Source of the DNA: Lachnospiraceae bacterium V9D3004
GTDB taxonomy: Bacteria; Bacillota; Clostridia; Lachnospirales; Lachnospiraceae
DNA: 64,000 nt
Reading direction: 5' to 3'
NCBI GenBank assembly: GCA_000621985.1
Contig: JHWW01000007.1
Coordinates: 1 to 64,000 of the forward strand
Shown here: piece by piece, positions 1 through 64,000 of the stretch
Position numbering within the stretch: the first letter of the stretch is position 1
How the letters are laid out: the number at the start of each line of letters is the position of its first letter
The notes under the pieces: model-generated
Databases searched by the model: none
Told to the model about the DNA's origin: nothing
Seen by the model: only the letters and a program-made list of their open reading frames with translations
Program-made: the position numbers and the translations under genes

Positions 1-497
1 CTCACGACTAAAGTCACAAGTGTGCGGCGGCTAGTTATCAAATGTGTTTCTTCCACTTGACGAAATCCAAGTCTGGCATTTCTGAGTCCCAGATCCTCAT
101 AATAGTACTTAAGTGGTGTTCCGATGTACTTTCTGCCTTTAACATCATACCTGTTTGCTTCATTGATAATAAAAGCATCCTTCAGATATCCTATATACTG
201 CACGATCGTATTCCTGGAGATCTTCGATTTCAATACACTTTTAAATGTTGCCTCAATCTTCGTCGGGTTCGTAAGTGAACCCACCGCTGAAGCGAGCACG
301 TTTAAAAGTGCTTCAAGTTCCTCTGACTTCCCGATGCCGTTACGCTCAATGATGTCAGCCACATATGTTTTTTCAAAAAGATCTGTCAGGTACTTAATCT
401 TTTGTTGATCTGTACGCATCCCCCAAACAAGCGAAAGCCCTCCATACGTGACATATTCGGCCCATCCATGATATATGTCACCTTTATAATTCTGCAT
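1..497 (-). pseudogene. C-terminal fragment of a DUF4143-type AAA ATPase
   Basis: An open frame runs on the minus strand from ATG 497 to the window edge. It reads motifs typical of the C-terminal DUF4143 half of bacterial AAA ATPases: YVTYGGLSLVWG, DLFEKTYVADIIERN, SRNTIVQYIGYLKDAF and YYEDLGLRNARLGFRQ. In the family the last motif continues EETHxMENIIYNEL, but here the match stops after EETHL and is replaced by an arginine/threonine/valine-rich stretch. The N-terminal Walker region is absent, because a TGA lies in frame at 539-537. Both ends are therefore missing or altered, so this is called a decayed fragment. The true extent beyond the edge is unknown. Confidence 0.6.
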
Positions 498-577
498 TAT
501 ATAATATTTACAATAGTAATTTTGATAATTTCGGACTCATTAGCCCGTTTTAATCATTATACTGATTTATATATTAT

Positions 578-723
578 TTATATTGTCATATCTGCCAGCT
601 TCCTGCCACAAAGTATTCCAAGTATACAGCATCCGCAACTTAATATCACATATATACCGCCGGCCACATAATCTTTACTTTCAAACATATTGCACCTCCA
701 AGTGCTACAAATAAGAAACTCAT
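578..723 (-). pseudogene. crcB: crcB (fluoride exporter) remnant with internal deletion
   Basis: An ATG at 723 behind AAAGGAG encodes MSFLFVALGGA, the hallmark N-terminus of CrcB/Fluc fluoride channels. About 30 bp later the sequence reads in another frame from ATG 688 as FESKDYVAGGIYVILSCG followed by CCILGILCGRKLA, which resembles the last CrcB transmembrane helix and tail, ending at TAA 578. The roughly 80 central residues expected between these parts are gone and the frames do not match, so no working channel can be made. CrcB is a dual-topology membrane channel that removes fluoride. The assignment rests on recognising the two ends, and the N-terminal part is short. Confidence 0.5.
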
Positions 724-833
724 GGTTTGTATCTCCTTTAGATTTCTACAATCTGCTCCCTGACACCGCCAAATGATCCTCATAAATGTCCGGAGTATTC
801 GTTGCCATGTTCTCAGAATCGCATATAAAAATG

Positions 834-1151
834 TTATTTCTTCTTTTTCTTTGAAGGCGGTAATTCTTCATACATCGCCTCGACCAGTTCACACAGAAAC
901 TCTCGATTATCAATATCATCCACCAAAAGCATCTCTTTTGCGCCATCATACGGGAGATCCATCGTTGCATCCGGCATAAGCTTCATCGCAGCCGAGACAG
1001 GCTTGACCAGAAGCCTGTCATCATAAATGCCGCCGAATACTCTGCCCCTATAATATAGGATGTATTCTCCCATCATTGCTCTGTAACTTATTTCATCAAG
1101 TCCGTAAAGCTGCTCTAATACGAAATCCAGATACTCTTTTGTTGATGCCAT
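834..1151 (-). CDS. TfoX/Sxy N-terminal domain protein
   Basis: The 105-residue protein is a single TfoX_N domain (MASTKEYLDFVLEQL start, RAMMGEYILYYRGRVFGGI core), followed by a short lysine-only tail. TfoX/Sxy was named for competence control in Gammaproteobacteria; stand-alone TfoX_N proteins of about 100 residues in Firmicutes have no proven role and are often annotated as small regulators. The start is supported by TAGGAGG ahead of ATG 1151. It lies about 20 bp downstream of the SplB-like gene and is probably co-transcribed with it. Confidence 0.85.
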   Translation of the reverse strand: MASTKEYLDFVLEQLYGLDEISYRAMMGEYILYYRGRVFGGIYDDRLLVKPVSAAMKLMPDATMDLPYDGAKEMLLVDDIDNREFLCELVEAMYEELPPSKKKKK

Positions 1152-1172
1152 ACCGCTTTCCTCCTATCCATT

Positions 1173-2051
1173 TTAAAAATCAAATATACTCATCTGCGGA
1201 TACTTATCCGGCAGATCCTGCATAAATCCGAAGCACTCATCCGGAGTTGACATAATCCCATTGTCCTTACAGATTCTCCGGAATATCCCTGTCAATTCTT
1301 TTGCTTTCGGACTTGGCAGTTCATACGCATTCCCATACCTTTTGATATACTGCTCTTTCATTCCCGGAAAATGCTTGTCAAGTGCCGCATAATAATATTC
1401 CCTGTCTCCTTCCCGAAGCGTCATCCCCATGCCGAAATCAATAATGCCCTTTACCCCGACTCTTACACACTCATTCAGAATTGCTGTAATGTTATCCTCA
1501 GTATCATTGATAAACGGTAGAATCGGCGTAAGCCAGACAATCGTTGGAATGCCATTCTTACGCATTTCTTCCAGCACTTCAATCCGTCGCTTTGTATTGC
1601 AGACATTCGGTTCCAATAACCGGCACAAGTTATCGTCATAAGTTGTAAGCGTCATCTGCACCACGCATTTTGCAGATCGGTTAATCTCTGACAGCAAATC
1701 GATATCTCGTAGTATGCGGTCAGATTTTGTCTGAATCGCAACCCCAAAATCATTTTTCAGAATAATCTCCAGGCATCGTCTTGTCAGCCTTAAGTTTTCT
1801 TCACAATGCATATAAGGATCCGACATCGCACCTGTTCCGATCATGCACTTTTTTCTTTTCGACTTCAATGCCTTTTCCAAAAGCTTCGGGGCATTCTGTT
1901 TTACCTCAATATCTTCAAAGGGATGGGTGATCTGATAACACCTGCTCCTGCTGTCACAGTATATGCACCCGTGAGTACATCCCCGATATATGTTCATTCC
2001 ATAGTATCCACCGCTGCCGGTCAGGATCCCTTTTGCATCAACAAAATGCAC
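1173..2051 (-). CDS. SplB-like radical SAM protein
   Basis: The 292-residue protein has a radical SAM cluster C25-x3-C29-x2-C32 (RGCTHGCIYCDSRS), GTGAMSDPY and a TIM-barrel pattern typical of the spore-photoproduct-lyase-related family (COG1533). Members bind a 4Fe-4S cluster that cleaves S-adenosylmethionine; true SplB repairs UV-made spore photoproduct, but this short relative is not necessarily a photolyase, since it lacks the N-terminal extension of about 50 residues found in SplB. GTG 2051 is chosen as start because GAGGGGG lies nine bases upstream. The TfoX-like gene follows closely. Confidence 0.85.
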   Translation of the reverse strand: MHFVDAKGILTGSGGYYGMNIYRGCTHGCIYCDSRSRCYQITHPFEDIEVKQNAPKLLEKALKSKRKKCMIGTGAMSDPYMHCEENLRLTRRCLEIILKNDFGVAIQTKSDRILRDIDLLSEINRSAKCVVQMTLTTYDDNLCRLLEPNVCNTKRRIEVLEEMRKNGIPTIVWLTPILPFINDTEDNITAILNECVRVGVKGIIDFGMGMTLREGDREYYYAALDKHFPGMKEQYIKRYGNAYELPSPKAKELTGIFRRICKDNGIMSTPDECFGFMQDLPDKYPQMSIFDF

Positions 2052-2121
2052 TTTATCAGCCCCCTCTCACGCTCTGTATATATCATATCAGATCCAACAC
2101 GACAACTGTATGTCAGGTTTA

Positions 2122-3222
2122 TTATAGCATTGACATTAATTTTTTATCTATTGAGAATTCACCACTTGAATATTTCATTTCACAAAGATTCATAACACCG
2201 TCACTTCTGTCAATTATCAAATCAATCTGTCCCCCAGGCCACTCACCACCATTAGAGTCAACAAAGGGCTTTACGCTCCATGCATATACGTTACTTAGGA
2301 TCCCTGTAATACCAAGTTTTTTCTTTATTTGAGGTATGTGATGAAGACAAACCTGTTCAAATGCATATCCCGACCAGGCATTTCTTTTCCCGGAGTTTAG
2401 CATGGCCGTCCAGAATTGTTCGTCCTGTCTTGGGGCATTTTTAACAAACTTCAAATAAAACAAAGAAAACATATCGGTCAGTTGATACATCTGGTTCCTT
2501 TCTTTCTTTTTGGGCGCAACATAGTTTCTGATAAAATCGCAAGATGTGAGATTAGAAAGAATTTTACTCAGTTCTCCTCCTGTTAATCCGCTCTCCCTGG
2601 ATATGTCCTCTCTCGTAAGACCTGACAATTTCTTTGAAAGAACTTCTATAACCTTCCTGTAATTAATACTATCTTTGAATAAAGATCTGAATAGAAAATC
2701 ATACTCGGTTCTAAGTGGAGCATTAGCAGCAAACAACAATTTATCGACATTCACCGTCAACGGAAGTTTTTTGTCAAACATATCCAAATAGTAAGGAATA
2801 CCACCGAAAATCATATATACATCCAAAATCTGTTTCTTTCCATATCCCATCTTTTTTACATCATTAAGATATTGTCCTGTTTCCGAAAGTGTGAATGGCG
2901 CAAGATATATGGGTCTTGTTATCCTTCCATACAGACCGCCTCTGTCACCTATCAGTTTATCCACCATCCAGGTTGTAGCCGATCCGCAAACATACAGTTT
3001 TAATATAGGTTTTCTGTTTCCCCAGTTATTCCAGAATGATGCAAGTGCTGTGCGAAAATTACTCTTATTAGTATCCATCCAGGGTAGTTCGTCTATGAAC
3101 ACTGTAACTTTGTCCTTTTTCAATGACAAAAGGTATTCCTTAAGATTATCAAAGGCATCAAACCAGTTTCTAGGTATAGGCTGACTGATTTTTTCTGATT
3201 TGTTTATTACTTTCTGAAATCC
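2122..3222 (-). pseudogene. AAA ATPase (DUF234-type) truncated at both ends
   Basis: The frame encodes the Walker B region VFIDELPWMD, YVCGSATTWMV, GGIPYYL and the C-terminal DEXX-nuclease-like part CEMKYSSGEF of the archaeal/bacterial ATPase plus DUF234 family. The expected N-terminal P-loop (GRRRxGKT) is missing. The frame opens at 3222, just after an in-frame TAA, inside an inverted repeat. At the other end the family continues about 60 residues beyond EMKYSSGEFSID, but here it stops within seven codons. The only start codons left are internal (TTG 3129). Without a P-loop it cannot be an active ATPase. Confidence 0.75.
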
Positions 3223-3250
3223 TTAACTCTCAAAACAATCGAGTTAAGGA
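3220..3250 (-). repeat. 10 bp inverted repeat after padR
   Basis: TCCTTAACTC at 3220-3229 and GAGTTAAGGA at 3241-3250 are perfect complements with an 11-base loop, 11 bp beyond the PadR stop codon. The following TTTC run is short, so it is at most a weak terminator. It also marks the 5' border of the truncated ATPase remnant. Confidence 0.5.
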
Positions 3251-3260
3251 GCTCTTATAA

Positions 3261-3836
3261 TTATTGCCGGATATCAGCTCCGTCACCGAAATGCTGAACG
3301 CCTCCAAGTATCTTTCCTGCTCTATCGCACCACTTCAGATACGCTTCATATGTATCTATCCCGAATGTAACCGTCAGATAGTAATAAACATGGTCCTTTT
3401 GATCCAACACCTTTTCCAGGTTTTCTTTATAAATTCGCAAAACAGCCAGGTCTCTTTTAACCTGTTCCTCAAAATACCGGATGTTCTTAAGGGCGGTATC
3501 ATTGTCCCCCGCCCCGCCAAAATACAGTTTCAGCAGTGTTTCATATTTCAAGTCATTTGCGGCCTGCTCTACGTTCAACCATTCCTTTAGTGCATCTATC
3601 CCCTTATCGGTAATATGATAAAGGATCTTTTCACGCCTGCCATTTGTCTCCGCCCTGTATTTTTCGACAAGCCCGAATTTCTCCATATCAGAGAGTGCCG
3701 GATAGATGCTTCCGAAGCTGCCTTTCCAGAAGAAACTGATCGCTCCGTCTATCCTCTTCTTAATATCATATCCCGTCAGGTCTTCATGAAACAAAAGTCC
3801 AAGGATCACCAAATCAATTTTTCTGTCTTTTGCCAT
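3261..3836 (-). CDS. PadR-family transcriptional regulator
   Basis: This 191-residue protein has an N-terminal PadR winged helix (LVILGLLFHEDLTGYDI, GSIYPALSDMEKFGLV, EKILYHITDKG; residues about 8-85) and a C-terminal Vir_act_alpha_C helical dimerisation domain. PadR proteins repress genes for stress response or transporters. ATG 3836 follows GGAG and sits five bases after the stop of the membrane ferredoxin gene, so the two are one transcript and PadR probably controls it. The AT-rich dyads upstream of that gene (about 4595-4620) are the place to look for its operator. Confidence 0.9.
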   Translation of the reverse strand: MAKDRKIDLVILGLLFHEDLTGYDIKKRIDGAISFFWKGSFGSIYPALSDMEKFGLVEKYRAETNGRREKILYHITDKGIDALKEWLNVEQAANDLKYETLLKLYFGGAGDNDTALKNIRYFEEQVKRDLAVLRIYKENLEKVLDQKDHVYYYLTVTFGIDTYEAYLKWCDRAGKILGGVQHFGDGADIRQ

Positions 3837-3840
3837 ACCG

Positions 3841-4569
3841 CTATCTCCATTTCATACTGTATTTCAACACCTTTTTCGGGCATTCATCCACACATGCCCC
3901 GCACGAGATACATTCCGTACACTTTGAATATACCCCTTCAGATACCATCTTCTTCACATCCAGTCCCATCGGACAAGCCTTACTGCATTTCCCGCATGAG
4001 ATACATTGATCCTTGTCTGCCTCAATATGAAGCTGAGGCAGATGAAGCCATCTTCCTACGGTGCTTCCGATCACCATAAACGGTGCCATCCAGCAAATGT
4101 AATGACAAGCTGCTCTGCGTCCATGGATCAATGCCGGTAACACAAGAATGAGCAGAACTCCATAGTAGATCACATAGTTATAAATACCGGAAATTGATAT
4201 GCCGTGATCCGTCATATAAAACGGATTGATTGTCATATTTCCCTTGCCAAGAATAAACGTAACGATGACAGCAATAATCCAAATGATCCAGATCACGTAT
4301 TTGATCAGGTTCCGCCCGCCCTGCTTTGAGGGTTTGTCATTTATGCGGAGCACACACTCCTGAACCCCTCCTGCCGGACAGAAATATCCACACCACACAC
4401 GCCCGAAGAACATAGACAGCACAAACATGGATACAAACACGATGAAACTGCCGTTCATTATATGCTCCGAAGCGGCCTGAATGATCAGGTACGGCGAGAA
4501 ATACCATATCGTTATCGGAAACAGTAAAAAGGAAACTAAAAGTATCGTTTTTCTGATTTTCTGTCTCAT
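3841..4569 (-). CDS. Membrane 4Fe-4S ferredoxin (NapH/NosR-like)
   Basis: The protein has about five transmembrane helices, a CGYFCPAGG motif after the second helix, and a cytoplasmic C-terminal pair of ferredoxin clusters (CISCGKCSKACP and CTECISCGACVDECP). This is the architecture of the NapH/NosR/RdxA-type electron-transfer membrane proteins that pass electrons across or along the membrane. The partner enzyme is not in the window. The start is taken at ATG 4569, eight bases behind GGAGG, rather than at the in-frame GTG 4575. It forms a two-gene unit with padR. Confidence 0.85.
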   Translation of the reverse strand: MRQKIRKTILLVSFLLFPITIWYFSPYLIIQAASEHIMNGSFIVFVSMFVLSMFFGRVWCGYFCPAGGVQECVLRINDKPSKQGGRNLIKYVIWIIWIIAVIVTFILGKGNMTINPFYMTDHGISISGIYNYVIYYGVLLILVLPALIHGRRAACHYICWMAPFMVIGSTVGRWLHLPQLHIEADKDQCISCGKCSKACPMGLDVKKMVSEGVYSKCTECISCGACVDECPKKVLKYSMKWR

Positions 4570-4679
4570 AATCACACCTCCACAAATGTATCAATTCGAT
4601 ATATCTGTTTGATATATTAATACAATTATGAAAAGATGTCAAGTACTTAACCCGCTAATCGTCGCCAGCCGTATACAAT

Positions 4680-5921
4680 TCAAGCAGGTTTATTTATAAA
4701 TGAACGAGCCATTAACGTGCACTTTCTTAAGACGACAGTTATTAATACCGTTATCAGCATATCTGGTACGGTATATCCAACTGCCAGGTCATAATTCATG
4801 AGAACCCGGTATATAACGAAACCAATAATCCATGAAATGCCCGCTACGCCATCAATTCTTATATCAGTTTTCTTAAGTCTGACAATAAACTGATCTGCTA
4901 TCTGAACTGATATCATTGGTGCAAAAACCGATCCTATGAAGTAAAGGAATTCTGTTATATTCTCCATGGGAAAGAGCATTGCTCCCACTGTTCCGATTAT
5001 GGTATCTATTATCCCCGGAAGGTTATTTTTTATATTATTAACAAAGCTATGATTTCCTTCTGATTCTCCGGGGACTCTGTTCTCCGGGAATAAGGCAAAG
5101 GTCGACTGATTACATGAAAATGCATCAATAAAGTTGGTGGTAACACAAGAGAACACGATAATGAAAAGACCCGCTACGCCAAGTCCTGCCTTGAGCATTA
5201 TCTGATCTATTCTCGTTTCGTGAGTAATTACTGCAGCACCAAGACCTATTATGTACATCCATATACTGGCTAATGTATATGTTGCACATGCAGAAAATGT
5301 TGTCTTAACAGGCTTCTTTGCTCTATGAGTATAATCAGCGATCATCGGAAGCCATGAGAGCGGCATTGCTATTGAAAGTTCAAGGCCCTGTCCAAACGAG
5401 ATCCCCTCACCACCGGCCGGTACAACTGCTTCGCCGGCATTAATTCCTGAGAATATAACATAGGATAAAACAATGGTAAGTAACAGAAGAAGCGACATAA
5501 CAATAACATTCAACTTATCTCTGTGCTTTAATCCAAGCAAGATCCATACAACTGTCAAAACACCTATTATAAAACACCACCATGTATGACCAAGCCCAAG
5601 AATCCCCTGGGCGGATAGTGATGCATCGAAGATCATAATTCCCTGCCAGCCAATGAGCTGTATTATATTCATGATTGCAAACAGATAACTTCCATATCTC
5701 CCAAAGGATAATGCCGAGGACCTCATGGAACCCTCATTATTTCTGACCCCGATGATCCCGGCAAGAACCAGAAGCAAAAATCCTATAAAATGACCTAAAA
5801 TAATAACTGCAAGACCCTGTACAAGTCCCAGACTTTCAAGGCTCGCACCTGTAAGAATCTCGGCGATCGATATAGCTGCACCGAACCAGATTAGTGATAT
5901 ACGAGACATTTTATTTTCCAT
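4680..5921 (-). CDS. NCS1-family permease, CytX-like
   Basis: This 413-residue integral membrane protein has about twelve predicted helices. It shows the NCS1 pattern: IWFGAAISIAEI and TGASLE in helix 1, GWQGIMIFDA in helix 3 and PLSWLPMIADYT in helix 6. It most resembles the cytosine/hydroxymethylpyrimidine permeases CodB and CytX, which import thiamine precursors or nucleobases. No thiamin riboswitch was found in the 100 bp upstream, so the substrate is open. ATG 5909 (MSRISLIW) may be the real start because GGATGG sits correctly before it, whereas ATG 5921 has AAAGG almost touching it. Confidence 0.8.
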   Translation of the reverse strand: MENKMSRISLIWFGAAISIAEILTGASLESLGLVQGLAVIILGHFIGFLLLVLAGIIGVRNNEGSMRSSALSFGRYGSYLFAIMNIIQLIGWQGIMIFDASLSAQGILGLGHTWWCFIIGVLTVVWILLGLKHRDKLNVIVMSLLLLLTIVLSYVIFSGINAGEAVVPAGGEGISFGQGLELSIAMPLSWLPMIADYTHRAKKPVKTTFSACATYTLASIWMYIIGLGAAVITHETRIDQIMLKAGLGVAGLFIIVFSCVTTNFIDAFSCNQSTFALFPENRVPGESEGNHSFVNNIKNNLPGIIDTIIGTVGAMLFPMENITEFLYFIGSVFAPMISVQIADQFIVRLKKTDIRIDGVAGISWIIGFVIYRVLMNYDLAVGYTVPDMLITVLITVVLRKCTLMARSFINKPA

Positions 5922-5977
5922 CCTTTACTTATAAATTTTTACGCATATGCTTTTTATAAGTCAGGATTGTATTTTAT

Positions 5978-6027
5978 AACTGGTATTAATTCAATAGTCA
6001 GAATGAGTATTTTTTATAATACCAGTT
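5978..6027. repeat. 11 bp inverted repeat between ygiQ-like gene and permease
   Basis: AACTGGTATTA at 5978-5988 and TAATACCAGTT at 6017-6027 pair perfectly around a 28-base loop. It sits three bases after the stop codon of the upstream gene and 57 bases before the permease. No T-run follows on the minus strand, so it may be a processing or leader structure rather than a terminator. Confidence 0.5.
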
Positions 6028-6029
6028 TG

Positions 6030-7940
6030 TCACTTTCTCTTTCTCTTCGTTTCTTTTTTTCCCTGCCGTTTTTTTGTATATTTTTTATCATTTGCTTTTG
6101 TAGTGTGAGCATTTTTATGTTCTTTCCCGGCATTATGAGATGCATTTTTTACAGGACGTATCAGACATTTTTTATCATATCCTATCAGATCCTCTCTACC
6201 GGCTTTGACAAGAGCTTCATAGACCAGATCATAATTCTTCGGGTCACGATACTGTATCAGTGCACGCTGCATCATTTTTTCATGGGGATTATTGACCACA
6301 TAGACCGGTTTCATATCGCGCGGATCAATTCCCGTATAGTACATGACCGTAGACATAGTAGAGGGCGTAGGATAAAAATCCTGCACCTGTTCCGGCATAT
6401 AACCTATATCCCGAATATATTCCGCAAGTGCCACAGCCTCTTTAAGCGTGCTTCCGGGATGCGATGACATCAGATAGGGAACTACAAACTGTTTCTTTCC
6501 CATTTTCTCATTCAATCTTTTATAACGGATGATAAACCGTTCATAGACACTGTTCTCCGGTTTTCCCATCCTAAGGAGCACCGGATCCGCAATATGTTCC
6601 GGTGCCACCTTTAGCTGTCCGCTTATGTGATGTTCTACCAACTCCCTAAAAAATGTATCATCCGGATCCGCAAGCAGATAGTCGAACCTGATTCCCGAGC
6701 GCACGAAAACCTTTTTCACCCCCGGAAGTTCCCTGAGTTTTCGCAAAAGTGCCAGGTAATCGCTATGATCCACATGCAGATTCTTGCATGGTTTTGGGAA
6801 AAGACACTGTTTGTTTTTACATACGCCGTATTTTAACTGCTTCTCGCAGGAAGGATGTCTGAAATTAGCCGTCGGGCCACCCACATCGTGAATATACCCC
6901 TTAAAATCAGACATAGATATAATCTTTTTTGCCTCGTCAATGATCGACTCATTACTTCGTATCTGGATCGTGCGTCCCTGATGAAAGGTCAGTGCACAGA
7001 AATTACACCCGCCAAAACATCCGCGATTACTGACCAGAGAAAACCTTATCTCGGATATAGCCGGCACTCCGCCCGCCTCTTCATAAGAAGGATGATAATT
7101 TCTCATATAAGGGAGTGCATATACATCATCCATCTCCTGTATGGAAAGCGGTGGCTGCGGCGGATTCTGCACCACATATACTCCGTGCGGATACTCCTCC
7201 ACCAACATTTTCCCCGTAAAGGGATCAGTATTGTCATACTGTATCTTGAAGCTTTCAGCATAATAACGTTTTTGTTCCTTCATTTGCTCATAAGACGAAA
7301 GCCTGATCTCATCGTAAAACAGACTATCATCCCTTGTTTTGTACACAGTACCTTTGATAAATGTAATGTCCGAGACCTTTAAACCACTGTCTAACGCATC
7401 CGCTATCTCAACGATCGATCTCTCACCCATTCCATAGGAGATCAAATCCGCACTGCTGTCAAGCAATATGGATCTCTTGAAAGAATCCGACCAGTAATCA
7501 TAATGCGCCATACGTCTCAGACTTGCTTCAATCCCACCGATAATGATCGGCGTGTCTTTGTATTTTTTACGAATCAGATTACCGTATACTACAGTGGCAT
7601 GATCCGGGCGTTTTCCAACTTTTCCACCGGGCGTATAGGCGTCCATAGACCGGCGCTTTTTGGATACGTAATAGTGATTAACCATGGAATCCATATTTCC
7701 ACTACTGATCAAAAAAGCCAGTCGCGGCCTACCAAGAATAGCGATACTGTCAGGATCTTTCCAGTCCGGTTGTGCTATGATCCCCACCGAATAACCGTGC
7801 GCCTCCAAAATCCTGCTTATGATCGCATGACCAAAAGACGGATGATCCACATAAGCATCTCCGATAACATAGACAAAATCAAGCTGTCCTATATTCTGTT
7901 TTTCTAAATCTTCTTTACAAATGGGGAGATATCCGGACAT
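6030..7940 (-). CDS. YgiQ-family radical SAM protein (UPF0313)
   Basis: The protein of 636 residues follows the YgiQ order: an N-terminal B12-binding-like domain ([28 protein letters not shown]), a radical SAM core with CFGGCNFC near residue 310 ([19 protein letters not shown]), then the DUF3362-like C-terminal region ([20 protein letters not shown]). A lysine/arginine tail of about 35 residues ends it. YgiQ proteins are widespread in anaerobes and their substrate is unknown. GGAGG lies before ATG 7940. Length and motifs are complete. Confidence 0.92.
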
Positions 7941-8082
7941 TATTGTTCCTCCGTCAGATTAAAAGCTATTCTGCTGCAATTACAGCACATAAACATTTAC
8001 AGTTTCATATAATCATCTGATTACTATCATACAACAACTGCTGCTTTTTTACAATTTTTTAGGCACGGTTGCCTGGTTGGTG

Positions 8083-8121
8083 CTAAAATAAAAACCGCAA
8101 CCACTAAAAAGCAGCTGCGGT
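8083..8121 (-). terminator. Rho-independent terminator after nitroreductase
   Basis: On the minus strand ACCGCAGC (8121-8114) pairs with GTTGCGGT (8101-8094), with one G-U pair and a 12-base loop, and is followed by TTTTATTTT. Confidence 0.8.
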
Positions 8122-8147
8122 CTTATTACTTCCTTCATTTTCTATGT

Positions 8148-8651
8148 CTAGATGTAACTTACTGTCTCCGATAACGGCTTCCTGCTGTTATGGTTCTCCA
8201 ATGGTCCTGCTCCTTCGGTAGCATAACCAAGGTCAAGTATCATTAATATCTCTTCATTTTCCGGAAGTCCGAGATCTTCCTCCAGTTTGTCGGGATCAAA
8301 GAAATTGAGCCAGCAACTGTCGATTCCTTCATCATAAGCAGCAAGCATCAGATGTGTTGCCACTATAGCTGCATCTTCAACTCCGGAGTCTATTTTTCCA
8401 CCCGGATATGTGAATACATTGTCCTTATCAAATGCAACCACAAGAACTACAGGAGCTCCGTATCTGCACGGAGTTGCCTTGTCAATCTTCGCCAGAGCTT
8501 CCTTAGATTCAACAACATATATATGCTGTTCCTGAAGATTCTTCGCTGTCGGAGCAAGTCTTCCAGCCTCTAAGATTGCCTCAAGTTTTTCCTTTTCAAT
8601 CTTCCTTGAATCATACTTCTTACATGAATACCTGTTCTTATTTAGTTTCAG
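8148..8651 (-). pseudogene. Nitroreductase-family protein lacking a clear start
   Basis: The frame reads NRYSCKKYDSRKIEKEKL, EAGRLAPTAKNLQEQ, GIDSCWLNFFDP and LGLPENEEILMILDLGYA, the FMN-binding pattern of small NAD(P)H nitroreductases (about 170 residues). Upstream of the conserved RYSCKKYD the frame closes at a TGA (8654-8652) and offers only CTG 8651. A good ATG at 8655 (MTETK) is one frame off, which suggests a single-base indel near 8640 removed the start. The first in-frame GTG is deep inside the fold. It is either a recent pseudogene, a CTG start, or a sequencing error; the rest of the domain is intact. Confidence 0.65.
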
Positions 8652-8687
8652 TCATCGATAAATAGCTTGTCCTCGTAGTATCATCCT

Positions 8688-9683
8688 TCAATCACAAATC
8701 ACAGGCAACACCTTTTGCTCAATAAAATCCAATCTATCAAAGATTCTTGGCTTGAATGTGCCTGTCATCCCCACAGATACATCTTTCTCTTTGTTTACAT
8801 ATATGATATTTCCACTGTCACCGATCGCTGCATATACCTCTTTATCATCGTACGGCTTGTACCACAGGTAGCCATAGTTCATGAAACCGAATCGCTCACC
8901 TAACTTAATGTGAGGTGTCAGCATGTCTTTTAAGTATTCTTCGGAGATGATCCTCTTGCCTTCATGAAGCCCGTCATCCAAAACAAGAGCACCTATAGTG
9001 GCCATATCTTTTGCCGACATACACAATCCCCAGCCTGCGGTAACTGTACCTTGCGGATCAGTGTACCACTCATATTTCCTGGGATTCCTATTCATGAAGT
9101 AATCAAACTGATCCTCTTTGGAACTGTCGCCGTGGGGTATACGATCCGGAAGACCCAGTGGCTCAAAGAGATTATTGTTGGCAAAATCAATGCATTTCTC
9201 ACCGGTAGCATTCTCTATTATCCCAACTAAAATCTGAATACCGAGTGTAGCATAACGAAACTCACCTGTGATTCCCTTACGGCCTCCAAGATGATCAAGG
9301 ATCGCATACGTAAAACTCTGTGAAGTACATACCTTCTTCCATGGTTCTGACTTACCTTTATATGGAGCTGTCATAGTGAGCAGATGTCTGATCGTGACAT
9401 CATATATTGTCTTCTCCCCGCGCTTTACAGTGTAATCCGGGAAAAATTCCATCACCTTCTGATCAACACTCTTGATATATCCTTTGTCCAAAGCAATTCC
9501 CGCAAGCAAGGCAACTATACCCTTGGTCACGGAATTAACATTCATAGCATCTTCTGTCGTAAAGCCATGCCATCGATCATCATATGCAGTCTCACCGTCT
9601 TTGATCGCATATATCTGGCAGATATTGCTCTCGTTTCCTTTGCTTTCAAAAATGGATCTGTGAAGTTCTTCCTTATTCATCAT
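8688..9683 (-). CDS. Serine hydrolase, beta-lactamase/class C family
   Basis: The 331-residue protein shows the serine beta-lactamase/DD-peptidase fold: SVTK near residue 52 supplies the SxxK nucleophile, YAT near 144 occupies the YxN position and GDSGN near 290 the third motif (HTG/KTG position). There is no signal peptide, so it acts in the cytoplasm and is more likely an esterase or peptidase than a resistance enzyme. GAGGAGG is directly before the double ATG at 9683. Confidence 0.85.
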   Translation of the reverse strand: MMNKEELHRSIFESKGNESNICQIYAIKDGETAYDDRWHGFTTEDAMNVNSVTKGIVALLAGIALDKGYIKSVDQKVMEFFPDYTVKRGEKTIYDVTIRHLLTMTAPYKGKSEPWKKVCTSQSFTYAILDHLGGRKGITGEFRYATLGIQILVGIIENATGEKCIDFANNNLFEPLGLPDRIPHGDSSKEDQFDYFMNRNPRKYEWYTDPQGTVTAGWGLCMSAKDMATIGALVLDDGLHEGKRIISEEYLKDMLTPHIKLGERFGFMNYGYLWYKPYDDKEVYAAIGDSGNIIYVNKEKDVSVGMTGTFKPRIFDRLDFIEQKVLPVICD

Positions 9684-9771
9684 TTGCCTCCTCTTTGGTT
9701 AAGATATGGACGTCCTAAAAATGAATTACAAAGATAACAGCAGCCTCTTCAAAACTTTTCAAATTATATCT

Positions 9772-10938
9772 TTACAGGCTCTCTTTAAGGATCTGTACAA
9801 CTTCATCCTTGGTAAGAACCTTGTAGCCTCCCTCAAAAATAAATGTCCCATCTGCAATGCCTTCAATCATATCCTCAGTAACTCCAAGCTCAGAAAGACT
9901 CATTGCTACACCAAGTTTCTTCATCCAATCCTCCATTGCTGCAAGACCTTCTTTTGCAACTTCTTCATCGGATTTGCCCTCTGCATTGATCCCCCAAACT
10001 TCTGTGGCAAATCTCTTAAACTTCTGAAGTCCGTAAGGCATGATGTATCTGTAATATGGCAATGATACTGCCGAAAGTGTCATTCCATGTGTTGCATCAG
10101 TATATCCGCCTGCAGACTGTCCAAGCATATGCACCATCCAATCCGTGCTCTTTCCTCTGGAGATAAGCGTATTAAGTGCCCATGTAGCAGTCCACATGAT
10201 ATTAGACCTTGCTTCATAATCTTCCGGATTCTCAATTGCAATAAACGAAGAATGAATTACTGATTTCATCAATGCTTCTGCAATGTAGTCGCTGGTGTTG
10301 TCATCTTCTCCCGAAAAATACTGTTCGCAAATATGATTGAAAATGTCATAAATACCTGCTACCATTTGTCTCTTTGGAAGACTCATAGTAAATTTAGGAT
10401 TCAAGATAGAAAACTTAGGCATAACCTCTTCACCAAATACATGTCCAATCTTCTGATGCGTCTCATGATTTGTAATTACAGAACCGGCATTCATTTCAGA
10501 ACCTGTACCAGCCATAGTAAGTATACATCCCACTGGAACTATCTCACAGGTTGGTTCCTCAAAACGAATATAATACTTCTCCCAAGGATCTTCATCACAA
10601 TGTACGGATACAGATACAGCCTTGGCATAATCACAACATGAACCCCCACCAATAGCTAAAAGAAAATCAACATTATTTTCCTTTGCAATCTTAACACCTT
10701 CACGAAGTTTATCTACTGTAGGATTTGGCATTACGCCAGCGTCTTCAATAATATTCTTTTCATTTGACTTTAAAATCTCAACAACTGCATCATAGATGCC
10801 ATTCTTCTTTACAGAACCGCCTCCGTAAATGAGTTGCACATTTGAGCCATACTTTGGAAGTTCATCATTTAAATACTTTAAGGAATCATCTCCAAAATAT
10901 AGCTTTGTTGCATTCTTGTAACTAAAATTTCCTAACAT
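9772..10938 (-). CDS. Iron-containing alcohol dehydrogenase (butanol dehydrogenase-like)
   Basis: This is a group III Fe-ADH of 388 residues. It has GGGSVKKNGIYD and an AIGGGSCCDYAKA nucleotide loop, followed by AGTGSEMNAGSVIT. Metal ligands are expected in DIFNHICEQY and THGMTLSA. The closest functional relatives are NADH-dependent butanol dehydrogenases (BdhA, YqdH) that reduce aldehydes at the end of fermentation. The start is ATG 10938 because AAAGGAGG lies eight bases before it; an in-frame ATG 48 bases further up has no such site. Confidence 0.9.
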   Translation of the reverse strand: MLGNFSYKNATKLYFGDDSLKYLNDELPKYGSNVQLIYGGGSVKKNGIYDAVVEILKSNEKNIIEDAGVMPNPTVDKLREGVKIAKENNVDFLLAIGGGSCCDYAKAVSVSVHCDEDPWEKYYIRFEEPTCEIVPVGCILTMAGTGSEMNAGSVITNHETHQKIGHVFGEEVMPKFSILNPKFTMSLPKRQMVAGIYDIFNHICEQYFSGEDDNTSDYIAEALMKSVIHSSFIAIENPEDYEARSNIMWTATWALNTLISRGKSTDWMVHMLGQSAGGYTDATHGMTLSAVSLPYYRYIMPYGLQKFKRFATEVWGINAEGKSDEEVAKEGLAAMEDWMKKLGVAMSLSELGVTEDMIEGIADGTFIFEGGYKVLTKDEVVQILKESL

Positions 10939-10995
10939 TACATCGTCCTCCTTTCGTTTTCCGCTTATAGGCAGACTTATTATCATTCATATATT

Positions 10996-12018
10996 TTAAT
11001 CCCCAGTTTCTCTTTCTTTTTTTGCATTTCCTCCCCGCATTCCGTTGCATTCATTAGTGACATGAACAGGTCTTTCTCCAAACTGAAACAGCGTCATCTG
11101 GTCATCAATCCATGTTTTCTGCAAAACGTCATGTATCTTGTTATCATCCTTATAATCCCCAATCAGAAAAGGGGATTTCGGATCATGCATTTTGCTCTGT
11201 GCCAGCACTTTTTCCGGTTCAGCATTTGCGTAGCAGTATCTGCACAGATGCTTGCATGTATTGTATGCTCCAATGTCACAGGACAGATAGCATGCACATT
11301 CAGCCCTTGCTCCTTTTTTCTTCGGTGCATTCAATCTCTTGCCGATAGCCTTTTCATAATCACTGATCCTCATACAGCCACCGCAGTCAGCGCCATATTC
11401 AGATAGTTCTTCGCCCTCCGCACACGGCTTAAGCATCATTTTGTGAGAAGCTGCTATCTCAACAAATCTTTTCCCCAGTCTTAGCCGCTGCTCTTTTGAA
11501 ACTTCACGTGCTTCAGGAAAATTGCGCACAACCTTCGGATACAGGTCCAGAAAGCTGATCACTGCTGTTTTGGTATAGCCGTCAAGTGCGGATGCGATCT
11601 GCCGGAAAGCATTGATATGGTATTCCTCGGTATATCGCTCCGAAATGAAGACAGGATCATAACGCCATCCCACCGAATCAACACCAACAATATCAGAAAG
11701 CCTCTTAAAGTCTTCAATCAACTGATGCTTATCCGGTACATTCGGCTCTATATCCTTTCCATAAGGCGTGATCGAGACAAACCAGTATTGCCCGTAGTCC
11801 TTCAATAAATCCATATATCTGAACATAGGTGAAGGGTTCTTGGTGCAGAATCCTATCACATCCACAACAGCAGGATCAAGGCGGTAACGGCTGACCTGAT
11901 TTGGATTATACGGGTTGCGTACACAGACGAATCCCTCTCTTAACCTATTTGCAAACCAGTCAGCGTAAAATGCCGGGATGTCCGTACGCTGTCCTGTATT
12001 AATGATCATCCTGCTCAC
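10996..12018 (-). CDS. DUF1848 family protein
   Basis: This 340-residue protein matches DUF1848: MIINTGQRTDIPAFYADWF start, VGWRYDPVF, FLDLYPKV and a C-terminal cluster CKHLCRYCYAN. That C-x3-C-x2-C spacing is the one used by radical SAM clusters, here near residue 265 instead of at the N-terminus, with additional cysteines (CGGC, CACYLSC) before it. A metal cofactor is likely but the reaction is unknown. GTG 12018 or ATG 12009 may be the start; both sit behind AAAGGCGG. Confidence 0.85.
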   Translation of the reverse strand: MSRMIINTGQRTDIPAFYADWFANRLREGFVCVRNPYNPNQVSRYRLDPAVVDVIGFCTKNPSPMFRYMDLLKDYGQYWFVSITPYGKDIEPNVPDKHQLIEDFKRLSDIVGVDSVGWRYDPVFISERYTEEYHINAFRQIASALDGYTKTAVISFLDLYPKVVRNFPEAREVSKEQRLRLGKRFVEIAASHKMMLKPCAEGEELSEYGADCGGCMRISDYEKAIGKRLNAPKKKGARAECACYLSCDIGAYNTCKHLCRYCYANAEPEKVLAQSKMHDPKSPFLIGDYKDDNKIHDVLQKTWIDDQMTLFQFGERPVHVTNECNGMRGGNAKKERETGD

Positions 12019-12121
12019 CGCCTTTCAACTTTTTCAGTATCCAATTTCGTTTTTTTAGCTTATCGCAGTCCTTTTCGAATCCAAGCTGCTGTCAATTACT
12101 CCTTAGGATATGACCCAAGAA

Positions 12122-12183
12122 CATTGTTGATTTCCAGCCTCTAAGCAATATTGTAAGGGCTTACGGGCTGGAAATCAACAATG
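12122..12183. repeat. 18 bp perfect inverted repeat
   Basis: The 18 bases at 12122-12139 (beginning CATTGTTGATTT) are the exact reverse complement of 12166-12183. The 26-base loop contains the near-palindrome GTAAGGGCTTAC. It lies about 100 bp upstream of the DUF1848 gene. No T-run follows on either strand, so it does not look like a terminator; a miniature element or regulatory cruciform is possible. The rest of 12019-12260 shows nothing recognisable. Confidence 0.6.
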
Positions 12184-12261
12184 GATTGTATTTAATTCTA
12201 AGATTACATATGTATACCTCTTAAATCAATATTCAGTACACCCGTAACACTGAATATTTGC

Positions 12262-12297
12262 GATAAAAATATAGGGTGCCTTTTCAGACACCCTATA
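12262..12297 (-). terminator. Rho-independent terminator
   Basis: TATAGGGTG (12270-12278) and CACCCTATA (12289-12297) form a perfect 9 bp stem with a 10-base loop. On the minus strand it is followed by a TTTTT run. It is the likely end of the AlbA_2 transcript. Confidence 0.75.
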
Positions 12298-12339
12298 CAG
12301 AAATTGTGTAAACAACGTTAAATTAGATATAGCAAAAGA

Positions 12340-12361
12340 CCTGTCCAAACATATGGACAGG
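12340..12361 (-). repeat. Hairpin CCTGTCC/GGACAGG
   Basis: A 7 bp perfect stem with an 8-base loop is followed on the minus strand by TCTTTT. The same stem sequence, one base longer, forms the terminator at 29543-29564, so this may be a recurring hairpin family in this genome. Confidence 0.5.
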
Positions 12362-12390
12362 CACTTATATTTTTTGTTGTTTTGTTTTAG

Positions 12391-12555
12391 GTCTCATATA
12401 TAGATTTTATAACTAAGTCTCATAAAGTCTCATTTACGCATGAGACTCAGTGAGACTATGGTGAGACTGCAATGAGACTTTCCTATATAAATCCCACCAT
12501 TTCAGCAATTTTCAATTAATTCACAGTCTCATTTTGATGAGACTGATATGAGACT
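12391..12555. repeat. Array of ten TGAGACT/AGTCTCA heptamers
   Basis: Ten copies lie in 165 bp, directly after the stop codon of the AlbA_2 gene. AGTCTCA sites start at about 12390 (6 of 7 bases), 12416, 12426 and 12525. TGAGACT sites start at 12441, 12451, 12462, 12473, 12538 and 12549. Within blocks the spacing is 10-11 bp, one helical turn, so the sites face the same side of the DNA. Both orientations occur. This resembles a cooperative protein-binding array rather than a tandem repeat. Confidence 0.75.
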
Positions 12556-12560
12556 CAGTA

Positions 12561-13943
12561 TTATAATTTCCACACAGATTCATTTTTATCATAAACAGCA
12601 CCTGTGATTTTCTTTATCTTAGCATAGTCTCTAAATACTGTTGCCCTTGAAATATCAAACTCAGCCATAACCTGCTCTACAGTCAAATGTTTATTCTCAC
12701 AGATTAAATTAAAAATAGCCTGTTCTCTATCTGATAACTTCTTTTGATTGCTAGCCGCTTTAGCCGCTTCCTTATTCAAAGGAATAGTAATCTTAAAAAC
12801 ATCGTCTTCAAACAGCTCAGGCTTTCCACCATCGGAAAAAATCGGAGTATATTTATATAAATTAATCACGCCGGAACCAATCGTATCAGTTCTACCTATA
12901 TTAGCAAAAAATCTTTGAATAATAGGGTTCTTCGGATATGGCTGAAACTCGTCCTGCATAATATTTCCGTGTCTTCTTGGAATACACCAATTTTCCGTTT
13001 TTAACCAATCCTTTTCAATAATTACCTTTGCCGGATAAGCGCTGGAATAATCTCTGTGTACAAGAATATTGCCAATTACCTCTCTAGCTATCAAATCTCT
13101 AACGCTTGTATTAACGTTATTTATTAAGTGAAATTTATCTGAGGTATGCTTTGCTACAAATTCCATCAAAAGATCATAAGCTTCTACAAGATTAGTTGTG
13201 ACTAACAGCCTGTCATCATAACGATCGATATTCTCTACTCTGTAAAGAGCATCAGTAACATACCCAGGGCAACAAGAATTAATCACCTCATCTTTACCTA
13301 AAAGCAACACTGCGGCAAGATTGTATCCTTCCATACCTAAAGAAAAATCCTTTTCCCATAATCCAGCACTTTTAAGTAAATCTTCATCTGATAACTCAAG
13401 CCAAGGATGATCCGGCTTTTTACTCTTTGCCAGATTTCTTACCTTTTCTAGCAAATCCAATCTTAAATCTGCTGTTGTAACATAAGGAAATATTTTTCTC
13501 TCAGCATAAGTGTTACTTTTTCTGTTATACAAATTCTGCAACTGAATAGGCGAATCCGTAATATCCATATCGCCATCTTCATTACGATCATAAATTCTGT
13601 TTGCACATTTTTCCACAGTTGATGTTGGTGGCACAAAAACCCATAGCAAAGTCATTCCCTCGTATTCAATCTCTTCTATAGACAGATACAAGGTGGGTGA
13701 CATTTTATCCGGGTTGTTAAGCTGATTAACAAAGTTCTTCTTCATATCCTTAATCAGCTTCTTGTTAATACCTATCGGCTTTCCACCATCCTCAACACCC
13801 ATGATAATATAGCCACCATACCTGTTAGAAAATGAACACACAGTCTCATACACATCATCATGTATTCCATTCTGGCAAGACTTATATTCGACTGTAATTT
13901 TCTCATCCTTCGTAAGAAGCTCTCTCATTTCTTCAATTGTCAT
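12561..13943 (-). CDS. AlbA_2 (Schlafen-like) ATP-binding protein with C-terminal HTH
   Basis: The 460-residue protein starts with an AlbA_2 domain (EYKSCQNGIHDDVYETVCSFSN and GGYIIMGVEDGGKPIG, residues 18-60). A divergent ATPase-like HATPase_c_4 region follows (REVIGNILVHRDYSSAYPAKV, IGSGVINLYKY). It ends in a winged helix-turn-helix (EQVMAEFDISRATVFRDYAKI, about 415-445). Such proteins are usually annotated as RecG-like or as transcriptional regulators and their role is unproven. GAAGGAG precedes ATG 13943. The heptamer array directly downstream could be its binding target (inference). Confidence 0.85.
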   Translation of the reverse strand: MTIEEMRELLTKDEKITVEYKSCQNGIHDDVYETVCSFSNRYGGYIIMGVEDGGKPIGINKKLIKDMKKNFVNQLNNPDKMSPTLYLSIEEIEYEGMTLLWVFVPPTSTVEKCANRIYDRNEDGDMDITDSPIQLQNLYNRKSNTYAERKIFPYVTTADLRLDLLEKVRNLAKSKKPDHPWLELSDEDLLKSAGLWEKDFSLGMEGYNLAAVLLLGKDEVINSCCPGYVTDALYRVENIDRYDDRLLVTTNLVEAYDLLMEFVAKHTSDKFHLINNVNTSVRDLIAREVIGNILVHRDYSSAYPAKVIIEKDWLKTENWCIPRRHGNIMQDEFQPYPKNPIIQRFFANIGRTDTIGSGVINLYKYTPIFSDGGKPELFEDDVFKITIPLNKEAAKAASNQKKLSDREQAIFNLICENKHLTVEQVMAEFDISRATVFRDYAKIKKITGAVYDKNESVWKL

Positions 13944-14098
13944 ATATAAACCAGCTCCTTCAATATTTTCGGTATTTGTAATCTATCTGTTATTGATTCA
14001 CAGCCATAATAATTTGAATTGCTGATACAATCCTTGCCGCATCTTCTACTGCATTTATACCTGTTATTATTTAAAAAATGGTAACTGTTCAGGTCAAC

Positions 14099-14374
14099 CT
14101 ACTCAAAAATAACATCCGAGTTACCTGACATTGCATTTACTATAGCCTTATAAGCATTAATACCATGCTTTTTTGCAGTGCCTACATACGACATTATTTT
14201 AAGGTATGCTTTAGCACCGTCAAAGCTCCTAAAACAGCCTGACACCTTAGTTTTTACTTTTACCATGCGAATATCGCGCTCCGCTTGATTATTGTCAAAC
14301 GGAACGTTAAAGTCAGTAGCAAAACGGCATACCTCTGTTTTAAGTTTTTCAATGTCGGTCAATCCCGTAAATAT
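14099..14374 (-). pseudogene. IS66-family transposase C-terminal fragment
   Basis: The frame encodes FDNNQAERDIRMVKVK, SGCFRSFDGAKAYLKI and SYVGTAKKHGINAYKAI, the end of the DDE domain of IS66 TnpC. A stop lies in frame just upstream, so about 80% of the transposase is missing. It marks an old IS66 insertion between the AlbA_2 gene and the PPOX gene. The 155 bp between it and ATG 13943 hold nothing recognisable. Confidence 0.85.
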
Positions 14375-14380
14375 CTAAAT

Positions 14381-14857
14381 TTACGACTCATTTACAAGTT
14401 TTCCTGTCATATGCTCTGGCACTAGTTCTATGCATTGAACATTTTTGAATGAATTCTTAATCTCCTTTTCCAGATAGGCCTGATCATCAGTAAACTTCTT
14501 GGTAAGCTCTAAACAAATTTTAAGAGCCATCTCTTCATCTTCAACCAGATGGATTCTACCAAAAGTTATTACACTAGTAATATTCAGCGCCCAATCCCCT
14601 TCCTTACGGAAGCCATCGTTATAAACACAATAACTTGCTTTATCGCAAGTCTTGATAGCATCAATCTTGTGCCCAGCCTTTGCTCCATGGAAATAAAGCT
14701 TACCATCCTCTTCACAGTAATAATGATTAATTGGCATTCCGTATGGATAACCATCATCTCCAAGTATTGACAGCACACCTCGCTTAGTACTTTTTAAAAT
14801 ATCAATGCACTCAGCATCTGACACCTGCTGTTTAAATCTACGCATTTCCCTAAACAT
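14381..14857 (-). CDS. Pyridoxamine 5'-phosphate oxidase-fold flavoprotein
   Basis: This 158-residue split-barrel protein (RGVLSILGDDGYPYGMPINHYY, then LYFHGAKAGHKIDAI and NITSVITFGRIHLV) belongs to the FMN-binding PPOX/NimA-like group common in anaerobes. Members bind FMN or haem and some reduce nitroimidazoles; substrate unknown here. ATG 14857 with GAGG eight bases upstream is preferred to the in-frame GTG 14866. It overlaps the end of the SMR remnant. Confidence 0.85.
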   Translation of the reverse strand: MFREMRRFKQQVSDAECIDILKSTKRGVLSILGDDGYPYGMPINHYYCEEDGKLYFHGAKAGHKIDAIKTCDKASYCVYNDGFRKEGDWALNITSVITFGRIHLVEDEEMALKICLELTKKFTDDQAYLEKEIKNSFKNVQCIELVPEHMTGKLVNES

Positions 14858-14867
14858 CTCAAACACC

Positions 14868-15056
14868 TCATTCTTTCGCTAAAATCTTAAGTCCTGCTAT
14901 TCCAATTACTATCAGAATAACACAAACCACCTGTGGAACTGACAGTTTTTCATTAAAAAGAAAAGCACCTAAAAGTGTCGTTCCTAATATTCCCATACCA
15001 GTCCACATTGCATAAGCTGTACCCAATGGAAGCTGTTTTATTTCATTATTGTGATA
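14868..15056 (-). pseudogene. SMR-type multidrug efflux protein, C-terminal half
   Basis: The open frame reads LPLGTAYAMWTGMGILGT, then LLGAFLFNEKLS and a last hydrophobic helix ending GLKILAKE. This is the third and fourth transmembrane helix of small multidrug resistance transporters (QacE/SugE, usually about 105 residues). It opens at a TAG (15059-15057), and the N-terminal half with the essential membrane glutamate is absent. The sequence just beyond the break (CTACCCCATAAAATG) is unrelated, so a deletion or insertion cut the gene. Confidence 0.75.
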
Positions 15057-15144
15057 CTACCCCATAAAATGTAGTTCGTCAAGATTCTTCTATATTATAT
15101 GATACAAGGGGCAAAAGACCTTTTGACCCTCATGGTCACATACC

Positions 15145-15984
15145 TTATTTTTCAAAATCCGGTTTCCAACCGGCAAACTGAATAAGCTGTTCATCTGTTC
15201 TGTGATAATATCTCTCGTTCTTATCAAGCTTGGCGATTTCTGCCATTTCTTCATCTGTAAGCTTAAAATCGAGAATGTCCAAGTTATCCTTGATGTGATC
15301 CACATTTTTACTTCCTGGAATTACAACAAATCCCATCTGTGTATGCCAGCGAAGAATAATCTGTGCTGATGACTTGCCATATTTCTTACCAAGCTCAGCA
15401 AATACAGGTTCGTTGATCAGAGCCGTGTCACCATGTCCAAGTGGATACCAGCTCATAAGCTTAATGTCGTATTTGTCCAAAGTCTTACGAAGCTCTGTCT
15501 GAGTAAAATATGGATGCGCTTCTACCTGAATAAACTGAGGAACAATTTCCCATTTAGTCTGTAGTTCTTCAATATACTTTCCTTCGAAATTTGAGATTCC
15601 AATAGCCTTAGCTTTGCCTTCTTTATAAGCTTTCTCAAGCTGTCTGTACCCTACGAGCCAATTACCGGCAGGCTGATGTATGTATAATAGATCCACATAG
15701 TCAACGCCAAGGCGCTCTAATGTCTCATCAACGGCATTATCATTTTCATATTCTGAAGGCCAAAGCTTTGTAGATAAAAATACATCCTTTCTATCCACAC
15801 CACTTTCCTTAATTCCTCGACCTACAGCCCTCTCATTTACATACGCATTTGCTGTATCTACAAGCCTATATCCCATCTTAAGTGCTTCCCGTACGCTTAC
15901 TTCTGCATCAGCAGGTGATAACATAAATGTTCCAATTCCCACTACCGGGCATTCTAATTTGTTGTTTAATACGATGTTTTCCAT
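15145..15984 (-). CDS. Aldo/keto reductase
   Basis: This 279-residue (beta/alpha)8 NADPH-dependent reductase has the AKR tetrad: Asp in RLVDTANAY (near 46), Tyr in the same motif, Lys in LSTKLWP and His in LLYIHQPAG. GSKNVDHIKDNLD and IPGS give the cofactor-binding signature. It closely follows the AKR5-type 2,5-diketogluconate reductase pattern. AAGGAGG lies eight bases before ATG 15984; an in-frame ATG at 16041 overlaps the preceding gene and lacks a site. It is the last gene of the flavodoxin operon. Confidence 0.92.
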   Translation of the reverse strand: MENIVLNNKLECPVVGIGTFMLSPADAEVSVREALKMGYRLVDTANAYVNERAVGRGIKESGVDRKDVFLSTKLWPSEYENDNAVDETLERLGVDYVDLLYIHQPAGNWLVGYRQLEKAYKEGKAKAIGISNFEGKYIEELQTKWEIVPQFIQVEAHPYFTQTELRKTLDKYDIKLMSWYPLGHGDTALINEPVFAELGKKYGKSSAQIILRWHTQMGFVVIPGSKNVDHIKDNLDILDFKLTDEEMAEIAKLDKNERYYHRTDEQLIQFAGWKPDFEK

Positions 15985-15997
15985 TTGTAAATCCTCC

Positions 15998-16366
15998 TTA
16001 ATATGTTGATGCTCTGGAACTTGTAAACTTCCAGTTTTCATTTTCTTTTCTCAGAGTAAAGTCGCCCTGCAATCTCCAGCTTACCTTTCCTCCATCGTAA
16101 ACCGCAGCAACTACTCTACTTTTTCCTGTCATGGTTGCCTCATCACCATCAACACTTACTGCAATGTCCTCATGCTCGGCTGAATAATAATTGAAAGTAC
16201 CATTCTTTAATCCCTCTATAAATTCATCAGCAGACTGCTTCACACCAGTCATATGATAAAGACAATAGTCTGAAGACATAAGACTTCTGAGACCTTCTAT
16301 GTTTTTCTCTATCATATAATCCCAGTAGTCTTTATATAGTTCTGAAATTTTTGCTTCTTCACCCAT
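15998..16366 (-). CDS. NTF2-like (SnoaL/DUF4440-type) protein
   Basis: The 122-residue protein has a cone-shaped NTF2 pattern: an N-terminal helix pair (SELYKDYWDYMIEKNIEGLRS cut short here), SSDYCLYHMTGV, AEHEDIAVSVDGDEATMTGKS and WRLQGDFTLRKENENWKF at the end. Such domains bind small molecules or act as isomerases. It lies between the acetyltransferase (4 bp) and the aldo/keto reductase (13 bp), so it shares their transcript and possibly substrate. Confidence 0.8.
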   Translation of the reverse strand: MGEEAKISELYKDYWDYMIEKNIEGLRSLMSSDYCLYHMTGVKQSADEFIEGLKNGTFNYYSAEHEDIAVSVDGDEATMTGKSRVVAAVYDGGKVSWRLQGDFTLRKENENWKFTSSRASTY

Positions 16367-16370
16367 AACA

Positions 16371-16970
16371 TTATTCCTTCTGTTCCGCTGGATCCAGCAT
16401 CTTGATTACCTTAGCAGGTACACCACCTACAACCGCATACGCAGGTACATCTTTTGTAACAACAGCTCCCGCTCCAACGACTGCATATTCTCCGATGGTT
16501 ACGCCAGGACAGATAGTTACATTAAGGCCAAGCCATGCATTTTTCTTTACAGTGACTTTTCCATAGGTATATTTCGTGTGACGCTCGTTCACATCATGAT
16601 TAATTGTTGCGATTTTAAGTCCAGGTGCAGCCATTACACCATCCTCAAATTCAATTCCTCCGGATGCCGAAAGAATAGCTGAGTGATTGATAAAAACACC
16701 CTTTCCAAATCTAACCGTATTTCCAAAGTCACAGATAAAAGGCGTTAAGATGCGAACATCCTCCAGCTTCCTTCCGAAGAGTTCCTCGAGATATCCCACA
16801 TAGGAGGGATCATCCGGCATGCAGGCATTCGCCTCTGCACAAAGAGTTCTGGCTCTCATCATTTCATCAACTGCATCCTTAAAATAAGGCTCTCTATTAT
16901 CAGTAGGTCCACCCTGGGCCATTAATTCAAAAACATATCCTTTTTTGTAATCCACTAATCTTTCCTCCAT
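16371..16970 (-). CDS. Maltose/galactoside O-acetyltransferase family protein
   Basis: The 199-residue left-handed beta-helix protein has an N-terminal Mac domain (EPYFKDAVDEMMRARTLCAEAN) and hexapeptide repeats (FGKGVFINHSAIL, INHDVNERHT, ITI/V-rich turns, AVVGAGAVVTKDVPAYAVVGG). The catalytic His is in INHDVN. It transfers acetyl groups from acetyl-CoA to sugars. It begins ten bases after the flavodoxin stop. Confidence 0.9.
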   Translation of the reverse strand: MEERLVDYKKGYVFELMAQGGPTDNREPYFKDAVDEMMRARTLCAEANACMPDDPSYVGYLEELFGRKLEDVRILTPFICDFGNTVRFGKGVFINHSAILSASGGIEFEDGVMAAPGLKIATINHDVNERHTKYTYGKVTVKKNAWLGLNVTICPGVTIGEYAVVGAGAVVTKDVPAYAVVGGVPAKVIKMLDPAEQKE

Positions 16971-16980
16971 CTCTATTTCT

Positions 16981-17502
16981 TTACATCAATCCATTTACAG
17001 CAAACCACTTTTCAACAGATGTCTTGGCATTTGCAGCCTGGCTTCCGGTAATTGCAAGACCTTGTCTTACATCTGCGCCCTTTGCATATTTTTTCACATC
17101 ACGCTCGCTTGAACCCATACCACTTCCTTCGTTAGTACAAAGAGGAAGAATTGTTTTACCAGCGAAATTGTATCTCTCTAAAAAAGTTGCTACTGCCATT
17201 GGAAATGTTCCCCAGTAATTTGGATAAGCAAGCACAATGGTGCTGTACGCATCAACACTGTCCAAGTAATTTGTAAGCTCCGGACGAGCATTTTCTCTTA
17301 AATCTTTCTTTGCTTCATCAATGCAGGTCATGTACACCGGAGAATAAGGATTTAACATCTCAATCTTGAATGTATCTGCATCTATCAGTTCTTTCATCTG
17401 GTTAACAACAATTTCTGTGTTACCGACCTTTACATATCTCATTGCTCCACCAAAATAGTTTTCATCCGCTCTTGAGAAGAAAGCGATTAATGTTTTTGCC
17501 AT
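16981..17502 (-). CDS. Flavodoxin-family protein
   Basis: The 173-residue protein starts MAKTLIAFFSRADEN, where the phosphate-binding loop of flavodoxins is expected, and has YPNYWGTFPMAVATFLE and CTNEGSGMGSS for isoalloxazine contacts. Proteins of this group (flavodoxin_4) supply electrons to or act as small quinone/nitro reductases. ATG 17502 with GGAGG eight bases upstream is chosen over GTG/ATG 17517. It is the first gene of a four-gene unit transcribed away from the LysR gene. Confidence 0.88.
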   Translation of the reverse strand: MAKTLIAFFSRADENYFGGAMRYVKVGNTEIVVNQMKELIDADTFKIEMLNPYSPVYMTCIDEAKKDLRENARPELTNYLDSVDAYSTIVLAYPNYWGTFPMAVATFLERYNFAGKTILPLCTNEGSGMGSSERDVKKYAKGADVRQGLAITGSQAANAKTSVEKWFAVNGLM

Positions 17503-17651
17503 TTGAATTTCCTCCATCTAAATTTTCTATAGATAACTGCTTATACCAATTGGTTTTGTCCTTTGTTATTTACATTATCTCACATAGGCTTTATAATATC
17601 CAATAGAAACATTAGATAGTTGATTTAATTTTTAAATATCAGAGGAGTGCT
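17503..17651. promoter_or_regulatory. Divergent control region flavodoxin operon / lysR
   Basis: The 149 bp between the two divergent genes contain several AT-rich dyads, including ACCAATTGGT at 17547-17556, a perfect 10 bp palindrome. LysR-type proteins normally bind a T-N11-A dyad in exactly such an intergenic region and control the divergent operon, so this is the probable operator region (inference from gene layout). Confidence 0.5.
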
Positions 17652-18539
17652 ATGACAACAAAACAGATAGATTATTGTATAGAACTGGCTCGTACAGAGA
17701 GCTTTTCCAGAGGTGCTGAGAATATGTTTGTAAGCCAGCCTACATTTTCCTATCAGATAAAACTTCTTGAAGAGGAAGTTGGATTTGAGATTTTTGTTAG
17801 AAATGGAAAAGGGGCTACTCTTACTCCTGCCGGAGAACAGTTTGTAACCTACCTTTCAAATATGCGCGAAGAGATGAAAAGAGCCATCGAACAGGGCCAG
17901 AACTTCAGTGCAAAATATCAGGACAATATCACTATCAGTCTTATGGTTAGACAGGCTCTTTACTTTCTCCCTGAAGCCATAAAGGACTTCGAAAAGAATG
18001 AACCCGGAGTGCAAATAACCCCTCTATTCCAATATGAAAACGGCATAGATAGCTTTTTGAAAAATGAATCCGACATTGTATTTGCCTTGGAAGAACAGAC
18101 AAAACATCTTGCAGGCACTTCCGTCCACAAGCTGTTTCAAAGCCATATTTATTTAATTTGTGATAAGAATGATTCTCTTGCAACTAAAAATCTTATTACA
18201 GATGAAGATATTTATGGTCACACTCTTATGGTAGGTGGTGGCTCACCGGCACTTCTCCGCTCAGTTCAGCAAAAGCTTATTTCATCAGGTAAGATTGAAT
18301 ATTTTAATAGTCCAGATCATGACACCACACTTACTAACGTTGCTTCAGGCAAAGGAATCTGCCTGGCTCCCGGTTTTCTTAATGACCACAGCGGACAGTT
18401 TGCCTGGATTCCTTATGACTGCAATGATACCTTTTCATGCGTTCTCTGCACTCATAAATCAGACGGACGTCATAGCCTTGAAGCTTTTATTAAATTGTTG
18501 CAGAAGCTGTACAGCGAAACTGTTGCGTTTCCACTGTAA
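17652..18539 (+). CDS. LysR-family transcriptional regulator
   Basis: This is the only clear plus-strand gene. The 295-residue protein has the LysR winged helix at 1-60 (TKQIDYCIELARTESFSRGA, QPTFSYQIKLLEEEVGFEIF) followed by a periplasmic-binding-like effector domain. GAGGAG lies before ATG 17652. It points away from the flavodoxin-acetyltransferase-NTF2-AKR operon, so regulation of that operon in response to an electrophile or sugar-like ligand is the natural guess. Confidence 0.92.
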   Translation: MTTKQIDYCIELARTESFSRGAENMFVSQPTFSYQIKLLEEEVGFEIFVRNGKGATLTPAGEQFVTYLSNMREEMKRAIEQGQNFSAKYQDNITISLMVRQALYFLPEAIKDFEKNEPGVQITPLFQYENGIDSFLKNESDIVFALEEQTKHLAGTSVHKLFQSHIYLICDKNDSLATKNLITDEDIYGHTLMVGGGSPALLRSVQQKLISSGKIEYFNSPDHDTTLTNVASGKGICLAPGFLNDHSGQFAWIPYDCNDTFSCVLCTHKSDGRHSLEAFIKLLQKLYSETVAFPL

Positions 18540-18547
18540 GAAATTTT

Positions 18548-18805
18548 TTAAATCCTATTTAAGAGTTCTTTAAGTCCAAGCAGCCCTCCTTCGCCCCAAA
18601 TCGTAAGAGCCTGTGGAACTGCTACTATAATGACTGCGACTATGATTCCCTGCCACCCAGGAGAAGCAGAACCTGTTTTACTGATGAATTGACACAGACC
18701 TCCAAAGAGAAATAATGCACCAATTATTCTGAATGCCAAAATAGCCCATAAAATCAAGATTGATGTAGCCCTCTGTCTGAATGATGTTTCAATCATGTAT
18801 CTCAT
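18548..18805 (-). CDS. Small membrane protein, unknown
   Basis: An 85-residue protein with two hydrophobic helices (ILILWAILAFRIIGALFLFGG and a second rich in Ile/Val around IIVAVIIVAVPQAL). I do not recognise the family. ATG 18805 overlaps the SDR stop codon in an ATGA and has GGAG nine bases upstream, so it is translationally coupled to the SDR gene. It converges on lysR with only eight bases between the stops. Confidence 0.65.
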   Translation of the reverse strand: MRYMIETSFRQRATSILILWAILAFRIIGALFLFGGLCQFISKTGSASPGWQGIIVAVIIVAVPQALTIWGEGGLLGLKELLNRI

Positions 18806-19575
18806 GATACATATCTCCTTATCACTTTCACCCACTGCTTCATCACAATCTTTGTTGGTGTATATTTTGAATAGATTCTAAAATAACTTGCAAAGGCTCC
18901 CGGTGTGGAAATATCCTTACCCTTTAGGCAATCCCTCATAGCCTTTTTCACTACCTTTTCAGCACTGATCTTACCAGTATAATGTATCTTTTCGCCATCC
19001 TTCTCATCAGGAAGCATCTCCGTATCTATCCATCCAGGACAAACACACGTTACCGTAATCCCACGACTTTTAAGCTCAACACTTACAGCCCTGGAAAGAT
19101 TTTTCAGAAAAACTTTGCCGGCCGAATACATACTTAGATAAGGATTGGGTTGAAATGAAGATGCTGACGAAACATTTATTATCTTTGCCCCTCTCTTCAT
19201 ATATGGAATGCAAAGCGACATAAGGGCTGCAGGAGCACTACAATTAATCTTGCAAAGTTTCTCAATATCTTCCGTACCCTGCTTATCAAAATGACCCATA
19301 TATCCAATTCCGGCGTTGTTGATCAGAAATCGAACGTCATCAATATTAGCTCGTAATTCTTTCTGTATTTTCTGCTTAATGACTTCAACTCCATCTGTAC
19401 TAAAATCTGCAATAACAGGACGAATGATAGAATATTTCTTCCTAAGTTCTTCAAGTTTCTTCTCATTTCGTCCTACTGCCCATATCTCATCTATCTCGTC
19501 AATTTTTTGTATTTCCTTGATGAATTCCTGTCCAAGTCCGCCGGTAGCACCAGTAACGATTGCAATTTTTGCCAT
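18802..19575 (-). CDS. Short-chain dehydrogenase/reductase
   Basis: A classical SDR of 257 residues: TGATGGLG (TGxxxGxG cofactor loop, residues 8-15), NNAGIG near 88, catalytic Ser in INVSSASS, and Tyr/Lys in MYSAGKVF. The C-terminal tail is longer than in FabG and resembles the DltE/YqjQ-like group. It follows the TetR remnant by about ten bases and is coupled to the small membrane protein. Confidence 0.9.
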   Translation of the reverse strand: MAKIAIVTGATGGLGQEFIKEIQKIDEIDEIWAVGRNEKKLEELRKKYSIIRPVIADFSTDGVEVIKQKIQKELRANIDDVRFLINNAGIGYMGHFDKQGTEDIEKLCKINCSAPAALMSLCIPYMKRGAKIINVSSASSFQPNPYLSMYSAGKVFLKNLSRAVSVELKSRGITVTCVCPGWIDTEMLPDEKDGEKIHYTGKISAEKVVKKAMRDCLKGKDISTPGAFASYFRIYSKYTPTKIVMKQWVKVIRRYVS

Positions 19576-19584
19576 AATGCCTCC

Positions 19585-20004
19585 CTACTTATCTTTAAGT
19601 AATAACCTGTTTAATGTATCCTTTGTAACCAATTTATGATTTTCCATATACAGAAGCTTTAGAGAATTGAGATAAACTATCCCCCAGTAAATATCACTTA
19701 GATAAACTGCATTTCCCTCTACTACGCTTCCTTCTTTCTGTCCCTGTCTAATAATCTTCGCGAGCTCCTTATACATTTCACTGGAATATATTTCGTCTTC
19801 CTTCTCTAGAAGAAGCTGAGTATAAATGATAATTTTCACTTTATAATCATCATCATCTTTCAACTTTTTAATTACCTCTTTAGAGATTCTATCTATCTTT
19901 TCCTTTGCCGAAATAGGAAGCTTTGAAAGAATCTTAAGCTTTAAAACCTCTTCCTTATTATCCGCAGCTTTTCTAATTTCCTCTTTATCATAAAAACAAA
20001 GCAG
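19585..20004 (-). pseudogene. TetR-like regulator lacking its DNA-binding domain
   Basis: About 139 in-frame codons encode an all-helical C-terminal domain (FYDKEEIRKAADNKEE, LPISAKEKIDRISKEV, SEMYKELAKIIRQGQKEG, IYWGIVYLNSLKLLY) like that of TetR-family regulators. A TAA at 20007-20005 closes the frame where the helix-turn-helix should be, and no start codon fits. The regulator of the SDR unit has probably been inactivated by loss of its N-terminus. An internal ATG 19863 could only give a 92-residue piece. Confidence 0.55.
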
Positions 20005-20068
20005 TTACATAAATAACACCTCACAAATATCGATTCTCCAATAGTTAAATATCTTCCAATTTATCGTG

Positions 20069-20698
20069 CTATCTCTTTTCATACCGCATTTCTCCTTTTG
20101 TGAAATGTATAAATGAAAGTATTCCAACAGGCAGAAAATATACACACCAAACAACAAGCGCAAGCCTTCCACCAATGCCATCGCCACCAGAAGACATCCT
20201 TGCAAACATTCCCGTCATCGGCATAAATGTGCAACTAAAGTAGAATACTCCGTGTATCAGCATCAAAGCTCTTAGCCACTTATCCGTCTTGTTCTTCGGC
20301 TTCATCGATAGCCCCGTAAAGAATGTAGATAGCGCCATCACACCGTAGCCGAGCAGGTCGTAGTTGAAGATAAGCCCGAACTTGTCGAATTCTAACAGCT
20401 TTGCTGCTTGTTCATTCAACTGTTCGTTATTCACCGTAGTCAACTGCGAGAAATAGACAAGCATAATAAACGTGCCGTATACCGCCGCAAGGATCAAACC
20501 AATATTTGCTGCGACTTTGCGATCACCTTCGCACTCATTATGCAGACCTGCAGTCATCATGATAAACCCTATCGGCAAAATCAGGCAGACAAAGTAACCG
20601 CCCATAGAAAAATCGATTATCAAAAAAAACGCAAAAAGAAATACTGTTACTGTTACGATTGCTGACCCTACTTTAGATATCATTTTGTTCAATTCCAT
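20069..20698 (-). CDS. Six-helix membrane protein, unknown
   Basis: This 209-residue protein has six hydrophobic segments (for example FLFAFFLIIDFSMGG, FVCLILPIGFIMMTAGL, WCVYFLPVGILSFI) and a charged C-terminus. The pattern resembles uncharacterised DUF998/YhhN-like membrane proteins of Firmicutes, but no firm family was recognised. GGAG stands before ATG 20698. It does not appear to be coupled to neighbours. Confidence 0.65.
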   Translation of the reverse strand: MELNKMISKVGSAIVTVTVFLFAFFLIIDFSMGGYFVCLILPIGFIMMTAGLHNECEGDRKVAANIGLILAAVYGTFIMLVYFSQLTTVNNEQLNEQAAKLLEFDKFGLIFNYDLLGYGVMALSTFFTGLSMKPKNKTDKWLRALMLIHGVFYFSCTFMPMTGMFARMSSGGDGIGGRLALVVWCVYFLPVGILSFIHFTKGEMRYEKR

Positions 20699-20882
20699 TT
20701 ACTCTCGCTCCTACAAATCCCTATTCCCTTCTGATAGGCTCATTATATTATCTGCATACTTCGTTTTGTAGTGAAAAAAGGTATATTTCAAATATGACTT
20801 TAGTCACATTTTCTGTAATTTAATCTTGCGACTATTTTAGTATAACACACAACCCTTACTTAGTTAAAGTTTTTCTTACTCA

Positions 20883-20926
20883 CCCAAGCAATCTTGGGAG
20901 ACTTCAAATCATACAGAAGTCTCCCA
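20883..20926. promoter_or_regulatory. Two mutually exclusive hairpins
   Basis: CCCAAG (20883-20888) can pair with CTTGGG (20893-20898). The same bases are also part of TGGGAGACTTC (20895-20905), which pairs perfectly with GAAGTCTCCCA (20916-20926). Only one can form at a time, as in attenuators. It lies about 190 bp upstream of the membrane-protein gene. No T-run follows. Nothing else stands out in 20699-21060. Confidence 0.45.
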
Positions 20927-21060
20927 TATATCAAATAAAGAAGGAAATAAGCGTCAAACCATGCCTAAAACCTTAATTGCTACTTGCGTATCTAAAAAAT
21001 CAACTTCTGATCCAATGGACCATAAGTTAACTCTTTGCACTGTGCTCTATGCGATAGTCT

Positions 21061-22587
21061 TTATTTATTTTTCAACGTATAACGCCTGTCTTTATTTGAG
21101 CCAATAGCTTCTACTTCATCTATTACACCTAATAATTCTCTTGTTCTAGAAGGTTTTAGGCCAATCGCCTCAGCAATTTCTGCTGTTGTTGCTTCTCCTT
21201 TATTAGTTAAAAAGCTGACAATCTCTTCTACATGTGATTCAACTATTACTGACACTTTTTTATCGCCGATTTTTATCGCCGATTTTTTATCGCCGATTTT
21301 TGTCGCCGATTTTTTATCGCTACTTTTTTTCGTTGCTTTTACAAAACTAAGCGATAACGTCACCTGATTAAGTACAGTATTTTCAACCAATTCAGGTGTT
21401 TTCCAACCATTATTCTTCCATGTTTCAAGAATAGCCGGAAAGCCTGAACCAGCATTATCACCGAAACCTACCATTCTTAACATCGTCTGCATCCTAGGAT
21501 TTCTAGCTTTAGAATTACCACCTATATAGATTTCATCTATTGGAAGTTTTAACACTCCAGGATTAGTAAATTCAAAGCCATCATCCCTCTTAATAATCTT
21601 CAATACTCCAGCATCCATCATATAATCTGAATGAATAATTAAATTTACAAAGCCTTCTCTAACCGCCTTGTGTACAGACGTATCGTCAATTCTAGTTTCA
21701 TTATCTAGCTTAAATGGCTTCTTTAAATCAGCTGTCAGCTTTCTTGTTACAATGGTAAAAAAATTGAATAAATTGTTTTCCCATGTACCATCGTAGGTCA
21801 CCCTATCGCTCCAACGCATATCACCAGACAAACCACTCTCATCTCTAAAATCCATAAGAATATTATCGAATTTTTCTCGAATTGAAAGGCCCTTGCCAAA
21901 CATAAGTAATCCTGCCATAGTAAGCCCTTCTAATCCAGTTGTTCGATCCTTAGAGTAGCCGCCAAGCATCCTAAGGAATTCCTTATCTTCATATCCATTC
22001 CAAACATGTTCTGGATTAGCCACTTTAAACATCTGCCTATACGCCGTCAATGTAGATACATCAATATCATCCATAGTATAATGCTCCATGATAGAGCTGT
22101 CATTACCATTAGGGTTTTGATCACGAATCATTGCTCGAACTTCATGCTCGGTAGCATGATAATCGCCTTCGTTATTACGTTTAAATGTACCCTTATAAGG
22201 ATTCTCACCAACATAAACCGGCTTTAAGTTATAGCTTGCACGAGGAACGTGAATAACAATCAATGTCAATTCATCATCACTTACAGAGTAAACATCCTTA
22301 TCAGATAAAATATTAGTATTAACTTTATTCCCATTAATTGTATTCCAAAAATCTTCTATCTCCTTCGTCGGATTAACAATTCCTTAAATTGCAAAGCGCT
22401 TCTTAGGATTAACCTCTTTTTTATTTTCCCTAATTCCAAGAATAATATCTCCACCATTTGTATTTGCAAATGCTGAATATGATTCATAGACAGACTTAGG
22501 AACTGTAGACTCAGCTTCTTTACATTCCAAATTAACATTTTCGCCTGATAATAATTTGCTTTTTATATCTTCAAATGTGAATTTCAT
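21061..22587 (-). pseudogene. AlbA_2 ATP-binding protein with in-frame nonsense codon
   Basis: The 22587 start (MKFTFEDIKSKLLSGENVN) opens an AlbA_2 domain with LECKEAESTVPKSVYESYSAFAN and NGGDIILGI. After KKRFAI a TAA (22386-22384) interrupts it. The same frame then continues without a break as GIVNPTKEIEDFWNTI, through the helicase-like HATPase_c_4 part (REGFVNLIIHSDYM, GDNAGSGFPAILETW) to a C-terminal winged helix (TTAEIAEAIGLKPSRTRELL) ending at 21061. A single C-to-T change (CAA to TAA) explains it. The full product would be 508 residues. A downstream restart could give a protein lacking most of AlbA_2. Confidence 0.8.
21261..21324 (-). repeat. Five 13-14 bp tandem repeats inside the AlbA_2 gene
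   Basis: Copies of TATCGCCGATTTT begin at 21261, 21274, 21288, 21301 (with G for A) and 21315. Two units make 27 bp, so the protein repeats every nine residues as GDKKSAIKI. They form the linker between the ATPase-like core and the C-terminal winged helix. Confidence 0.8.
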
Positions 22588-22837
22588 TCTAATATGTTAA
22601 CTCCTTACAATAGTAGTCATACAATATAATATATTATATCCAAAATTTTGTCATTGAAACTATGATTGATTTATAAGTGAGGGGCTGTAAAAAAAGCCTA
22701 TAAACAAGGCATCTGATCTTATTTTAGACAGATGTCTTTGTTTTATTGTTATATACGTTCGACAATTATGTTTTTTACGTACTTTAATTAGCCCATGACC
22801 AAAATGAGCTAATTATAGATATTTTGTTGTACGTATT

Positions 22838-24427
22838 TCATGCAGCTCTTGGCTGTCGATTTATCTTATTATGATATTTATACAAGTTGAAACCACATGA
22901 AATTAAGGTGAACTCTAAAATTACCGCTTTTCTCCCACGTCTAAAAAGCCTTTTGTATGTTCTATCCCATTTGATTACAGCGAATGTTCCCTCTGCCTGA
23001 ATACTTCTGTTCATTCGCAGGAGTGCTCCATGAATCGATTCCAGATTATCAATTACTTCATGATGAATTGCTGTTAATTCCCTGTTCAGCCTGGCAGTAC
23101 GATTTCCGTTAGTTCTCTTGCAGCATTCACCTTTATAAGGACAATCAGAACAATCTTCACATTCATAGATTTCTTCTGTTCTGCCATATTTATTTCCACG
23201 TACATGTTTATCATATTTATATAAAAATTTTTTACCGTTTGGACATATAAGATTTCCATCTTCATCTTTTTTAAAGTTGTCTATGCGGTAAGGATTATTA
23301 TGATATCTGCTGTCTTTTGTCTCTTTATCAAACATTGTAAATTTCATATACTTTTCCATTCCATGTTCTTCGCAATAAAGATAATTATTATAGGAACCGT
23401 AACCGGCGTCAGCAACTGGATATCTGGGATAATGTCCGTAAGTGTTATTGAATTTTTCCATAAGAGGAATAAAACATTCCATGTCTGAAGCATAAGGTCT
23501 TGCATCAATTACTGCTATATACTCATCACATATGGCAGCCTGCATGTTGTAGGCCGGCAGAAGCTGGTCATTGCCCATATAGTCTCTTTTGACTCTCATA
23601 AATGTGGCATCGTGATCTGTTTTTGAGTAGCTGTTTCTGGATTCACCGCAGATTTCTATATGACGAGCATATTTCTTTAATCTTTCACAATAGTTTTCCA
23701 TCATTTCATACTGTTTTTGAAATATACTTTTCCGATGTCCGCAACCATATACAAATGTGTTTTTATCCAGATTTACAACTCTTTCGTAGGCTTCCAGAAG
23801 CGATTCAAGATACTCAATGGCATATTCCTCTCTTGTATCAAATTTCACGCCTAACATATACAGCACTTCCTTGTTCATTGCATCAATCAGTTCTGTAATG
23901 CCTACAAACATCTTATCCCTGTTTCTAATACATGACTTTTTCCAAACCCAGGTATATTTATTTGCATTAGCTTCAATCTTGGTGCCGTCTATGTATGCGT
24001 GTTCCAGATCAACACTATCTTTGTCGAAGATATATTTGTTGATATCAATAAATATCTGTTCAATTGATGTGGTAAGTTCATTACGGATAAAGTTGCCAAA
24101 TGTAGCAAAAGAAGGTGCCTTCATATCATCCAAAAGGTACATGTAACGGATATCCGTTCGGCAATACTTTTCAATATCACGAAGAGAACAGAACCCATTT
24201 TCCATAAAAGCGAATAGTATTACTTTAAGCAATTTTACTGCATCACATCTTGGACGACCTGTTCTGTGGCCTTTCGCTCCCACAAAATATTTGGATAGGT
24301 CAATGTGATCCATAATATCACAGAAAGTATATACCGGATCAGAAATATTTATAATTTTTTCGATTTCCAATGGTAATTTCAGTTGACGTGGTGTATAATT
24401 ACAATTGGTTTGATTAGTTAGTTGCAT
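22838..24427 (-). CDS. IS1182-family transposase
   Basis: The 529-residue DDE transposase is full length. It has the N-terminal DUF772 domain (LKLPLEIEKIINISDPVYTF, GRPRCDAVKLLKVILFAF, CRTDIRYMYLLDD), the catalytic region HAYIDGTKIEANANKYTWVW and VADAGYGSYNNYL, a zinc-ribbon-like CEDCSDCPYKGECC insert, and the terminal Glu in SIQAEGTFAVIKWDR. The frame is intact, so the element may still be mobile. Confidence 0.92.
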   Translation of the reverse strand: MQLTNQTNCNYTPRQLKLPLEIEKIINISDPVYTFCDIMDHIDLSKYFVGAKGHRTGRPRCDAVKLLKVILFAFMENGFCSLRDIEKYCRTDIRYMYLLDDMKAPSFATFGNFIRNELTTSIEQIFIDINKYIFDKDSVDLEHAYIDGTKIEANANKYTWVWKKSCIRNRDKMFVGITELIDAMNKEVLYMLGVKFDTREEYAIEYLESLLEAYERVVNLDKNTFVYGCGHRKSIFQKQYEMMENYCERLKKYARHIEICGESRNSYSKTDHDATFMRVKRDYMGNDQLLPAYNMQAAICDEYIAVIDARPYASDMECFIPLMEKFNNTYGHYPRYPVADAGYGSYNNYLYCEEHGMEKYMKFTMFDKETKDSRYHNNPYRIDNFKKDEDGNLICPNGKKFLYKYDKHVRGNKYGRTEEIYECEDCSDCPYKGECCKRTNGNRTARLNRELTAIHHEVIDNLESIHGALLRMNRSIQAEGTFAVIKWDRTYKRLFRRGRKAVILEFTLISCGFNLYKYHNKINRQPRAA

Positions 24428-24443
24428 AATTAATTATACCAAA

Positions 24444-24475
24444 AAATGGCTTTGGGCGCTAGCCCAGAGCCATTT
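24444..24475. terminator. Hairpin at the IS right end
   Basis: AAATGGCTTTGGGC and GCCCAGAGCCATTT pair over 14 bp with one mismatch around a GCTA loop, flanked by A-runs and T-runs. It can terminate transcription in both directions and lies upstream of the transposase, as a block to read-through. Confidence 0.7.
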
Positions 24476-24504
24476 TTCTTTTAAGGGACTTTTTTTACAG
24501 CCCC

Positions 24505-25008
24505 TTACCATTTCCTCTTCCACGGAATACATCTATTCACGTGCTTCTTATACTCGGCATATTCATCCCCATACAGATCAAGAAGCCATTTCTCCTCCGT
24601 ATTGATTAACGCCACTGTCATTATCAGCCAATCAATGACCGGAAACATCAGCAGCCACACACTGTGCCACATCAGCAAACCTCCGGAAAGAGCAATCCAG
24701 CACCCACTGTACATAGGATTTCTCACCCAAGAATAAATTCCTTTTGTCTGCAGCCTGTTTTCGGTAATGGAATCATCCATATCAGAGCGCATAGCTCCTA
24801 TGAACCAAACCGCAATGCCCGCAGCAATCAAAAGCGCGCCAATCATTCTAAATATCAAAATCCACGGTGCCGCCAATATCCCAATCTTAAAAATGTATCC
24901 AAACAGAATGACTCCGATGAGATTCACCGCAGCCATACCATAAACGATATATGGTCCCACTCCAAAGAGCGGAAGCTTCTGTCCTTCCTTCATATAGTTC
25001 TTTAGCAT
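24505..25008 (-). CDS. Isoprenylcysteine carboxyl methyltransferase (ICMT)-like membrane protein
   Basis: A 167-residue integral membrane protein with the ICMT/PEMT signature: four to five helices, then TKGIYSWVRNPMYSGCW (SAM-binding RNPxY), and a C-terminal NTEEKWLLDLYGDEYAEYKK motif. Bacterial members methylate unknown lipids or small acids. Its last codon abuts the IS1182 right end, so the final residues or the stop may have been set by the insertion. Confidence 0.88.
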   Translation of the reverse strand: MLKNYMKEGQKLPLFGVGPYIVYGMAAVNLIGVILFGYIFKIGILAAPWILIFRMIGALLIAAGIAVWFIGAMRSDMDDSITENRLQTKGIYSWVRNPMYSGCWIALSGGLLMWHSVWLLMFPVIDWLIMTVALINTEEKWLLDLYGDEYAEYKKHVNRCIPWKRKW

Positions 25009-25014
25009 GACACC

Positions 25015-25524
25015 CTATACCTCCAAATGCTGCCTGCTTCCGAAGCCATCCTTCTTCAAATCAGAATCCAGATAGTCATAAGCTATCGGCACCACCTTGA
25101 TCAGGTTCATGGCCTGTGGCAACTTCTTCATGGCTTCCACCGGAATCTTCTTGTGCTCCATCAGCATCAAATACTCATCTGAAAAAGGCTCCACCATAAC
25201 AGCCTCGCCCTGCACCTGCAAGCTCTTCAACTGACCGAATCCACCATAAGGTTCAAAGACGGCAATGCCCACATTCTTATTTTCCTTCAGTCCCTTAAAC
25301 TTCAGTCCGCCTTCGGAAAAAAAGTAAAAGCAACCCTTCACAAAGTTATATTCAATTGGTGTATTGCGCACATAATCTCTCGAAGCCGTCGCCAGTGCGC
25401 AAGTATTATGTGCACTGATGAAACTTTCAATCTTTTCTTTTAAATCTGCTGTCTCCATATGAACAGAGTCGCGGTCACGCTCTATCCAATGAGATGCAGC
25501 TAAATCGTAGTCTGGTTGGTACAT
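25015..25524 (-). CDS. Pyridoxamine 5'-phosphate oxidase-fold protein
   Basis: A 169-residue split-barrel flavoprotein: CALATASRDYVRNTPIEYNFV, FYFFSEGGLKFKGLKENKN, then VGIAVFEPYG and LKSLQVQGEAVMVEPF. It resembles general-stress PPOX proteins and differs from the NimA-like gene at 14381. ATG 25524 with GGAG six bases upstream is chosen over ATG 25548. It lies six bases before the ICMT gene, in one transcript. Confidence 0.85.
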   Translation of the reverse strand: MYQPDYDLAASHWIERDRDSVHMETADLKEKIESFISAHNTCALATASRDYVRNTPIEYNFVKGCFYFFSEGGLKFKGLKENKNVGIAVFEPYGGFGQLKSLQVQGEAVMVEPFSDEYLMLMEHKKIPVEAMKKLPQAMNLIKVVPIAYDYLDSDLKKDGFGSRQHLEV

Positions 25525-25654
25525 GATAATCTCCATTCTTTCAATCATCCCATTAATTACTTCTTTATTTTTGACAAACGTTAACTATACATTATTTGTC
25601 CCATATTGCTACAATATTAGACTAAATTATAAAAACATAATCTAAACTTTTTAT

Positions 25655-26105
25655 CTTTTACCACAGCATTTTTTATATTTTATCCCGAATTACACGGGCA
25701 CAATCATTAGGGTATACTTTTATAGGTGCTGTTACTGGAATACGATTCGTTATAGCTCGCAAAAATCAAACTCATCTATAGACAACTCATTACCCGTATA
25801 GATTTCATATAGTGGTCTTCATGTAACATCTACAGTTGCAATCCATAATTCACGTGCATTTTTTAATGACTTACGCTTTTCTTCAGTTTCTCGCGCTACT
25901 TTATACATGACCCCAGGTACACCTGGATTACGATCCTGTATAAATAATGCCTTATTAAACTTATGTATAGGTATTCTTGAGCAGCCAAAAAGATTCACAC
26001 CCGCAATTACATCTTAAAGAAAAGTTCATGAGATTCTTTCTTACCTTTACATTGTTAGCATACGAATTAAGATAAGCCGGAACTTCTATTATATTGTTTT
26101 CTCTT
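25655..26105 (-). pseudogene. Decayed gene region with SEC-C-like end
   Basis: Three separate minus-strand pieces look coding but do not join in frame. Near 26080-25975 is IIEVPAYLNSYANNVK then FSLRCNCGCESFWLLKN. Near 26000-25755 is RIPIHKFNKALFIQDRNPG, ETEEKRKSLKNARELWIA and, after a TGA, RPLYEIYTGNELSID. Near 25695-25660 is KYKKCCGKR, like the end of a SEC-C zinc motif. Multiple stops and frame changes show old decay. The parent family was not recognised, and the remaining 25549-25654 holds nothing clear. Confidence 0.45.
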
Positions 26106-26134
26106 CAAACTGCGATTTGCAACACTCAGCAAGT

Positions 26135-27811
26135 CTATTCATTAGTTAGCAGCTTCACCTTCGCCTGCTTCTGGAAAAATGCTACCCCATAGCAAAGAAT
26201 CTGATCATAACCGTACATCCCATCAGCATATTTCTCATCAATGATCTGCTTTATCGCTTTATTACAATCTTTATTCAAATCTGATTCCTTATCAGATTTC
26301 TTCGCCTCTATAATGATAGCCCGTCTATTTTTTCTATCTTTCAGAAATATATCCGGTCTACCGAGCCCTTTTTCTTTATTAGATTCAACTTCATATCCTC
26401 TTCCAACAAATACCCCCGCAAGAAAGGCATGATAATAGTCCTCATGATAATCATTATAACTGATCGTATCCCACAACAAACCGGATATTATTTTGCCAGA
26501 TCCTATTTCGTCCTTTTCCCACAGCGCCTCTAGTAGTTCCTTAATTGTATCAGAGCTTACAGTATCCGTGAAATATCTTACGACGGAATCCTGAAAAATA
26601 GACACTATCTCTTTATTGGGTATCTTCAGTAAAACTGTATCTGTATCTTCATCAGTATCAGCCTTTGTAACATAGCCTGTCATCAATAGAACACTCCATA
26701 GATTGTCTTCTGTGGAATGAAGAGTATCATAAGTCAATTCATCAGATATCGCCTGAACAATACTCCCACCATTTAACAGTTTTTCAAATTTCCCTGCGAC
26801 ATCGAAATCTGTGCGTTTTACAAATGTCAACAAGATACCATTATGACTGGTGTTTTTCCAATAATTCTTAGGCTTGGCATCCTTCCTCTTTTTCAATGCC
26901 GAAAGATAGTTTATAACATCCCAGGGGCAATACACATAGCTGTTACCAAATACATAACCATCATACCATTCCTTAATGATGTCAGCTTTATCCTTCCGAT
27001 CTGCCGCCTCAAGAATTGCATCTACTTCACCGCTGGAAAAACCGAAGTAATCCGAAAAATCTTCGTCCAGCACTGAGTATGAGGCAAAATTATTGGTACC
27101 CGTAAAGATACTCTCCTTTGCAATGCGAAGGCATCCTGTTATTACAGCAAATTGAAGAAACTCATTATCTTTAAGGGCAGTACTCATAATACCCTTGATG
27201 ACATCAAGCATCTTGGAATAATACCCATTCTTTGATGTATCTTTTTCGCTCGCCTTTGCAAGAGGAACATCGTATTCATCAATCAAGAGAATAACTCTTT
27301 TTCCATAAACGGTGTTCATCATGCGCATGATCATCTTTAATGAATTCTGAATATCCGCATCCGTCCCAGTCTGAGCCTGTAATCTGTTAAACACTTCAAC
27401 ATCAAACGAATTTACAGTTTCCCCTAAACTAATGTCAGAAATCCCTTTGCATACATCCGCAATAACAGTCTTTAGCTTCGCATATGCTACATCAAACTCA
27501 TCAGCTTCCGCATCCTTGAATGAAATAAACAATACAGGATATTGATTCATCCACTCCTTGCAGAAATCCTCATGTTCCGTTATGGCAAGACCTCCAAATA
27601 TGCCCTCGCTATTTTTACGTATGCTGAAAAAATTCTCTATCATACTCATCATGAGAGTTTTTCCAAACCTGCGTGGTCTGGTAAAGAGTGTAACCTCATT
27701 ATCAGTATCGTTAACAAGCTCATAAATCAGTTCCGTCTTATCAACATAGTAATTTCCTGATTCTCTGAGTGCCGCAAAATCCGATTTTCCAACGCCTACC
27801 TTAAAATTCAT
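26135..27811 (-). CDS. AAA-ATPase_like protein with PD-(D/E)XK C-terminus (DUF1703)
   Basis: A 558-residue protein common in Lachnospiraceae. It starts with KVGVGKSDFAALRESGNYYVDKT cut to family motif, has the Walker A variant RPRRFGKTLM near 52, Walker B VILLIDEYDVPLAKA near 175, and a C-terminal nuclease-like domain GRPDIFLKDRKNRRAIIIEAK (about 515) where D and E-x-K fit the PD-(D/E)XK core. It is probably a mobile, selfish or defence ATPase, but the role is unknown. ATG 27811 behind AAAGGAGG overlaps the VanZ stop (ATGA), so the pair is translationally coupled. Confidence 0.88.
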   Translation of the reverse strand: MNFKVGVGKSDFAALRESGNYYVDKTELIYELVNDTDNEVTLFTRPRRFGKTLMMSMIENFFSIRKNSEGIFGGLAITEHEDFCKEWMNQYPVLFISFKDAEADEFDVAYAKLKTVIADVCKGISDISLGETVNSFDVEVFNRLQAQTGTDADIQNSLKMIMRMMNTVYGKRVILLIDEYDVPLAKASEKDTSKNGYYSKMLDVIKGIMSTALKDNEFLQFAVITGCLRIAKESIFTGTNNFASYSVLDEDFSDYFGFSSGEVDAILEAADRKDKADIIKEWYDGYVFGNSYVYCPWDVINYLSALKKRKDAKPKNYWKNTSHNGILLTFVKRTDFDVAGKFEKLLNGGSIVQAISDELTYDTLHSTEDNLWSVLLMTGYVTKADTDEDTDTVLLKIPNKEIVSIFQDSVVRYFTDTVSSDTIKELLEALWEKDEIGSGKIISGLLWDTISYNDYHEDYYHAFLAGVFVGRGYEVESNKEKGLGRPDIFLKDRKNRRAIIIEAKKSDKESDLNKDCNKAIKQIIDEKYADGMYGYDQILCYGVAFFQKQAKVKLLTNE

Positions 27812-28440
27812 TTGCAAGCCTCCTTTCCGCAGCATAAATGCATATGCACCTTATACAAATAGGTATTTACTCTATTCGTTGTGTCAAGTTCGATAACATC
27901 AGCAAGCAAACGTGTCTCATATAATTCCACATCTATTTGTTTGCGATAAATAATACCAAAATAAACCCCGTAAAAAAATTTCAAGGCTCCTATTACGCTG
28001 ACAATCTTAACCTCCTTGCCCTTGAATATCTTTCTAAGTATGAGATACAATATTACACCCAGTGTACCACCGACTGTATTGGTAATTAAATCGGTTATAT
28101 CACTTGCACCTAGTGCAAATATCCATTGGGTAACTTCAAACCCAAGGCTTAGTAAAGCGCATAATACTATTCCCAAAACTGCCTTTCTTTTGTTAAAGGC
28201 AGCAAAATAAAATCCAGCAGGAATAAATATCAGCACATTGTCTAATACTTCCCTAATATGAAACAAAGATCCGGATATCTGATCATAATATAACGGAATA
28301 AGGTTGATTGCTCTAATTGATGGAATTCTTTCAATACTGTCTGCCAGCTTAAAAAGAATTATCCAGCAAAGAATCAGCAGGTATATACCCATTACAACAT
28401 ATGCAAATATCTTATCTTTATGTTTTACATTGTCTGTCAT
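27808..28440 (-). CDS. VanZ-family membrane protein
   Basis: A 210-residue protein with a VanZ domain: helix 1 VVMGIYLLILCWIILFK, then INLIPLYYDQ, EVLDNVLIFIPAGFYFA and SLGFEVTQWIFALGASDITDLITN cut by family pattern. VanZ was first seen in the teicoplanin resistance transposon Tn1546; housekeeping homologues occur widely. The last 60 residues are extra and cysteine-containing (HLCCGKEACK), perhaps because the frame now runs into the next gene's ribosome-binding site. Confidence 0.85.
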   Translation of the reverse strand: MTDNVKHKDKIFAYVVMGIYLLILCWIILFKLADSIERIPSIRAINLIPLYYDQISGSLFHIREVLDNVLIFIPAGFYFAAFNKRKAVLGIVLCALLSLGFEVTQWIFALGASDITDLITNTVGGTLGVILYLILRKIFKGKEVKIVSVIGALKFFYGVYFGIIYRKQIDVELYETRLLADVIELDTTNRVNTYLYKVHMHLCCGKEACK

Positions 28441-28602
28441 ATTATTTATCCTGTCTCAAATTAGGGCTTAACAATCGATATTTGTAATTTATATACCCGA
28501 TAAGCTCCGAATTTGTACCGTCTTTTCGCATAATAATTCAAAATATATGATAGCACAAATTCCTTAAGATTTCAATGACATTCGTTAACATAACATGATA
28601 TA

Positions 28603-28791
28603 TTACTCTCTTACATCTGTTTTATAAAGCTTAGCCATATTCAATAAATTATCAACCGAAACCGGATGCTGGTTGTTTTCAAAATACCTTAGAGTTCTAT
28701 CTGTGATTCCTAACGCTTTTGCTGCTTCTTCTTGTGACAAATTGGCATTGATCCTTGCCTCTTTAATCATTTTTGCTGTAAAACTCGACAT
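28603..28791 (-). CDS. Small XRE/HTH regulator
   Basis: A 62-residue Cro/CI-type helix-turn-helix alone: SFTAKMIKEARINANLSQEE, AAKALGITDRTLRYFENNQHP, then VDNLLNMAKLY. AAGGAGG precedes ATG 28791. A perfect 16 bp palindrome 20-35 bp upstream is the likely autoregulatory operator. No partner gene follows before the AAA/VanZ pair. Confidence 0.85.
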   Translation of the reverse strand: MSSFTAKMIKEARINANLSQEEAAKALGITDRTLRYFENNQHPVSVDNLLNMAKLYKTDVRE

Positions 28792-28810
28792 TTTTTAAAC
28801 CTCCTTCAAC

Positions 28811-28826
28811 CGGAAACATGTTTCCG
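28811..28826. promoter_or_regulatory. 16 bp palindromic operator of the XRE gene
   Basis: CGGAAACATGTTTCCG is a perfect 16 bp palindrome 20 bp upstream of the XRE start codon, the size and position of a Cro/CI operator. Confidence 0.65.
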
Positions 28827-28832
28827 CTTTTG

Positions 28833-28858
28833 CCCCAAACGCAAAAAAGCGTCTGGGG
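28833..28858. repeat. GC-rich hairpin upstream of XRE gene
   Basis: CCCCAAACGC and GCGTCTGGGG pair over 10 bp with one mismatch around an A6 loop, seven bases from the palindromic operator. It could be a second operator or a leader hairpin. Confidence 0.5.
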
Positions 28859-28952
28859 AATTTTCATGTTAAAACACCTCGAACGCTTCAAAAAAATTGT
28901 AAACAACAGATTCAGATATACTAATCCGTTTATAGCACCTTATAATTTTAGA

Positions 28953-28988
28953 TATAAAAAAATAGGGAGCCTGTAACAGACTCCCTAT
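28953..28988 (-). terminator. Strong Rho-independent terminator
   Basis: ATAGGGAGCCTG (28962-28973) pairs with CAGACTCCCTAT (28977-28988) with one wobble and a three-base loop. On the minus strand a run of seven T follows. It ends the transcript from the LexA-like fragment. Confidence 0.88.
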
Positions 28989-29084
28989 ACTAGAAATAGC
29001 TTATTTACAAGCTTTTCAGGAAATCTGAACCCGTTTTTCTTATGATAAATCTTTGACGATTGTCTCATAAAATCTTTCGAGATT

Positions 29085-29375
29085 TCAAAAGTTCCCAAAA
29101 AACAGTGTGGGAACGCCGCAGGAAACAGCACCAAGAAGTGCTACGCTTGTAAACTCTGTCTGAACCTTCTCGGTCTGCTCAGTAGAAATCTGCTGGCCAT
29201 CATATCTGATCATGCCATTGTCACTCATGTTTAACAGATACTTATATGCAGTTCCTCTGGCAATACCGACCGCATTCGCAATCTCTGTTGTAGACGGTGA
29301 GTGGCGATAGTTCTTGTAGTATTCCTCTACGAATGACTTAATAGTACCCATAAGCTCTGTAGATTTATGTCTCAT
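29085..29375 (-). pseudogene. LexA-like repressor truncated before the protease domain
   Basis: The 96-residue frame has the LexA-type winged helix (KSTELMGTIKSFVEEYYKNY, STTEIANAVGIARGTAYKYL, NMSDNGMIRYDG) and then reaches VALLGAVSCGVPTL, the conserved start of the S24 self-cleavage domain. The family would continue with the Ser/Lys protease; here it ends FFGNF and stops. GAAAGGA precedes ATG 29375. The DNA-binding half could still be made, but without dimerisation and cleavage. Decay of a prophage or element repressor is likely. Confidence 0.7.
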
Positions 29376-29536
29376 ACGCCGTTCCTTTCTAAAGGAAGCA
29401 ATCTGCTTTCGTTACTTCCTATTTGAAATAGTATATCACCACGAACACTTGTTTGTAATATTAATCTACAAAATAACAAAAACATCTGACAGCCGCGAAA
29501 ATCGTGCACTCCCCCTTTTATGATTATAATGGTAGC

Positions 29537-29564
29537 AAAAAACCTGTCCCAATATAGGGACAGG
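29537..29564 (-). terminator. Rho-independent terminator
   Basis: CCTGTCCC (29543-29550) and GGGACAGG (29557-29564) form an 8 bp perfect stem with a six-base loop, followed by TTTTTT on the minus strand. It ends the two-gene unit 30212-29638. Confidence 0.88.
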
Positions 29565-29637
29565 AATTAACCAATGTAATGGGGAAAGCATCAGCTCTGT
29601 CCCCATCCTTCCCCAGCACACTTGTCAATCTACATTG

Positions 29638-29778
29638 CTAGATTTTCTTAGAGAAATGATATCCAGCATTTGTAAGAACTCTTCTAACATCTTCATAGCT
29701 TCGACCAGAAGCCTTAGCCATTTCTCTGATTGTCATCTTACGCGCTGCATAGGTATCAATAATCTGTTGATCACTCAT
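29638..29778 (-). CDS. 46-residue helix-turn-helix protein
   Basis: A short gene starts at ATG 29778 behind AAAGGAGGAG and encodes MSDQQIIDTYAARKMTI, then REMAKASGRSYEDVRRVLTNAG and a basic end HFSKKI. The middle fits a helix-turn-helix of the Hin/HTH_23 type. It begins 14 bases after the stop of the gene at 29793 and is followed by a good terminator, so the two form a small operon controlled by the dyad at 30255-30296. Confidence 0.7.
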   Translation of the reverse strand: MSDQQIIDTYAARKMTIREMAKASGRSYEDVRRVLTNAGYHFSKKI

Positions 29779-29792
29779 GTTTTCTCCTCCTT

Positions 29793-30212
29793 TCAATTTA
29801 TAATCCTGTACATTGCAGCTCTATTTGAAATAGTTAATTTAGGTTTTCCATTTTCAAAAATCTGTTCAACCTTCTCAAAAGGTTTTTTCCCAACCATACG
29901 ATTAAATTCTTTACCAATCTGGGCTTTAATTGCACTTGGTTTTCCTGCATAAACCATCTCGATTTTTCTATATGTTTCTGAGGCTTCATTAATATCAAAT
30001 CCCTCAGAATCTTTTTTCTTTTTAACAAATTCTTCTATTTCAGAAAAAACTTTCGTTCTTAATTCAACATTAGAAAGCTTAGTTGCCGGAATAAGTCCGT
30101 AATGCTTTTTCAAAATATCAATAACGATGGCATTGCTGTTTACACCAAGTTTTTCAACATCCTCATTGATTTTCATTGATAGATCATCATCTGTATAAAA
30201 CTGAATTCTCAT
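29793..30212 (-). CDS. Putative ribbon-helix-helix-type DNA-binding protein
   Basis: A 139-residue protein. Residues 1-45 (MRIQFYTDDDLSMKINEDVE, KLGVNSNAIVIDILKKHYG) look like a beta strand followed by two helices, as in ribbon-helix-helix regulators. The rest is lysine-rich, helical and unrecognised, with a possible second DNA-binding part (GKPSAIKAQIGKEFNRMV, KLTISNRAAMYRII). ATG 30212 with GGAGGAG ten bases upstream is preferred to the upstream in-frame start at 30263, which would lie inside the operator arm. It is probably autoregulated through the adjacent dyad. Confidence 0.6.
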   Translation of the reverse strand: MRIQFYTDDDLSMKINEDVEKLGVNSNAIVIDILKKHYGLIPATKLSNVELRTKVFSEIEEFVKKKKDSEGFDINEASETYRKIEMVYAGKPSAIKAQIGKEFNRMVGKKPFEKVEQIFENGKPKLTISNRAAMYRIIN

Positions 30213-30254
30213 AGACAACCAACTCCTCCTTATATATTTAATATTGAGCGCTAT

Positions 30255-30300
30255 CTCTATCACTCAAACATATAATACCACTATTGAGTGATAGAGTCAA
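30255..30300 (-). promoter_or_regulatory. Promoter with 13 bp operator dyad
   Basis: On the minus strand TTGACT (30300-30295) and TATTAT (30277-30272) are separated by 17 bp. CTCTATCACTCAA (30255-30267) and TTGAGTGATAGAG (30284-30296) are a perfect 13 bp inverted repeat, one arm in the spacer and the other just after the -10. A repressor bound to both arms would cover the promoter. Confidence 0.75.
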
Positions 30301-30309
30301 CGCTCAATT

Positions 30310-30349
30310 AAAATAATACCACTGGCGGACTCATCACTAGCCAGTGGTA
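30310..30349 (-). terminator. Terminator of the SEC-C gene
   Basis: TACCACTGGC (30317-30326) and GCCAGTGGTA (30340-30349) form a perfect 10 bp stem with a 13-base loop, followed on the minus strand by TTATTTTAATT. It lies eight bases after the SEC-C stop codon. Confidence 0.75.
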
Positions 30350-30356
30350 AATATAG

Positions 30357-31652
30357 CTATTTCCTTCCACAACATTTTTTGTATTTTTTCCCGCTTCCAC
30401 ACGGGCAAGGCTCGTTGGGATATATTTTTTTCTTATTATCTCTAATCCTAAACATTTCAATTCTATTTGAAACTATTCTGTCTCCGAAAGCTTTTAGCTT
30501 CTCGACACGTTCAGAATCTATTTCTATTCTCTTATACAATGTTGCATCAACATCTGCTATTCTACCCATATCGTCAAGTGAAACATATATATAATAGCAG
30601 ACTTCACTTCCGCTCTTAATTAGATTTGCCTCGACATAATCCTTTCTTTCATCTTGTGAAATAACAGTTATATCAGGTATATTTACAAATAAACTATAAC
30701 TAGCATCCCCAAAACTAATAGCTGGAATCATCCTCCCAAGTTCTTTTTCCCGCAAAGCTATACTGGATATAGATTCTGCGAAATAGCTCTTTGTGTCAGA
30801 TGATAAATCAAGCAAAAAGTTTGTAATTTGAAGGGGTGTCTTAATATCTTCCTTTATTACTAATTTATTAATAATCTGTTCAATATAGCTAGGAATACTC
30901 TGCCTTGGTTTTTCCGTCTTTTTCCCCAATAATTTATCTGCATAGTATCTATCAAGATCTTCTCTATAGCCATTGAAATGAATTGGCATTCCATTAGCTA
31001 TACCATCCGCCTGAAGAGTATACATATTGTGATTTATATAGAGCCCCAAGTGATCTAACTCATCAAATGTATATACACTGGATGCTCTTGTGGCCATCGT
31101 TCTCTGCTTAATAAAATGTATAAACTCTGTTGGAGAATCAAAATAATCCTTATATACCCATAAATCATCTATAGATATACTTATGATGTCTTCTTTAGCG
31201 TCTGCGATTTCAATCTTCTCAATTGCCGCAGCAATTTCATTAATGTCATCAACAGTCACAGCAAACATATAAATCTGAGAATAGTCTCCTTTTCTAAGTG
31301 AAAAGCTATACTCTTTTAAAGCATCATCTTTATAAAACATCACCTCTGGCGATGATTCAATATATTTCTTTACCCTAACACATTGTTTTTCTGCCTTTTG
31401 GATTAAATTATTAATTGATACTTTATGGGCACTTAAATCCAATATCGCTGGCGTGTAAGTAAAAGAAGCACCCTTAACTTCTATCACAAACAGCACATCT
31501 TTATACCCTATAATCAGATCATTTTCCGCACTCCCGCCTTTTATTTTATAATGATTAGATCTATAAACATTACAGCCAGGTAGTAATTCCGAAAAAATAT
31601 ATCCAACTATGTTTTCACTAGCATCTGTTTGAGATTTTTTCCATCTCTCCAC
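30357..31652 (-). CDS. SEC-C protein with nuclease-like domain (3' part of a split gene)
   Basis: The 431-residue frame begins with a PD-(D/E)XK-like region (ENDLIIGYKDVLFVIEVKGA, residues about 42-60). The middle is conserved in the family (SISIDDLWVYKDYF, ELDHLGLYINHNMYTL). It ends in a SEC-C zinc motif, EPCPCGSGKKYKKCCG. From memory, relatives in Lachnospiraceae carry this together with the upstream frame as one protein of about 780 residues. Here a TAG in the first frame and GTG 31652 in this frame separate them; a one-base slip at T6 (31673-31678) would rejoin them. Function unknown. Confidence 0.75.
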   Translation of the reverse strand: MERWKKSQTDASENIVGYIFSELLPGCNVYRSNHYKIKGGSAENDLIIGYKDVLFVIEVKGASFTYTPAILDLSAHKVSINNLIQKAEKQCVRVKKYIESSPEVMFYKDDALKEYSFSLRKGDYSQIYMFAVTVDDINEIAAAIEKIEIADAKEDIISISIDDLWVYKDYFDSPTEFIHFIKQRTMATRASSVYTFDELDHLGLYINHNMYTLQADGIANGMPIHFNGYREDLDRYYADKLLGKKTEKPRQSIPSYIEQIINKLVIKEDIKTPLQITNFLLDLSSDTKSYFAESISSIALREKELGRMIPAISFGDASYSLFVNIPDITVISQDERKDYVEANLIKSGSEVCYYIYVSLDDMGRIADVDATLYKRIEIDSERVEKLKAFGDRIVSNRIEMFRIRDNKKKIYPNEPCPCGSGKKYKKCCGRK

Positions 31653-31657
31653 ATACG

Positions 31658-32710
31658 CTATTCCTTTAGAAAAAATAGCTGTTTGTAATGCACGAAAAAA
31701 TTATCAAAAAAATTATAATAATCAAAGCAATAGCTTACCCCAGACAATCTGATAAATGGTCTCCGCTGAACTGGCAACTCCCAAATAGGCCACCCGCTAT
31801 AAAGTTCATGGTCATAAAATGAAGAATCTGAATCTATTTCGAGAGAAAGATCCTCTATCAAAAAATCTGGCCATTTTGTATGTTTCTTTACATCAAAAAG
31901 GTCCAATCCTATCATCTGCATCATGGTTTCATGAGCCTCTTCTTGGTAATCATCCGGCAGATTATCAAAGAAGTCCGGAAGTCTATCCATTAAAGTTCTC
32001 ATTTTCTTAGCTGCATCAAACCGACCAGATGATAGGTTATGCTCCATCACTTTCAATCCATCAATTAACTCTTTACTTGATAAACCGTATATCTCTTTGA
32101 TTTCTTCGTTATGAGGATTAATCAAGGCGCTTAAAACCTGAATTCTAAAATTCTGATATTGATTACCACGAACTAATGCCATTGGCTGCGCCAGCATTAA
32201 GTATTTAAGCTCATCGTCAGATACCGCATGTTCTGACTCTGCCTTTGCAGCCCAAACCATGTAAAAATGCTGCATCTTCCCATATAACAACGTAGAAAGA
32301 CGCATTATATCCGCATATATTGACTCATCTTTGTTATCCACTTCTTTATTATCCTCATATATATTAGGTGAGGATACGAGAACACTTTGAACATACTCTA
32401 CTGATCTCAATTGACAATTTAAATCTGCAGAATAATCAATTTCTGACGTCTTATTTAAAGAAGCAAACATGTTCATAGAAACAAGATAATTCAGCAAATT
32501 TTCTGGACTAACCTGCCCTATCAATTCCCTTATTCTTGTAACTAAATCATTAATTTCTTCTACTAACGGTTCATAAGATTCCGCTATTTTACGGACCCAT
32601 AATGTATGTTGTTCTTCTGTCATATGATTTGAACTCACTACTGTATTTCCAAATCTAGCAAGCTCAAACACTCCGTCGTTATAGTAATCATCCGCCTTAA
32701 CCTTTTTCAA
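31658..32710 (-). CDS. 5' part of the split SEC-C protein
   Basis: A 350-residue, helix-rich acidic frame that ends RRPFIRLSGVSYCFDYYNFF DN with the tail HYKQLFFLKE. In one-piece relatives YCFDYYN continues directly into the nuclease-like domain, which here lies in the other frame at 31652. The gap is five bases. TTG 32710 behind GGAGGGGG is the start. The N-terminal 300 residues have no recognised domain. The 93 bp upstream (32711-32803) hold nothing notable. Confidence 0.7.
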   Translation of the reverse strand: MKKVKADDYYNDGVFELARFGNTVVSSNHMTEEQHTLWVRKIAESYEPLVEEINDLVTRIRELIGQVSPENLLNYLVSMNMFASLNKTSEIDYSADLNCQLRSVEYVQSVLVSSPNIYEDNKEVDNKDESIYADIMRLSTLLYGKMQHFYMVWAAKAESEHAVSDDELKYLMLAQPMALVRGNQYQNFRIQVLSALINPHNEEIKEIYGLSSKELIDGLKVMEHNLSSGRFDAAKKMRTLMDRLPDFFDNLPDDYQEEAHETMMQMIGLDLFDVKKHTKWPDFLIEDLSLEIDSDSSFYDHELYSGWPIWELPVQRRPFIRLSGVSYCFDYYNFFDNFFVHYKQLFFLKE

Positions 32711-32803
32711 CTAACCTTTTCCCCCTCCATTTCTTATATATATCTTCTGTATGCGCACTTATCAAAAATGTTTTTGTTTTTTCGTTACGAATTGCTCATA
32801 TAC

Positions 32804-33241
32804 CTAGCGCATATCCGGTTCAATTCTAGATAACACTTCATCTTTATATTTATCAGGAACACCATAAAACGCTTCTGCAATTCCAGCTGCAATACATGTT
32901 AACGTATCACAATCTCCACCTAAAGATACTGCGCATCGAACTACGTCCTCATAATCAGTTCCTTCCAAGAAGGCTGTGATAGCTTCAGGAACTGTTTCCT
33001 TGCAGCTTTCTACATGACGATATGCTGGGCGGATCTCATCAAGTGTTCTTGATAAATCATATCTAAACTCATCTATAATATATTTCTTAATCTCATCCTT
33101 TGACTTTCCTGTTCTTGCCAAGAAAATTGCTGAAGCTGTAGCTTCTGCGCCTTTTATTCCTTCAGGATGATTATGCGTAACCTCTGCTGTAATCCTTGCT
33201 ACTTCTCTTGTACGATCTATGGTATCATAAAGGAGTTGGAA
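32804..33241 (-). pseudogene. ADP-ribosylglycohydrolase C-terminal fragment
   Basis: The open frame reads YDTIDRTREVARITAEVTHN, HPEGIKGAEATASAIFLART and VRCAVSLGGDCDTLTCIAAG, the last third of DraG-type ADP-ribosylglycohydrolases with the metal-binding GGDxDT motif. The N-terminal two thirds are missing. The frame opens at a TGA (33244-33242), and homology starts only at about 33223, where it joins the start of a DUF4411 gene. No start codon gives a working enzyme. Confidence 0.85.
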
Positions 33242-33267
33242 TCAATTAAAAACTTTTCTTCTACCAT
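33217..33267 (-). pseudogene. DUF4411 (PIN-like toxin) N-terminal stub
   Basis: ATG 33267 overlaps the ImmA-type gene's stop and encodes MVEEKFLIDSNSFMIP before TAG 33217. MVEEKFLIDSNSF is the conserved start of DUF4411 proteins, PIN-like toxins that normally follow exactly this kind of metallopeptidase gene. The remaining roughly 150 residues have been replaced by the ADP-ribosylglycohydrolase fragment. Confidence 0.7.
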
Positions 33268-34430
33268 TCCACACCTCCATGACGCTGCACAACATCAGAA
33301 AATGTCTTGCGGCTTGTATTTGTCAGACGATATGCTTCTGTATAAGAAGTTCTACCCATATTGATGCTTTCACATAATGCTCTCACAAAGCATCCGTCTA
33401 AACGAGAACCCATGGTATTATAATAATTTCCACCAGAGCTCTCTTTGTTCTCTTTCATCTGATTGTAATTGTCAATTGCGGTCTGAACTACTGTATTATA
33501 CACATCCTGCTTTATCTTCTTACAATCCATCGCTTTTCTTGCAATAACAATCTCACCACAACGGAAATATTTCGCCAACTCAGTAATGGTTGCATACACA
33601 TCCATATCAATATCGCTGGCATTCCATTTATTCAGGAATACACTCTTTGGTACAATTAACTCTCCAGCTACTGCATTACACATTACTTCCGTGGCACTCA
33701 CACCATCCACACGATTTCTTCTGTCATTAAACAAATCATCTTCACCAATCCAAATATGAGCCACTTCATGTAATAGAGAAAATAACTTAGCACCATTAGA
33801 ATCTGCTGTATTAATAAATATAAGCGGAGCCCATTCATCAACCATAGCAAACGCCCTGAACTCATTTACATCCAATGCACGATGTGTATTCTTTCCTACC
33901 ACACCGCTCATCATCACAACTACACCACATTCTTCCAGCTTTCCTCTGATATAGCTGAAAACTTCTCTAGAGTCCTTGCATTTTTCGTACCGAGTATCTT
34001 CTAAGTCTAAATCCTTACGAATTCTATCAACGATAATACCGGCATCCTTAACACCCCTCATGCAACCAACAACAGGCAACACATCAAAACCCAGCTCCTG
34101 TCTGTAATCCTTCATCCAATCCTGAACACTTTCCATTTCATGAATTGTATCAATCAGATTACGACTTGGATTTGCAAGCTGAATACTATCTACAGTACGA
34201 TATTCCAGTAATTCAATCTGCTCTACTGGTGGTGTCTGCAAGAAGAAATATCCCAATGGAATATTGGCTTTCTTACTAAAATCCTCTATCTGATTAAAGG
34301 TCGGAGTCTTAGTACCGTTAAGCCACTGTGTTATATTGTTCATCAATTTATCGCCAAGTTTTTCTTCTTGTGTTTGACTTAAAGCCCAGCTAATTATTTC
34401 TGGCTGAATATTCACATTCACTGCTGGCAT
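33261..34430 (-). CDS. ImmA/IrrE-family metallopeptidase with XRE domain
   Basis: The 389-residue protein has an N-terminal XRE-like helix-turn-helix (SWALSQTQEEKLGDKL, QWLNGTKTPTFNQIEDFSKK, NIPLGYFFL) and a C-terminal ImmA/IrrE zinc protease domain with HEVAHIW (HExxH) near residue 222 and NAVAGELIVP. These proteins act as antitoxin-proteases for DUF4411/PIN toxins or cleave phage repressors. ATG 34430 behind AAGGAGG is chosen over GTG/ATG upstream. The toxin partner is destroyed, so this is an orphan antitoxin. Confidence 0.88.
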   Translation of the reverse strand: MPAVNVNIQPEIISWALSQTQEEKLGDKLMNNITQWLNGTKTPTFNQIEDFSKKANIPLGYFFLQTPPVEQIELLEYRTVDSIQLANPSRNLIDTIHEMESVQDWMKDYRQELGFDVLPVVGCMRGVKDAGIIVDRIRKDLDLEDTRYEKCKDSREVFSYIRGKLEECGVVVMMSGVVGKNTHRALDVNEFRAFAMVDEWAPLIFINTADSNGAKLFSLLHEVAHIWIGEDDLFNDRRNRVDGVSATEVMCNAVAGELIVPKSVFLNKWNASDIDMDVYATITELAKYFRCGEIVIARKAMDCKKIKQDVYNTVVQTAIDNYNQMKENKESSGGNYYNTMGSRLDGCFVRALCESINMGRTSYTEAYRLTNTSRKTFSDVVQRHGGVEW

Positions 34431-34504
34431 AGCACTACCTCCTTCCAATCAAACTTTTCTGATGTAATTATATCAAAAAAAATCAGTTTTGCACCAACTT
34501 TCTC

Positions 34505-34544
34505 AAAAAAAATCCCACTACCTACATTTCTGTAAATAGTGGGA
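34505..34544 (-). terminator. Terminator of the recombinase gene
   Basis: TCCCACTA (34513-34520) and TAGTGGGA (34537-34544) form an 8 bp stem, followed by eight T on the minus strand. It lies nine bases after the recombinase stop codon. Confidence 0.88.
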
Positions 34545-34552
34545 CGAAAATC

Positions 34553-36376
34553 TTATATCAGCATACAAACCTCAACTTCAATGTCATTCCATTGATTATG
34601 CCGTAGGTATGCACCATAACTTTTTCTATATTCTTTTGCTTTCTCAAAATCCAGCTTTACACTAAATAAATAGCATTCGCCTACTTTTGATTGATAGCTG
34701 CCTGTGTTGGTGTTAAATAAGTTTGAACCGTTTTCCTTATTTATATTCAATTTTCCGTCAGAATCGTTAATAAAACTCGATTCTACACAGTTTATAGCAC
34801 TTCCCGCTATATTAAGTTTCCAAGATAAAGATTTATCACTAACTCTAATCTCGTCAACAAATGCTTCAATAGCATTATCTGAAACGCCGTATTTGTCAAA
34901 ATCAAATCCTTGTTCCAACGCCTCTTGCAAGGCTTTTATCTTGTCCTCTATGTGGACATACTGATGATTAGCCATCTTCCTAAGTCGAGTCAACTCGTCA
35001 TCATACTTGGATATCTCAACATCAATAGCGTTTGATTTCTCTTGAAATAACTCTTTGGTTATCTCCTCATTCAGCCTTAATTCAAGTAACTTATCCTGCT
35101 TTACCTTTGCAGCAGATATCTTATTCTTAATATCAATTATCTCAATATCAAGGTCTTCTCCAGGATCCGGTTGCATACTCATATCAAGTAAACTGTTTGC
35201 TATTCTTAAGACGTTATCTTTATCAGACCATAATATCTTAAAAATCTCACGAGCCATCAACTGAAGTTCCCATTCTTTAAGTACAGGAGCTGTGCACACT
35301 CCTTCAATACTTAACCCTTTTTTCAACCGGTGTCTAACCGTACCTGTTGAACGTTGTCCATAACATTGAAAAGCAAATTTTTGATTCTCACCTTTCTTAC
35401 CGGACCAAACAATCCTGTTGAAATTATGATTACATGAACACCGAAGTTTCCGAGTCCATATTGTTTCTGTCTGCCGATGTCCTCTTATCCCACCTGTTTT
35501 AGAAGTTTGATGATTTGATAATCGAATCTCCTCAGCTTTCTTAAACATTTCTTTGCTGATAATCGGTTCATGCTTTCCTTCAACTACCACTTGTTCGGCT
35601 TCACCATGATTATTTATCTTCTTTTGATCTAGGTAATCCGGGACGTATTGCTTTCTGTATACTATTGTTCCGCAGTAAAATGGATTCCTCAGTATGCGGC
35701 TTATATTTGAAGGACTCCATTTACTTAGTCCTGTCGAAGTCTTTCTACCTCGCCTTTCAAGCTCATCTGCTAATTTCCTTGATCCATATCCATTTAAATA
35801 CAGTTCAAAAATCATTCTAACAGTTTCAGCCTGTTCAGGATTAATCACATACTCTTTTCCAACCCTATCGTAACCAAGAATATTACCATTACCATACGGA
35901 ACTGCGTTTTGAAATGATACCATTTGACCAGCTTTAACTCTTAAAGAAGTCTTCTTACTCTCATTCTGTGCCAAAGTAGCCATAATAGTAAGCCTTAACT
36001 CTCCGTCTTCGTCATTCATGGTCCAAATGTTGTCTTCCGTAAAGTATACTTCTACACCAATCTTCTTAAGTTTTCTTGTCTCTTGAAGCGTATCAACCGT
36101 ATTTCTTGCGAATCTTGACACTTCACGAGTTACAATCAGATCAAACCTACCATTGTTGGCATCTTCAATCATTCTCAAAAAGTTCTTTCGTTTTTTTATA
36201 GAAGTTCCTGTAATACCCTCATCAATATACTTTTCATATAATTCCCATTCCGGGTGAGATTCAAATAATCTGTCAAAGTACTGAACTTGATTGCCTAATG
36301 CTGATATCTGAGCTTCGTGTTCTGTAGAAACCCTTGCATATACGGCAACTTTTCTTTTATCCGTTTTCGTTTTCAT
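34553..36376 (-). CDS. Large serine recombinase
   Basis: The 607-residue protein has a resolvase domain with catalytic Ser17 (VYARVSTEHEAQ), the GITGTSIKKRKNFLRM and REVSRFARNTVDT motifs, a recombinase domain (LRNPFYCGTIVY), a zinc ribbon (LRCSCNHNFNRIV) and a C-terminal coiled coil. It belongs to the TnpX/SpoIVCA group that integrates and excises transposons and conjugative elements. Its end of the element should carry an attachment site; none was identifiable by eye. Its start overlaps the SHOCT-like gene by 20 bases. Confidence 0.92.
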   Translation of the reverse strand: MKTKTDKRKVAVYARVSTEHEAQISALGNQVQYFDRLFESHPEWELYEKYIDEGITGTSIKKRKNFLRMIEDANNGRFDLIVTREVSRFARNTVDTLQETRKLKKIGVEVYFTEDNIWTMNDEDGELRLTIMATLAQNESKKTSLRVKAGQMVSFQNAVPYGNGNILGYDRVGKEYVINPEQAETVRMIFELYLNGYGSRKLADELERRGRKTSTGLSKWSPSNISRILRNPFYCGTIVYRKQYVPDYLDQKKINNHGEAEQVVVEGKHEPIISKEMFKKAEEIRLSNHQTSKTGGIRGHRQTETIWTRKLRCSCNHNFNRIVWSGKKGENQKFAFQCYGQRSTGTVRHRLKKGLSIEGVCTAPVLKEWELQLMAREIFKILWSDKDNVLRIANSLLDMSMQPDPGEDLDIEIIDIKNKISAAKVKQDKLLELRLNEEITKELFQEKSNAIDVEISKYDDELTRLRKMANHQYVHIEDKIKALQEALEQGFDFDKYGVSDNAIEAFVDEIRVSDKSLSWKLNIAGSAINCVESSFINDSDGKLNINKENGSNLFNTNTGSYQSKVGECYLFSVKLDFEKAKEYRKSYGAYLRHNQWNDIEVEVCMLI

Positions 36377-36602
36377 TTAGGGTTCCTTCTTTCCTAATTT
36401 CGTACTCATTATAACATTTTTTATCAGATCTTGCAAGAGCTATATCCGCATTTTGTATAGCTTTTTCATATGTTTTTTCATCAATCATATCTTTCTTATA
36501 CAAATCCTTAATCAGTACTTTTGCCATCATAACATCCATCTTGTATCTTACTTCAGGATCCTTCAATTTGTGAAAAACACTACCAATAGATTCTATTTGC
36601 AT
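36357..36602 (-). CDS. SHOCT-like recombinase companion protein
   Basis: An 81-residue acidic/basic protein (GSVFHKLKDPEVRYKMDVMM, AKVLIKDLYKKDMIDEKTYEKA) whose second half resembles the SHOCT short helical domain (L-x2-G/D-x-IDEKTYEKA). ATG 36602 follows GGGGGA. It is translationally coupled to the recombinase and may act as its directionality or regulatory factor (inference). Confidence 0.65.
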   Translation of the reverse strand: MQIESIGSVFHKLKDPEVRYKMDVMMAKVLIKDLYKKDMIDEKTYEKAIQNADIALARSDKKCYNEYEIRKEGTLNENENG

Positions 36603-36628
36603 AGTGTATCCCCCTTTCCGTTGTGCTT

Positions 36629-36682
36629 CTATTTGCGGAGAGCAATGCACAAGCCTCCTTATGCACTCTTGTCCACAAATAG
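36629..36682 (-). promoter_or_regulatory. Long hairpin in the recombinase leader
   Basis: CTATTTGCGGA (36629-36639) pairs with TCCACAAATAG (36672-36682) over 11 bp with one wobble. Inside it GAG/CTC and an imperfect CTTATGCA/TGCACAAG stem continue. It ends 27 bp before the SHOCT-gene start. The further leader to 37035 has smaller pairings (for example TAAGCACA 36992-36999 with TGTGCTTA 37012-37019) but no ORF with a ribosome-binding site, so it may be a structured RNA. Confidence 0.6.
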
Positions 36683-37035
36683 TAATTAATACATCAATAC
36701 CGGTGGTTCCGGTTAAGAACCTACATAGGCGTTTCACCTGTCCCCTACCAAGGAACCCCTCTCGGGAAGTATCATTATAAAATGCAGTCGCAACCTTGAA
36801 GCTACCATAGCTTCCTTTTCTGCATGGATATTGTCGCTCCTTGGCTTAAGAACTTATATTAACAATGGCTAGTCAATCAACTTAAGACAGATCATGGCGT
36901 ATCTGCGGCCTGGCGCAATGCGAACTGCATCGGACGTCCGGTATTGATAACAATATTCAGTTGTAGATATCATCAGACTTTATCAGCCTAGTAAGCACAC
37001 AAGATTGCTTATGTGCTTATTCAGACTGACAAAAC

Positions 37036-37419
37036 CTACGACACATCTTTTAATTGTCCCGGAGAAATATGTAAGGTCATTAGCTTATGTAGAACAAAAA
37101 GCATTCTCTCCTGCTCATCAACAATAGTTTCATAGTCATATTCACTTATTGCCTTATACAATCTTATAAGTACGGTGGCGTCATTCTGGTTTAGTTTAAT
37201 AAGAGAGGATTGAGCTGCGGAATCTAATACTTTAATGTAACCGGCACATCCCGGCTGAGTATCAAGTGCTAACAAATAATCAGAAATAAATCTCACATCT
37301 CGTATAGCTGTTGATTTACTTATATTGAATTCTTCCATCAAGCTATCATAATGTGTAACTCTTGCTTCCAATATAAACGAGCACATATCAAACCGCCGCT
37401 CCAAGTTTTTCACAGACAT
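37036..37419 (-). CDS. HTH_11/DeoR-type regulator
   Basis: A 127-residue protein with an N-terminal helix-turn-helix (FILEARVTHYDSLMEEFN, ISKSTAIRDVRFISDYL) and no sugar- or WYL-binding domain. AAGGAGG stands before ATG 37419. It sits at the head of the leader for the recombinase genes and probably controls excision, but this is inferred only from position. Confidence 0.7.
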   Translation of the reverse strand: MSVKNLERRFDMCSFILEARVTHYDSLMEEFNISKSTAIRDVRFISDYLLALDTQPGCAGYIKVLDSAAQSSLIKLNQNDATVLIRLYKAISEYDYETIVDEQERMLFVLHKLMTLHISPGQLKDVS

Positions 37420-37564
37420 GACGCCACCTCCTTTCTCAAAAAAATGATGTATTTATCATTTGTATTGAAGAGCATAACACCCAATGGTTTCAGTTCACGC
37501 TACCATTCAGAAATTTTTTTCAAAAAAATTCTCAATCCCCCTAAAGTGGCTTAAAAACGCAAAA

Positions 37565-37652
37565 AATCAAGGGCTCTGCCGATATATTTCGCCTTCAAAA
37601 CATATCATAGCAGTTTAAAATGTAGGAATTTCTACATTTTAAGCCCTTGATT
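37565..37652 (-). terminator. Nested stem-loop after the UvrA-like gene
   Basis: AATCAAGGGCT (37565-37575) pairs perfectly with AGCCCTTGATT (37642-37652). Inside this 88-base structure TTAAAATGTAG (37615-37625) pairs with CTACATTTTAA (37632-37642). On the minus strand the outer stem is followed by TTTTTGCG. It is probably a composite terminator of the RiPP locus. The stretch 37420-37564 shows only AT-rich sequence. Confidence 0.6.
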
Positions 37653-37728
37653 ATAAAAATCTTATTTTTTTCACTTATTTAGCTAACACTATTAAAAATG
37701 GCACTTGAAAACTAATCTTCTAATGTTG

Positions 37729-39858
37729 TTATATCTCTTCACCCATTAGAATTCCATTATCATTTATTAGATTTATATGCAAATCAAAATAATCAAAACT
37801 TTTTTCTTCATGATCAACTACTATTACCGTTTTACCTTGTTCACATAAATCAGCTAAGGATTTTGCCACAGCAAATATTTCACAGTTATCAAGGCCCTTG
37901 AACGGTTCATCTATTCCATATACATCTGATTTTCCTTTTAATGCAGACACTAGTTTAATTCTTATATTTTCACCACCAGACAAAGAAGAAAGTTTCTCCC
38001 CAATTTGCAAATGTCCAAGCAATAGCTTTTGAGCCATTCTCAAGGTTTCACATACATTTTTTTCCACGTCTTCAAAGAACTCGACCGCCTCATCTATTGT
38101 CATTTCCCATGCATCTATAATCGATTTTCCTTTAATTTTATAGGCTTGAAGTTTTTTATCAAAACCTGTACCTCTACAATCCTTACATTTTAGCACAATT
38201 TGGCTCTGCAATTTAGAACCATACAATATTTCTCCTGTACCTCCACATATTCGACAAGCCCCCTTAGAACTTGACATATTTGAGAAAAAGCTTTTATCTT
38301 TATTATTTGCATTAGCATAACATTTAGATATTCTCTCAAATATTCCCAAATATGTTACAACATAAGAATGTGATTTCCCGTCAATTGGCTTTTGATTTAT
38401 ATATTCATAATCATCAAAAAATCTTGGCAAGTATTCTCGTAAAAGCGTAGACTTGCCAATTCCAGATTTTCCAGAAATAATATTCATCGCTTCTTTTCCA
38501 TACTTTATATTTATCCCTCTATACCCATATATCTTTCCAGTCAGAGAGACATTTACAATATCAACTTCCTTTTTGGATTTTAAAACCTGCTTTTTTTGTT
38601 GTTTAGCAAGATATTTTTCAGTATTAATTATATAACCACCATTACTCCCACTTCCTTCACCCAAGGTAATAATTTGAGCAGCATCATTAATAAACATGTC
38701 ATGGTGATCTATAATTAACAAAGTATGCTTCTTAGCAAGCAGTTTTATATTTTGATATATAATCTTCTTTTCATCAAATGCCAAACCCGCCAACGGCTCA
38801 TCTAACACAATTAGCAAATCATTAAGTTGTGTTTCAAAAACTTGAATCAACCTTAACCGTTGTAATTCACCACCCGATAAAGAAGGTATAGTACGATTCA
38901 TATACAAATAACCCACTTTTAATTCAGAGGCTTTTTGAGCAAATTCACCTAATTGTCTAAGTGAAAACTTAATATTACTACAATCATATTCATTTTGTAC
39001 TTTTAATATCCACGAATTAAACCTATCAAATGGTAGTAGCAGAATCTCCCCTATAGAATAACCACATATTTTATGCTCTTTGTGTCCTGGTTCAAACTTT
39101 TCACCATTACATTCATCACAAGGCAATTCTGAAAAGAAACCTGCACTAGGTGCAAAGTTTTTTAGCATAGGCTTTTCCGTTAGCGGTCCGTAATAAGTCG
39201 TTGTTCTCGTACTAAAATGATTAGTAACTTTATACTTGATTGTATATTTTTTTGAGCCACTTCCACTCAGCAAGAGCTGTTTTTGCTTGTCTGAAAGTTG
39301 CTTAAACTTTAACGATGTATCAATACCAACATCAGTACAATACCGCTCTAATATTTGCCTATAAAAATCTTTATTCCTATTCCAGCATCTAATTGGTACA
39401 TCTATTATTTTTTTATTGAAATCAATTATTTTATTAGCATCTAACTGTTTTGTATATCCCAATCCTAAACAATTAGGGCATACATTTTCCATCTTATTTA
39501 AGACAAAAAAATCGTATGGCAATTCTAACAAAGAAGAATAAATTTTGGCCAAACATGAACTCAAAGAAAAATAAGTTCCTATTGTGGATCTTACATTATT
39601 ATTATGATTCAGCTGTTTTATAGGAACTGTAACTATCATATTTTCATATGAATCAATTTTATACTCTGGCTCTTTAACTCCGTCGTAATACATTGAACCC
39701 AACTCATGAAGACCTATTTGAGCAATAGTATCATATGCCAAAGAAGATTTTCCGCTTCCTGATGGCCCCACAATAAGATTTATGGAATTTTTTTTAAGAC
39801 TAACAGAGATTTTTTTTAGATTATTAGTCTCTGCACCTCGAACTATGATATCATCCAT
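37729..39858 (-). CDS. UvrA-like ABC ATPase of the CXXX peptide locus
   Basis: The 709-residue protein has the duplicated UvrA layout: Walker A GPSGSGKSS near 31, zinc motif CPNCLGLG, signature LSGGELQRLRL, Walker B VLDEPLAGL. The second half repeats it: GKSGIGKST, CRICGGTG and CKDCRGTG, LSGGENIRIKL, GIDEPFKGL. Housekeeping UvrA has about 940 residues, so insertion domains are reduced. UvrA-like proteins in antibiotic clusters (DrrC) give self-resistance. Here it is 16 bp after the radical SAM gene with its own AAAGGAG. A protective role or a role in handling the peptide is inference. Confidence 0.85.
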   Translation of the reverse strand: MDDIIVRGAETNNLKKISVSLKKNSINLIVGPSGSGKSSLAYDTIAQIGLHELGSMYYDGVKEPEYKIDSYENMIVTVPIKQLNHNNNVRSTIGTYFSLSSCLAKIYSSLLELPYDFFVLNKMENVCPNCLGLGYTKQLDANKIIDFNKKIIDVPIRCWNRNKDFYRQILERYCTDVGIDTSLKFKQLSDKQKQLLLSGSGSKKYTIKYKVTNHFSTRTTTYYGPLTEKPMLKNFAPSAGFFSELPCDECNGEKFEPGHKEHKICGYSIGEILLLPFDRFNSWILKVQNEYDCSNIKFSLRQLGEFAQKASELKVGYLYMNRTIPSLSGGELQRLRLIQVFETQLNDLLIVLDEPLAGLAFDEKKIIYQNIKLLAKKHTLLIIDHHDMFINDAAQIITLGEGSGSNGGYIINTEKYLAKQQKKQVLKSKKEVDIVNVSLTGKIYGYRGINIKYGKEAMNIISGKSGIGKSTLLREYLPRFFDDYEYINQKPIDGKSHSYVVTYLGIFERISKCYANANNKDKSFFSNMSSSKGACRICGGTGEILYGSKLQSQIVLKCKDCRGTGFDKKLQAYKIKGKSIIDAWEMTIDEAVEFFEDVEKNVCETLRMAQKLLLGHLQIGEKLSSLSGGENIRIKLVSALKGKSDVYGIDEPFKGLDNCEIFAVAKSLADLCEQGKTVIVVDHEEKSFDYFDLHINLINDNGILMGEEI

Positions 39859-39874
39859 GGTTGGTCTCCTTTAA

Positions 39875-41023
39875 TCACATAATATCCTTGTACTCCTCAA
39901 ATTCAGGTATAAAATCCTTTTTTATGCGCTCAATTGCTGTAATTGTATTATATACCCTCTCTTTAGGAAGTGTATTTGGATTCTTTAAAAGTCTCTTTGC
40001 AAGCAAATCCGCGACATACAACGTGATAAGCTTCTGTGCTCTACATTTTGTTTTATCACGATGCTTAAATGATTTCTGTGTTAAATAATTTGCCCCAGGA
40101 CAATACGGACATATTGGATGTATAAAGCAACTGAAACACTCTTCATCAACAAAATAATCGTCTTTATTAAAATCCACTTTCTGAATATCTTTCAATTCCT
40201 TGTCGTCAAATGTCATAGGTGTGACAAATGGGCATGGATACCTAGTACCATCAGTATCAAAAAATATAGTACCAACTCCTATTCCACACCACTTGCGTTT
40301 ATTTTTAACTTCTTCAACACAAACACCTATTTGTCGTCCCATCATTTGATCTAGTACTAGTTCATCATGTTCGACATAGAATTCAACTAATTTTTTTAAT
40401 TGAGGGATAAGCATTTTAATATACTTCTCATCGCTCCAATCAAACTCACCTTCAAATAAATTTACTCCATCAATCTCTTTGAATCCAAGATTATGAATAT
40501 GAATAATATTTTCTGCCAAATTAGGTAAAGTATAATCAGAAATTGTCATCTTAACACCTTGATTTGGCCACGTCTTCAAAAAGAATTCTTTATCAATTTT
40601 TTCGTATGAGTTACTTCTGTTATGATTATGTGTCTCAGGTAATCCGTCCAAACTTAATCCCAAAACAAAATTATTCTTTCGTTCTGCGAACCACTGTTTC
40701 ATATCATCATTCAAAAGTGCACCATTTGTTGTGGCATAAAAAATATATGAACATGTATCTCCGTATTTTTCATGAGTATAATCGTATATTTTCTTTATTA
40801 ATTCAAATTCAACTAATGGTTCTCCTCCTATAAAAGATACTTCTATTCCATCCATATCTTCCGGAACATTATCAAATATCCAATCTATACAATCACACGC
40901 AGTCTCAAAGGACATACGATTATTTCCATCATGATTCTGATAGCAATATACACAATCTAAATTACAACTATGTGTAACACATAAGCTAGGTGAAAACCTA
41001 GTTCCTTTTTTTATGTCGCTCAT
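39875..41023 (-). CDS. Radical SAM/SPASM peptide maturase
   Basis: A 382-residue enzyme with C20-x3-C24-x2-C27 (THSCNLDCVYCYQN) and GGEPLVEF (SAM-binding GGEP). The C-terminal SPASM-like region contains DTDGTRYPCPF, then CFSCFIHPICPYCPGANYLT and KCRAQK, which should bind auxiliary Fe-S clusters. This is the pattern of RiPP maturases that install thioether bonds. The CXXX-repeat precursor lies directly upstream, with a hairpin between, so it is the expected substrate. The enzyme fits the family described as maturases of CXXX-repeat peptides. Confidence 0.88.
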   Translation of the reverse strand: MSDIKKGTRFSPSLCVTHSCNLDCVYCYQNHDGNNRMSFETACDCIDWIFDNVPEDMDGIEVSFIGGEPLVEFELIKKIYDYTHEKYGDTCSYIFYATTNGALLNDDMKQWFAERKNNFVLGLSLDGLPETHNHNRSNSYEKIDKEFFLKTWPNQGVKMTISDYTLPNLAENIIHIHNLGFKEIDGVNLFEGEFDWSDEKYIKMLIPQLKKLVEFYVEHDELVLDQMMGRQIGVCVEEVKNKRKWCGIGVGTIFFDTDGTRYPCPFVTPMTFDDKELKDIQKVDFNKDDYFVDEECFSCFIHPICPYCPGANYLTQKSFKHRDKTKCRAQKLITLYVADLLAKRLLKNPNTLPKERVYNTITAIERIKKDFIPEFEEYKDIM

Positions 41024-41054
41024 ATTTCACGCTCCCTTAATACAATATAAAACA

Positions 41055-41084
41055 AGCTGCTCACCTCAAATCAGGTAAGCAGCT
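41055..41084 (-). terminator. Hairpin between precursor and maturase genes
   Basis: AGCTGCTCACCT (41055-41066) pairs with AGGTAAGCAGCT (41073-41084) over 12 bp with one wobble and a six-base loop, followed by TGTTTTATATT on the minus strand. A leaky terminator here would make far more precursor than enzyme, as usual for RiPP operons. Confidence 0.8.
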
Positions 41085-41108
41085 CTTTTGGCGTCCACTC
41101 AATGAAAA

Positions 41109-41303
41109 TCAGCTTCCTGAACCACTACAGCTTCTACCGCAGTTTCCAGTACAACCCGTCTCACATCCACCAGCGCACGACTGTCCACAGTTACCTGTGC
41201 AGCCACAACCATTGGCATAGTAAACATTTCCAACCAAAGCTGGCTCATAGTTTTTCTTCATATCGTTGAGCGCATCAATAATAGTGTCAGTTAAAAAACC
41301 CAT
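41109..41303 (-). CDS. CXXX-repeat RiPP precursor peptide
   Basis: ATG 41303 with GGAGG seven bases upstream encodes 64 residues. The leader (1-31, MGFLTDTIIDALNDMKKNYE then PALVGNVYYAN) is helical and acidic. The core starts GCG and has cysteines at 33, 35, 39, 43, 47, 51, 55 and 59; from 35 on every fourth residue is Cys, giving CTGN-CGQS-CAGG-CETG-CTGN-CGRS-CSGS. Only Gly, Ser, Thr, Asn, Gln, Glu, Ala and Arg fill the gaps. Such regular C-x3-C spacing is the substrate type of radical SAM thioether maturases. An upstream in-frame start (41357) would add 18 residues but lacks a site. Confidence 0.88.
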   Translation of the reverse strand: MGFLTDTIIDALNDMKKNYEPALVGNVYYANGCGCTGNCGQSCAGGCETGCTGNCGRSCSGSGS

Positions 41304-41332
41304 AGAAGCACCTCCATTACATTTATAGTTGT

Positions 41333-41361
41333 ATATTATCACATTCAAACTAAACAATCAA
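41333..41361 (-). promoter_or_regulatory. Promoter of the CXXX precursor gene
   Basis: TTGATT (41361-41356) and TAATAT (41338-41333) are spaced by exactly 17 bp on the minus strand, about 30 bp before the precursor start. Confidence 0.65.
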
Positions 41362-41593
41362 GTTCTGATAAGTTTTTTTTGTTGAAATTTGCCAAAAAAA
41401 AATTCAAGAAAAATCATGAAATGCCCTAAAATACGCGTTTTATAATCTTATCGTATAATAATTACAAAATTAACATTTAGTATCATCTCACCCCAAAATC
41501 CTTGTATTTACTAAGTTTCCACAATTTTCCGCTAAATATTTTTTCAAATATTTTGCTACCAAAAAAAGAGAACAACTTGTTCTATGCATCGGA

Positions 41594-41630
41594 TCAAAAA
41601 AAGAGCAATCTCAAAGTGAGATGCTCTTTC
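41594..41630. terminator. Bidirectional terminator
   Basis: AAGAGCAATCTCA and TGAGATGCTCTT pair with a one-base bulge and a short AAG loop. The minus strand has seven T after the stem, and the plus strand has TTTCATTTTT. It separates the decayed reading frame from the CXXX precursor promoter. The stretch 41362-41593 has no further gene. Confidence 0.8.
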
Positions 41631-41637
41631 ATTTTTA

Positions 41638-41927
41638 TTATACATAATCTTCTATTCTAACAATCTTAGTCAATGACTTTTCTTTGAGTATTACATTATA
41701 AGAAAATATCTTCATCATGATAATTAACATACTTCTGATTTCTATCATTTGAATCGAATTCACTAATAAAGCGTTGCACCCTTGTATCTTTTCCAACTAT
41801 TATGCTTTCTAATCTATCACACAACAAATTATTTATGTTGTATAATTTAGAATTATTCAGATCATAAATGCAACTTCTAGCATTCCCTTTGACTAAATAG
41901 ACAATTATCTACCAATGCATAAAACAT
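41638..41927 (-). pseudogene. Frameshifted short gene upstream of the CXXX operon
   Basis: ATG 41927 with GTAGGAGGG upstream starts MFYALVDNC, then shifts by one base into YLVKGNARSCIYDLNNSKLY, NINNLLCDRLESIIVGK and YVNYHDEDIF, and by another base into YNVILKEKSLTKIV and RIEDYV, ending at TAA 41638. The total length (290 bp) is not a multiple of three. The VKGNARSxxYDLNxxKLYxIN part recalls the N-terminal recognition segment of some radical SAM peptide maturases, but I cannot confirm the family. It is probably a degraded modification-enzyme gene or a short accessory gene. Confidence 0.5.
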
Positions 41928-41952
41928 ACAGTTTTACCCTCCTACATGCCAA

Positions 41953-41995
41953 AGAAATAAAAGGAGTATACTACCCTAATCGGTGTATACTCCTT
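41953..41995 (-). terminator. Terminator after the 43-residue peptide gene
   Basis: AAGGAGTATAC (41961-41971) and GTATACTCCTT (41985-41995) form a perfect 11 bp stem with a 13-base loop, followed by TTATTTCTTT on the minus strand. Confidence 0.8.
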
Positions 41996-42019
41996 AACAT
42001 TTTCATCTCACAAAAATAA

Positions 42020-42151
42020 TTAGTTAGGACTACAGTCTGGTCCACAACATCCTTCAACGTCCGGATAACACATTCCATACAAAGGTGAACACTCTTCCGT
42101 AGTAATCTTTTCTGAACCTTCAACTTGTGTCAAGCACTCCAACTCATACAT
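42020..42151 (-). CDS. 43-residue cysteine-rich peptide (possible RiPP precursor)
   Basis: ATG 42151 behind AAGGAGGAG encodes MYELECLTQVEGSEKITTEE, then CSPLYGMCYPDVEGCCGPDC and SPN. Six cysteines lie at 6, 21, 28, 35, 36 and 40, with an acidic front half. It is flanked by a strong terminator and lies 0.85 kb upstream of the CXXX precursor. The spacing is not CXXX, so if it is modified another enzyme or another bond pattern is needed. It could equally be a small metal-binding or regulatory peptide. No family recognised. Confidence 0.6.
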   Translation of the reverse strand: MYELECLTQVEGSEKITTEECSPLYGMCYPDVEGCCGPDCSPN

Positions 42152-42246
42152 AAAAATCTCCTCCTTATTATATTTATTTCAAAATACAAGGATATGTTCC
42201 AATAACCATCCCAATGCCAATCAGCAAACAATTAAATTACATACAA

Positions 42247-42282
42247 TTATGCTGAGCCAAGCAAACTTCCTAACATTCCCAT
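42247..42282 (-). CDS. 11-residue mini-ORF with strong ribosome-binding site
   Basis: ATG 42282, eight bases after AGGAGG, encodes MGMLGSLLGSA and stops at 42247. The site is too good for chance, but the product is tiny. It may be a leader peptide controlling the 43-residue gene 95 bp downstream, or a hydrophobic signalling peptide. A TATAAT box (42346-42341) lies about 60 bp upstream. Confidence 0.4.
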   Translation of the reverse strand: MGMLGSLLGSA

Positions 42283-42376
42283 ACTAATATCCTCCTAACA
42301 TATCCTTACCGAATCAACGTATAAATATATATACTTTTGTATTATACATCCTAAAAGTGAGAAAGATGTGATTCTC

Positions 42377-43432
42377 CTACCCATACACCTTCATCACTCT
42401 CTGTGCCCTTGCCTTCATCTCATCTACAACACCGCTGTTATCATCGTTTTCAACCCAAGCAAGTTCAGGAACATTAATAAGCCAATTGGTAAGAGCCCCT
42501 TTGCAAGAAGTCACCTTCACTCGCCTCACTCCCTTATCCCGACTTATATACTGAGGATACTCAACATCAATTTGAAACTCTTGTCTAACAGTATCCATAA
42601 ATTCCTCGCGAACCACAAGAATAACCGTCACAACAACATCACGCGTCATCCTTGGATGCCTTTTCAGATATTCAGCCAAATCAAACCTCCCATCAGTGCC
42701 GATATCATCAAGCAATCTGATATCATATGCCGGCTCATCAACTAATTCACAATCATTTATTCTATCCAAACGATAATGACTGAGCCTGCGCTCACCATTA
42801 CTCCTTCCAAGGCAGTAATACCGACCACTATACACAGCTAAATAATAAGGAGAAACACCATCACACCGCTTGTCCCGATAAAAAAATGACACTCTTTTCC
42901 GCTTCTCAATCGCCTCTCCCAACACGCTAATATTTTCAACAACTTCTGTATTATCAGTCTTCTTTACAATATTTCCAATCCGAATATACCGGTGCACATT
43001 AACAAAATGCTTACTTGCAAATAAAACTACCTTATCAATAAGCCTTTTGGCTCTCTCATCATCCATACCCGGTGCAAACAGAATCGCATCTATAATCATC
43101 CTGATTTCAACATCTTTTAACGGACGCTCACTGACATAATACTCATGATTATTTCCTTTCTCCCCCCTAACAGCCTCTCGACCGATATCAACATCACAAT
43201 CCAGATAACCATACTCCTTCATTTGCTCGAAGAATACAATCAAATCGTTAAGATACGACATTATAAGACGTTTATTGCTATTATAGACACAACTCTCTTT
43301 GGGCTGATAAATGTCAAGCACCTTCTTAACAAGTTCATCAGTAGGCAAATGATGACTATCATCACTGTTTCGCCAAAGCACTAAAAGAATTATCAACGGT
43401 AGCATTTTCTTATCAGATATCAATCCCATCAA
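42377..43432 (-). CDS. WYL-domain transcriptional regulator
   Basis: A 351-residue protein with an N-terminal winged-helix region (LIILLVLWRNSDDSHHLPTD start) and a central WYL domain (GVSPYYLAVYSGRYYCLGRS, RLSHYRLDRINDCELV), followed by a WCX-like C-terminus (VREEFMDTVRQEF). WYL regulators sense nucleic-acid or nucleotide ligands and often control defence or DNA-damage genes. It lies between the peptide locus and the small XRE gene, and is a candidate regulator of both. Confidence 0.85.
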   Translation of the reverse strand: MMGLISDKKMLPLIILLVLWRNSDDSHHLPTDELVKKVLDIYQPKESCVYNSNKRLIMSYLNDLIVFFEQMKEYGYLDCDVDIGREAVRGEKGNNHEYYVSERPLKDVEIRMIIDAILFAPGMDDERAKRLIDKVVLFASKHFVNVHRYIRIGNIVKKTDNTEVVENISVLGEAIEKRKRVSFFYRDKRCDGVSPYYLAVYSGRYYCLGRSNGERRLSHYRLDRINDCELVDEPAYDIRLLDDIGTDGRFDLAEYLKRHPRMTRDVVVTVILVVREEFMDTVRQEFQIDVEYPQYISRDKGVRRVKVTSCKGALTNWLINVPELAWVENDDNSGVVDEMKARAQRVMKVYG

Positions 43433-43496
43433 GAATCCCTCCTTAAATGCAAAAAGGGAACCCTTTTATGAGTCCCCTGTTGTCAAACCACATTAT

Positions 43497-43724
43497 TTAC
43501 TTAACTCGAACTATTAACTCTCCCACTTCAATGTTCAAGTATTCACATATCTTGCATACCAAGTTAGCATCAATCCGCTGAAATTCATCACGGCAATATT
43601 TATTAAAATTGCTACGAGGAATGTCTAGATCCTTGCAAATCCTTGTCTTACTGATATTTCTTTCTTCCAGTATCTCAACTATACGCATGTGCAACCTACC
43701 ATATTGTTTCTTACCAGTAGCCAT
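43497..43724 (-). CDS. Small XRE-type regulator
   Basis: A 75-residue Cro/CI-like protein (RLHMRIVEILEERNISKTRI, CKDLDIPRSNFNKYCRDE, NLVCKICEYLNIEVGEL). The start is at 43724. A perfect 12 bp inverted repeat lies 14-46 bp upstream, so it probably represses itself. It precedes the WYL gene by about 65 bp and may share its transcript. Confidence 0.85.
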   Translation of the reverse strand: MATGKKQYGRLHMRIVEILEERNISKTRICKDLDIPRSNFNKYCRDEFQRIDANLVCKICEYLNIEVGELIVRVK

Positions 43725-43737
43725 AGGGAATCACCTC

Positions 43738-43770
43738 ACTAATTGTATAGTTATATTTTATACAATTAGT
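43738..43770. promoter_or_regulatory. 12 bp inverted-repeat operator
   Basis: ACTAATTGTATA (43738-43749) and TATACAATTAGT (43759-43770) are perfect complements separated by nine bases, just upstream of the small XRE gene. The centres are two helical turns apart, as expected for a dimeric repressor. Confidence 0.65.
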
Positions 43771-43821
43771 AACTTTTTTATAATTCTCTATATAGCTACT
43801 CACTATATAGTTAGTATGTAA

Positions 43822-43852
43822 AATAGCCCTCTGCACCACTCAGAGGGCTATT
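43822..43852. terminator. Terminator after glf
   Basis: AATAGCCCTCTG (43822-43833) and CAGAGGGCTATT (43841-43852) form a perfect 12 bp stem with a seven-base loop, with TTTT on the minus strand. The 180 bp between it and the glf stop contain no gene. Confidence 0.75.
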
Positions 43853-44036
43853 CCTATCATTCCCTTATAAAACTTTTGTCAGGAATAAGCTAAACCGTCA
43901 ATACTGAAGTCACTTACATCACTTCAAGCGGCTCTTCTTGAACTTAAACGATTATTGATACAATATAACAGTACTCCTTTTTTAAAATAACGATCAATCC
44001 ACTTTTATATTGCCGTTCTAACAGCTATCAACTAAT

Positions 44037-45146
44037 TTAAAGTGTTTTCACCTTCTCCAAAGCCATTGCTATTACCTGATCCATATCATAGTACTTGTAC
44101 TCACCGAGCCTTCCTCCGAAAATTACGTTCAATTCCTTTGCAGCAAGTTCTTTATAAGCCTCATAAAGTTTTCCATTCTTATCATCATTCACAGGATAAT
44201 AAGGTTCTAATCCCGGTTTCCATTCTGAACTGTACTCACGGCTTATCACTGTCTTTGGCAAATTTTTACCTTCTTCATCCTTACCGAATTCAAACCATTT
44301 GTGCTCAATAATTCTAGTCCATGGTGTCTCCGCATCTGTGTAATTCACAACGGCATTACCCTGGAAGTTTGGCTTATTCAAAGTCTCGTTTTCGAAACAA
44401 ACAGAACGATATTCAAGATTACCAAGACTATAATTAAAGTACGCATCAATCGAACCAGTGTAAATCACAGTCTTTGCATTTTTCATTAACTCATCTTTAT
44501 GCTCAAAGAAATCCACACCTGTTCGAACATCGACACCAGATAACATATTATTTACCATCTTAGTATATCCGCCTACAGGTATTCCCTGATAAAGAGCATT
44601 GAAATAATTGTTATCAAATGTCAGACGAACCGGAAGACGTTTAATAATGTACGTAGGCAGTTGATCACATGGTCTACCCCATTGTTTTTGTGTATATTCC
44701 TTAATCAATTTTTCATATATATCTGTACCAACAAGAGTTATCGCCTGCTCTTCCAAATTTTTTGGTTTTACTATTCCAACCGCTTTCCTTTGTTCTTCAA
44801 TCTTAGTAGACGCCTCTTCCGGAGTTACAGCCCCCCACATCTTATTAAATGTATACATATTGAACGGTAGACTGTACAGTTCACCTTTATAGTTTGCCAA
44901 TGGAGAATTAGTGAAGCGGTTGAATTCAGCAAATCTCTGAACATATGACCACACCGTCTTATCATTCGTGTGGAAGATATGTGGTCCATAAATATGAACA
45001 TTAATGCCCTCAACCTTCTCAGTATACACATTCCCTGCGATGTGGTTACGCTTGTCAATCACTAATATTTTCTTTCCTACATCTGTTAATTCACGGGCAA
45101 CAGTTGCTCCATAAAGCCCCGCGCCTACTATTAGATAATCGTACAT
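44037..45146 (-). CDS. glf: UDP-galactopyranose mutase
   Basis: The 369-residue flavoenzyme has VGAGLYGATVARELTDVGK (FAD-binding GxGxxG at 7-12), GNVYTEKVEGINVHIYGPHI, YTQKQWGRPCDQLP, FDNNYFNALYQGIPVGGYT and SREYSSEWKPG, all typical of Glf. It converts UDP-galactopyranose to UDP-galactofuranose for surface glycans or glycosylated products. The 228 bp before the next gene suggest its own promoter, separate from the long operon upstream. Confidence 0.95.
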   Translation of the reverse strand: MYDYLIVGAGLYGATVARELTDVGKKILVIDKRNHIAGNVYTEKVEGINVHIYGPHIFHTNDKTVWSYVQRFAEFNRFTNSPLANYKGELYSLPFNMYTFNKMWGAVTPEEASTKIEEQRKAVGIVKPKNLEEQAITLVGTDIYEKLIKEYTQKQWGRPCDQLPTYIIKRLPVRLTFDNNYFNALYQGIPVGGYTKMVNNMLSGVDVRTGVDFFEHKDELMKNAKTVIYTGSIDAYFNYSLGNLEYRSVCFENETLNKPNFQGNAVVNYTDAETPWTRIIEHKWFEFGKDEEGKNLPKTVISREYSSEWKPGLEPYYPVNDDKNGKLYEAYKELAAKELNVIFGGRLGEYKYYDMDQVIAMALEKVKTL

Positions 45147-45374
45147 TTTTAAGCTTCCTTCCTAATAATTCTCATAATACTTATTATCTAATTTTCCAGC
45201 AAATTATTTTCAACAACTTAAATTATGCTATACCAGCAACAACTTCAACCAAATTTGATAAGTAATTTGCTATAATACTACTTATTATTACATATGTATA
45301 CATGATAATTTACGGTACCACATTATACTAGAAAAGCCACAACATCAAATAACACCCTGATGAACTGTAGACAT

Positions 45375-45899
45375 TCAGTTGTGTTTATTTGAAACCACAC
45401 AATAACAAATCAAGTTCTCATACTTTTTTGTCAAAAAATTATATCTCCTGTCCCTAAGTTCAGCTTCCTTCTTCATCCCTGCTTTTTTCATCACTGTTCC
45501 ACTATAAGGATTTCCACTATAATGACTGGCTTCAATCACATGATAATTCTCAACCTCTAATAAATATTCAATTATCGATTTCAACATTTCCGTTGCATAT
45601 CCTTGCCGACGCTTATCATATTTTACTGCATAACCTATTTCACAGTATCTATGTTTTCTACTCTTTTTTATTACATTGATATTACCTATAAAACAATGTG
45701 TGTTTCTATCCTCCGCAATCCAACAATATTCTTTTTCAGCGTAGTTTTTTATCCACTTTTCAACTATCACAACATCTTCTTTTTGAATGATTTTATGTGT
45801 TCCCATATAGTCCAACCACATTTCCTTCAACGAATCATAATCGCTTTTTCTATATCTTCTCAGAACCAATCTTTCAGTATGTATTTTGTCCAAATTCAT
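45375..45899 (-). CDS. GNAT acetyltransferase (RimJ/RimL type)
   Basis: A 174-residue GNAT protein: TERLVLRRYRKSDYDSLKEM start, CWIAEDRNTHCFIGNI, YDKRRQGYATEMLKSII (acetyl-CoA loop R/Q-x2-G-x-A) and SGTVMKKAGMKKEAELRDR at the end. ATG 45899 after TGAGGTG is chosen over the upstream 45923. It is the last gene of the long glycan operon and could acetylate a sugar amine or a peptide N-terminus. Confidence 0.9.
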   Translation of the reverse strand: MNLDKIHTERLVLRRYRKSDYDSLKEMWLDYMGTHKIIQKEDVVIVEKWIKNYAEKEYCWIAEDRNTHCFIGNINVIKKSRKHRYCEIGYAVKYDKRRQGYATEMLKSIIEYLLEVENYHVIEASHYSGNPYSGTVMKKAGMKKEAELRDRRYNFLTKKYENLICYCVVSNKHN

Positions 45900-45999
45900 A
45901 ATCACCTCAATCTTCTTAAACATCTAATAACGCTTACTTCTTTGAATAATCTTGTGTGGCAGAGCCGGAATATTCACTTCTTCTCAGGTCCATATAATC

Positions 46000-47202
46000 C
46001 TAATCAAGCCCAAAAACATCTCTCGAATATACTTTATCAATGCTATCTTCAAGTTCCTCATCCACTCTGTTTGCTATAATAATATCTGCTCTTTTCTTAA
46101 ATTGTTCAATATCCGAAACAAATTCAACTCCCAGCAAATCCAAACATTCATCATACTCTTTATCAAAAACAATTATACAGCTTTGTCCAAAAATCCTTAC
46201 AAGTTCTTTCAATAGAGAAATCATAGAACTATTCCGAGTATTGTCTGATTTTTTTTTCATTGATAGTTTATAAATTCCCATCGTATCATTTGGTGACACA
46301 TGTCGTTTTATATCATTTAGAATAATATCAATCCTCAATTTATTAGAACATACTACCGAAGAAAAAATGCATTCTTTGGAATTTGGATAACAATCAATTA
46401 GTTCTTTAACATCCTTCGGCAAACAATAACCACCATACCCAAATGACGGGTTATTATAGTAATTCCCAATTCTATAATCAGAACATATGCCATTTATAAT
46501 ATCCACACTTTTAGCATTGTTAATAATTGCAAAATTATCAAGTTCGTTAAAGAAACATACTCGCATTGCAAGATACGCATTTGAAAATAATTTTATTGCT
46601 TCAGCTTCCAAATATCCTGTGATGAACACCTCAAAATCTTTCTTTTCAGATACACACCTAATTAATTCAACATAGTGGTTTGCAGCCTTCTTGCACATAT
46701 CATCATTTTCGTCAACACCAACCACTACACGATTTGGATTCAAACAATCATCCAAAGCTGTTGTTTCCCTTAAAAACTCAGGACAGTATATTATCTGATT
46801 TGTAGTATTTCTTGCATTTCTATTGATGTACCCTATAGGTAAAGTAGATTTAATGACAATATAAGCCTCTGGACATCTCAGAGCAATTTCTGTAATATAT
46901 TCATCAATACAACTAGTATCAAGAGTTTTATTATTAGCATCGTAATCTGTAGGTAACGCAATAACAACAATTTCCGCATCACTATCCAATGCTTCGCCAA
47001 TTTCTTGCGTAGCCTTCAAATTCAAATCAAAAGTATTAAAACAAAAATCAATCCTCTCATCTACAAACGGAGATTTCCTGTTATTTATAGCATTAATCTT
47101 CTGGTCATCTATATCAAGTATTGTCACTTCATTACTTTGGGAAAGCATTATCGCAACTGAAAGTCCTACATACCCCGCACCAACAACAACTATTCTATTC
47201 AA
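46000..47202 (-). CDS. UDP-glucose/GDP-mannose dehydrogenase family
   Basis: A 400-residue NAD-dependent sugar-nucleotide dehydrogenase: VVVGAGYVGLSVAIML (Rossmann), STLPIGY, CPEFLRETTALDDCLNPNRV, and the catalytic Cys in GYGGYCLPKDVKEL. It is shorter than average (about 430), of the group that oxidises UDP-glucose to UDP-glucuronate. TTG 47202 nine bases after AAGGAG is a better start than TTG 47220. It provides acidic sugar donors for the cluster. Confidence 0.9.
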   Translation of the reverse strand: MNRIVVVGAGYVGLSVAIMLSQSNEVTILDIDDQKINAINNRKSPFVDERIDFCFNTFDLNLKATQEIGEALDSDAEIVVIALPTDYDANNKTLDTSCIDEYITEIALRCPEAYIVIKSTLPIGYINRNARNTTNQIIYCPEFLRETTALDDCLNPNRVVVGVDENDDMCKKAANHYVELIRCVSEKKDFEVFITGYLEAEAIKLFSNAYLAMRVCFFNELDNFAIINNAKSVDIINGICSDYRIGNYYNNPSFGYGGYCLPKDVKELIDCYPNSKECIFSSVVCSNKLRIDIILNDIKRHVSPNDTMGIYKLSMKKKSDNTRNSSMISLLKELVRIFGQSCIIVFDKEYDECLDLLGVEFVSDIEQFKKRADIIIANRVDEELEDSIDKVYSRDVFGLD

Positions 47203-47244
47203 AACACTAATCTCCTTCAACCTTTTTTATAAACGCATTTGAGT

Positions 47245-48018
47245 CTATTTTCTCGCCAAAAACAGCGAACATTTTTGCGTAATAACAACATTTTTCCCTT
47301 CCAACTCATCGCGAATACATAATTCAAATTTATTCCGTATTTCCTCATCCAAGGCAAGATACTCCGTATATGTATTAATTAATTTTAGATATATATCTAT
47401 TTCTAATTCGTGATCTATATAATATTCTTTTTGCTTAAAATCCCAAAAACCAGCTTGTTCATATTCAAGATTACTCATATGTTTGGCATTCTTATCTGTT
47501 GGTAAATAATCCGGCAAATATTTATTATATATATCAATCAATTTTTTATTACACGAATGTTTTATTTCATCAATTATATTGACTGTTTTAAATCTAGCAA
47601 AAGCTCCGCCAGCTTTTAATAATGAATAAACTTTATCTAATCTATCGCTTTTATTTACCCACTGAAAAGATGAAGCTGCATAAATCAAATCATATTGTTC
47701 AAGCACCTCTAAATCCTCGAATGTAGAATAGACAAACTTTATTTGATTATCTCCCAATTTTCTTTTAGCAATTTCAAGCATGCTCATCACAGGATCAATT
47801 GCAACAATTTCGTAACCATTTTGAATAAACATAGGTGTTGCCTTTCCAGTACCAATACCTATTTCAAGTGCTTTATTACCTGTACTTACATAGCAATCAA
47901 TATCATCAAACAAAACATCTGGATATGAAAACCTATATTTTTCATAATCTTCAGCAATCACTCCAAATTTATCCCTTAATGATTTATCCCTTTTTCTATA
48001 TAAATGTTCTTTTCTCAT
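47245..48018 (-). CDS. Class I SAM-dependent methyltransferase
   Basis: A 257-residue methyltransferase: KFGVIAEDYEKYRFSYPD, then motif I ALEIGIGTGKATPMF, VAIDPVMSMLEIAKR, and IYAASSFQWVN. It resembles small-molecule methyltransferases of the methyltransf_11/25 type. ATG 48018 is used, since the longer frame starts only at a TTG inside the LRR gene. It probably O- or N-methylates a sugar. Confidence 0.88.
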   Translation of the reverse strand: MRKEHLYRKRDKSLRDKFGVIAEDYEKYRFSYPDVLFDDIDCYVSTGNKALEIGIGTGKATPMFIQNGYEIVAIDPVMSMLEIAKRKLGDNQIKFVYSTFEDLEVLEQYDLIYAASSFQWVNKSDRLDKVYSLLKAGGAFARFKTVNIIDEIKHSCNKKLIDIYNKYLPDYLPTDKNAKHMSNLEYEQAGFWDFKQKEYYIDHELEIDIYLKLINTYTEYLALDEEIRNKFELCIRDELEGKNVVITQKCSLFLARK

Positions 48019-48022
48019 TCTT

Positions 48023-48853
48023 TTATTTTTCTCCTTTTTTATTTTCAAGATGCTTCTTCATACTTTCTATGAACTCTTCATTTTTTAGCAATTCAGTACA
48101 TCCTTCAAAGACACGAACTCCAATCCTAATATTTTTATCAATCAGAACAAAATCTTCACAAGAACTACATTCTGCGAACGCTCCATTACATATAACTTTA
48201 ACATTATTAGGAATCACAATTTTACGCAATTCCCTACATCTAGCTAATAACCCTATTTCAATCCTTTCAAGAGACTCCGACAAGTGAACCGTTTCAAGTT
48301 TTCTGCATCCAAGCAGTATTTCCTTTCCTGTTTTAACAACACTATTAGGCATATTTAACCTTCTTAATCTTCTACAACAAAAAAAAGCACCATTACGAAT
48401 TTCTAATAAACCTTCATGCATTTTAATTTCTTTGAGATTTAAACAAAACTCAAATGCCCTTTCATCAATCACTTCAACACTTTGGGGCACTTCTATATAT
48501 GTAAGCGAACAACACTCTTCAAATAAAGATTTATTTATCTTATTTATTGGTGGAATGACTATATTTTTTAATTTGACGCACCCTTCAAATGCAGATTCAC
48601 CAATATTTTTAATACTTTGAGGTAAATTTATTGTTTTTAATTCTTCACAAAATTGAAATGCGAAGCTTCCAATTTCTATTAGATTTGCATTTATTATAAT
48701 CTCTTTCACAAAACAATTATCCGAAAAAGCATATTCATCTATCTTAATTACGGGTTTCCCTTCAATTTCACAAGGGATTATAATCCTTTCATTCATGCTT
48801 ATACATTTTGTAATAACTATACCACTTTCATTACACAAGTATATAAAATCCAT
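48023..48853 (-). CDS. BspA-type leucine-rich repeat protein
   Basis: The 276-residue protein is built of LRR_5 repeats of about 23 residues: IDEYAFSDNCFVKEIIINAN, IGSFAFQFCEELKTINLPQS, IGESAFEGCVKLKNIVIPP, and so on to the C-terminus. No signal peptide or anchor, so unlike most BspA proteins it stays in the cytoplasm. Many repeats carry cysteines (FCEE, GCVK, ECCS, CCRR). In the operon it might scaffold the glycosyltransferases. Confidence 0.88.
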   Translation of the reverse strand: MDFIYLCNESGIVITKCISMNERIIIPCEIEGKPVIKIDEYAFSDNCFVKEIIINANLIEIGSFAFQFCEELKTINLPQSIKNIGESAFEGCVKLKNIVIPPINKINKSLFEECCSLTYIEVPQSVEVIDERAFEFCLNLKEIKMHEGLLEIRNGAFFCCRRLRRLNMPNSVVKTGKEILLGCRKLETVHLSESLERIEIGLLARCRELRKIVIPNNVKVICNGAFAECSSCEDFVLIDKNIRIGVRVFEGCTELLKNEEFIESMKKHLENKKGEK

Positions 48854-48856
48854 AAT

Positions 48857-49621
48857 TTATCCTCCTATTATCCAGTCCTCTTTTGTTGGAGACCCCCCTG
48901 CTTTTTCCCATTTCACTTTTATTGGAAAAGCACTACAATTAATACAAGATCTGTTAGGTGTTGATAAAAAATTGACAATATCTTCCGCCGTAGCATTATA
49001 AATATTTAGTTTTCCTTCTAAATTCAACCGAGTACCAAATCTTCTATTTAGCTGCTCAGCTATCATAGGAACAGTGCATCTTGACACGTATCCATCATAT
49101 AAATTGTATGCATTATTGCATCCACATGCTTGAATTATGTCTTTAATATTACTTTTATTATTTTCAGTTAGTATCTTATTAAATCTAGTTTTTCTTGTTA
49201 GCTGATACTCTATTCCATGTTGATTCAACAAATGTTCGATTTGTTCTATATCACTCTCGGAAAAGACCGGAAAACAGGTTATTTTCAATTTAATGCTGTA
49301 TTTTACACAACAATTCCAAAATTCCTCGTTCATCTTTCTTAATAGCAACCCATTTGTCAACAATCCCAATTTACAATTCGGATATATTGTTTTTACCACA
49401 TCAAACAAATCCACAATACGAGGATGTAATAATGGTTCACCACCAAGTATGTTTATATTAGAAATAGATATTCCTATTTTTTTTAATCTACTCAAATCCT
49501 TTTCTAATACATCTGTTTCCAAATACCATTCCTCCGATATTGGAGAACATGAAGAACATCCTTTGCAATTCAAATTACAATGTTTTGTTGCCCAAAACTC
49601 TAAATAATCTATTATTTGCAT
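48857..49621 (-). CDS. Small radical SAM enzyme in glycan cluster
   Basis: A 254-residue enzyme with C15-x3-C19-x2-C22 (TKHCNLNCKGCSSCSPI), NILGGEPLLHPRIVDLFD (GGEP), LLTNGLLL and a C-terminal set of cysteines (CGCNN, SRCTVPM, NRSCINCSAFP) that could hold an auxiliary cluster. No peptide substrate gene is seen nearby, so a sugar or lipid is more likely. Its first 47 bases overlap the upstream glycosyltransferase gene; GGAGG lies before ATG 49621. Confidence 0.85.
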   Translation of the reverse strand: MQIIDYLEFWATKHCNLNCKGCSSCSPISEEWYLETDVLEKDLSRLKKIGISISNINILGGEPLLHPRIVDLFDVVKTIYPNCKLGLLTNGLLLRKMNEEFWNCCVKYSIKLKITCFPVFSESDIEQIEHLLNQHGIEYQLTRKTRFNKILTENNKSNIKDIIQACGCNNAYNLYDGYVSRCTVPMIAEQLNRRFGTRLNLEGKLNIYNATAEDIVNFLSTPNRSCINCSAFPIKVKWEKAGGSPTKEDWIIGG

Positions 49622-50705
49622 TTCTCGTTATCCCTCCAAAATCACATATAATAATATCTAGTATTTTTTCCCAAACAAAATACGAAAAAACTTTTTCAGC
49701 TAACCTACTCCCCATTTCAACTGCTTCTTTCTTTTGTAATCTTTTAATTTTATCTTCAATCATATTAATATTAGAATAATTATAAAAAACAGCATCATCA
49801 TCAAACATTTCTTGCTGGATATCCCCCTGATTGGTAATAACCACATTACCATTGGCGGCAGCCCTCAATATTCTATCATGAAATCCCGTATTAAAATTTG
49901 GTTCAACATTTAAACTATACATATATTTAGACATAAGTTTAAATGAATCATAATATGAAGCATTTCCTAACAATAAAATATTTTTATTCTTTGAAACAAT
50001 TTCGCTGCTATTATCTCCAATAATGATTACAGGAATATCCTTTATTGAATTCAGCACTTTTTCTCTTTTATATGCTCTAATAAATGAATTAGTCAAAGAA
50101 AAAATCACCTTTCTATCAGACATAGATATTTTCTCAGTGCGTTCCATCATTTCTGGTATATATAATATGTCCAAATCACTAGTAAGCTTATCTATTATTT
50201 TTATCATTTCCTGTTTTTTATCATTCAAGGAAATCTCCTCAAATATTTTATTGCTATTTCTTATCTGTCCAGAAAAAACTATCCCATACTCTTTTTTCAA
50301 AACGTTTTCAGTCCTTAAGTTTGGAATTCCTAATGGCAAATAAAGAAACGGATTTCTGGCATTACTGATACAACTTGCAAACAATTTGTCAATCAATATG
50401 TACTTAATATTTTTACTATTTGTATCAATTTCTATTTTTAACGGATTATCAATTATCCATTGATAATGCATCCTTTCATACAAATCATACAAAGGCTTTT
50501 CCCCTAAATAAAACAAATACTTACCTATTCCAATAGAAAAATCAATAGTCTCATTCTCGTATAATTCGACTGCCTCTGAAATAGAATTAACCCAAAATAC
50601 TTTCTGATTCATTTTTTTTAATGCGTACACAATTTCTTGAACAAATAAATTTATCGAGCCGTAAGCTCCCTCAAAATTATTATTAACAACTAAGATAGTA
50701 TTCAT
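49575..50705 (-). CDS. CgeB-like glycosyltransferase
   Basis: A 376-residue GT-B protein. N-terminal LVVNNNFEGAYGSINLFVQE gives the first Rossmann strand. GKYLFYLGEKPLYDLYERMH and FSGQIRNSNKIFEEISLND follow. The C-terminal glyco_trans_1_2 motif is SLNVEPNFNTGFHDRILRAA with NGNVVITNQGD, where Glu/Asp contact the donor sugar. CgeB of Bacillus glycosylates spore coats. It overlaps the radical SAM gene and ends the GT block. Confidence 0.8.
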   Translation of the reverse strand: MNTILVVNNNFEGAYGSINLFVQEIVYALKKMNQKVFWVNSISEAVELYENETIDFSIGIGKYLFYLGEKPLYDLYERMHYQWIIDNPLKIEIDTNSKNIKYILIDKLFASCISNARNPFLYLPLGIPNLRTENVLKKEYGIVFSGQIRNSNKIFEEISLNDKKQEMIKIIDKLTSDLDILYIPEMMERTEKISMSDRKVIFSLTNSFIRAYKREKVLNSIKDIPVIIIGDNSSEIVSKNKNILLLGNASYYDSFKLMSKYMYSLNVEPNFNTGFHDRILRAAANGNVVITNQGDIQQEMFDDDAVFYNYSNINMIEDKIKRLQKKEAVEMGSRLAEKVFSYFVWEKILDIIICDFGGITRNANNRLFRVLGNKTL

Positions 50706-50708
50706 CTA

Positions 50709-52166
50709 CTATTCTCCTAATATGATAATGTCACCATTACATGTATTACTTATCGTCATTTCTTTTTCTTTTTCGAAATAAGCAATACGAGATTTCTTGT
50801 TTTTTATTCTATACCTCTCGGTTCCTACTGTTTCACTTATAAATCTTAACAATTCCTTCTTATTTTCTTCACTATAAGATTCTTTTTTTTCCTTTTTCCC
50901 AAAATAGATTCCATATGTTTTTTTTATCAGAGAATTATCAGACATGACTAAAATATTAGCCCCACATTTTATTGCTTCAGATAGTTCTACATATGATGCG
51001 CCACTGCTAATCACTATATTTTTACACACCGAAAGATAATTCATATACTTTGAGAACGGCAATATCCCAGGTTTTAATACAACGCGATCCATATTATATC
51101 CTAGAGATTTTATTTTCTTTTTAAAAAAATCCATAAATATTTTTTCATCCAAAGCATGACTTTCGAACACTATTGTCCCACTTATTTTTTTATTAATTCT
51201 TATTAATTCATCGTCAGTTAAACATCTAAAGTCCCCAATCACACATGTTATATCCTCTTTATTACCACTACTCTTATATGAATAATACAGGTCAGTTTCC
51301 AAGAGTATCGGAAATAAAAAAAGCAATTCATGCAACGAAATACAATTCTTTACTAAACTTAATGCAAGATTGTTGTTTCTTAAACCTAATTCAGCAAAAT
51401 CAATAAGAAGATCTATTTCATCATCATATATGATATTATTTATTTCTTCAAAATACATGTTCACTACATATCTAACAGTACAAATTCCTTCAAACATTTT
51501 TATCAATTTATTTGCAAAAATATTATTAAAGTAAATTATTATATCATATTTCTCCTTCAAGCATTCCACCAATTCATAAATAATTGCCGAGTCTTTATGT
51601 CGCTGAATATCCGTAACAAACATCCCAACTTTTCTTTTTTTGTTTGTAACTACTTTTTTTTCTTGGATTTCAATATTATCCAAATATTGTTTTTTTAAAA
51701 CATCGTTCTGCTCATGCAATACAGGTCTTCCAATTTTATAGTACAAATCATTTACAATCTGTTCTGTAAAAATCGTGTGTTTAACATCTGTATTATCTAC
51801 TTCTTCTATTCCTTTTGTAGCAACTAAATAATTAAAATAATTATTGTATAACGCTAATTCATACTTGTTTTCAATCAAATATGTTGTATTCAATTTCGAA
51901 TAATCAAAGTACCTATGACAACACGCAAAGTAATTAATGCATCCAATATCATTTCCTTTTAATTTTTCATAATATCTATTTGCCTCAACATATTTACCTA
52001 AAACATGGTATATCAATGCCTTGTTGATGTTTCTATTTTCTTTATCACTAATCTTTTTAATTTCATCTTCAACACTTAAAAAATCTCGTCTCACAAAGAA
52101 ATTTTTCACCGAATCTGTATTAACAAGATCTCTATTTTCATCACTTACTATTCTATAATACCCCAC
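50709..52166 (-). CDS. Putative glycosyltransferase (GT-B, TPR-like N-terminus)
   Basis: A 485-residue protein of unknown family. Residues 1-170 are helical, with a repeat-like stretch (ALIYHVLGKYVEANRYYEKL). Residues 170-485 look like a GT-B fold as in SPINDLY/O-GlcNAc transferases: KVGMFVTDIQRHKDSAIIYE, DLLIDFAELGLRNNNLAL and ISSGASYVELSEAIKCGANI, where the sugar nucleotide should bind. GTG 52166 overlaps the end of the preceding gene by 14 bases. Confidence 0.6.
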   Translation of the reverse strand: MGYYRIVSDENRDLVNTDSVKNFFVRRDFLSVEDEIKKISDKENRNINKALIYHVLGKYVEANRYYEKLKGNDIGCINYFACCHRYFDYSKLNTTYLIENKYELALYNNYFNYLVATKGIEEVDNTDVKHTIFTEQIVNDLYYKIGRPVLHEQNDVLKKQYLDNIEIQEKKVVTNKKRKVGMFVTDIQRHKDSAIIYELVECLKEKYDIIIYFNNIFANKLIKMFEGICTVRYVVNMYFEEINNIIYDDEIDLLIDFAELGLRNNNLALSLVKNCISLHELLFLFPILLETDLYYSYKSSGNKEDITCVIGDFRCLTDDELIRINKKISGTIVFESHALDEKIFMDFFKKKIKSLGYNMDRVVLKPGILPFSKYMNYLSVCKNIVISSGASYVELSEAIKCGANILVMSDNSLIKKTYGIYFGKKEKKESYSEENKKELLRFISETVGTERYRIKNKKSRIAYFEKEKEMTISNTCNGDIIILGE

Positions 52167-53328
52167 TAAAAAACACCTCTTTTAGTTTTTCCTGAATTAT
52201 TCTTTCCGAATTCTCTTTACTTAACAATTCACTTAATTCTTTCCCTTTTTTTGACTCTTCTTTGTACTTTTCATAATTAAAATGCATTTCAACAATCGCA
52301 TTTGCCATCTCATCTAATGAACTTACTATACACGGAAACACGCCCAAATTGTCAGCTTTCATCACGCACTCTAGTGTATTTAATACTATAGTAGGTAATC
52401 CAAATACCATTCCTTCGTAAATACCTCTACCAAACGTTTCCCATTGTGAAACAGAAATATTATAATCACACTCTCCCATGGTTTTTTCCAATTGATTACG
52501 TGAACTGTTTCCATGAAAAAAAACATATTTCGAAAGTTCATTTTCTTTCATATACGCAATGCACTCTTTATAAATTTTATCATCTTGAATTGCTCCTACA
52601 CAGTGCAATTCCGCCTTTACACCTTTTCCTATAATAATTTTTACCAATCTCAGTGCGTCTAAATGATTTTTCTGTAATCGTACTGAAGCGATATATAATA
52701 GTTTTATCTCTTTAATACTTCTTATGCTTCTTGTCTGATTGGTAAATTCCACAGGTCTCGGTACTACTAATATTTTATCTTTATAAACACCATAGTAATT
52801 AACCAGCATTTCTTTTTCTACATTACTAGGAGAAATAATCAACTTAACATTGCTTAGTACATTCTTTTCTTTTTTAATATAAATTGCTGGAACTAATTCA
52901 CCACTCTTTAAGTAGGAGCTACCGGTAAACATTGGAAATAACACAATTTTATCTAACAGTCTTTTTTCACCCTCCATAGCCAATATAAACATAGCATGCT
53001 GAACTATGATAAAGTCATAGTATTGATAAAGCTTTTTTATTTCTTTTTTTGCAATTTCAGCTTGTGATAGTCTAACAAGAAATTTTTCTTCATTATGCAA
53101 ACTATAGTTTTTAAATAACGCAAAGTCATCATAATAAACAAAAATTTTATTTACTCCATCAATTGTACTATGTTCATCAATATCATCCCTAAAGCACAAC
53201 AGATCAACAATATAGTCACTTTTCAAAGAATGAATTATCTCTTTCGTTGTAGAATCTCCGCCATCTGTACTTTTTGTTGTAAATGGCCATTTAGCTGTCA
53301 CAACAAGTACTTTCCTTTTTAACCGCAT
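52153..53328 (-). CDS. Family 4-type glycosyltransferase
   Basis: A 391-residue GT-B enzyme: VLVVTAKWPFTTKSTDGGDS (glycine-rich N-terminus), IVQHAMFILAM, LLYIASVRLQKNHLDALRLV, and the donor-site region SQWETFGRGIYEGMVFGLPT with the E-x7-E motif of GT4. It overlaps both neighbours (38 and 14 bases), so translation is coupled. Confidence 0.85.
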   Translation of the reverse strand: MRLKRKVLVVTAKWPFTTKSTDGGDSTTKEIIHSLKSDYIVDLLCFRDDIDEHSTIDGVNKIFVYYDDFALFKNYSLHNEEKFLVRLSQAEIAKKEIKKLYQYYDFIIVQHAMFILAMEGEKRLLDKIVLFPMFTGSSYLKSGELVPAIYIKKEKNVLSNVKLIISPSNVEKEMLVNYYGVYKDKILVVPRPVEFTNQTRSIRSIKEIKLLYIASVRLQKNHLDALRLVKIIIGKGVKAELHCVGAIQDDKIYKECIAYMKENELSKYVFFHGNSSRNQLEKTMGECDYNISVSQWETFGRGIYEGMVFGLPTIVLNTLECVMKADNLGVFPCIVSSLDEMANAIVEMHFNYEKYKEESKKGKELSELLSKENSERIIQEKLKEVFFSGVL

Positions 53329-55171
53329 TTTCTAACACCTCAATAAACTTTTGCATATCCAGTGAAGAACATATACTAACACCAATATAGCGTTCATCAT
53401 TTATGCTATGATTGACCAAAAATGATTTATGACACAATTCCATAAATGACAAATCTAATACTCCGTTGCCAACCCCAATACTTCTATTTGTTTTTAAAAT
53501 ATGTGAACAAATGAACCTTAGAGTATTTCCCTTTTCTATTTCTTCAGAAATAAGTTTTAAATTGTTGCTATTTTTGCATACTGCATATGGCGTATCTTTT
53601 AACTCCACATTTATCTCTTCAATTATATCTTCACTGATTCCAATCACCTTATAATTAATATAAAGTTTATCCACTTCACTTATTTTTTTTACATTGTATC
53701 CTTTACTTTCAATATAACACTTAATGTAATCTATCAACTTTTCATTAGGACCGCGCAAACTATCATGGTAGTTCTCCCAAAAAATGAATTTATTTCCATA
53801 TAACAGAACTTTTTTTCCGCAATTTGCGATAATTATTATTTTATTTACGTAATCATTTACATACGGGTAATTCTTAAAGATATTATCAAGTTCTCCAGCC
53901 GTATTTATTATAAGATTACATATATCTGATAATCTCAGTATCCTCTCAAAATTACGCTTATTAATATCTTGACCACAAAAATCGTGAATTATTGAGCCTT
54001 CTATATCGATTACCAAGTTAGCTTTATGTGCATACTTTTTCTCAACATTCATCAATTCTCTATATATTTTCTCAAAAATATAAAACCAATCATATTTTTC
54101 TATTTCATTTGATAAAACATCCACCTTCTTTTGAATAATATTTTCTATTTCATTTTCATAAGAAGAAGAATCTTCCAAAATAAACCCTATTTGTCTTTGT
54201 TCCAAAAACAATTCTGATACTCCACCAACATTTGTAGCTATTATCGGTGTTTTACAGCAAATAGCCTCAATCATACTTCTACCCATTGTTTCAGTATGAA
54301 TATAGTCGTCTCTACCACTTTTACGAACATATTCTAAACTCATATTCAAAAGATAGTCTATCGATGCTATAAGCCTCAGTGATTCATCAATGTTCAATTG
54401 TCCAACCATCGTATACTGTTCAGGTTCCAACCTATTTTTTAATTTTTGAATAATGTTATTCTCTTCTGAACCCGAACCAGCAATAACCAAATGCCATTTC
54501 ACATTTCTTATCTTACTCAATATATCAATAGTCTGTTCAATACCTTTAAATTTCTCGAACCTCGAAACTATTCCTAATACACACGCTTCCGAATCAATTT
54601 TATATTTTTCTATCAATTTTTTGCGTAACGTAGATTTAATACTTGAATACTCACAACACTTTTTTACATCAACACCCCCTCTAACCATCACTATTTTTTC
54701 TTTCATAATACCAATATTTAGCATTCTATGTGTTGAATATGAACTATTAGAAATAATATAATCCAGGGAATTAATTGCATTAGTCCAAATACGTCTTCTA
54801 TCATCTATTCCAAGAGACATATCACTTATTGCTGCTTTTACAAATTCATTTCCCCCTGAACGCATTATCATTACAGCATTGGGATTATCAGTTCGAATAG
54901 ATATATAATCTTCTATCCAATGTCCATCATTAAAAAAAAGGATCTGAACATTGAACTCTTTTATTATTTTTATCATTTCATCGTATGATGAATATGTAAA
55001 CACTTTCTCTTTGACACAATCCCATACAGTCTCCATCGTTACTATGCATCTCAATAGTCCAATATTTTGAAAGTACTCACAAAAATATCGTGCATGTGTT
55101 TCCATTCCACCAATCGCACCAGCATCGCTTCCACAAAAAAAAGCAATGTACCTATTTCCACCAGTATTCAT
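53291..55171 (-). CDS. Glycosyltransferase fused to a HAD-like domain
   Basis: A 626-residue two-domain protein. Residues 1-375 are a GT4 glycosyltransferase: GAIGGMETHARYF, GIVSRFEKFKGIEQTIDIL and the E-x7-E region MGRSMIEAICCKTPIIATNV. Residues 390-610 look like a Cof/SPP-type HAD phosphatase: ANLVIDIEGSI in place of DxDG, INTAGELDN, and GVGNGVLDLSFM in place of GDGxND. In motif I the second Asp is Glu, so phosphatase activity is uncertain. Fusion would allow transfer followed by dephosphorylation of the product, as in sucrose synthesis. Confidence 0.75.
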   Translation of the reverse strand: MNTGGNRYIAFFCGSDAGAIGGMETHARYFCEYFQNIGLLRCIVTMETVWDCVKEKVFTYSSYDEMIKIIKEFNVQILFFNDGHWIEDYISIRTDNPNAVMIMRSGGNEFVKAAISDMSLGIDDRRRIWTNAINSLDYIISNSSYSTHRMLNIGIMKEKIVMVRGGVDVKKCCEYSSIKSTLRKKLIEKYKIDSEACVLGIVSRFEKFKGIEQTIDILSKIRNVKWHLVIAGSGSEENNIIQKLKNRLEPEQYTMVGQLNIDESLRLIASIDYLLNMSLEYVRKSGRDDYIHTETMGRSMIEAICCKTPIIATNVGGVSELFLEQRQIGFILEDSSSYENEIENIIQKKVDVLSNEIEKYDWFYIFEKIYRELMNVEKKYAHKANLVIDIEGSIIHDFCGQDINKRNFERILRLSDICNLIINTAGELDNIFKNYPYVNDYVNKIIIIANCGKKVLLYGNKFIFWENYHDSLRGPNEKLIDYIKCYIESKGYNVKKISEVDKLYINYKVIGISEDIIEEINVELKDTPYAVCKNSNNLKLISEEIEKGNTLRFICSHILKTNRSIGVGNGVLDLSFMELCHKSFLVNHSINDERYIGVSICSSLDMQKFIEVLENAVKKESTCCDS

Positions 55172-55874
55172 ATAATCTCTTTCTTTCCTCTAATTCGAAT
55201 TTTTTTCTTATTCCTCGGCCATATTTCAATGCAGTGATTATTTTCATCAAATCGATATTTATATCTGATATTGTAGAAACAAGATAGGTATTTGGAATAG
55301 ATGCAAGCAAATATGACCTATCCCAATCCCTAACCCCATATCCTGAATTCTGAAAATCAAATATAATTAAAGTATTCTTCTTATCATCCCAACCAATGTT
55401 TTCAAAAGAATAATCTCCATGAATAAGCACATCATTTTTTTTCAAAAACAATTCTTTAACCAAATAAACATATTCACTTTGTATATCGCTGGGAAGATAA
55501 TCAATAATAGAATATAATTCTTTTTCTAACAATTCATTTCTAAAGTCGTTTCCTTGCGTGTAAGTTGGCATCATAGTTAATTGCTCAAGAGCTATTTTAA
55601 GAATAGACTTATCTACCAAATATTTACTAATCGTCTTTATTTCTATAAATTCAAACTCGCTAAAGAACATCTTTTTTGTTTCACTATACCCCCACCCTAA
55701 AAATTGGGGACAATTAATTCCGTTATTCAATGCTTCATTTGAAAACTTTTCTTCCAAAACAATCTCGGATTCTCCTGCATATTTATAATATTTCCTAAAT
55801 ATATCTCCATCCCTATAACTAACTGTGCTTCGCCTTTCACATATGAATTCTTCCACATCATCACTTCCTAACAA
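55152..55874 (-). CDS. APH/choline-kinase-type phosphotransferase
   Basis: A 240-residue kinase-fold protein with the Brenner motif DVLIHGDYSFENIGWDD (catalytic Asp and Asn near 150-155) and LIIFDFQNSGYGVRDWDRSYL (metal-binding Asp). Such enzymes phosphorylate hydroxyls on sugars, choline or antibiotics. TTG 55874 overlaps the carbamoyltransferase gene; GTG 55856 behind AGGAAG is an alternative. With the HAD domain next door it may form a phosphorylated intermediate, later removed. Confidence 0.85.
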   Translation of the reverse strand: MLGSDDVEEFICERRSTVSYRDGDIFRKYYKYAGESEIVLEEKFSNEALNNGINCPQFLGWGYSETKKMFFSEFEFIEIKTISKYLVDKSILKIALEQLTMMPTYTQGNDFRNELLEKELYSIIDYLPSDIQSEYVYLVKELFLKKNDVLIHGDYSFENIGWDDKKNTLIIFDFQNSGYGVRDWDRSYLLASIPNTYLVSTISDINIDLMKIITALKYGRGIRKKFELEERKRLYEYWWK

Positions 55875-57366
55875 TAAGATTATCGCCTATACATAATGCA
55901 TCCAAATCCAAAGAATCGTATGCTTTCATAATATCATCTTTACTACTTGCAATTGGCATTCCTGACGAATTATAAGAAGTATTAAGAATTCCAAATACTC
56001 CAGTCCTTTTTTTAAAACATTTAATCAATTCATAATATGAATGTAGCTCTTCTGAATCATACACTGTTTGAAAGCGACAGGTTCCATCAATATGAACAAC
56101 GCTTTTTAAGATGTCTCTATACTCTGGTAAAACCGGCACAGCATGCAGCATATAATCCAATCCTTTTGATTTACCAGTTATTATTTCAACATCCTCTTTT
56201 AATATCGAAGCCGCAAAGGGTCTCCATGCTTCTCTTTTTTTTATTCTTTTATTCAAAACATCTTTAGCGTTGTTTATCGAAGGGTTTACCAAAATCGATC
56301 GATGTCCTAAAGCTCTTGGTCCAATCTCACTTTTTCCTTGACACCAACCTACAATTTTGCCATTTGCCAACAGAGACGCAACTTTTTTTATAGTTTCAAT
56401 TGAAGCATAGCCCAGATCCTGATCCGTATGACAAAACGGAAATCCTTCAATATAAATATCTTTTCCCAAATATTCAGACATAAACTTTAAACAACCCAAC
56501 GATAAGCCCCCATCATAAGAATGTGGTGGAATAATCATTTCATACTTATTGCAAAGATATTCATTATAAACAGTATTTTGAGCCCCTCCCCCTGAATAAA
56601 CTATTGAAGAATTATCTCTAGTATTTTCACGAATCAACGAATCTATTCTGTTTTCTATCCACTTATGATAAGATGCAAGCCAATCATAAAATAGCTCTGT
56701 TTTATAATTGCATAAATCCTCAACTCTATGACCTTTATAATCTAACTTAAGGGTATTTGAAACTCCATACTTATCTGCATATGTTTGTAACTTTTCAATA
56801 TAGTTACTATCCTCTTTTCCGTATGCATGCGCTCCCATTATTTTACCTGCATAATCCAATTCTCCCCCTTTCAAATGCATTAATTTTCCAATTTGATTAA
56901 ACATCAAGCAATAAGCGTCCTCCCTACTACTGAATATCATTTTGCTTTTTTTTATATCAAAAGGTTTTTCTATAACAGAACACTTTACTTGATAATCTCC
57001 CTTTCCATCTATACACACACCATAGTCCACTTCTTGTCTAACTAATGGAAACGCACTCAACACATGAGCATAATGATGATCTATACAATACGTTCTTGCA
57101 TTTTGAAAAAAATCTAAAGGATTAACTTCTTGCCACAACTCGCCCTCATCACATATTCCTAAATCATTTCTATTCCCATCAGAAAAGCAAACATAATCAG
57201 GATAAAAATTGTTTTCATCACATACTCTTTTTACCCATTCTATATCTCCTTTCTTATGCTTTGATTGAATTATTCTCTCTAATTTATAATATCTCACCAA
57301 ACCATCAGAATCACACAATGAAATGTTGCTATCGTGACCCCCAATGTAAAATCCTATCATTCTCAT
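55861..57366 (-). CDS. Carbamoyltransferase (NodU/CmcH/TobZ family)
   Basis: A 501-residue protein with an N-terminal YrdC/Kae1-like domain (GFYIGGHDSNISLCD, CIDHHYAHVLSAF with metal-binding His) and a C-terminal domain (EIGPRALGHRSILVNP, REAWRPFAASIL, FGILNTSYNSSGMPIA). It makes carbamoyl-adenylate from carbamoyl phosphate and ATP and transfers the carbamoyl group to a sugar hydroxyl. Enzymes like this decorate Nod factors, cephamycin and tobramycin. It is the first gene of the operon. The upstream 98 bp contain TTGTAG/TAATAT with 17 bp spacing. Confidence 0.92.
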   Translation of the reverse strand: MRMIGFYIGGHDSNISLCDSDGLVRYYKLERIIQSKHKKGDIEWVKRVCDENNFYPDYVCFSDGNRNDLGICDEGELWQEVNPLDFFQNARTYCIDHHYAHVLSAFPLVRQEVDYGVCIDGKGDYQVKCSVIEKPFDIKKSKMIFSSREDAYCLMFNQIGKLMHLKGGELDYAGKIMGAHAYGKEDSNYIEKLQTYADKYGVSNTLKLDYKGHRVEDLCNYKTELFYDWLASYHKWIENRIDSLIRENTRDNSSIVYSGGGAQNTVYNEYLCNKYEMIIPPHSYDGGLSLGCLKFMSEYLGKDIYIEGFPFCHTDQDLGYASIETIKKVASLLANGKIVGWCQGKSEIGPRALGHRSILVNPSINNAKDVLNKRIKKREAWRPFAASILKEDVEIITGKSKGLDYMLHAVPVLPEYRDILKSVVHIDGTCRFQTVYDSEELHSYYELIKCFKKRTGVFGILNTSYNSSGMPIASSKDDIMKAYDSLDLDALCIGDNLIVRK

Positions 57367-57464
57367 TAATAAATCACACTTTCATTTGATAAATATTATG
57401 AACCATTATTAATACCTACAATCCTCTGTCACAATGATAATAACACATATTATTATATGACACC

Positions 57465-58286
57465 CTACTCAAACTTCCACTCTCTATCGTCCATCATCTT
57501 AGCCATCTCAGCCCTAGCTTTCTCCTGACCCTCGATAGCACCTTTTAAGCTCTTCTTGTACATATAGTTGCCGTCATCAACAACCATAGAATACAAATAC
57601 CTCTCCGCACTCTGATAGCATGCAAGCGCCGTCCTAGGATCCTTCTTGGTACCCTCACCGTTCAGATGCATATTACCTAAACGAAGCAAAACCGGACCGG
57701 CAACCACACTAGCCGCTTCCTCCGTCATAGTCTCCATACAACGCTCATAAATCAGAAGCGCCTCTTTAAGATTCTTCTCTACATAATAGCCGTTATAATA
57801 CATATCGCCAATCTTATACAACGAAATCAAATGACCGTCAAACGCACCAAGCGCAAAATAATGAAAAGCCTTCTCGTAATCCACTTCTCCATCACGACCA
57901 TAATAGTAGCAATAGCCGAGATTCTCCTGCGCCTGCCTATTACCATTTGCCGCAGCCATATTGTAATACTTCATAGCCTTTTCGAAACTCTGCTCAAATC
58001 CACGATTGCCATCATAATACATAGCACCAAGATCATTTATAGCATCAGCATTTTCCTCTTCGATCTCCGAAAGAAGCAAATCTTCAAGAAAATGTATAAT
58101 TTCCGGAGTCCACTCCTTAGGCTTGTCAGATTCCGCAAATGAAACAAACACTCCATACGCATCATCTCTTACTTCATCCGGCAAATCTAGCCAACCCTCA
58201 ATATACTCCGTTGTTTCCGGGTACCTCTTGTCATCAAGAGTCTCAAACACTTTGCATATCTTTTTGTTTAACACCTGTACATCCAT
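57465..58286 (-). CDS. SEL1-repeat protein
   Basis: A 273-residue protein with SEL1/TPR-like repeats from about residue 80: AINDLGAMYYDGNRGFEQSF, EKAMKYYNMAAANGNRQAQE, NLGYCYYYGRDGEVDYEKAF, and two more. It is acidic, cytoplasmic and without catalytic motifs. AAAGGAGG precedes ATG 58286. It is downstream of the McrBC-like genes and may be part of their transcript; SEL1 proteins often mediate complex assembly. Confidence 0.85.
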   Translation of the reverse strand: MDVQVLNKKICKVFETLDDKRYPETTEYIEGWLDLPDEVRDDAYGVFVSFAESDKPKEWTPEIIHFLEDLLLSEIEEENADAINDLGAMYYDGNRGFEQSFEKAMKYYNMAAANGNRQAQENLGYCYYYGRDGEVDYEKAFHYFALGAFDGHLISLYKIGDMYYNGYYVEKNLKEALLIYERCMETMTEEAASVVAGPVLLRLGNMHLNGEGTKKDPRTALACYQSAERYLYSMVVDDGNYMYKKSLKGAIEGQEKARAEMAKMMDDREWKFE

Positions 58287-58341
58287 CGTAACGCCCCTCC
58301 TTTGTAACTCATCAATACCTACACCATAAAAACTGTGCCCT

Positions 58342-58599
58342 TTATCTCTCTACATCAGGAAAATCAAATCCCATCTTCTCATATCGCTCCTCCACAGACA
58401 TAGTTCTATCAACCAAAATATCAAACATCTCTTCACATTCTTCATCAATAGTATGAGTATAGCCAAGTATCATATCAGTAAAATGCTGAAATGTTAGGTT
58501 ATTACAAGATACATCACCGAATACCATTTCAATACTATCATAAATCTTGTAAATCTCATCATTTACGCTAATCAATGTCAGCATATCGTTCTTTGTCAT
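58342..58599 (-). CDS. Small acidic protein, unknown
   Basis: An 85-residue, strongly acidic protein (MTKNDMLTLISVNDEIYKIY then DEECEEMFDILVDRT). No family recognised. ATG 58599 seven bases after TAGGAG is the start, just after the McrC-like stop (the TAG of the site is nearly the McrC end). Close spacing puts it in the restriction operon. Confidence 0.65.
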   Translation of the reverse strand: MTKNDMLTLISVNDEIYKIYDSIEMVFGDVSCNNLTFQHFTDMILGYTHTIDEECEEMFDILVDRTMSVEERYEKMGFDFPDVER

Positions 58600-58613
58600 C
58601 AAATCACTCCTAG

Positions 58614-60011
58614 TCAATTATCATTTTTTATTTCCAACATTTCAATAATCACTTTTTTTAGATTACTTCTTGTTTCCTGAACATCATCCTCAAATATAAA
58701 CGGCATTCTCACAAAATGTATATTTATATCTCCACTTGGTCCCTTGCTTGTTGCTATAGGGTATGTTGTATCTATATCCTCAAACCTAAATTGCGGGTAT
58801 AATAAATATACATCTAACGCCCCTCTTTTTCTGGCATACTCACAAACTTGATAAACGTCTCCTTGATGTGACTCGCTTCCTATAATCTGTCGCACTTCAT
58901 CAGTGTTTCCCTCAAATCTCGAAATCGCTTTATACTTAGTATCAAGTATAAATACCTTATCCTCATATTCCACAAGTATATCGTGTCTCATTGTAAACAC
59001 GCCGTCATATTCTTGACCATCAATATTAATACTGTCCACAAGTTTCATATCACTCTTTTGCAGGTATGCCTTACCTCCTAAATCTTCTACAACTTCTTGC
59101 ATAAAACCACCGATAAAACCTTCAAAGAGTAAATCTGTAGGAAATAAAAAACAAAAAGAATCATTCTTATCTAAAGCATAACTTGAAGACTGGTTTAGCA
59201 AAAACATTTTACTCATACTTACAATTATTCTATAATTGCCATTCATTTTGCTTAGTCTTATCTTATCACAGTCAGAAGGTTTGCATACTTGATCTGATAC
59301 TTCATCTAAGCGAATAAGAATATTACGTATTATTTGCTGACTACGTGCTGAATCTGTAATATTCAAAAGAAACTTACAAGTATGTTTGATAATTCTATTA
59401 ACCATATTATCAAATTCAAAAGTTGAATATGTACACCTAAATTTTTCACTTTGACCATTAGGTATTTTGTTTAAGAAATAATCCTTAATATCAAATTTAC
59501 CCTTTATACAACTTATATCTTCTGTCTCTTCTATGTACTTAAAGAATAAGCCTCTCTCTATCGCACTACGCACATATCCAACGTACAAACTAATAAATAA
59601 TTCTTTAAGGTTATCCGAATCCCTATATTCTGTTGTAATATTTATAAAGGGATAAGATAAGCGATTACAATATTCTAACCATTTCACAAGGTTATCCATC
59701 AAATGGTTTTGATTAAGCTTATCCGTTTTATAATCTCCTACTCTGCGTTTAAATACTTTAGGGTAAATATTTATTTGTTCTCCATTGTAAACGACTGTTC
59801 CAATATATTTTTTTGTCCTTATGCCAAGATGACCTGTAAATCCCAAAAACTGTTGTTTAGAATCTACTTTTCCGTCTTCATAAAATACAGATCTCTGTTC
59901 CCAATTTTGCTGAAGAAACTCTGCAAAGTCATCCTGCTCACTCTTGGTTCTCCAAGCATCTGGCAAATCCTCGTTATCAATTTCAGACTCTTCAAATAAA
60001 TTCAAAACCAT
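58614..60011 (-). CDS. McrC-like nuclease subunit
   Basis: A 465-residue McrC/LlaJI-type protein. The N-terminal part (GFTGHLGIRTKKYIGTVVYN) contacts McrB in the family; the middle has EDISCIKGKFDIKDY and FEFDNMVNRIIKHTCKFL. The C-terminal PD-(D/E)XK site reads YDGVFTMRHDILVEYEDKVF then ILDTKYK (D...D-x-K). It cuts DNA when activated by the McrB partner encoded directly upstream (2 bp). Corresponds to YdjA of the BsuMI system. Confidence 0.88.
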   Translation of the reverse strand: MVLNLFEESEIDNEDLPDAWRTKSEQDDFAEFLQQNWEQRSVFYEDGKVDSKQQFLGFTGHLGIRTKKYIGTVVYNGEQINIYPKVFKRRVGDYKTDKLNQNHLMDNLVKWLEYCNRLSYPFINITTEYRDSDNLKELFISLYVGYVRSAIERGLFFKYIEETEDISCIKGKFDIKDYFLNKIPNGQSEKFRCTYSTFEFDNMVNRIIKHTCKFLLNITDSARSQQIIRNILIRLDEVSDQVCKPSDCDKIRLSKMNGNYRIIVSMSKMFLLNQSSSYALDKNDSFCFLFPTDLLFEGFIGGFMQEVVEDLGGKAYLQKSDMKLVDSINIDGQEYDGVFTMRHDILVEYEDKVFILDTKYKAISRFEGNTDEVRQIIGSESHQGDVYQVCEYARKRGALDVYLLYPQFRFEDIDTTYPIATSKGPSGDINIHFVRMPFIFEDDVQETRSNLKKVIIEMLEIKNDN

Positions 60012-60013
60012 AC

Positions 60014-61591
60014 TTACAATTCCTTCTCAACAATATAGACTCTTCCCGTCTTATCATCAATTACTGTATAATCAACTTTTTCTATCGTATCATCTAGTGC
60101 TTTACAAACATTCTTCTTATTGTCATAAAAATACTCATAAAGCAATGGAATAATACTATTGTTCATTATATCTGGCAACTCATCAGCTGTTTTGTTCATG
60201 AAATAAGAATGTCCAACTAAAAGATCTCCACTACCAAGAGAATCGTATAAATAAGCATTTAGTCTTTCAAAGAGTTTTCTTAATTTTTCATCGTTTATCA
60301 ACGACGAATTAGGTCTTTGTTCCTTAAAGATGAATCTTCTCCTTAGTGCAGCATCAATTAACGATATCGACTTATCTGCAGAATTCATTGTTCCTATAAT
60401 GTACAAATTGTTAGGAACCGCAAAGACATCCCCCGATTGAAGAGTAGCACAAGTCTCATTAACTTCACCCCATCTTTTATCTTCCTCAATTAAAGTAATC
60501 AATTCACCAAATACTTTAGATATATTTGCTCTATTAATTTCATCAATTATAATCACGTAATTATTCTCAAGATCATTAAGGGCTCTATCAGCTATTTTCT
60601 TAAAAACTCCATCTACAGTCTTAAATGCCATTTTATCACTATTTGTATCTGGTCTCAGTCCTTGAATAAACTCCTCGTAACCATAACTCTGATGAAAAGT
60701 TGTGAAAACGACTTGTCCATCTCTCAACAGTTCGTTATATACCCTCATAAGCTCTTTTCTGTTTTCAGGCACTGGCAATCCAACCACCTTCAACGCATAC
60801 TCTGCGGTCCCGTATGTCTTTCCTGTACCAGGCGCTCCGTAAATAATCATATTTAACGGATGTGACTTGTCACTTCTAGGACTTCTTTCTATCTCCAAAC
60901 AATTCTTAAGCTTATATTCACACTTTATATCCTCGTCTTCATAAAACTTAACACCAAATTCATCTTTTCGAATCGACTCATACATCCTTAACCCTTTACC
61001 AAGCTCAACTTGATAAGTTTCACTGACACCAGCTGCAGCTATGATACTTGCAGCAGAGTATCCTTTTTCTTTAATAATCTTTCCATACTTTACTCCAAAC
61101 ATATGGATAGCTGTCGTTTTGCTTGCAACGTCTGGACCATCATACATACTTAAAAGTATTTCACCAAGTTTTTCAACAGAATAATCCTCAGCATCTTCAT
61201 CAACAATTAAATACTTTTTATCTTCTGTTTCCGAATTAAGCAAGCATTTCACCATTTCAGAATATAATGATTTGTATTGCTCTTCTGAGATATTACAGAT
61301 ATTTTTATCTGACATCAACTCTAATAATTCTTCGTTTATTTTTCCACCAGTAGAAATATCAATTTCCTTAAACAAAACTATTCTTTGAGGTGAATCAGCT
61401 CTTTCAACCTTAAAAACCATTTTTGCAATACGATCCGAATCATTATATCCTATAATCATATCACCAACTTGAATATCTGCCATCATCCCTTGATCTATTG
61501 CAGATGTATATTCAAATGATACCCTCTTACCAGAGTCCAATATCGAAAAAGTATTTATTATAGTATCAATTTTTAACAAATAGTATTTCAC
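60014..61591 (-). CDS. McrB-like AAA+ GTPase subunit
   Basis: A 525-residue protein. The N-terminal 230 residues (PUA/EVE-like pattern: GDMIIGYNDSDRIAKMVFKV) would bind DNA or couple to the specificity subunit. The AAA+ part has Walker A IYGAPGTGKTYGTAEY near 255, Walker B VIIIDEINRANISKV and the McrB consensus GTMNSADKSISLIDAALRRR. McrB rings hydrolyse GTP to translocate DNA and drive McrC. GTG 61591 follows GGAGG. Corresponds to YdiS of BsuMI and R1.LlaJI. Confidence 0.92.
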   Translation of the reverse strand: MKYYLLKIDTIINTFSILDSGKRVSFEYTSAIDQGMMADIQVGDMIIGYNDSDRIAKMVFKVERADSPQRIVLFKEIDISTGGKINEELLELMSDKNICNISEEQYKSLYSEMVKCLLNSETEDKKYLIVDEDAEDYSVEKLGEILLSMYDGPDVASKTTAIHMFGVKYGKIIKEKGYSAASIIAAAGVSETYQVELGKGLRMYESIRKDEFGVKFYEDEDIKCEYKLKNCLEIERSPRSDKSHPLNMIIYGAPGTGKTYGTAEYALKVVGLPVPENRKELMRVYNELLRDGQVVFTTFHQSYGYEEFIQGLRPDTNSDKMAFKTVDGVFKKIADRALNDLENNYVIIIDEINRANISKVFGELITLIEEDKRWGEVNETCATLQSGDVFAVPNNLYIIGTMNSADKSISLIDAALRRRFIFKEQRPNSSLINDEKLRKLFERLNAYLYDSLGSGDLLVGHSYFMNKTADELPDIMNNSIIPLLYEYFYDNKKNVCKALDDTIEKVDYTVIDDKTGRVYIVEKEL

Positions 61592-61593
61592 CC

Positions 61594-62214
61594 TTAATCC
61601 TCCGTTTCTATAAAAGCTTTAGTCCACGCACAGAATCTTTCTATACGTGTCTGATTTTGATCAATTTCAATTACAGCGTATTCCTTCGTTGAATAATCAC
61701 CAATCAGACTCTTGTCTCCCACTTTAACATCATAATAGTCTGTCTCTTCAGGAGAATCTTGTCGTTTCTTTTTTGAAACCAAAAACTCTATTGCTAGCGG
61801 CTTACCTTGAACACTTACATTTTCATTAATCATATCTTTTCTATCCGGTGTAAGCAATTCAAATCCAGAAGCTGCTTTTTGTATGACCAAGGTGTTTATT
61901 TTCTTCGCATAATCTATGATTCTCGTATATTCGTTGTTAATAATTCTACATTCCAGTGTTATGCTGTCACCAGCATATAAATCTTTAGCTGAATAATATG
62001 GTCCCAATCCAACAATCCTTTTTTCTCGTCCGATTGTATGTCTTATTGGATAGACAAAACCAGTTTCTCTATCTATAAAATCATACACCTTATTAGGTTC
62101 CGGAAAAACATCAGAAATATCAAGCGTTTGCGGCACTAAAACATATGTATCGTGGGTTCCCGACTTTCCTAATTCAGTATTATTCAATTGCTTTGTTATC
62201 TGAACACTCTTCAC
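61594..62214 (-). CDS. EcoRII-N-like DNA recognition protein
   Basis: A 206-residue protein whose first 130 residues read KQLNNTELGKSGTHDTYVLV, PQTLDISDVFPEP, YPIRHTIGREKRIVGLGPYY and YAGDSITLECRI. This follows the EcoRII N-terminal effector-binding (B3-like) domain: T-x-G-x-SG-x-H, hydrophobic strands and the final GD. Such a domain recognises a specific DNA site. Position between methyltransferase and McrB-like genes matches YdiR of BsuMI. GTG 62214 behind AGGAGG. Family call is from pattern, not from alignment. Confidence 0.6.
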   Translation of the reverse strand: MKSVQITKQLNNTELGKSGTHDTYVLVPQTLDISDVFPEPNKVYDFIDRETGFVYPIRHTIGREKRIVGLGPYYSAKDLYAGDSITLECRIINNEYTRIIDYAKKINTLVIQKAASGFELLTPDRKDMINENVSVQGKPLAIEFLVSKKKRQDSPEETDYYDVKVGDKSLIGDYSTKEYAVIEIDQNQTRIERFCAWTKAFIETED

Positions 62215-62225
62215 ACAGCCACCTC

Positions 62226-63728
62226 CTATAGATACTTTTTAATTATATGTGCAATCCCCCTTGCCATCATCGGTGGCACAGCATTTCCTATCTGCATATA
62301 CGTCTTTAAATAGGCTCCCCAGAATAGATAATCATCTGGAAACGATTGTACCCTCGCCGCTTCCCTAGGAGTAAGTGCTCTAATCTGAGTAGGATGTATA
62401 TGTGAATGGCAATCCATTCGTAAATGAGCCGTTATTGTTCGACAAGGCCTATCTGAATACAACTTATAATACTTGTCTTTAAAGCAATGATTTCTATGAG
62501 CATATGGCATAATATCAACTATTTTTTCATCAGTTGCATCATCTCCCGGATTAAGTCTCTTGTATATTTCGTAATTTACATCACTTAAATATCTAGCTTT
62601 ATGATTAAAAACATAAGGAACACTTCTACCCATATTGATCAAAGACAAATACTCATTATTATCATATCGATTAACATCAATTTTCTTTCCCGTCGTTTCA
62701 CTATCAACCTCATTCATATTTTTCACCCTAGGCGCCTCTAAAGGTTTAATAAAATCCAAAGCATCTTGAAGGATAAATGTCTTATGTTTTTTACAGCTTT
62801 TCTCAATCTCGTCAAATATATCAGCAGGAGCTATGTTCTTCTCTGCCATCAGATCATTTCTTAATGCTATATATATGAGACGATCTCTGCTCTGTGCAAC
62901 ATTGAAATTCTGTGAATTAATAATTCTATATTCTACCTTATATGAGTATACCTTGCCATTTTTCTTAATTCTTAACGATTCATAATCTTCAACCACCTGA
63001 TCAGCAACCTTAAGCATTCCTTTAACATTTTCCATAACAACTACTCTAGGAGCTATTCTTTCCACAGCCTGCACAAAATACTTATACAATTTATTTCTTG
63101 GGTCATCTATAACTCTTTGCCTATTAGCCTCACTAAATCCTTGACATGGTGGTCCACCAACAACAATATCAATTTCTTCATCAATGTAGTCTTCTACATG
63201 ATCCACAATCTGCTTAATATCGCCCTGAATCAATTTAGAAGTAGGTAATTCTGGGTGATTATACTTATATGTCTGTATGCAAACATCCTCTATATCATTG
63301 GCTAATTTAACATTAAAGCCTTCTTGCAAAAAACCTAAACTTAAGCCTCCCGCACCACAAAAAAAGTCCACCAGCGTCAAATTGTGTTTTTTTTCAGCCT
63401 TTTTTTGTAGTATTTTTCGTTCAGAATTGTATAACATATTTAAGCAGCTTCCTATTTCTTTTCTATGTACGGAAGCAAAGGCAGCTGCAGCAATAAAATC
63501 ATCGTAATTCTTTGTAGCCACTTTACGTAATTCATCCAGTTCATTTTCATTCTTAATAAGGCCAATACTTTTTAACTCTTCTAACGGTATCTTTTTAACG
63601 TCATGTTCAAATTCAATATTATTTTTTTCACAATATACTTCAACTAATCTTATGTATACTTGAATCTGCTCGATAAAGAAAGACTTTTCCGTCTTATTAC
63701 TGAGTTCATTCACATTTTTGAATATCAT
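62226..63728 (-). CDS. C5-cytosine DNA methyltransferase
   Basis: A 500-residue enzyme. After a 115-residue N-terminal extension come the m5C motifs: I VDFFCGAGGLSLGF, IV VVGGPPCQGFSEANR (catalytic Cys), VI VVVMENVKGM, VIII AQSRDRLIYIAL, a target-recognition region, IX RALTPREAARVQSFP and X QIGNAVPPMMA. It protects the host site from the McrB/C-like nuclease. It lies directly after a second methyltransferase gene. Confidence 0.95.
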   Translation of the reverse strand: MIFKNVNELSNKTEKSFFIEQIQVYIRLVEVYCEKNNIEFEHDVKKIPLEELKSIGLIKNENELDELRKVATKNYDDFIAAAAFASVHRKEIGSCLNMLYNSERKILQKKAEKKHNLTLVDFFCGAGGLSLGFLQEGFNVKLANDIEDVCIQTYKYNHPELPTSKLIQGDIKQIVDHVEDYIDEEIDIVVGGPPCQGFSEANRQRVIDDPRNKLYKYFVQAVERIAPRVVVMENVKGMLKVADQVVEDYESLRIKKNGKVYSYKVEYRIINSQNFNVAQSRDRLIYIALRNDLMAEKNIAPADIFDEIEKSCKKHKTFILQDALDFIKPLEAPRVKNMNEVDSETTGKKIDVNRYDNNEYLSLINMGRSVPYVFNHKARYLSDVNYEIYKRLNPGDDATDEKIVDIMPYAHRNHCFKDKYYKLYSDRPCRTITAHLRMDCHSHIHPTQIRALTPREAARVQSFPDDYLFWGAYLKTYMQIGNAVPPMMARGIAHIIKKYL

Positions 63729-63740
63729 TCTTCGTTCCTC

Positions 63741-64000
63741 TTAATTTATTTTCTTTAACTGTTCCTTCATTCCTTTGGCAATTGCTTCCGCAAATAAAGG
63801 CGGAACTGCGTTACCTATTTGCTTAAACTGTTCCGTTCTTGGTCCTTCAAAAACAAAATCATCCGGAAAAGATTGTATCCTCGCCGCTTCGCGCACTGTA
63901 AAAGTCCTTCCTTGCTTATAATCAGGATGAATAAACTGATTACCATCTTTGTATAAGTGTGCTATTATAGTTTTTGATGGAAGATCCCACCATTGTACAG
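63741..64000 (-). CDS. Second C5-cytosine DNA methyltransferase (partial)
   Basis: The frame is open from the window edge to TAA 63741. It encodes the C-terminal part of an m5C methyltransferase: WDLPSKTIIAHLYKDGNQFI, TVREAARIQSFPDDFVFEG (motif IX) and FKQIGNAVPPLFAEAIAKG (motif X). The catalytic motifs lie outside the window. Two tandem m5C enzymes suggest that each methylates one strand of an asymmetric site, as in LlaJI, or both act on one site, as in BsuMI. Confidence 0.9.
   Translation of the reverse strand, partial: VQWWDLPSKTIIAHLYKDGNQFIHPDYKQGRTFTVREAARIQSFPDDFVFEGPRTEQFKQIGNAVPPLFAEAIAKGMKEQLKKIN

What the first reader, a model, noticed from the sequence alone, without database searches (positions are those of the whole stretch)
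37729..41361. CXXX-repeat RiPP locus coupled to a UvrA-like ATPase
Seen: a promoter, a 64-residue precursor with cysteines at 33 and then at every fourth residue from 35 to 59, a hairpin, a radical SAM/SPASM enzyme and a UvrA-like double ABC ATPase in one direction with short gaps. Known: radical SAM maturases of CXXX-repeat peptides install thioether links, and UvrA paralogues such as DrrC protect producers of DNA-binding drugs. Inference: the mature peptide may act on DNA, or the UvrA-like ATPase may protect against or carry it. No exporter or protease is in the cluster, so the product could be intracellular. This pairing is the strongest candidate for an undescribed system.
Basis: partly seen in the sequence, partly recalled or inferred. 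Interest (0 to 1): 0.85.

Follow-up and report, generated by a model that had tools for sequence, protein, structure and literature searches.

The report
Modified-peptide cassette with UvrA-like partner
A gut-type bacterium carries a small gene set that makes a cysteine-rich, probably modified peptide together with an ATPase built like a DNA-damage sensor, and the same pairing recurs in unrelated bacteria with other peptide-modifying enzymes, which points to an undescribed kind of peptide system that may act at DNA.

Summary
In detail: a 64-aa Cys-ladder precursor, a radical SAM maturase and a 709-aa UvrA-like double ABC ATPase form one compact operon (37729-41361, minus strand). The same three-gene order occurs in two other Lachnospiraceae with different flanks; the core peptide is almost frozen while leader and ATPase diverge. 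The ATPase is built like class II UvrA (Ecm16/DrrC): no UvrB-binding domain, two zinc modules, both ATP sites intact. In a tree of 67 UvrA-like proteins it falls in a clade of seven; all seven directly follow a peptide-modifying enzyme and a short Cys-rich ORF. The enzyme differs: this maturase (3), FibroRumin radical SAM (2, incl. a Campylobacter plasmid), paired ThiF enzymes (2, Acinetobacter and Moraxella plasmids). A second UvrA-like lineage sits between two radical SAM enzymes (3 loci). No exporter was found in the stretches scanned around nine such loci. So the ATPase-peptide link is real and wider than one maturase family. Most likely the peptide acts at DNA inside the cell and the ATPase clears it or protects against it; that mechanism is inference. 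Thioether chemistry is untested, and the maturase misses the cut-offs of every NCBIfam family shown. My paper searches found no description of the pairing.

The parts
41333..41361 (-). Likely promoter: -35 TTGATT (41356-41361), 17 nt, -10 TAATAT (41333-41338)
   Evidence: Homologous positions in L033 and L034 (TTGACA-17-TATGAT in L034) in the alignment, read by eye; not found by the scan
41109..41303 (-). Precursor peptide gene, 64 aa, leader about 1-31, Cys-ladder core about 32-64
   Evidence: homologues in L033 5721-5915 and L034 5727-5921
41112..41210 (-). Core region (residues 32-64), 8 Cys
   Evidence: 33/33 identical between L033 and L034 with 20 synonymous and 0 nonsynonymous changes; window differs at 2 of 33
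41054..41085 (-). Terminator-like hairpin between precursor and maturase (may set the peptide:enzyme ratio)
   Evidence: hairpins predicted in all three species
39875..41023 (-). Radical SAM peptide maturase, 382 aa
   Evidence: Pfam; NCBIfam best PapB 146 bits (cut-off 340) and CXXX-repeat 136 bits (cut-off 350); 90% and 75% identical relatives
37729..39858 (-). UvrA-like double ABC ATPase, 709 aa, class II architecture (no UvrB-binding domain; zinc modules C127/C130/C247/C250 and C535/C538/C558/C561)
   Evidence: clade
34553..36376 (-). Large serine recombinase (Resolvase + Recombinase domains) 1.35 kb downstream of the cassette; context, suggests a mobile element, no element edges found

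Best explanation
A ribosomally made, enzyme-modified peptide (RiPP) cassette with a dedicated UvrA-like ATPase. One transcript starts at the precursor; a hairpin lets fewer transcripts reach the maturase and ATPase. The radical SAM enzyme modifies the Cys-ladder core, probably by cross-linking Cys to neighbouring residues. The product probably stays in or re-enters the cytosol (no exporter found nearby) and binds DNA or a DNA-protein complex. The UvrA-like protein recognises peptide-loaded DNA with its insertion domain and uses ATP hydrolysis to strip or neutralise it, by analogy with Ecm16 and echinomycin, so the carrier is protected. Shown: anatomy, co-conservation, intact ATPase motifs, frozen core, recurrence of the ATPase clade with different modifying enzymes. 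Inferred: all chemistry, regulation, the DNA target, and protection as the task.
For: Same order in L033 and L034 with different flanks. ATPase start lies -14 to +18 nt from the end of the modifying enzyme in 7 of 7 clade members (positions). Tree of 67 UvrA-like proteins: the clade holds exactly the 7 coupled ones, SH-aLRT 100; 100/100 in the careful tree of 22. Four of the seven (L045, L101, L179, L180) came from ATPase searches, not maturase searches. Of 52 other UvrA-like loci from genomes, 3 have a radical SAM pair, 1 a weak ThiF hit, 48 none of six enzymes tested; six annotated plasmid stretches round other UvrA-like genes have none. Architecture and zinc-Cys spacing match Ecm16. No ORF of 150 aa or more with 3 or more TM-like segments near 8 of 9 coupled loci scanned; the ninth (L112) has one, phosphatase-like by eye. 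The genome has a normal UvrA elsewhere.
Against: The core has no aromatic residue and one acidic and one basic residue, unlike intercalators or cationic DNA binders. No DNA-binding or resistance test exists. Self-protection from a secreted antibiotic would want an exporter. The one FibroRumin maturase above cut-off among 398 genomes of the phylum (G727/L070) has no UvrA-like neighbour, and distant relatives of this maturase lack it (L035, L036, L046), so the ATPase is not needed for the chemistry. Short ORFs rich in Cys are common by chance (one search lists many beside other UvrA-like genes), so they count only with position and conservation. The ThiF pair joins the clade across long branches (path 5.7 to the window, where the program warns of long branches). 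The AlphaFold model failed (mean pLDDT 39), so no structural test was made.
Confidence: 0.45

Rival explanations
1. Two-component surveillance or defence device: the modified peptide is a prosthetic part or effector of the UvrA-like ATPase, which scans foreign or damaged DNA for the mobile element's benefit; nothing is secreted.
For: No exporter found near the nine coupled loci scanned. Mobile setting in several: plasmids (L045, L179, L180), relaxase or Mob genes (L101, L034), recombinase (window). L179 lies about 0.7 kb after BREX brxL; L034 is followed, on the other strand, by an ATPase with best PADLOC hits NsnB, AriA, AbiLi and Old. Core frozen by selection.
Against: For the window ATPase PADLOC's best hit is mad3 (1.5e-37, residues 568-697) and for the maturase pVip (8.8e-12); I judge both as shared-fold cross-hits. 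Two defence-like neighbours are anecdotal. No nuclease or NADase effector in the cassette.
Confidence: 0.25
2. The UvrA-like ATPase is a maturation or trafficking partner (chaperone, peptide carrier) for Cys-rich peptides and has left DNA behind.
For: It follows radical SAM as well as ThiF enzymes, within 18 nt or overlapping in 7 of 7.
Against: UvrA_DNA-bind insertion domain, both zinc modules and all ATPase motifs are kept. Related maturases occur without it in other loci.
Confidence: 0.15
3. Chance neighbour: an ordinary mobile class II UvrA drug-resistance gene beside a RiPP.
For: UvrA-like genes are common on Firmicute plasmids, and the five Firmicute stretches opened show no RiPP genes.
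Against: Order kept in 3 species with different flanks; a separate clade with peptide modifiers in 7 of 7.
Confidence: 0.05
4. Toxin-antitoxin-like addiction module: the peptide harms the host's own DNA inside the cell, and the ATPase is the antidote that keeps the mobile element.
For: Mobile setting, no exporter found, antidote-like class II UvrA build.
Against: Needs three genes and enzyme chemistry; no toxicity data.
Confidence: 0.1

Closest known systems
Ecm16 / DrrC-type class II UvrA self-resistance proteins
   Same: Two ABC NBDs, no UvrB-binding domain, zinc modules 2 and 3 with the same Cys spacing, insertion domain, placed in a biosynthetic locus
   Different: Clade apart from the UvrA-like proteins sampled here; 709 aa; partner is a RiPP, not a small-molecule intercalator; resistance untested; Ecm16 and DrrC themselves were not in the trees
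FibroRumin radical SAM RiPP (TIGR04135/TIGR04136)
   Same: Cys-rich short precursor and radical SAM maturase; in two loci followed by the same ATPase clade
   Different: Window maturase only 25% identical over the aligned part, 382 against 469 aa; TIGR04136 not among its best 25 families
CXXX-repeat target radical SAM family (TIGR04115) and PapB ranthipeptide maturases (NF047865)
   Same: Best two NCBIfam hits; Cys every fourth residue
   Different: Less than half the curated cut-offs; core lacks the Asp/Glu partners that PapB uses; the annotated TIGR04115 locus L037 has an ABC transporter gene and no UvrA-like gene in the stretch shown
ThiF-type RiPP enzymes (weakly SagC-like)
   Same: L179/L180: short Cys-rich ORF, two ThiF enzymes, same ATPase clade
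   Different: Other chemistry; Gammaproteobacteria plasmids; ATPase only 30% identical to the window's

Membership tests
RiPP biosynthetic locus | Short precursor with leader and core beside a peptide-modifying enzyme, conserved together | tested here: met
   Order in 3 species; core conserved, leader diverged
RiPP biosynthetic locus | Modified product detected | not testable with these tools
   needs co-expression and mass spectrometry
CXXX-repeat target radical SAM family TIGR04115 | Score above curated cut-off 350 | tested here: not met
   135.8 bits
PapB ranthipeptide maturase NF047865 | Score above curated cut-off 340 | tested here: not met
   146.3 bits
[quoted passage not shown]
   one acidic residue in the core; motif from PMC9413430 passages
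FibroRumin TIGR04136 | Score above cut-off 400 | tested here: not met
   not among the best 25 families; window maturase not returned at E 1e-20
Canonical UvrA TIGR00630 | Score above cut-off 729.8 and UvrB-binding domain | tested here: not met
   315.6 bits; profile positions 110 to 112 span 115-261 of 3pih
Class II UvrA (Ecm16/DrrC-like) | No UvrB-binding domain, zinc modules 2 and 3, insertion domain, two intact NBDs | tested here: met
   (sequence only)
Class II UvrA (Ecm16/DrrC-like) | Protection against the locus product | not testable with these tools
   bench only
Class II UvrA (Ecm16/DrrC-like) | Groups with class II proteins in a tree | tested here: inconclusive
   7-member clade splits from the other sampled proteins; root unknown; Ecm16/DrrC rows not held

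The most novel reading that the evidence does not exclude
UvrA-coupled RiPPs are a general class of mobile-element systems: several peptide chemistries (three radical SAM types and ThiF pairs) feed Cys-rich peptides that never leave the cell to a dedicated UvrA-like ATPase, forming a peptide-dependent DNA surveillance, defence or addiction device rather than an antibiotic with immunity.
Probability: 0.3. Interest if true: 0.88.

Novelty: new variant of a known kind. Interest (0 to 1): 0.73.

Why it matters
Class II UvrA proteins are known as guards against DNA-binding small molecules, and the guard gene has been used to find a new intercalator (PMC10413001, passages). Here ATPases of that build are tied to short Cys-rich peptides with four enzyme types (three in one ATPase clade, one in a second lineage). 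That gives a marker to find RiPPs that act on DNA, a target class rarely reported for RiPPs (general knowledge, not a search), and a direct test of whether Cys-ladder peptides without exporters work inside the cell.

Tried and rejected
AlphaFold of the ATPase from A2 (window, L033, L034): mean pLDDT 39, not used. Viral contigs: maturase profile 3 distant loci (not followed); ATPase profile, none of 471 stretches encodes a relative; FibroRumin profile, 65 loci at 21-34% over partial lengths, judged generic and not followed. FibroRumin in 398 genomes of the phylum: 351 weak matches, 1 over cut-off, no UvrA-like beside it. Empty site: the 9 other genus genomes hold only scattered matches to window 28000-46500, none in the cassette. 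L. plantarum ThiF plasmid: no UvrA-like gene in the stretch shown. PADLOC: hits judged as cross-hits. PHROGs: phrog_21263 (unknown function) 305 bits for the ATPase, taken as phage UvrA, not followed.

A first tree held one wrong row, L184, an antisense ORF picked by length; the clade then had 93/85. With the right ORF it is 100/100. The fork that would join the PqqD-radical SAM lineage to the clade is 66/61, not shown, and warns of long branches there. In one search, 49 fetched loci plus L109 became 35 rows after dropping repeated ORFs, 68 loci became 52.

Papers: listings only; passages in PMC10192343, PMC10413001, PMC13289728, PMC10352776, PMC9413430; PMC12250964 had no match to my terms. 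The library holds open-licence papers only.
Full report
What is there. The window's genome is of the family of Lachnospiraceae bacterium 28-4 (L034): family samples drawn round the window and round L034's genome G799 hold the same loci (for example contig C67 at 11.1-13.3 kb in both), and labels L033 and L034 Lachnospiraceae. On the minus strand one compact operon runs from 41361 to 37729: likely promoter, 64-aa precursor, terminator-like hairpin, 382-aa radical SAM enzyme, 709-aa UvrA-like ATPase, with gaps of 85 and 16 nt. The Cys ladder is far beyond chance.

Relatives with the same order. One scan of the 84,980-species genome collection with the maturase alone, which reaches close relatives only, found two: Butyrivibrio sp. 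MC2013 (L033) and Lachnospiraceae bacterium 28-4 (L034). Both have precursor, maturase and ATPase in the same order. Identity to the window is 90 and 75% for the maturase and 78 and 63% for the ATPase. Flanks differ: pyruvate phosphate dikinase (by eye) and a DUF5688 gene in L033, an integrase (by eye) and a Mob_Pre gene in L034. The maturase is rare: 1 of 10 genus genomes, the window's own; 3 of 397 family genomes at E 1e-30, the own one and two distant (227 and 112 bits).

Selection. Between L033 and L034 the 33-residue core is identical, with 20 synonymous and no nonsynonymous changes, while the leader is 17/31, the maturase 291/381 and the ATPase 448/708 identical. The window differs from both at 2 of 33 core residues. 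So the core is the best-kept part. A hairpin after the precursor is predicted in all three.

The ATPase. It is not canonical UvrA: 316 bits against a cut-off of 730, and the genome has a canonical gene on another contig at 1464 bits. The A4 profile aligns to 7sh1 (Ecm16 by PMC10192343) in one piece, 3-698 to 42-775, and skips 115-261 of UvrA 3pih, which I take as the UvrB-binding part. Ecm16 coordinates zinc through C176, C179, C296, C299 and C589, C592, C612, C615 (PMC10192343, passages). The window protein has C127, C130, C247, C250 and C535, C538, C558, C561, the same spacings; all eight are invariant in seven clade members, as are both Walker A lysines, both signature SGGE, both DE pairs, Q82, Q489, H385 and H683 (motif names from general knowledge).

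The ATPase clade travels with different modifying enzymes. Searching plasmids with the ATPase gave 124 records at E 1e-40, 12 of them covering 80% or more of it. I opened the six best listed, H41-H46. H41, Campylobacter sp. RM16187, is 45% identical over 99%; the ATPase directly follows two FibroRumin precursors and a FibroRumin maturase. H42 and H43, opened partly because ThiF was named beside H43, are Acinetobacter and Moraxella plasmids where a 66- or 63-aa Cys-rich ORF (39 identical residues) and two ThiF enzymes precede the ATPase. H44-H46 have a MarR regulator before the gene and no modifying enzyme. In 79 genomes of the genus of strain MC2013, 4 match at E 1e-90; two are clade members (MC2013 itself and G867), the other two score 345 and 334 bits. 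G867 (L101) has a short Cys-rich ORF (25.9 bits to TIGR04135, below its cut-off 45), a FibroRumin maturase (750 bits, cut-off 400) and the ATPase, with an ArdC-like gene 2.2 kb and a relaxase 3.9 kb upstream. In 397 genomes of the family, 39 match at E 1e-90: L034's own at 1354 bits, the rest at 370 or less. In 391 class genomes, 20 match at E 1e-110: the window's at 1180 bits, the rest at 462 or less.

Trees. In the careful tree of 22 proteins the seven coupled ATPases form a clade at 100/100. In a quick tree of 67, with all 49 other genome loci, seven other plasmid genes, the own canonical UvrA and three PqqD-lineage genes, the clade again holds exactly these seven (SH-aLRT 100). The ThiF pair joins the other five across long branches, so that join is less sure than the five-member clade (100/100).

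Control and bias. L033 and L034 were found through the maturase and the window was given; L045, L101, L179 and L180 came from ATPase searches. Of 52 distinct UvrA-like loci outside the clade, with flanks up to about 1.5 kb, 48 show none of six tested modifying enzymes, one (L005) a weak ThiF match, and three (L032, L080, L194) a pair of radical SAM enzymes (L032 is the source of those two queries). In these three a different UvrA-like lineage of about 777 aa sits between a radical SAM protein (PqqD and SPASM domains in L112) and a second radical SAM protein, after a 32-33 aa ORF with CG(D/S)GPCGRPC. Cys-rich short ORFs as such are weak evidence: one search lists many, mostly out-of-frame, beside generic genes. 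Position, conservation and family matches carry the claim.

No exporter found. Within 5 kb (less where the record ends; only 0.4 kb on one side of L113), ORFs of 150 aa or more with three or more TM-like segments occur near 1 of 9 coupled loci (L112, a 230-aa protein, PAP2-like by eye). L206 was not scanned. Below that threshold, L033 has a 103-aa membrane-like ORF, and the Moraxella stretch starts with the end of a cation transporter gene about 4.2 kb upstream. Of 9 uncoupled maturase loci scanned the same way, 6 have such ORFs, among them ABC transporters in L036 (by eye), L037 and L038; L035, L046 and L070 have none; L072 and L073 were not scanned. The contrast is small in number and flanks are uneven, but it agrees with a product that stays inside.

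How it most likely works. I commit to a peptide that acts at DNA in the cell, with the ATPase as the guard that recognises peptide-loaded DNA, in the way shown for Ecm16, whose insertion domain separates drug-bound from free DNA and links it to ATP hydrolysis. Against it stands a core without aromatic residues or net positive charge. The rival in which peptide and ATPase together form a defence or addiction device fits the missing exporter and the mobile setting as well; BREX beside L179 and an AriA/Old-like ATPase beside L034 are hints only.

Novelty. Each half is a known kind. Their coupling across several chemistries was not found in my searches: 'FibroRumin' 0 papers; UvrA + radical SAM + RiPP + precursor peptide 0; 'UvrA' + 'RiPP' 19 papers, 15 listed, none on this by title; TIGR04115/TIGR04136/CXXX repeat 0; further listings show none by title, of the 25, 12, 12 and 12 rows seen. 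A genome-mining paper names RiPPs among BGC classes near uvrA-like genes in actinobacteria without details in the passages seen (PMC10413001), so the general idea is not wholly new. Most subscription papers, and preprints, were not in reach.

Noticed in passing
window 42020-42151 (-): 43-aa ORF with a good-looking ribosome-binding site and several Cys (ends CCGPDCSPN), between the cassette and a WYL regulator; possible further small Cys peptide, no NCBIfam hit.
   Followed up: no
window 48857-49621 (-): Small radical SAM protein (254 aa) among what look like glycan genes; no precursor sought.
   Followed up: no
L112 4518-9569, L113 4804-9847, L206 2087-7174: Second UvrA-like lineage between two radical SAM enzymes with a conserved 32-33 aa ORF carrying CG(D/S)GPCGRPC; two genomes of the window's family or the genus of MC2013 and one of its order.
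   Followed up: partly
L179 4514-9109, L180 4544-9148: Short Cys-rich ORF, two ThiF enzymes and UvrA-like ATPase on Acinetobacter and Moraxella plasmids; L179 lies after BREX pglZ/brxL.
   Followed up: partly
L048 5692-7319 (own genome contig C1): Cys-rich 47-aa ORF and radical SAM enzyme that look like the common clostridial SCIFF pair (by eye).
   Followed up: no
L036 615-5923 (gut phage scaffold MT836223): Two radical SAM enzymes, Cys-X3 peptide, ClpP-like protein and ABC exporter (last two by eye): an exported relative of this maturase system.
   Followed up: no
window 37613-37644: Long inverted repeat just downstream of the ATPase gene, terminator-like on the plus strand; may mark an element edge.
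   Followed up: no
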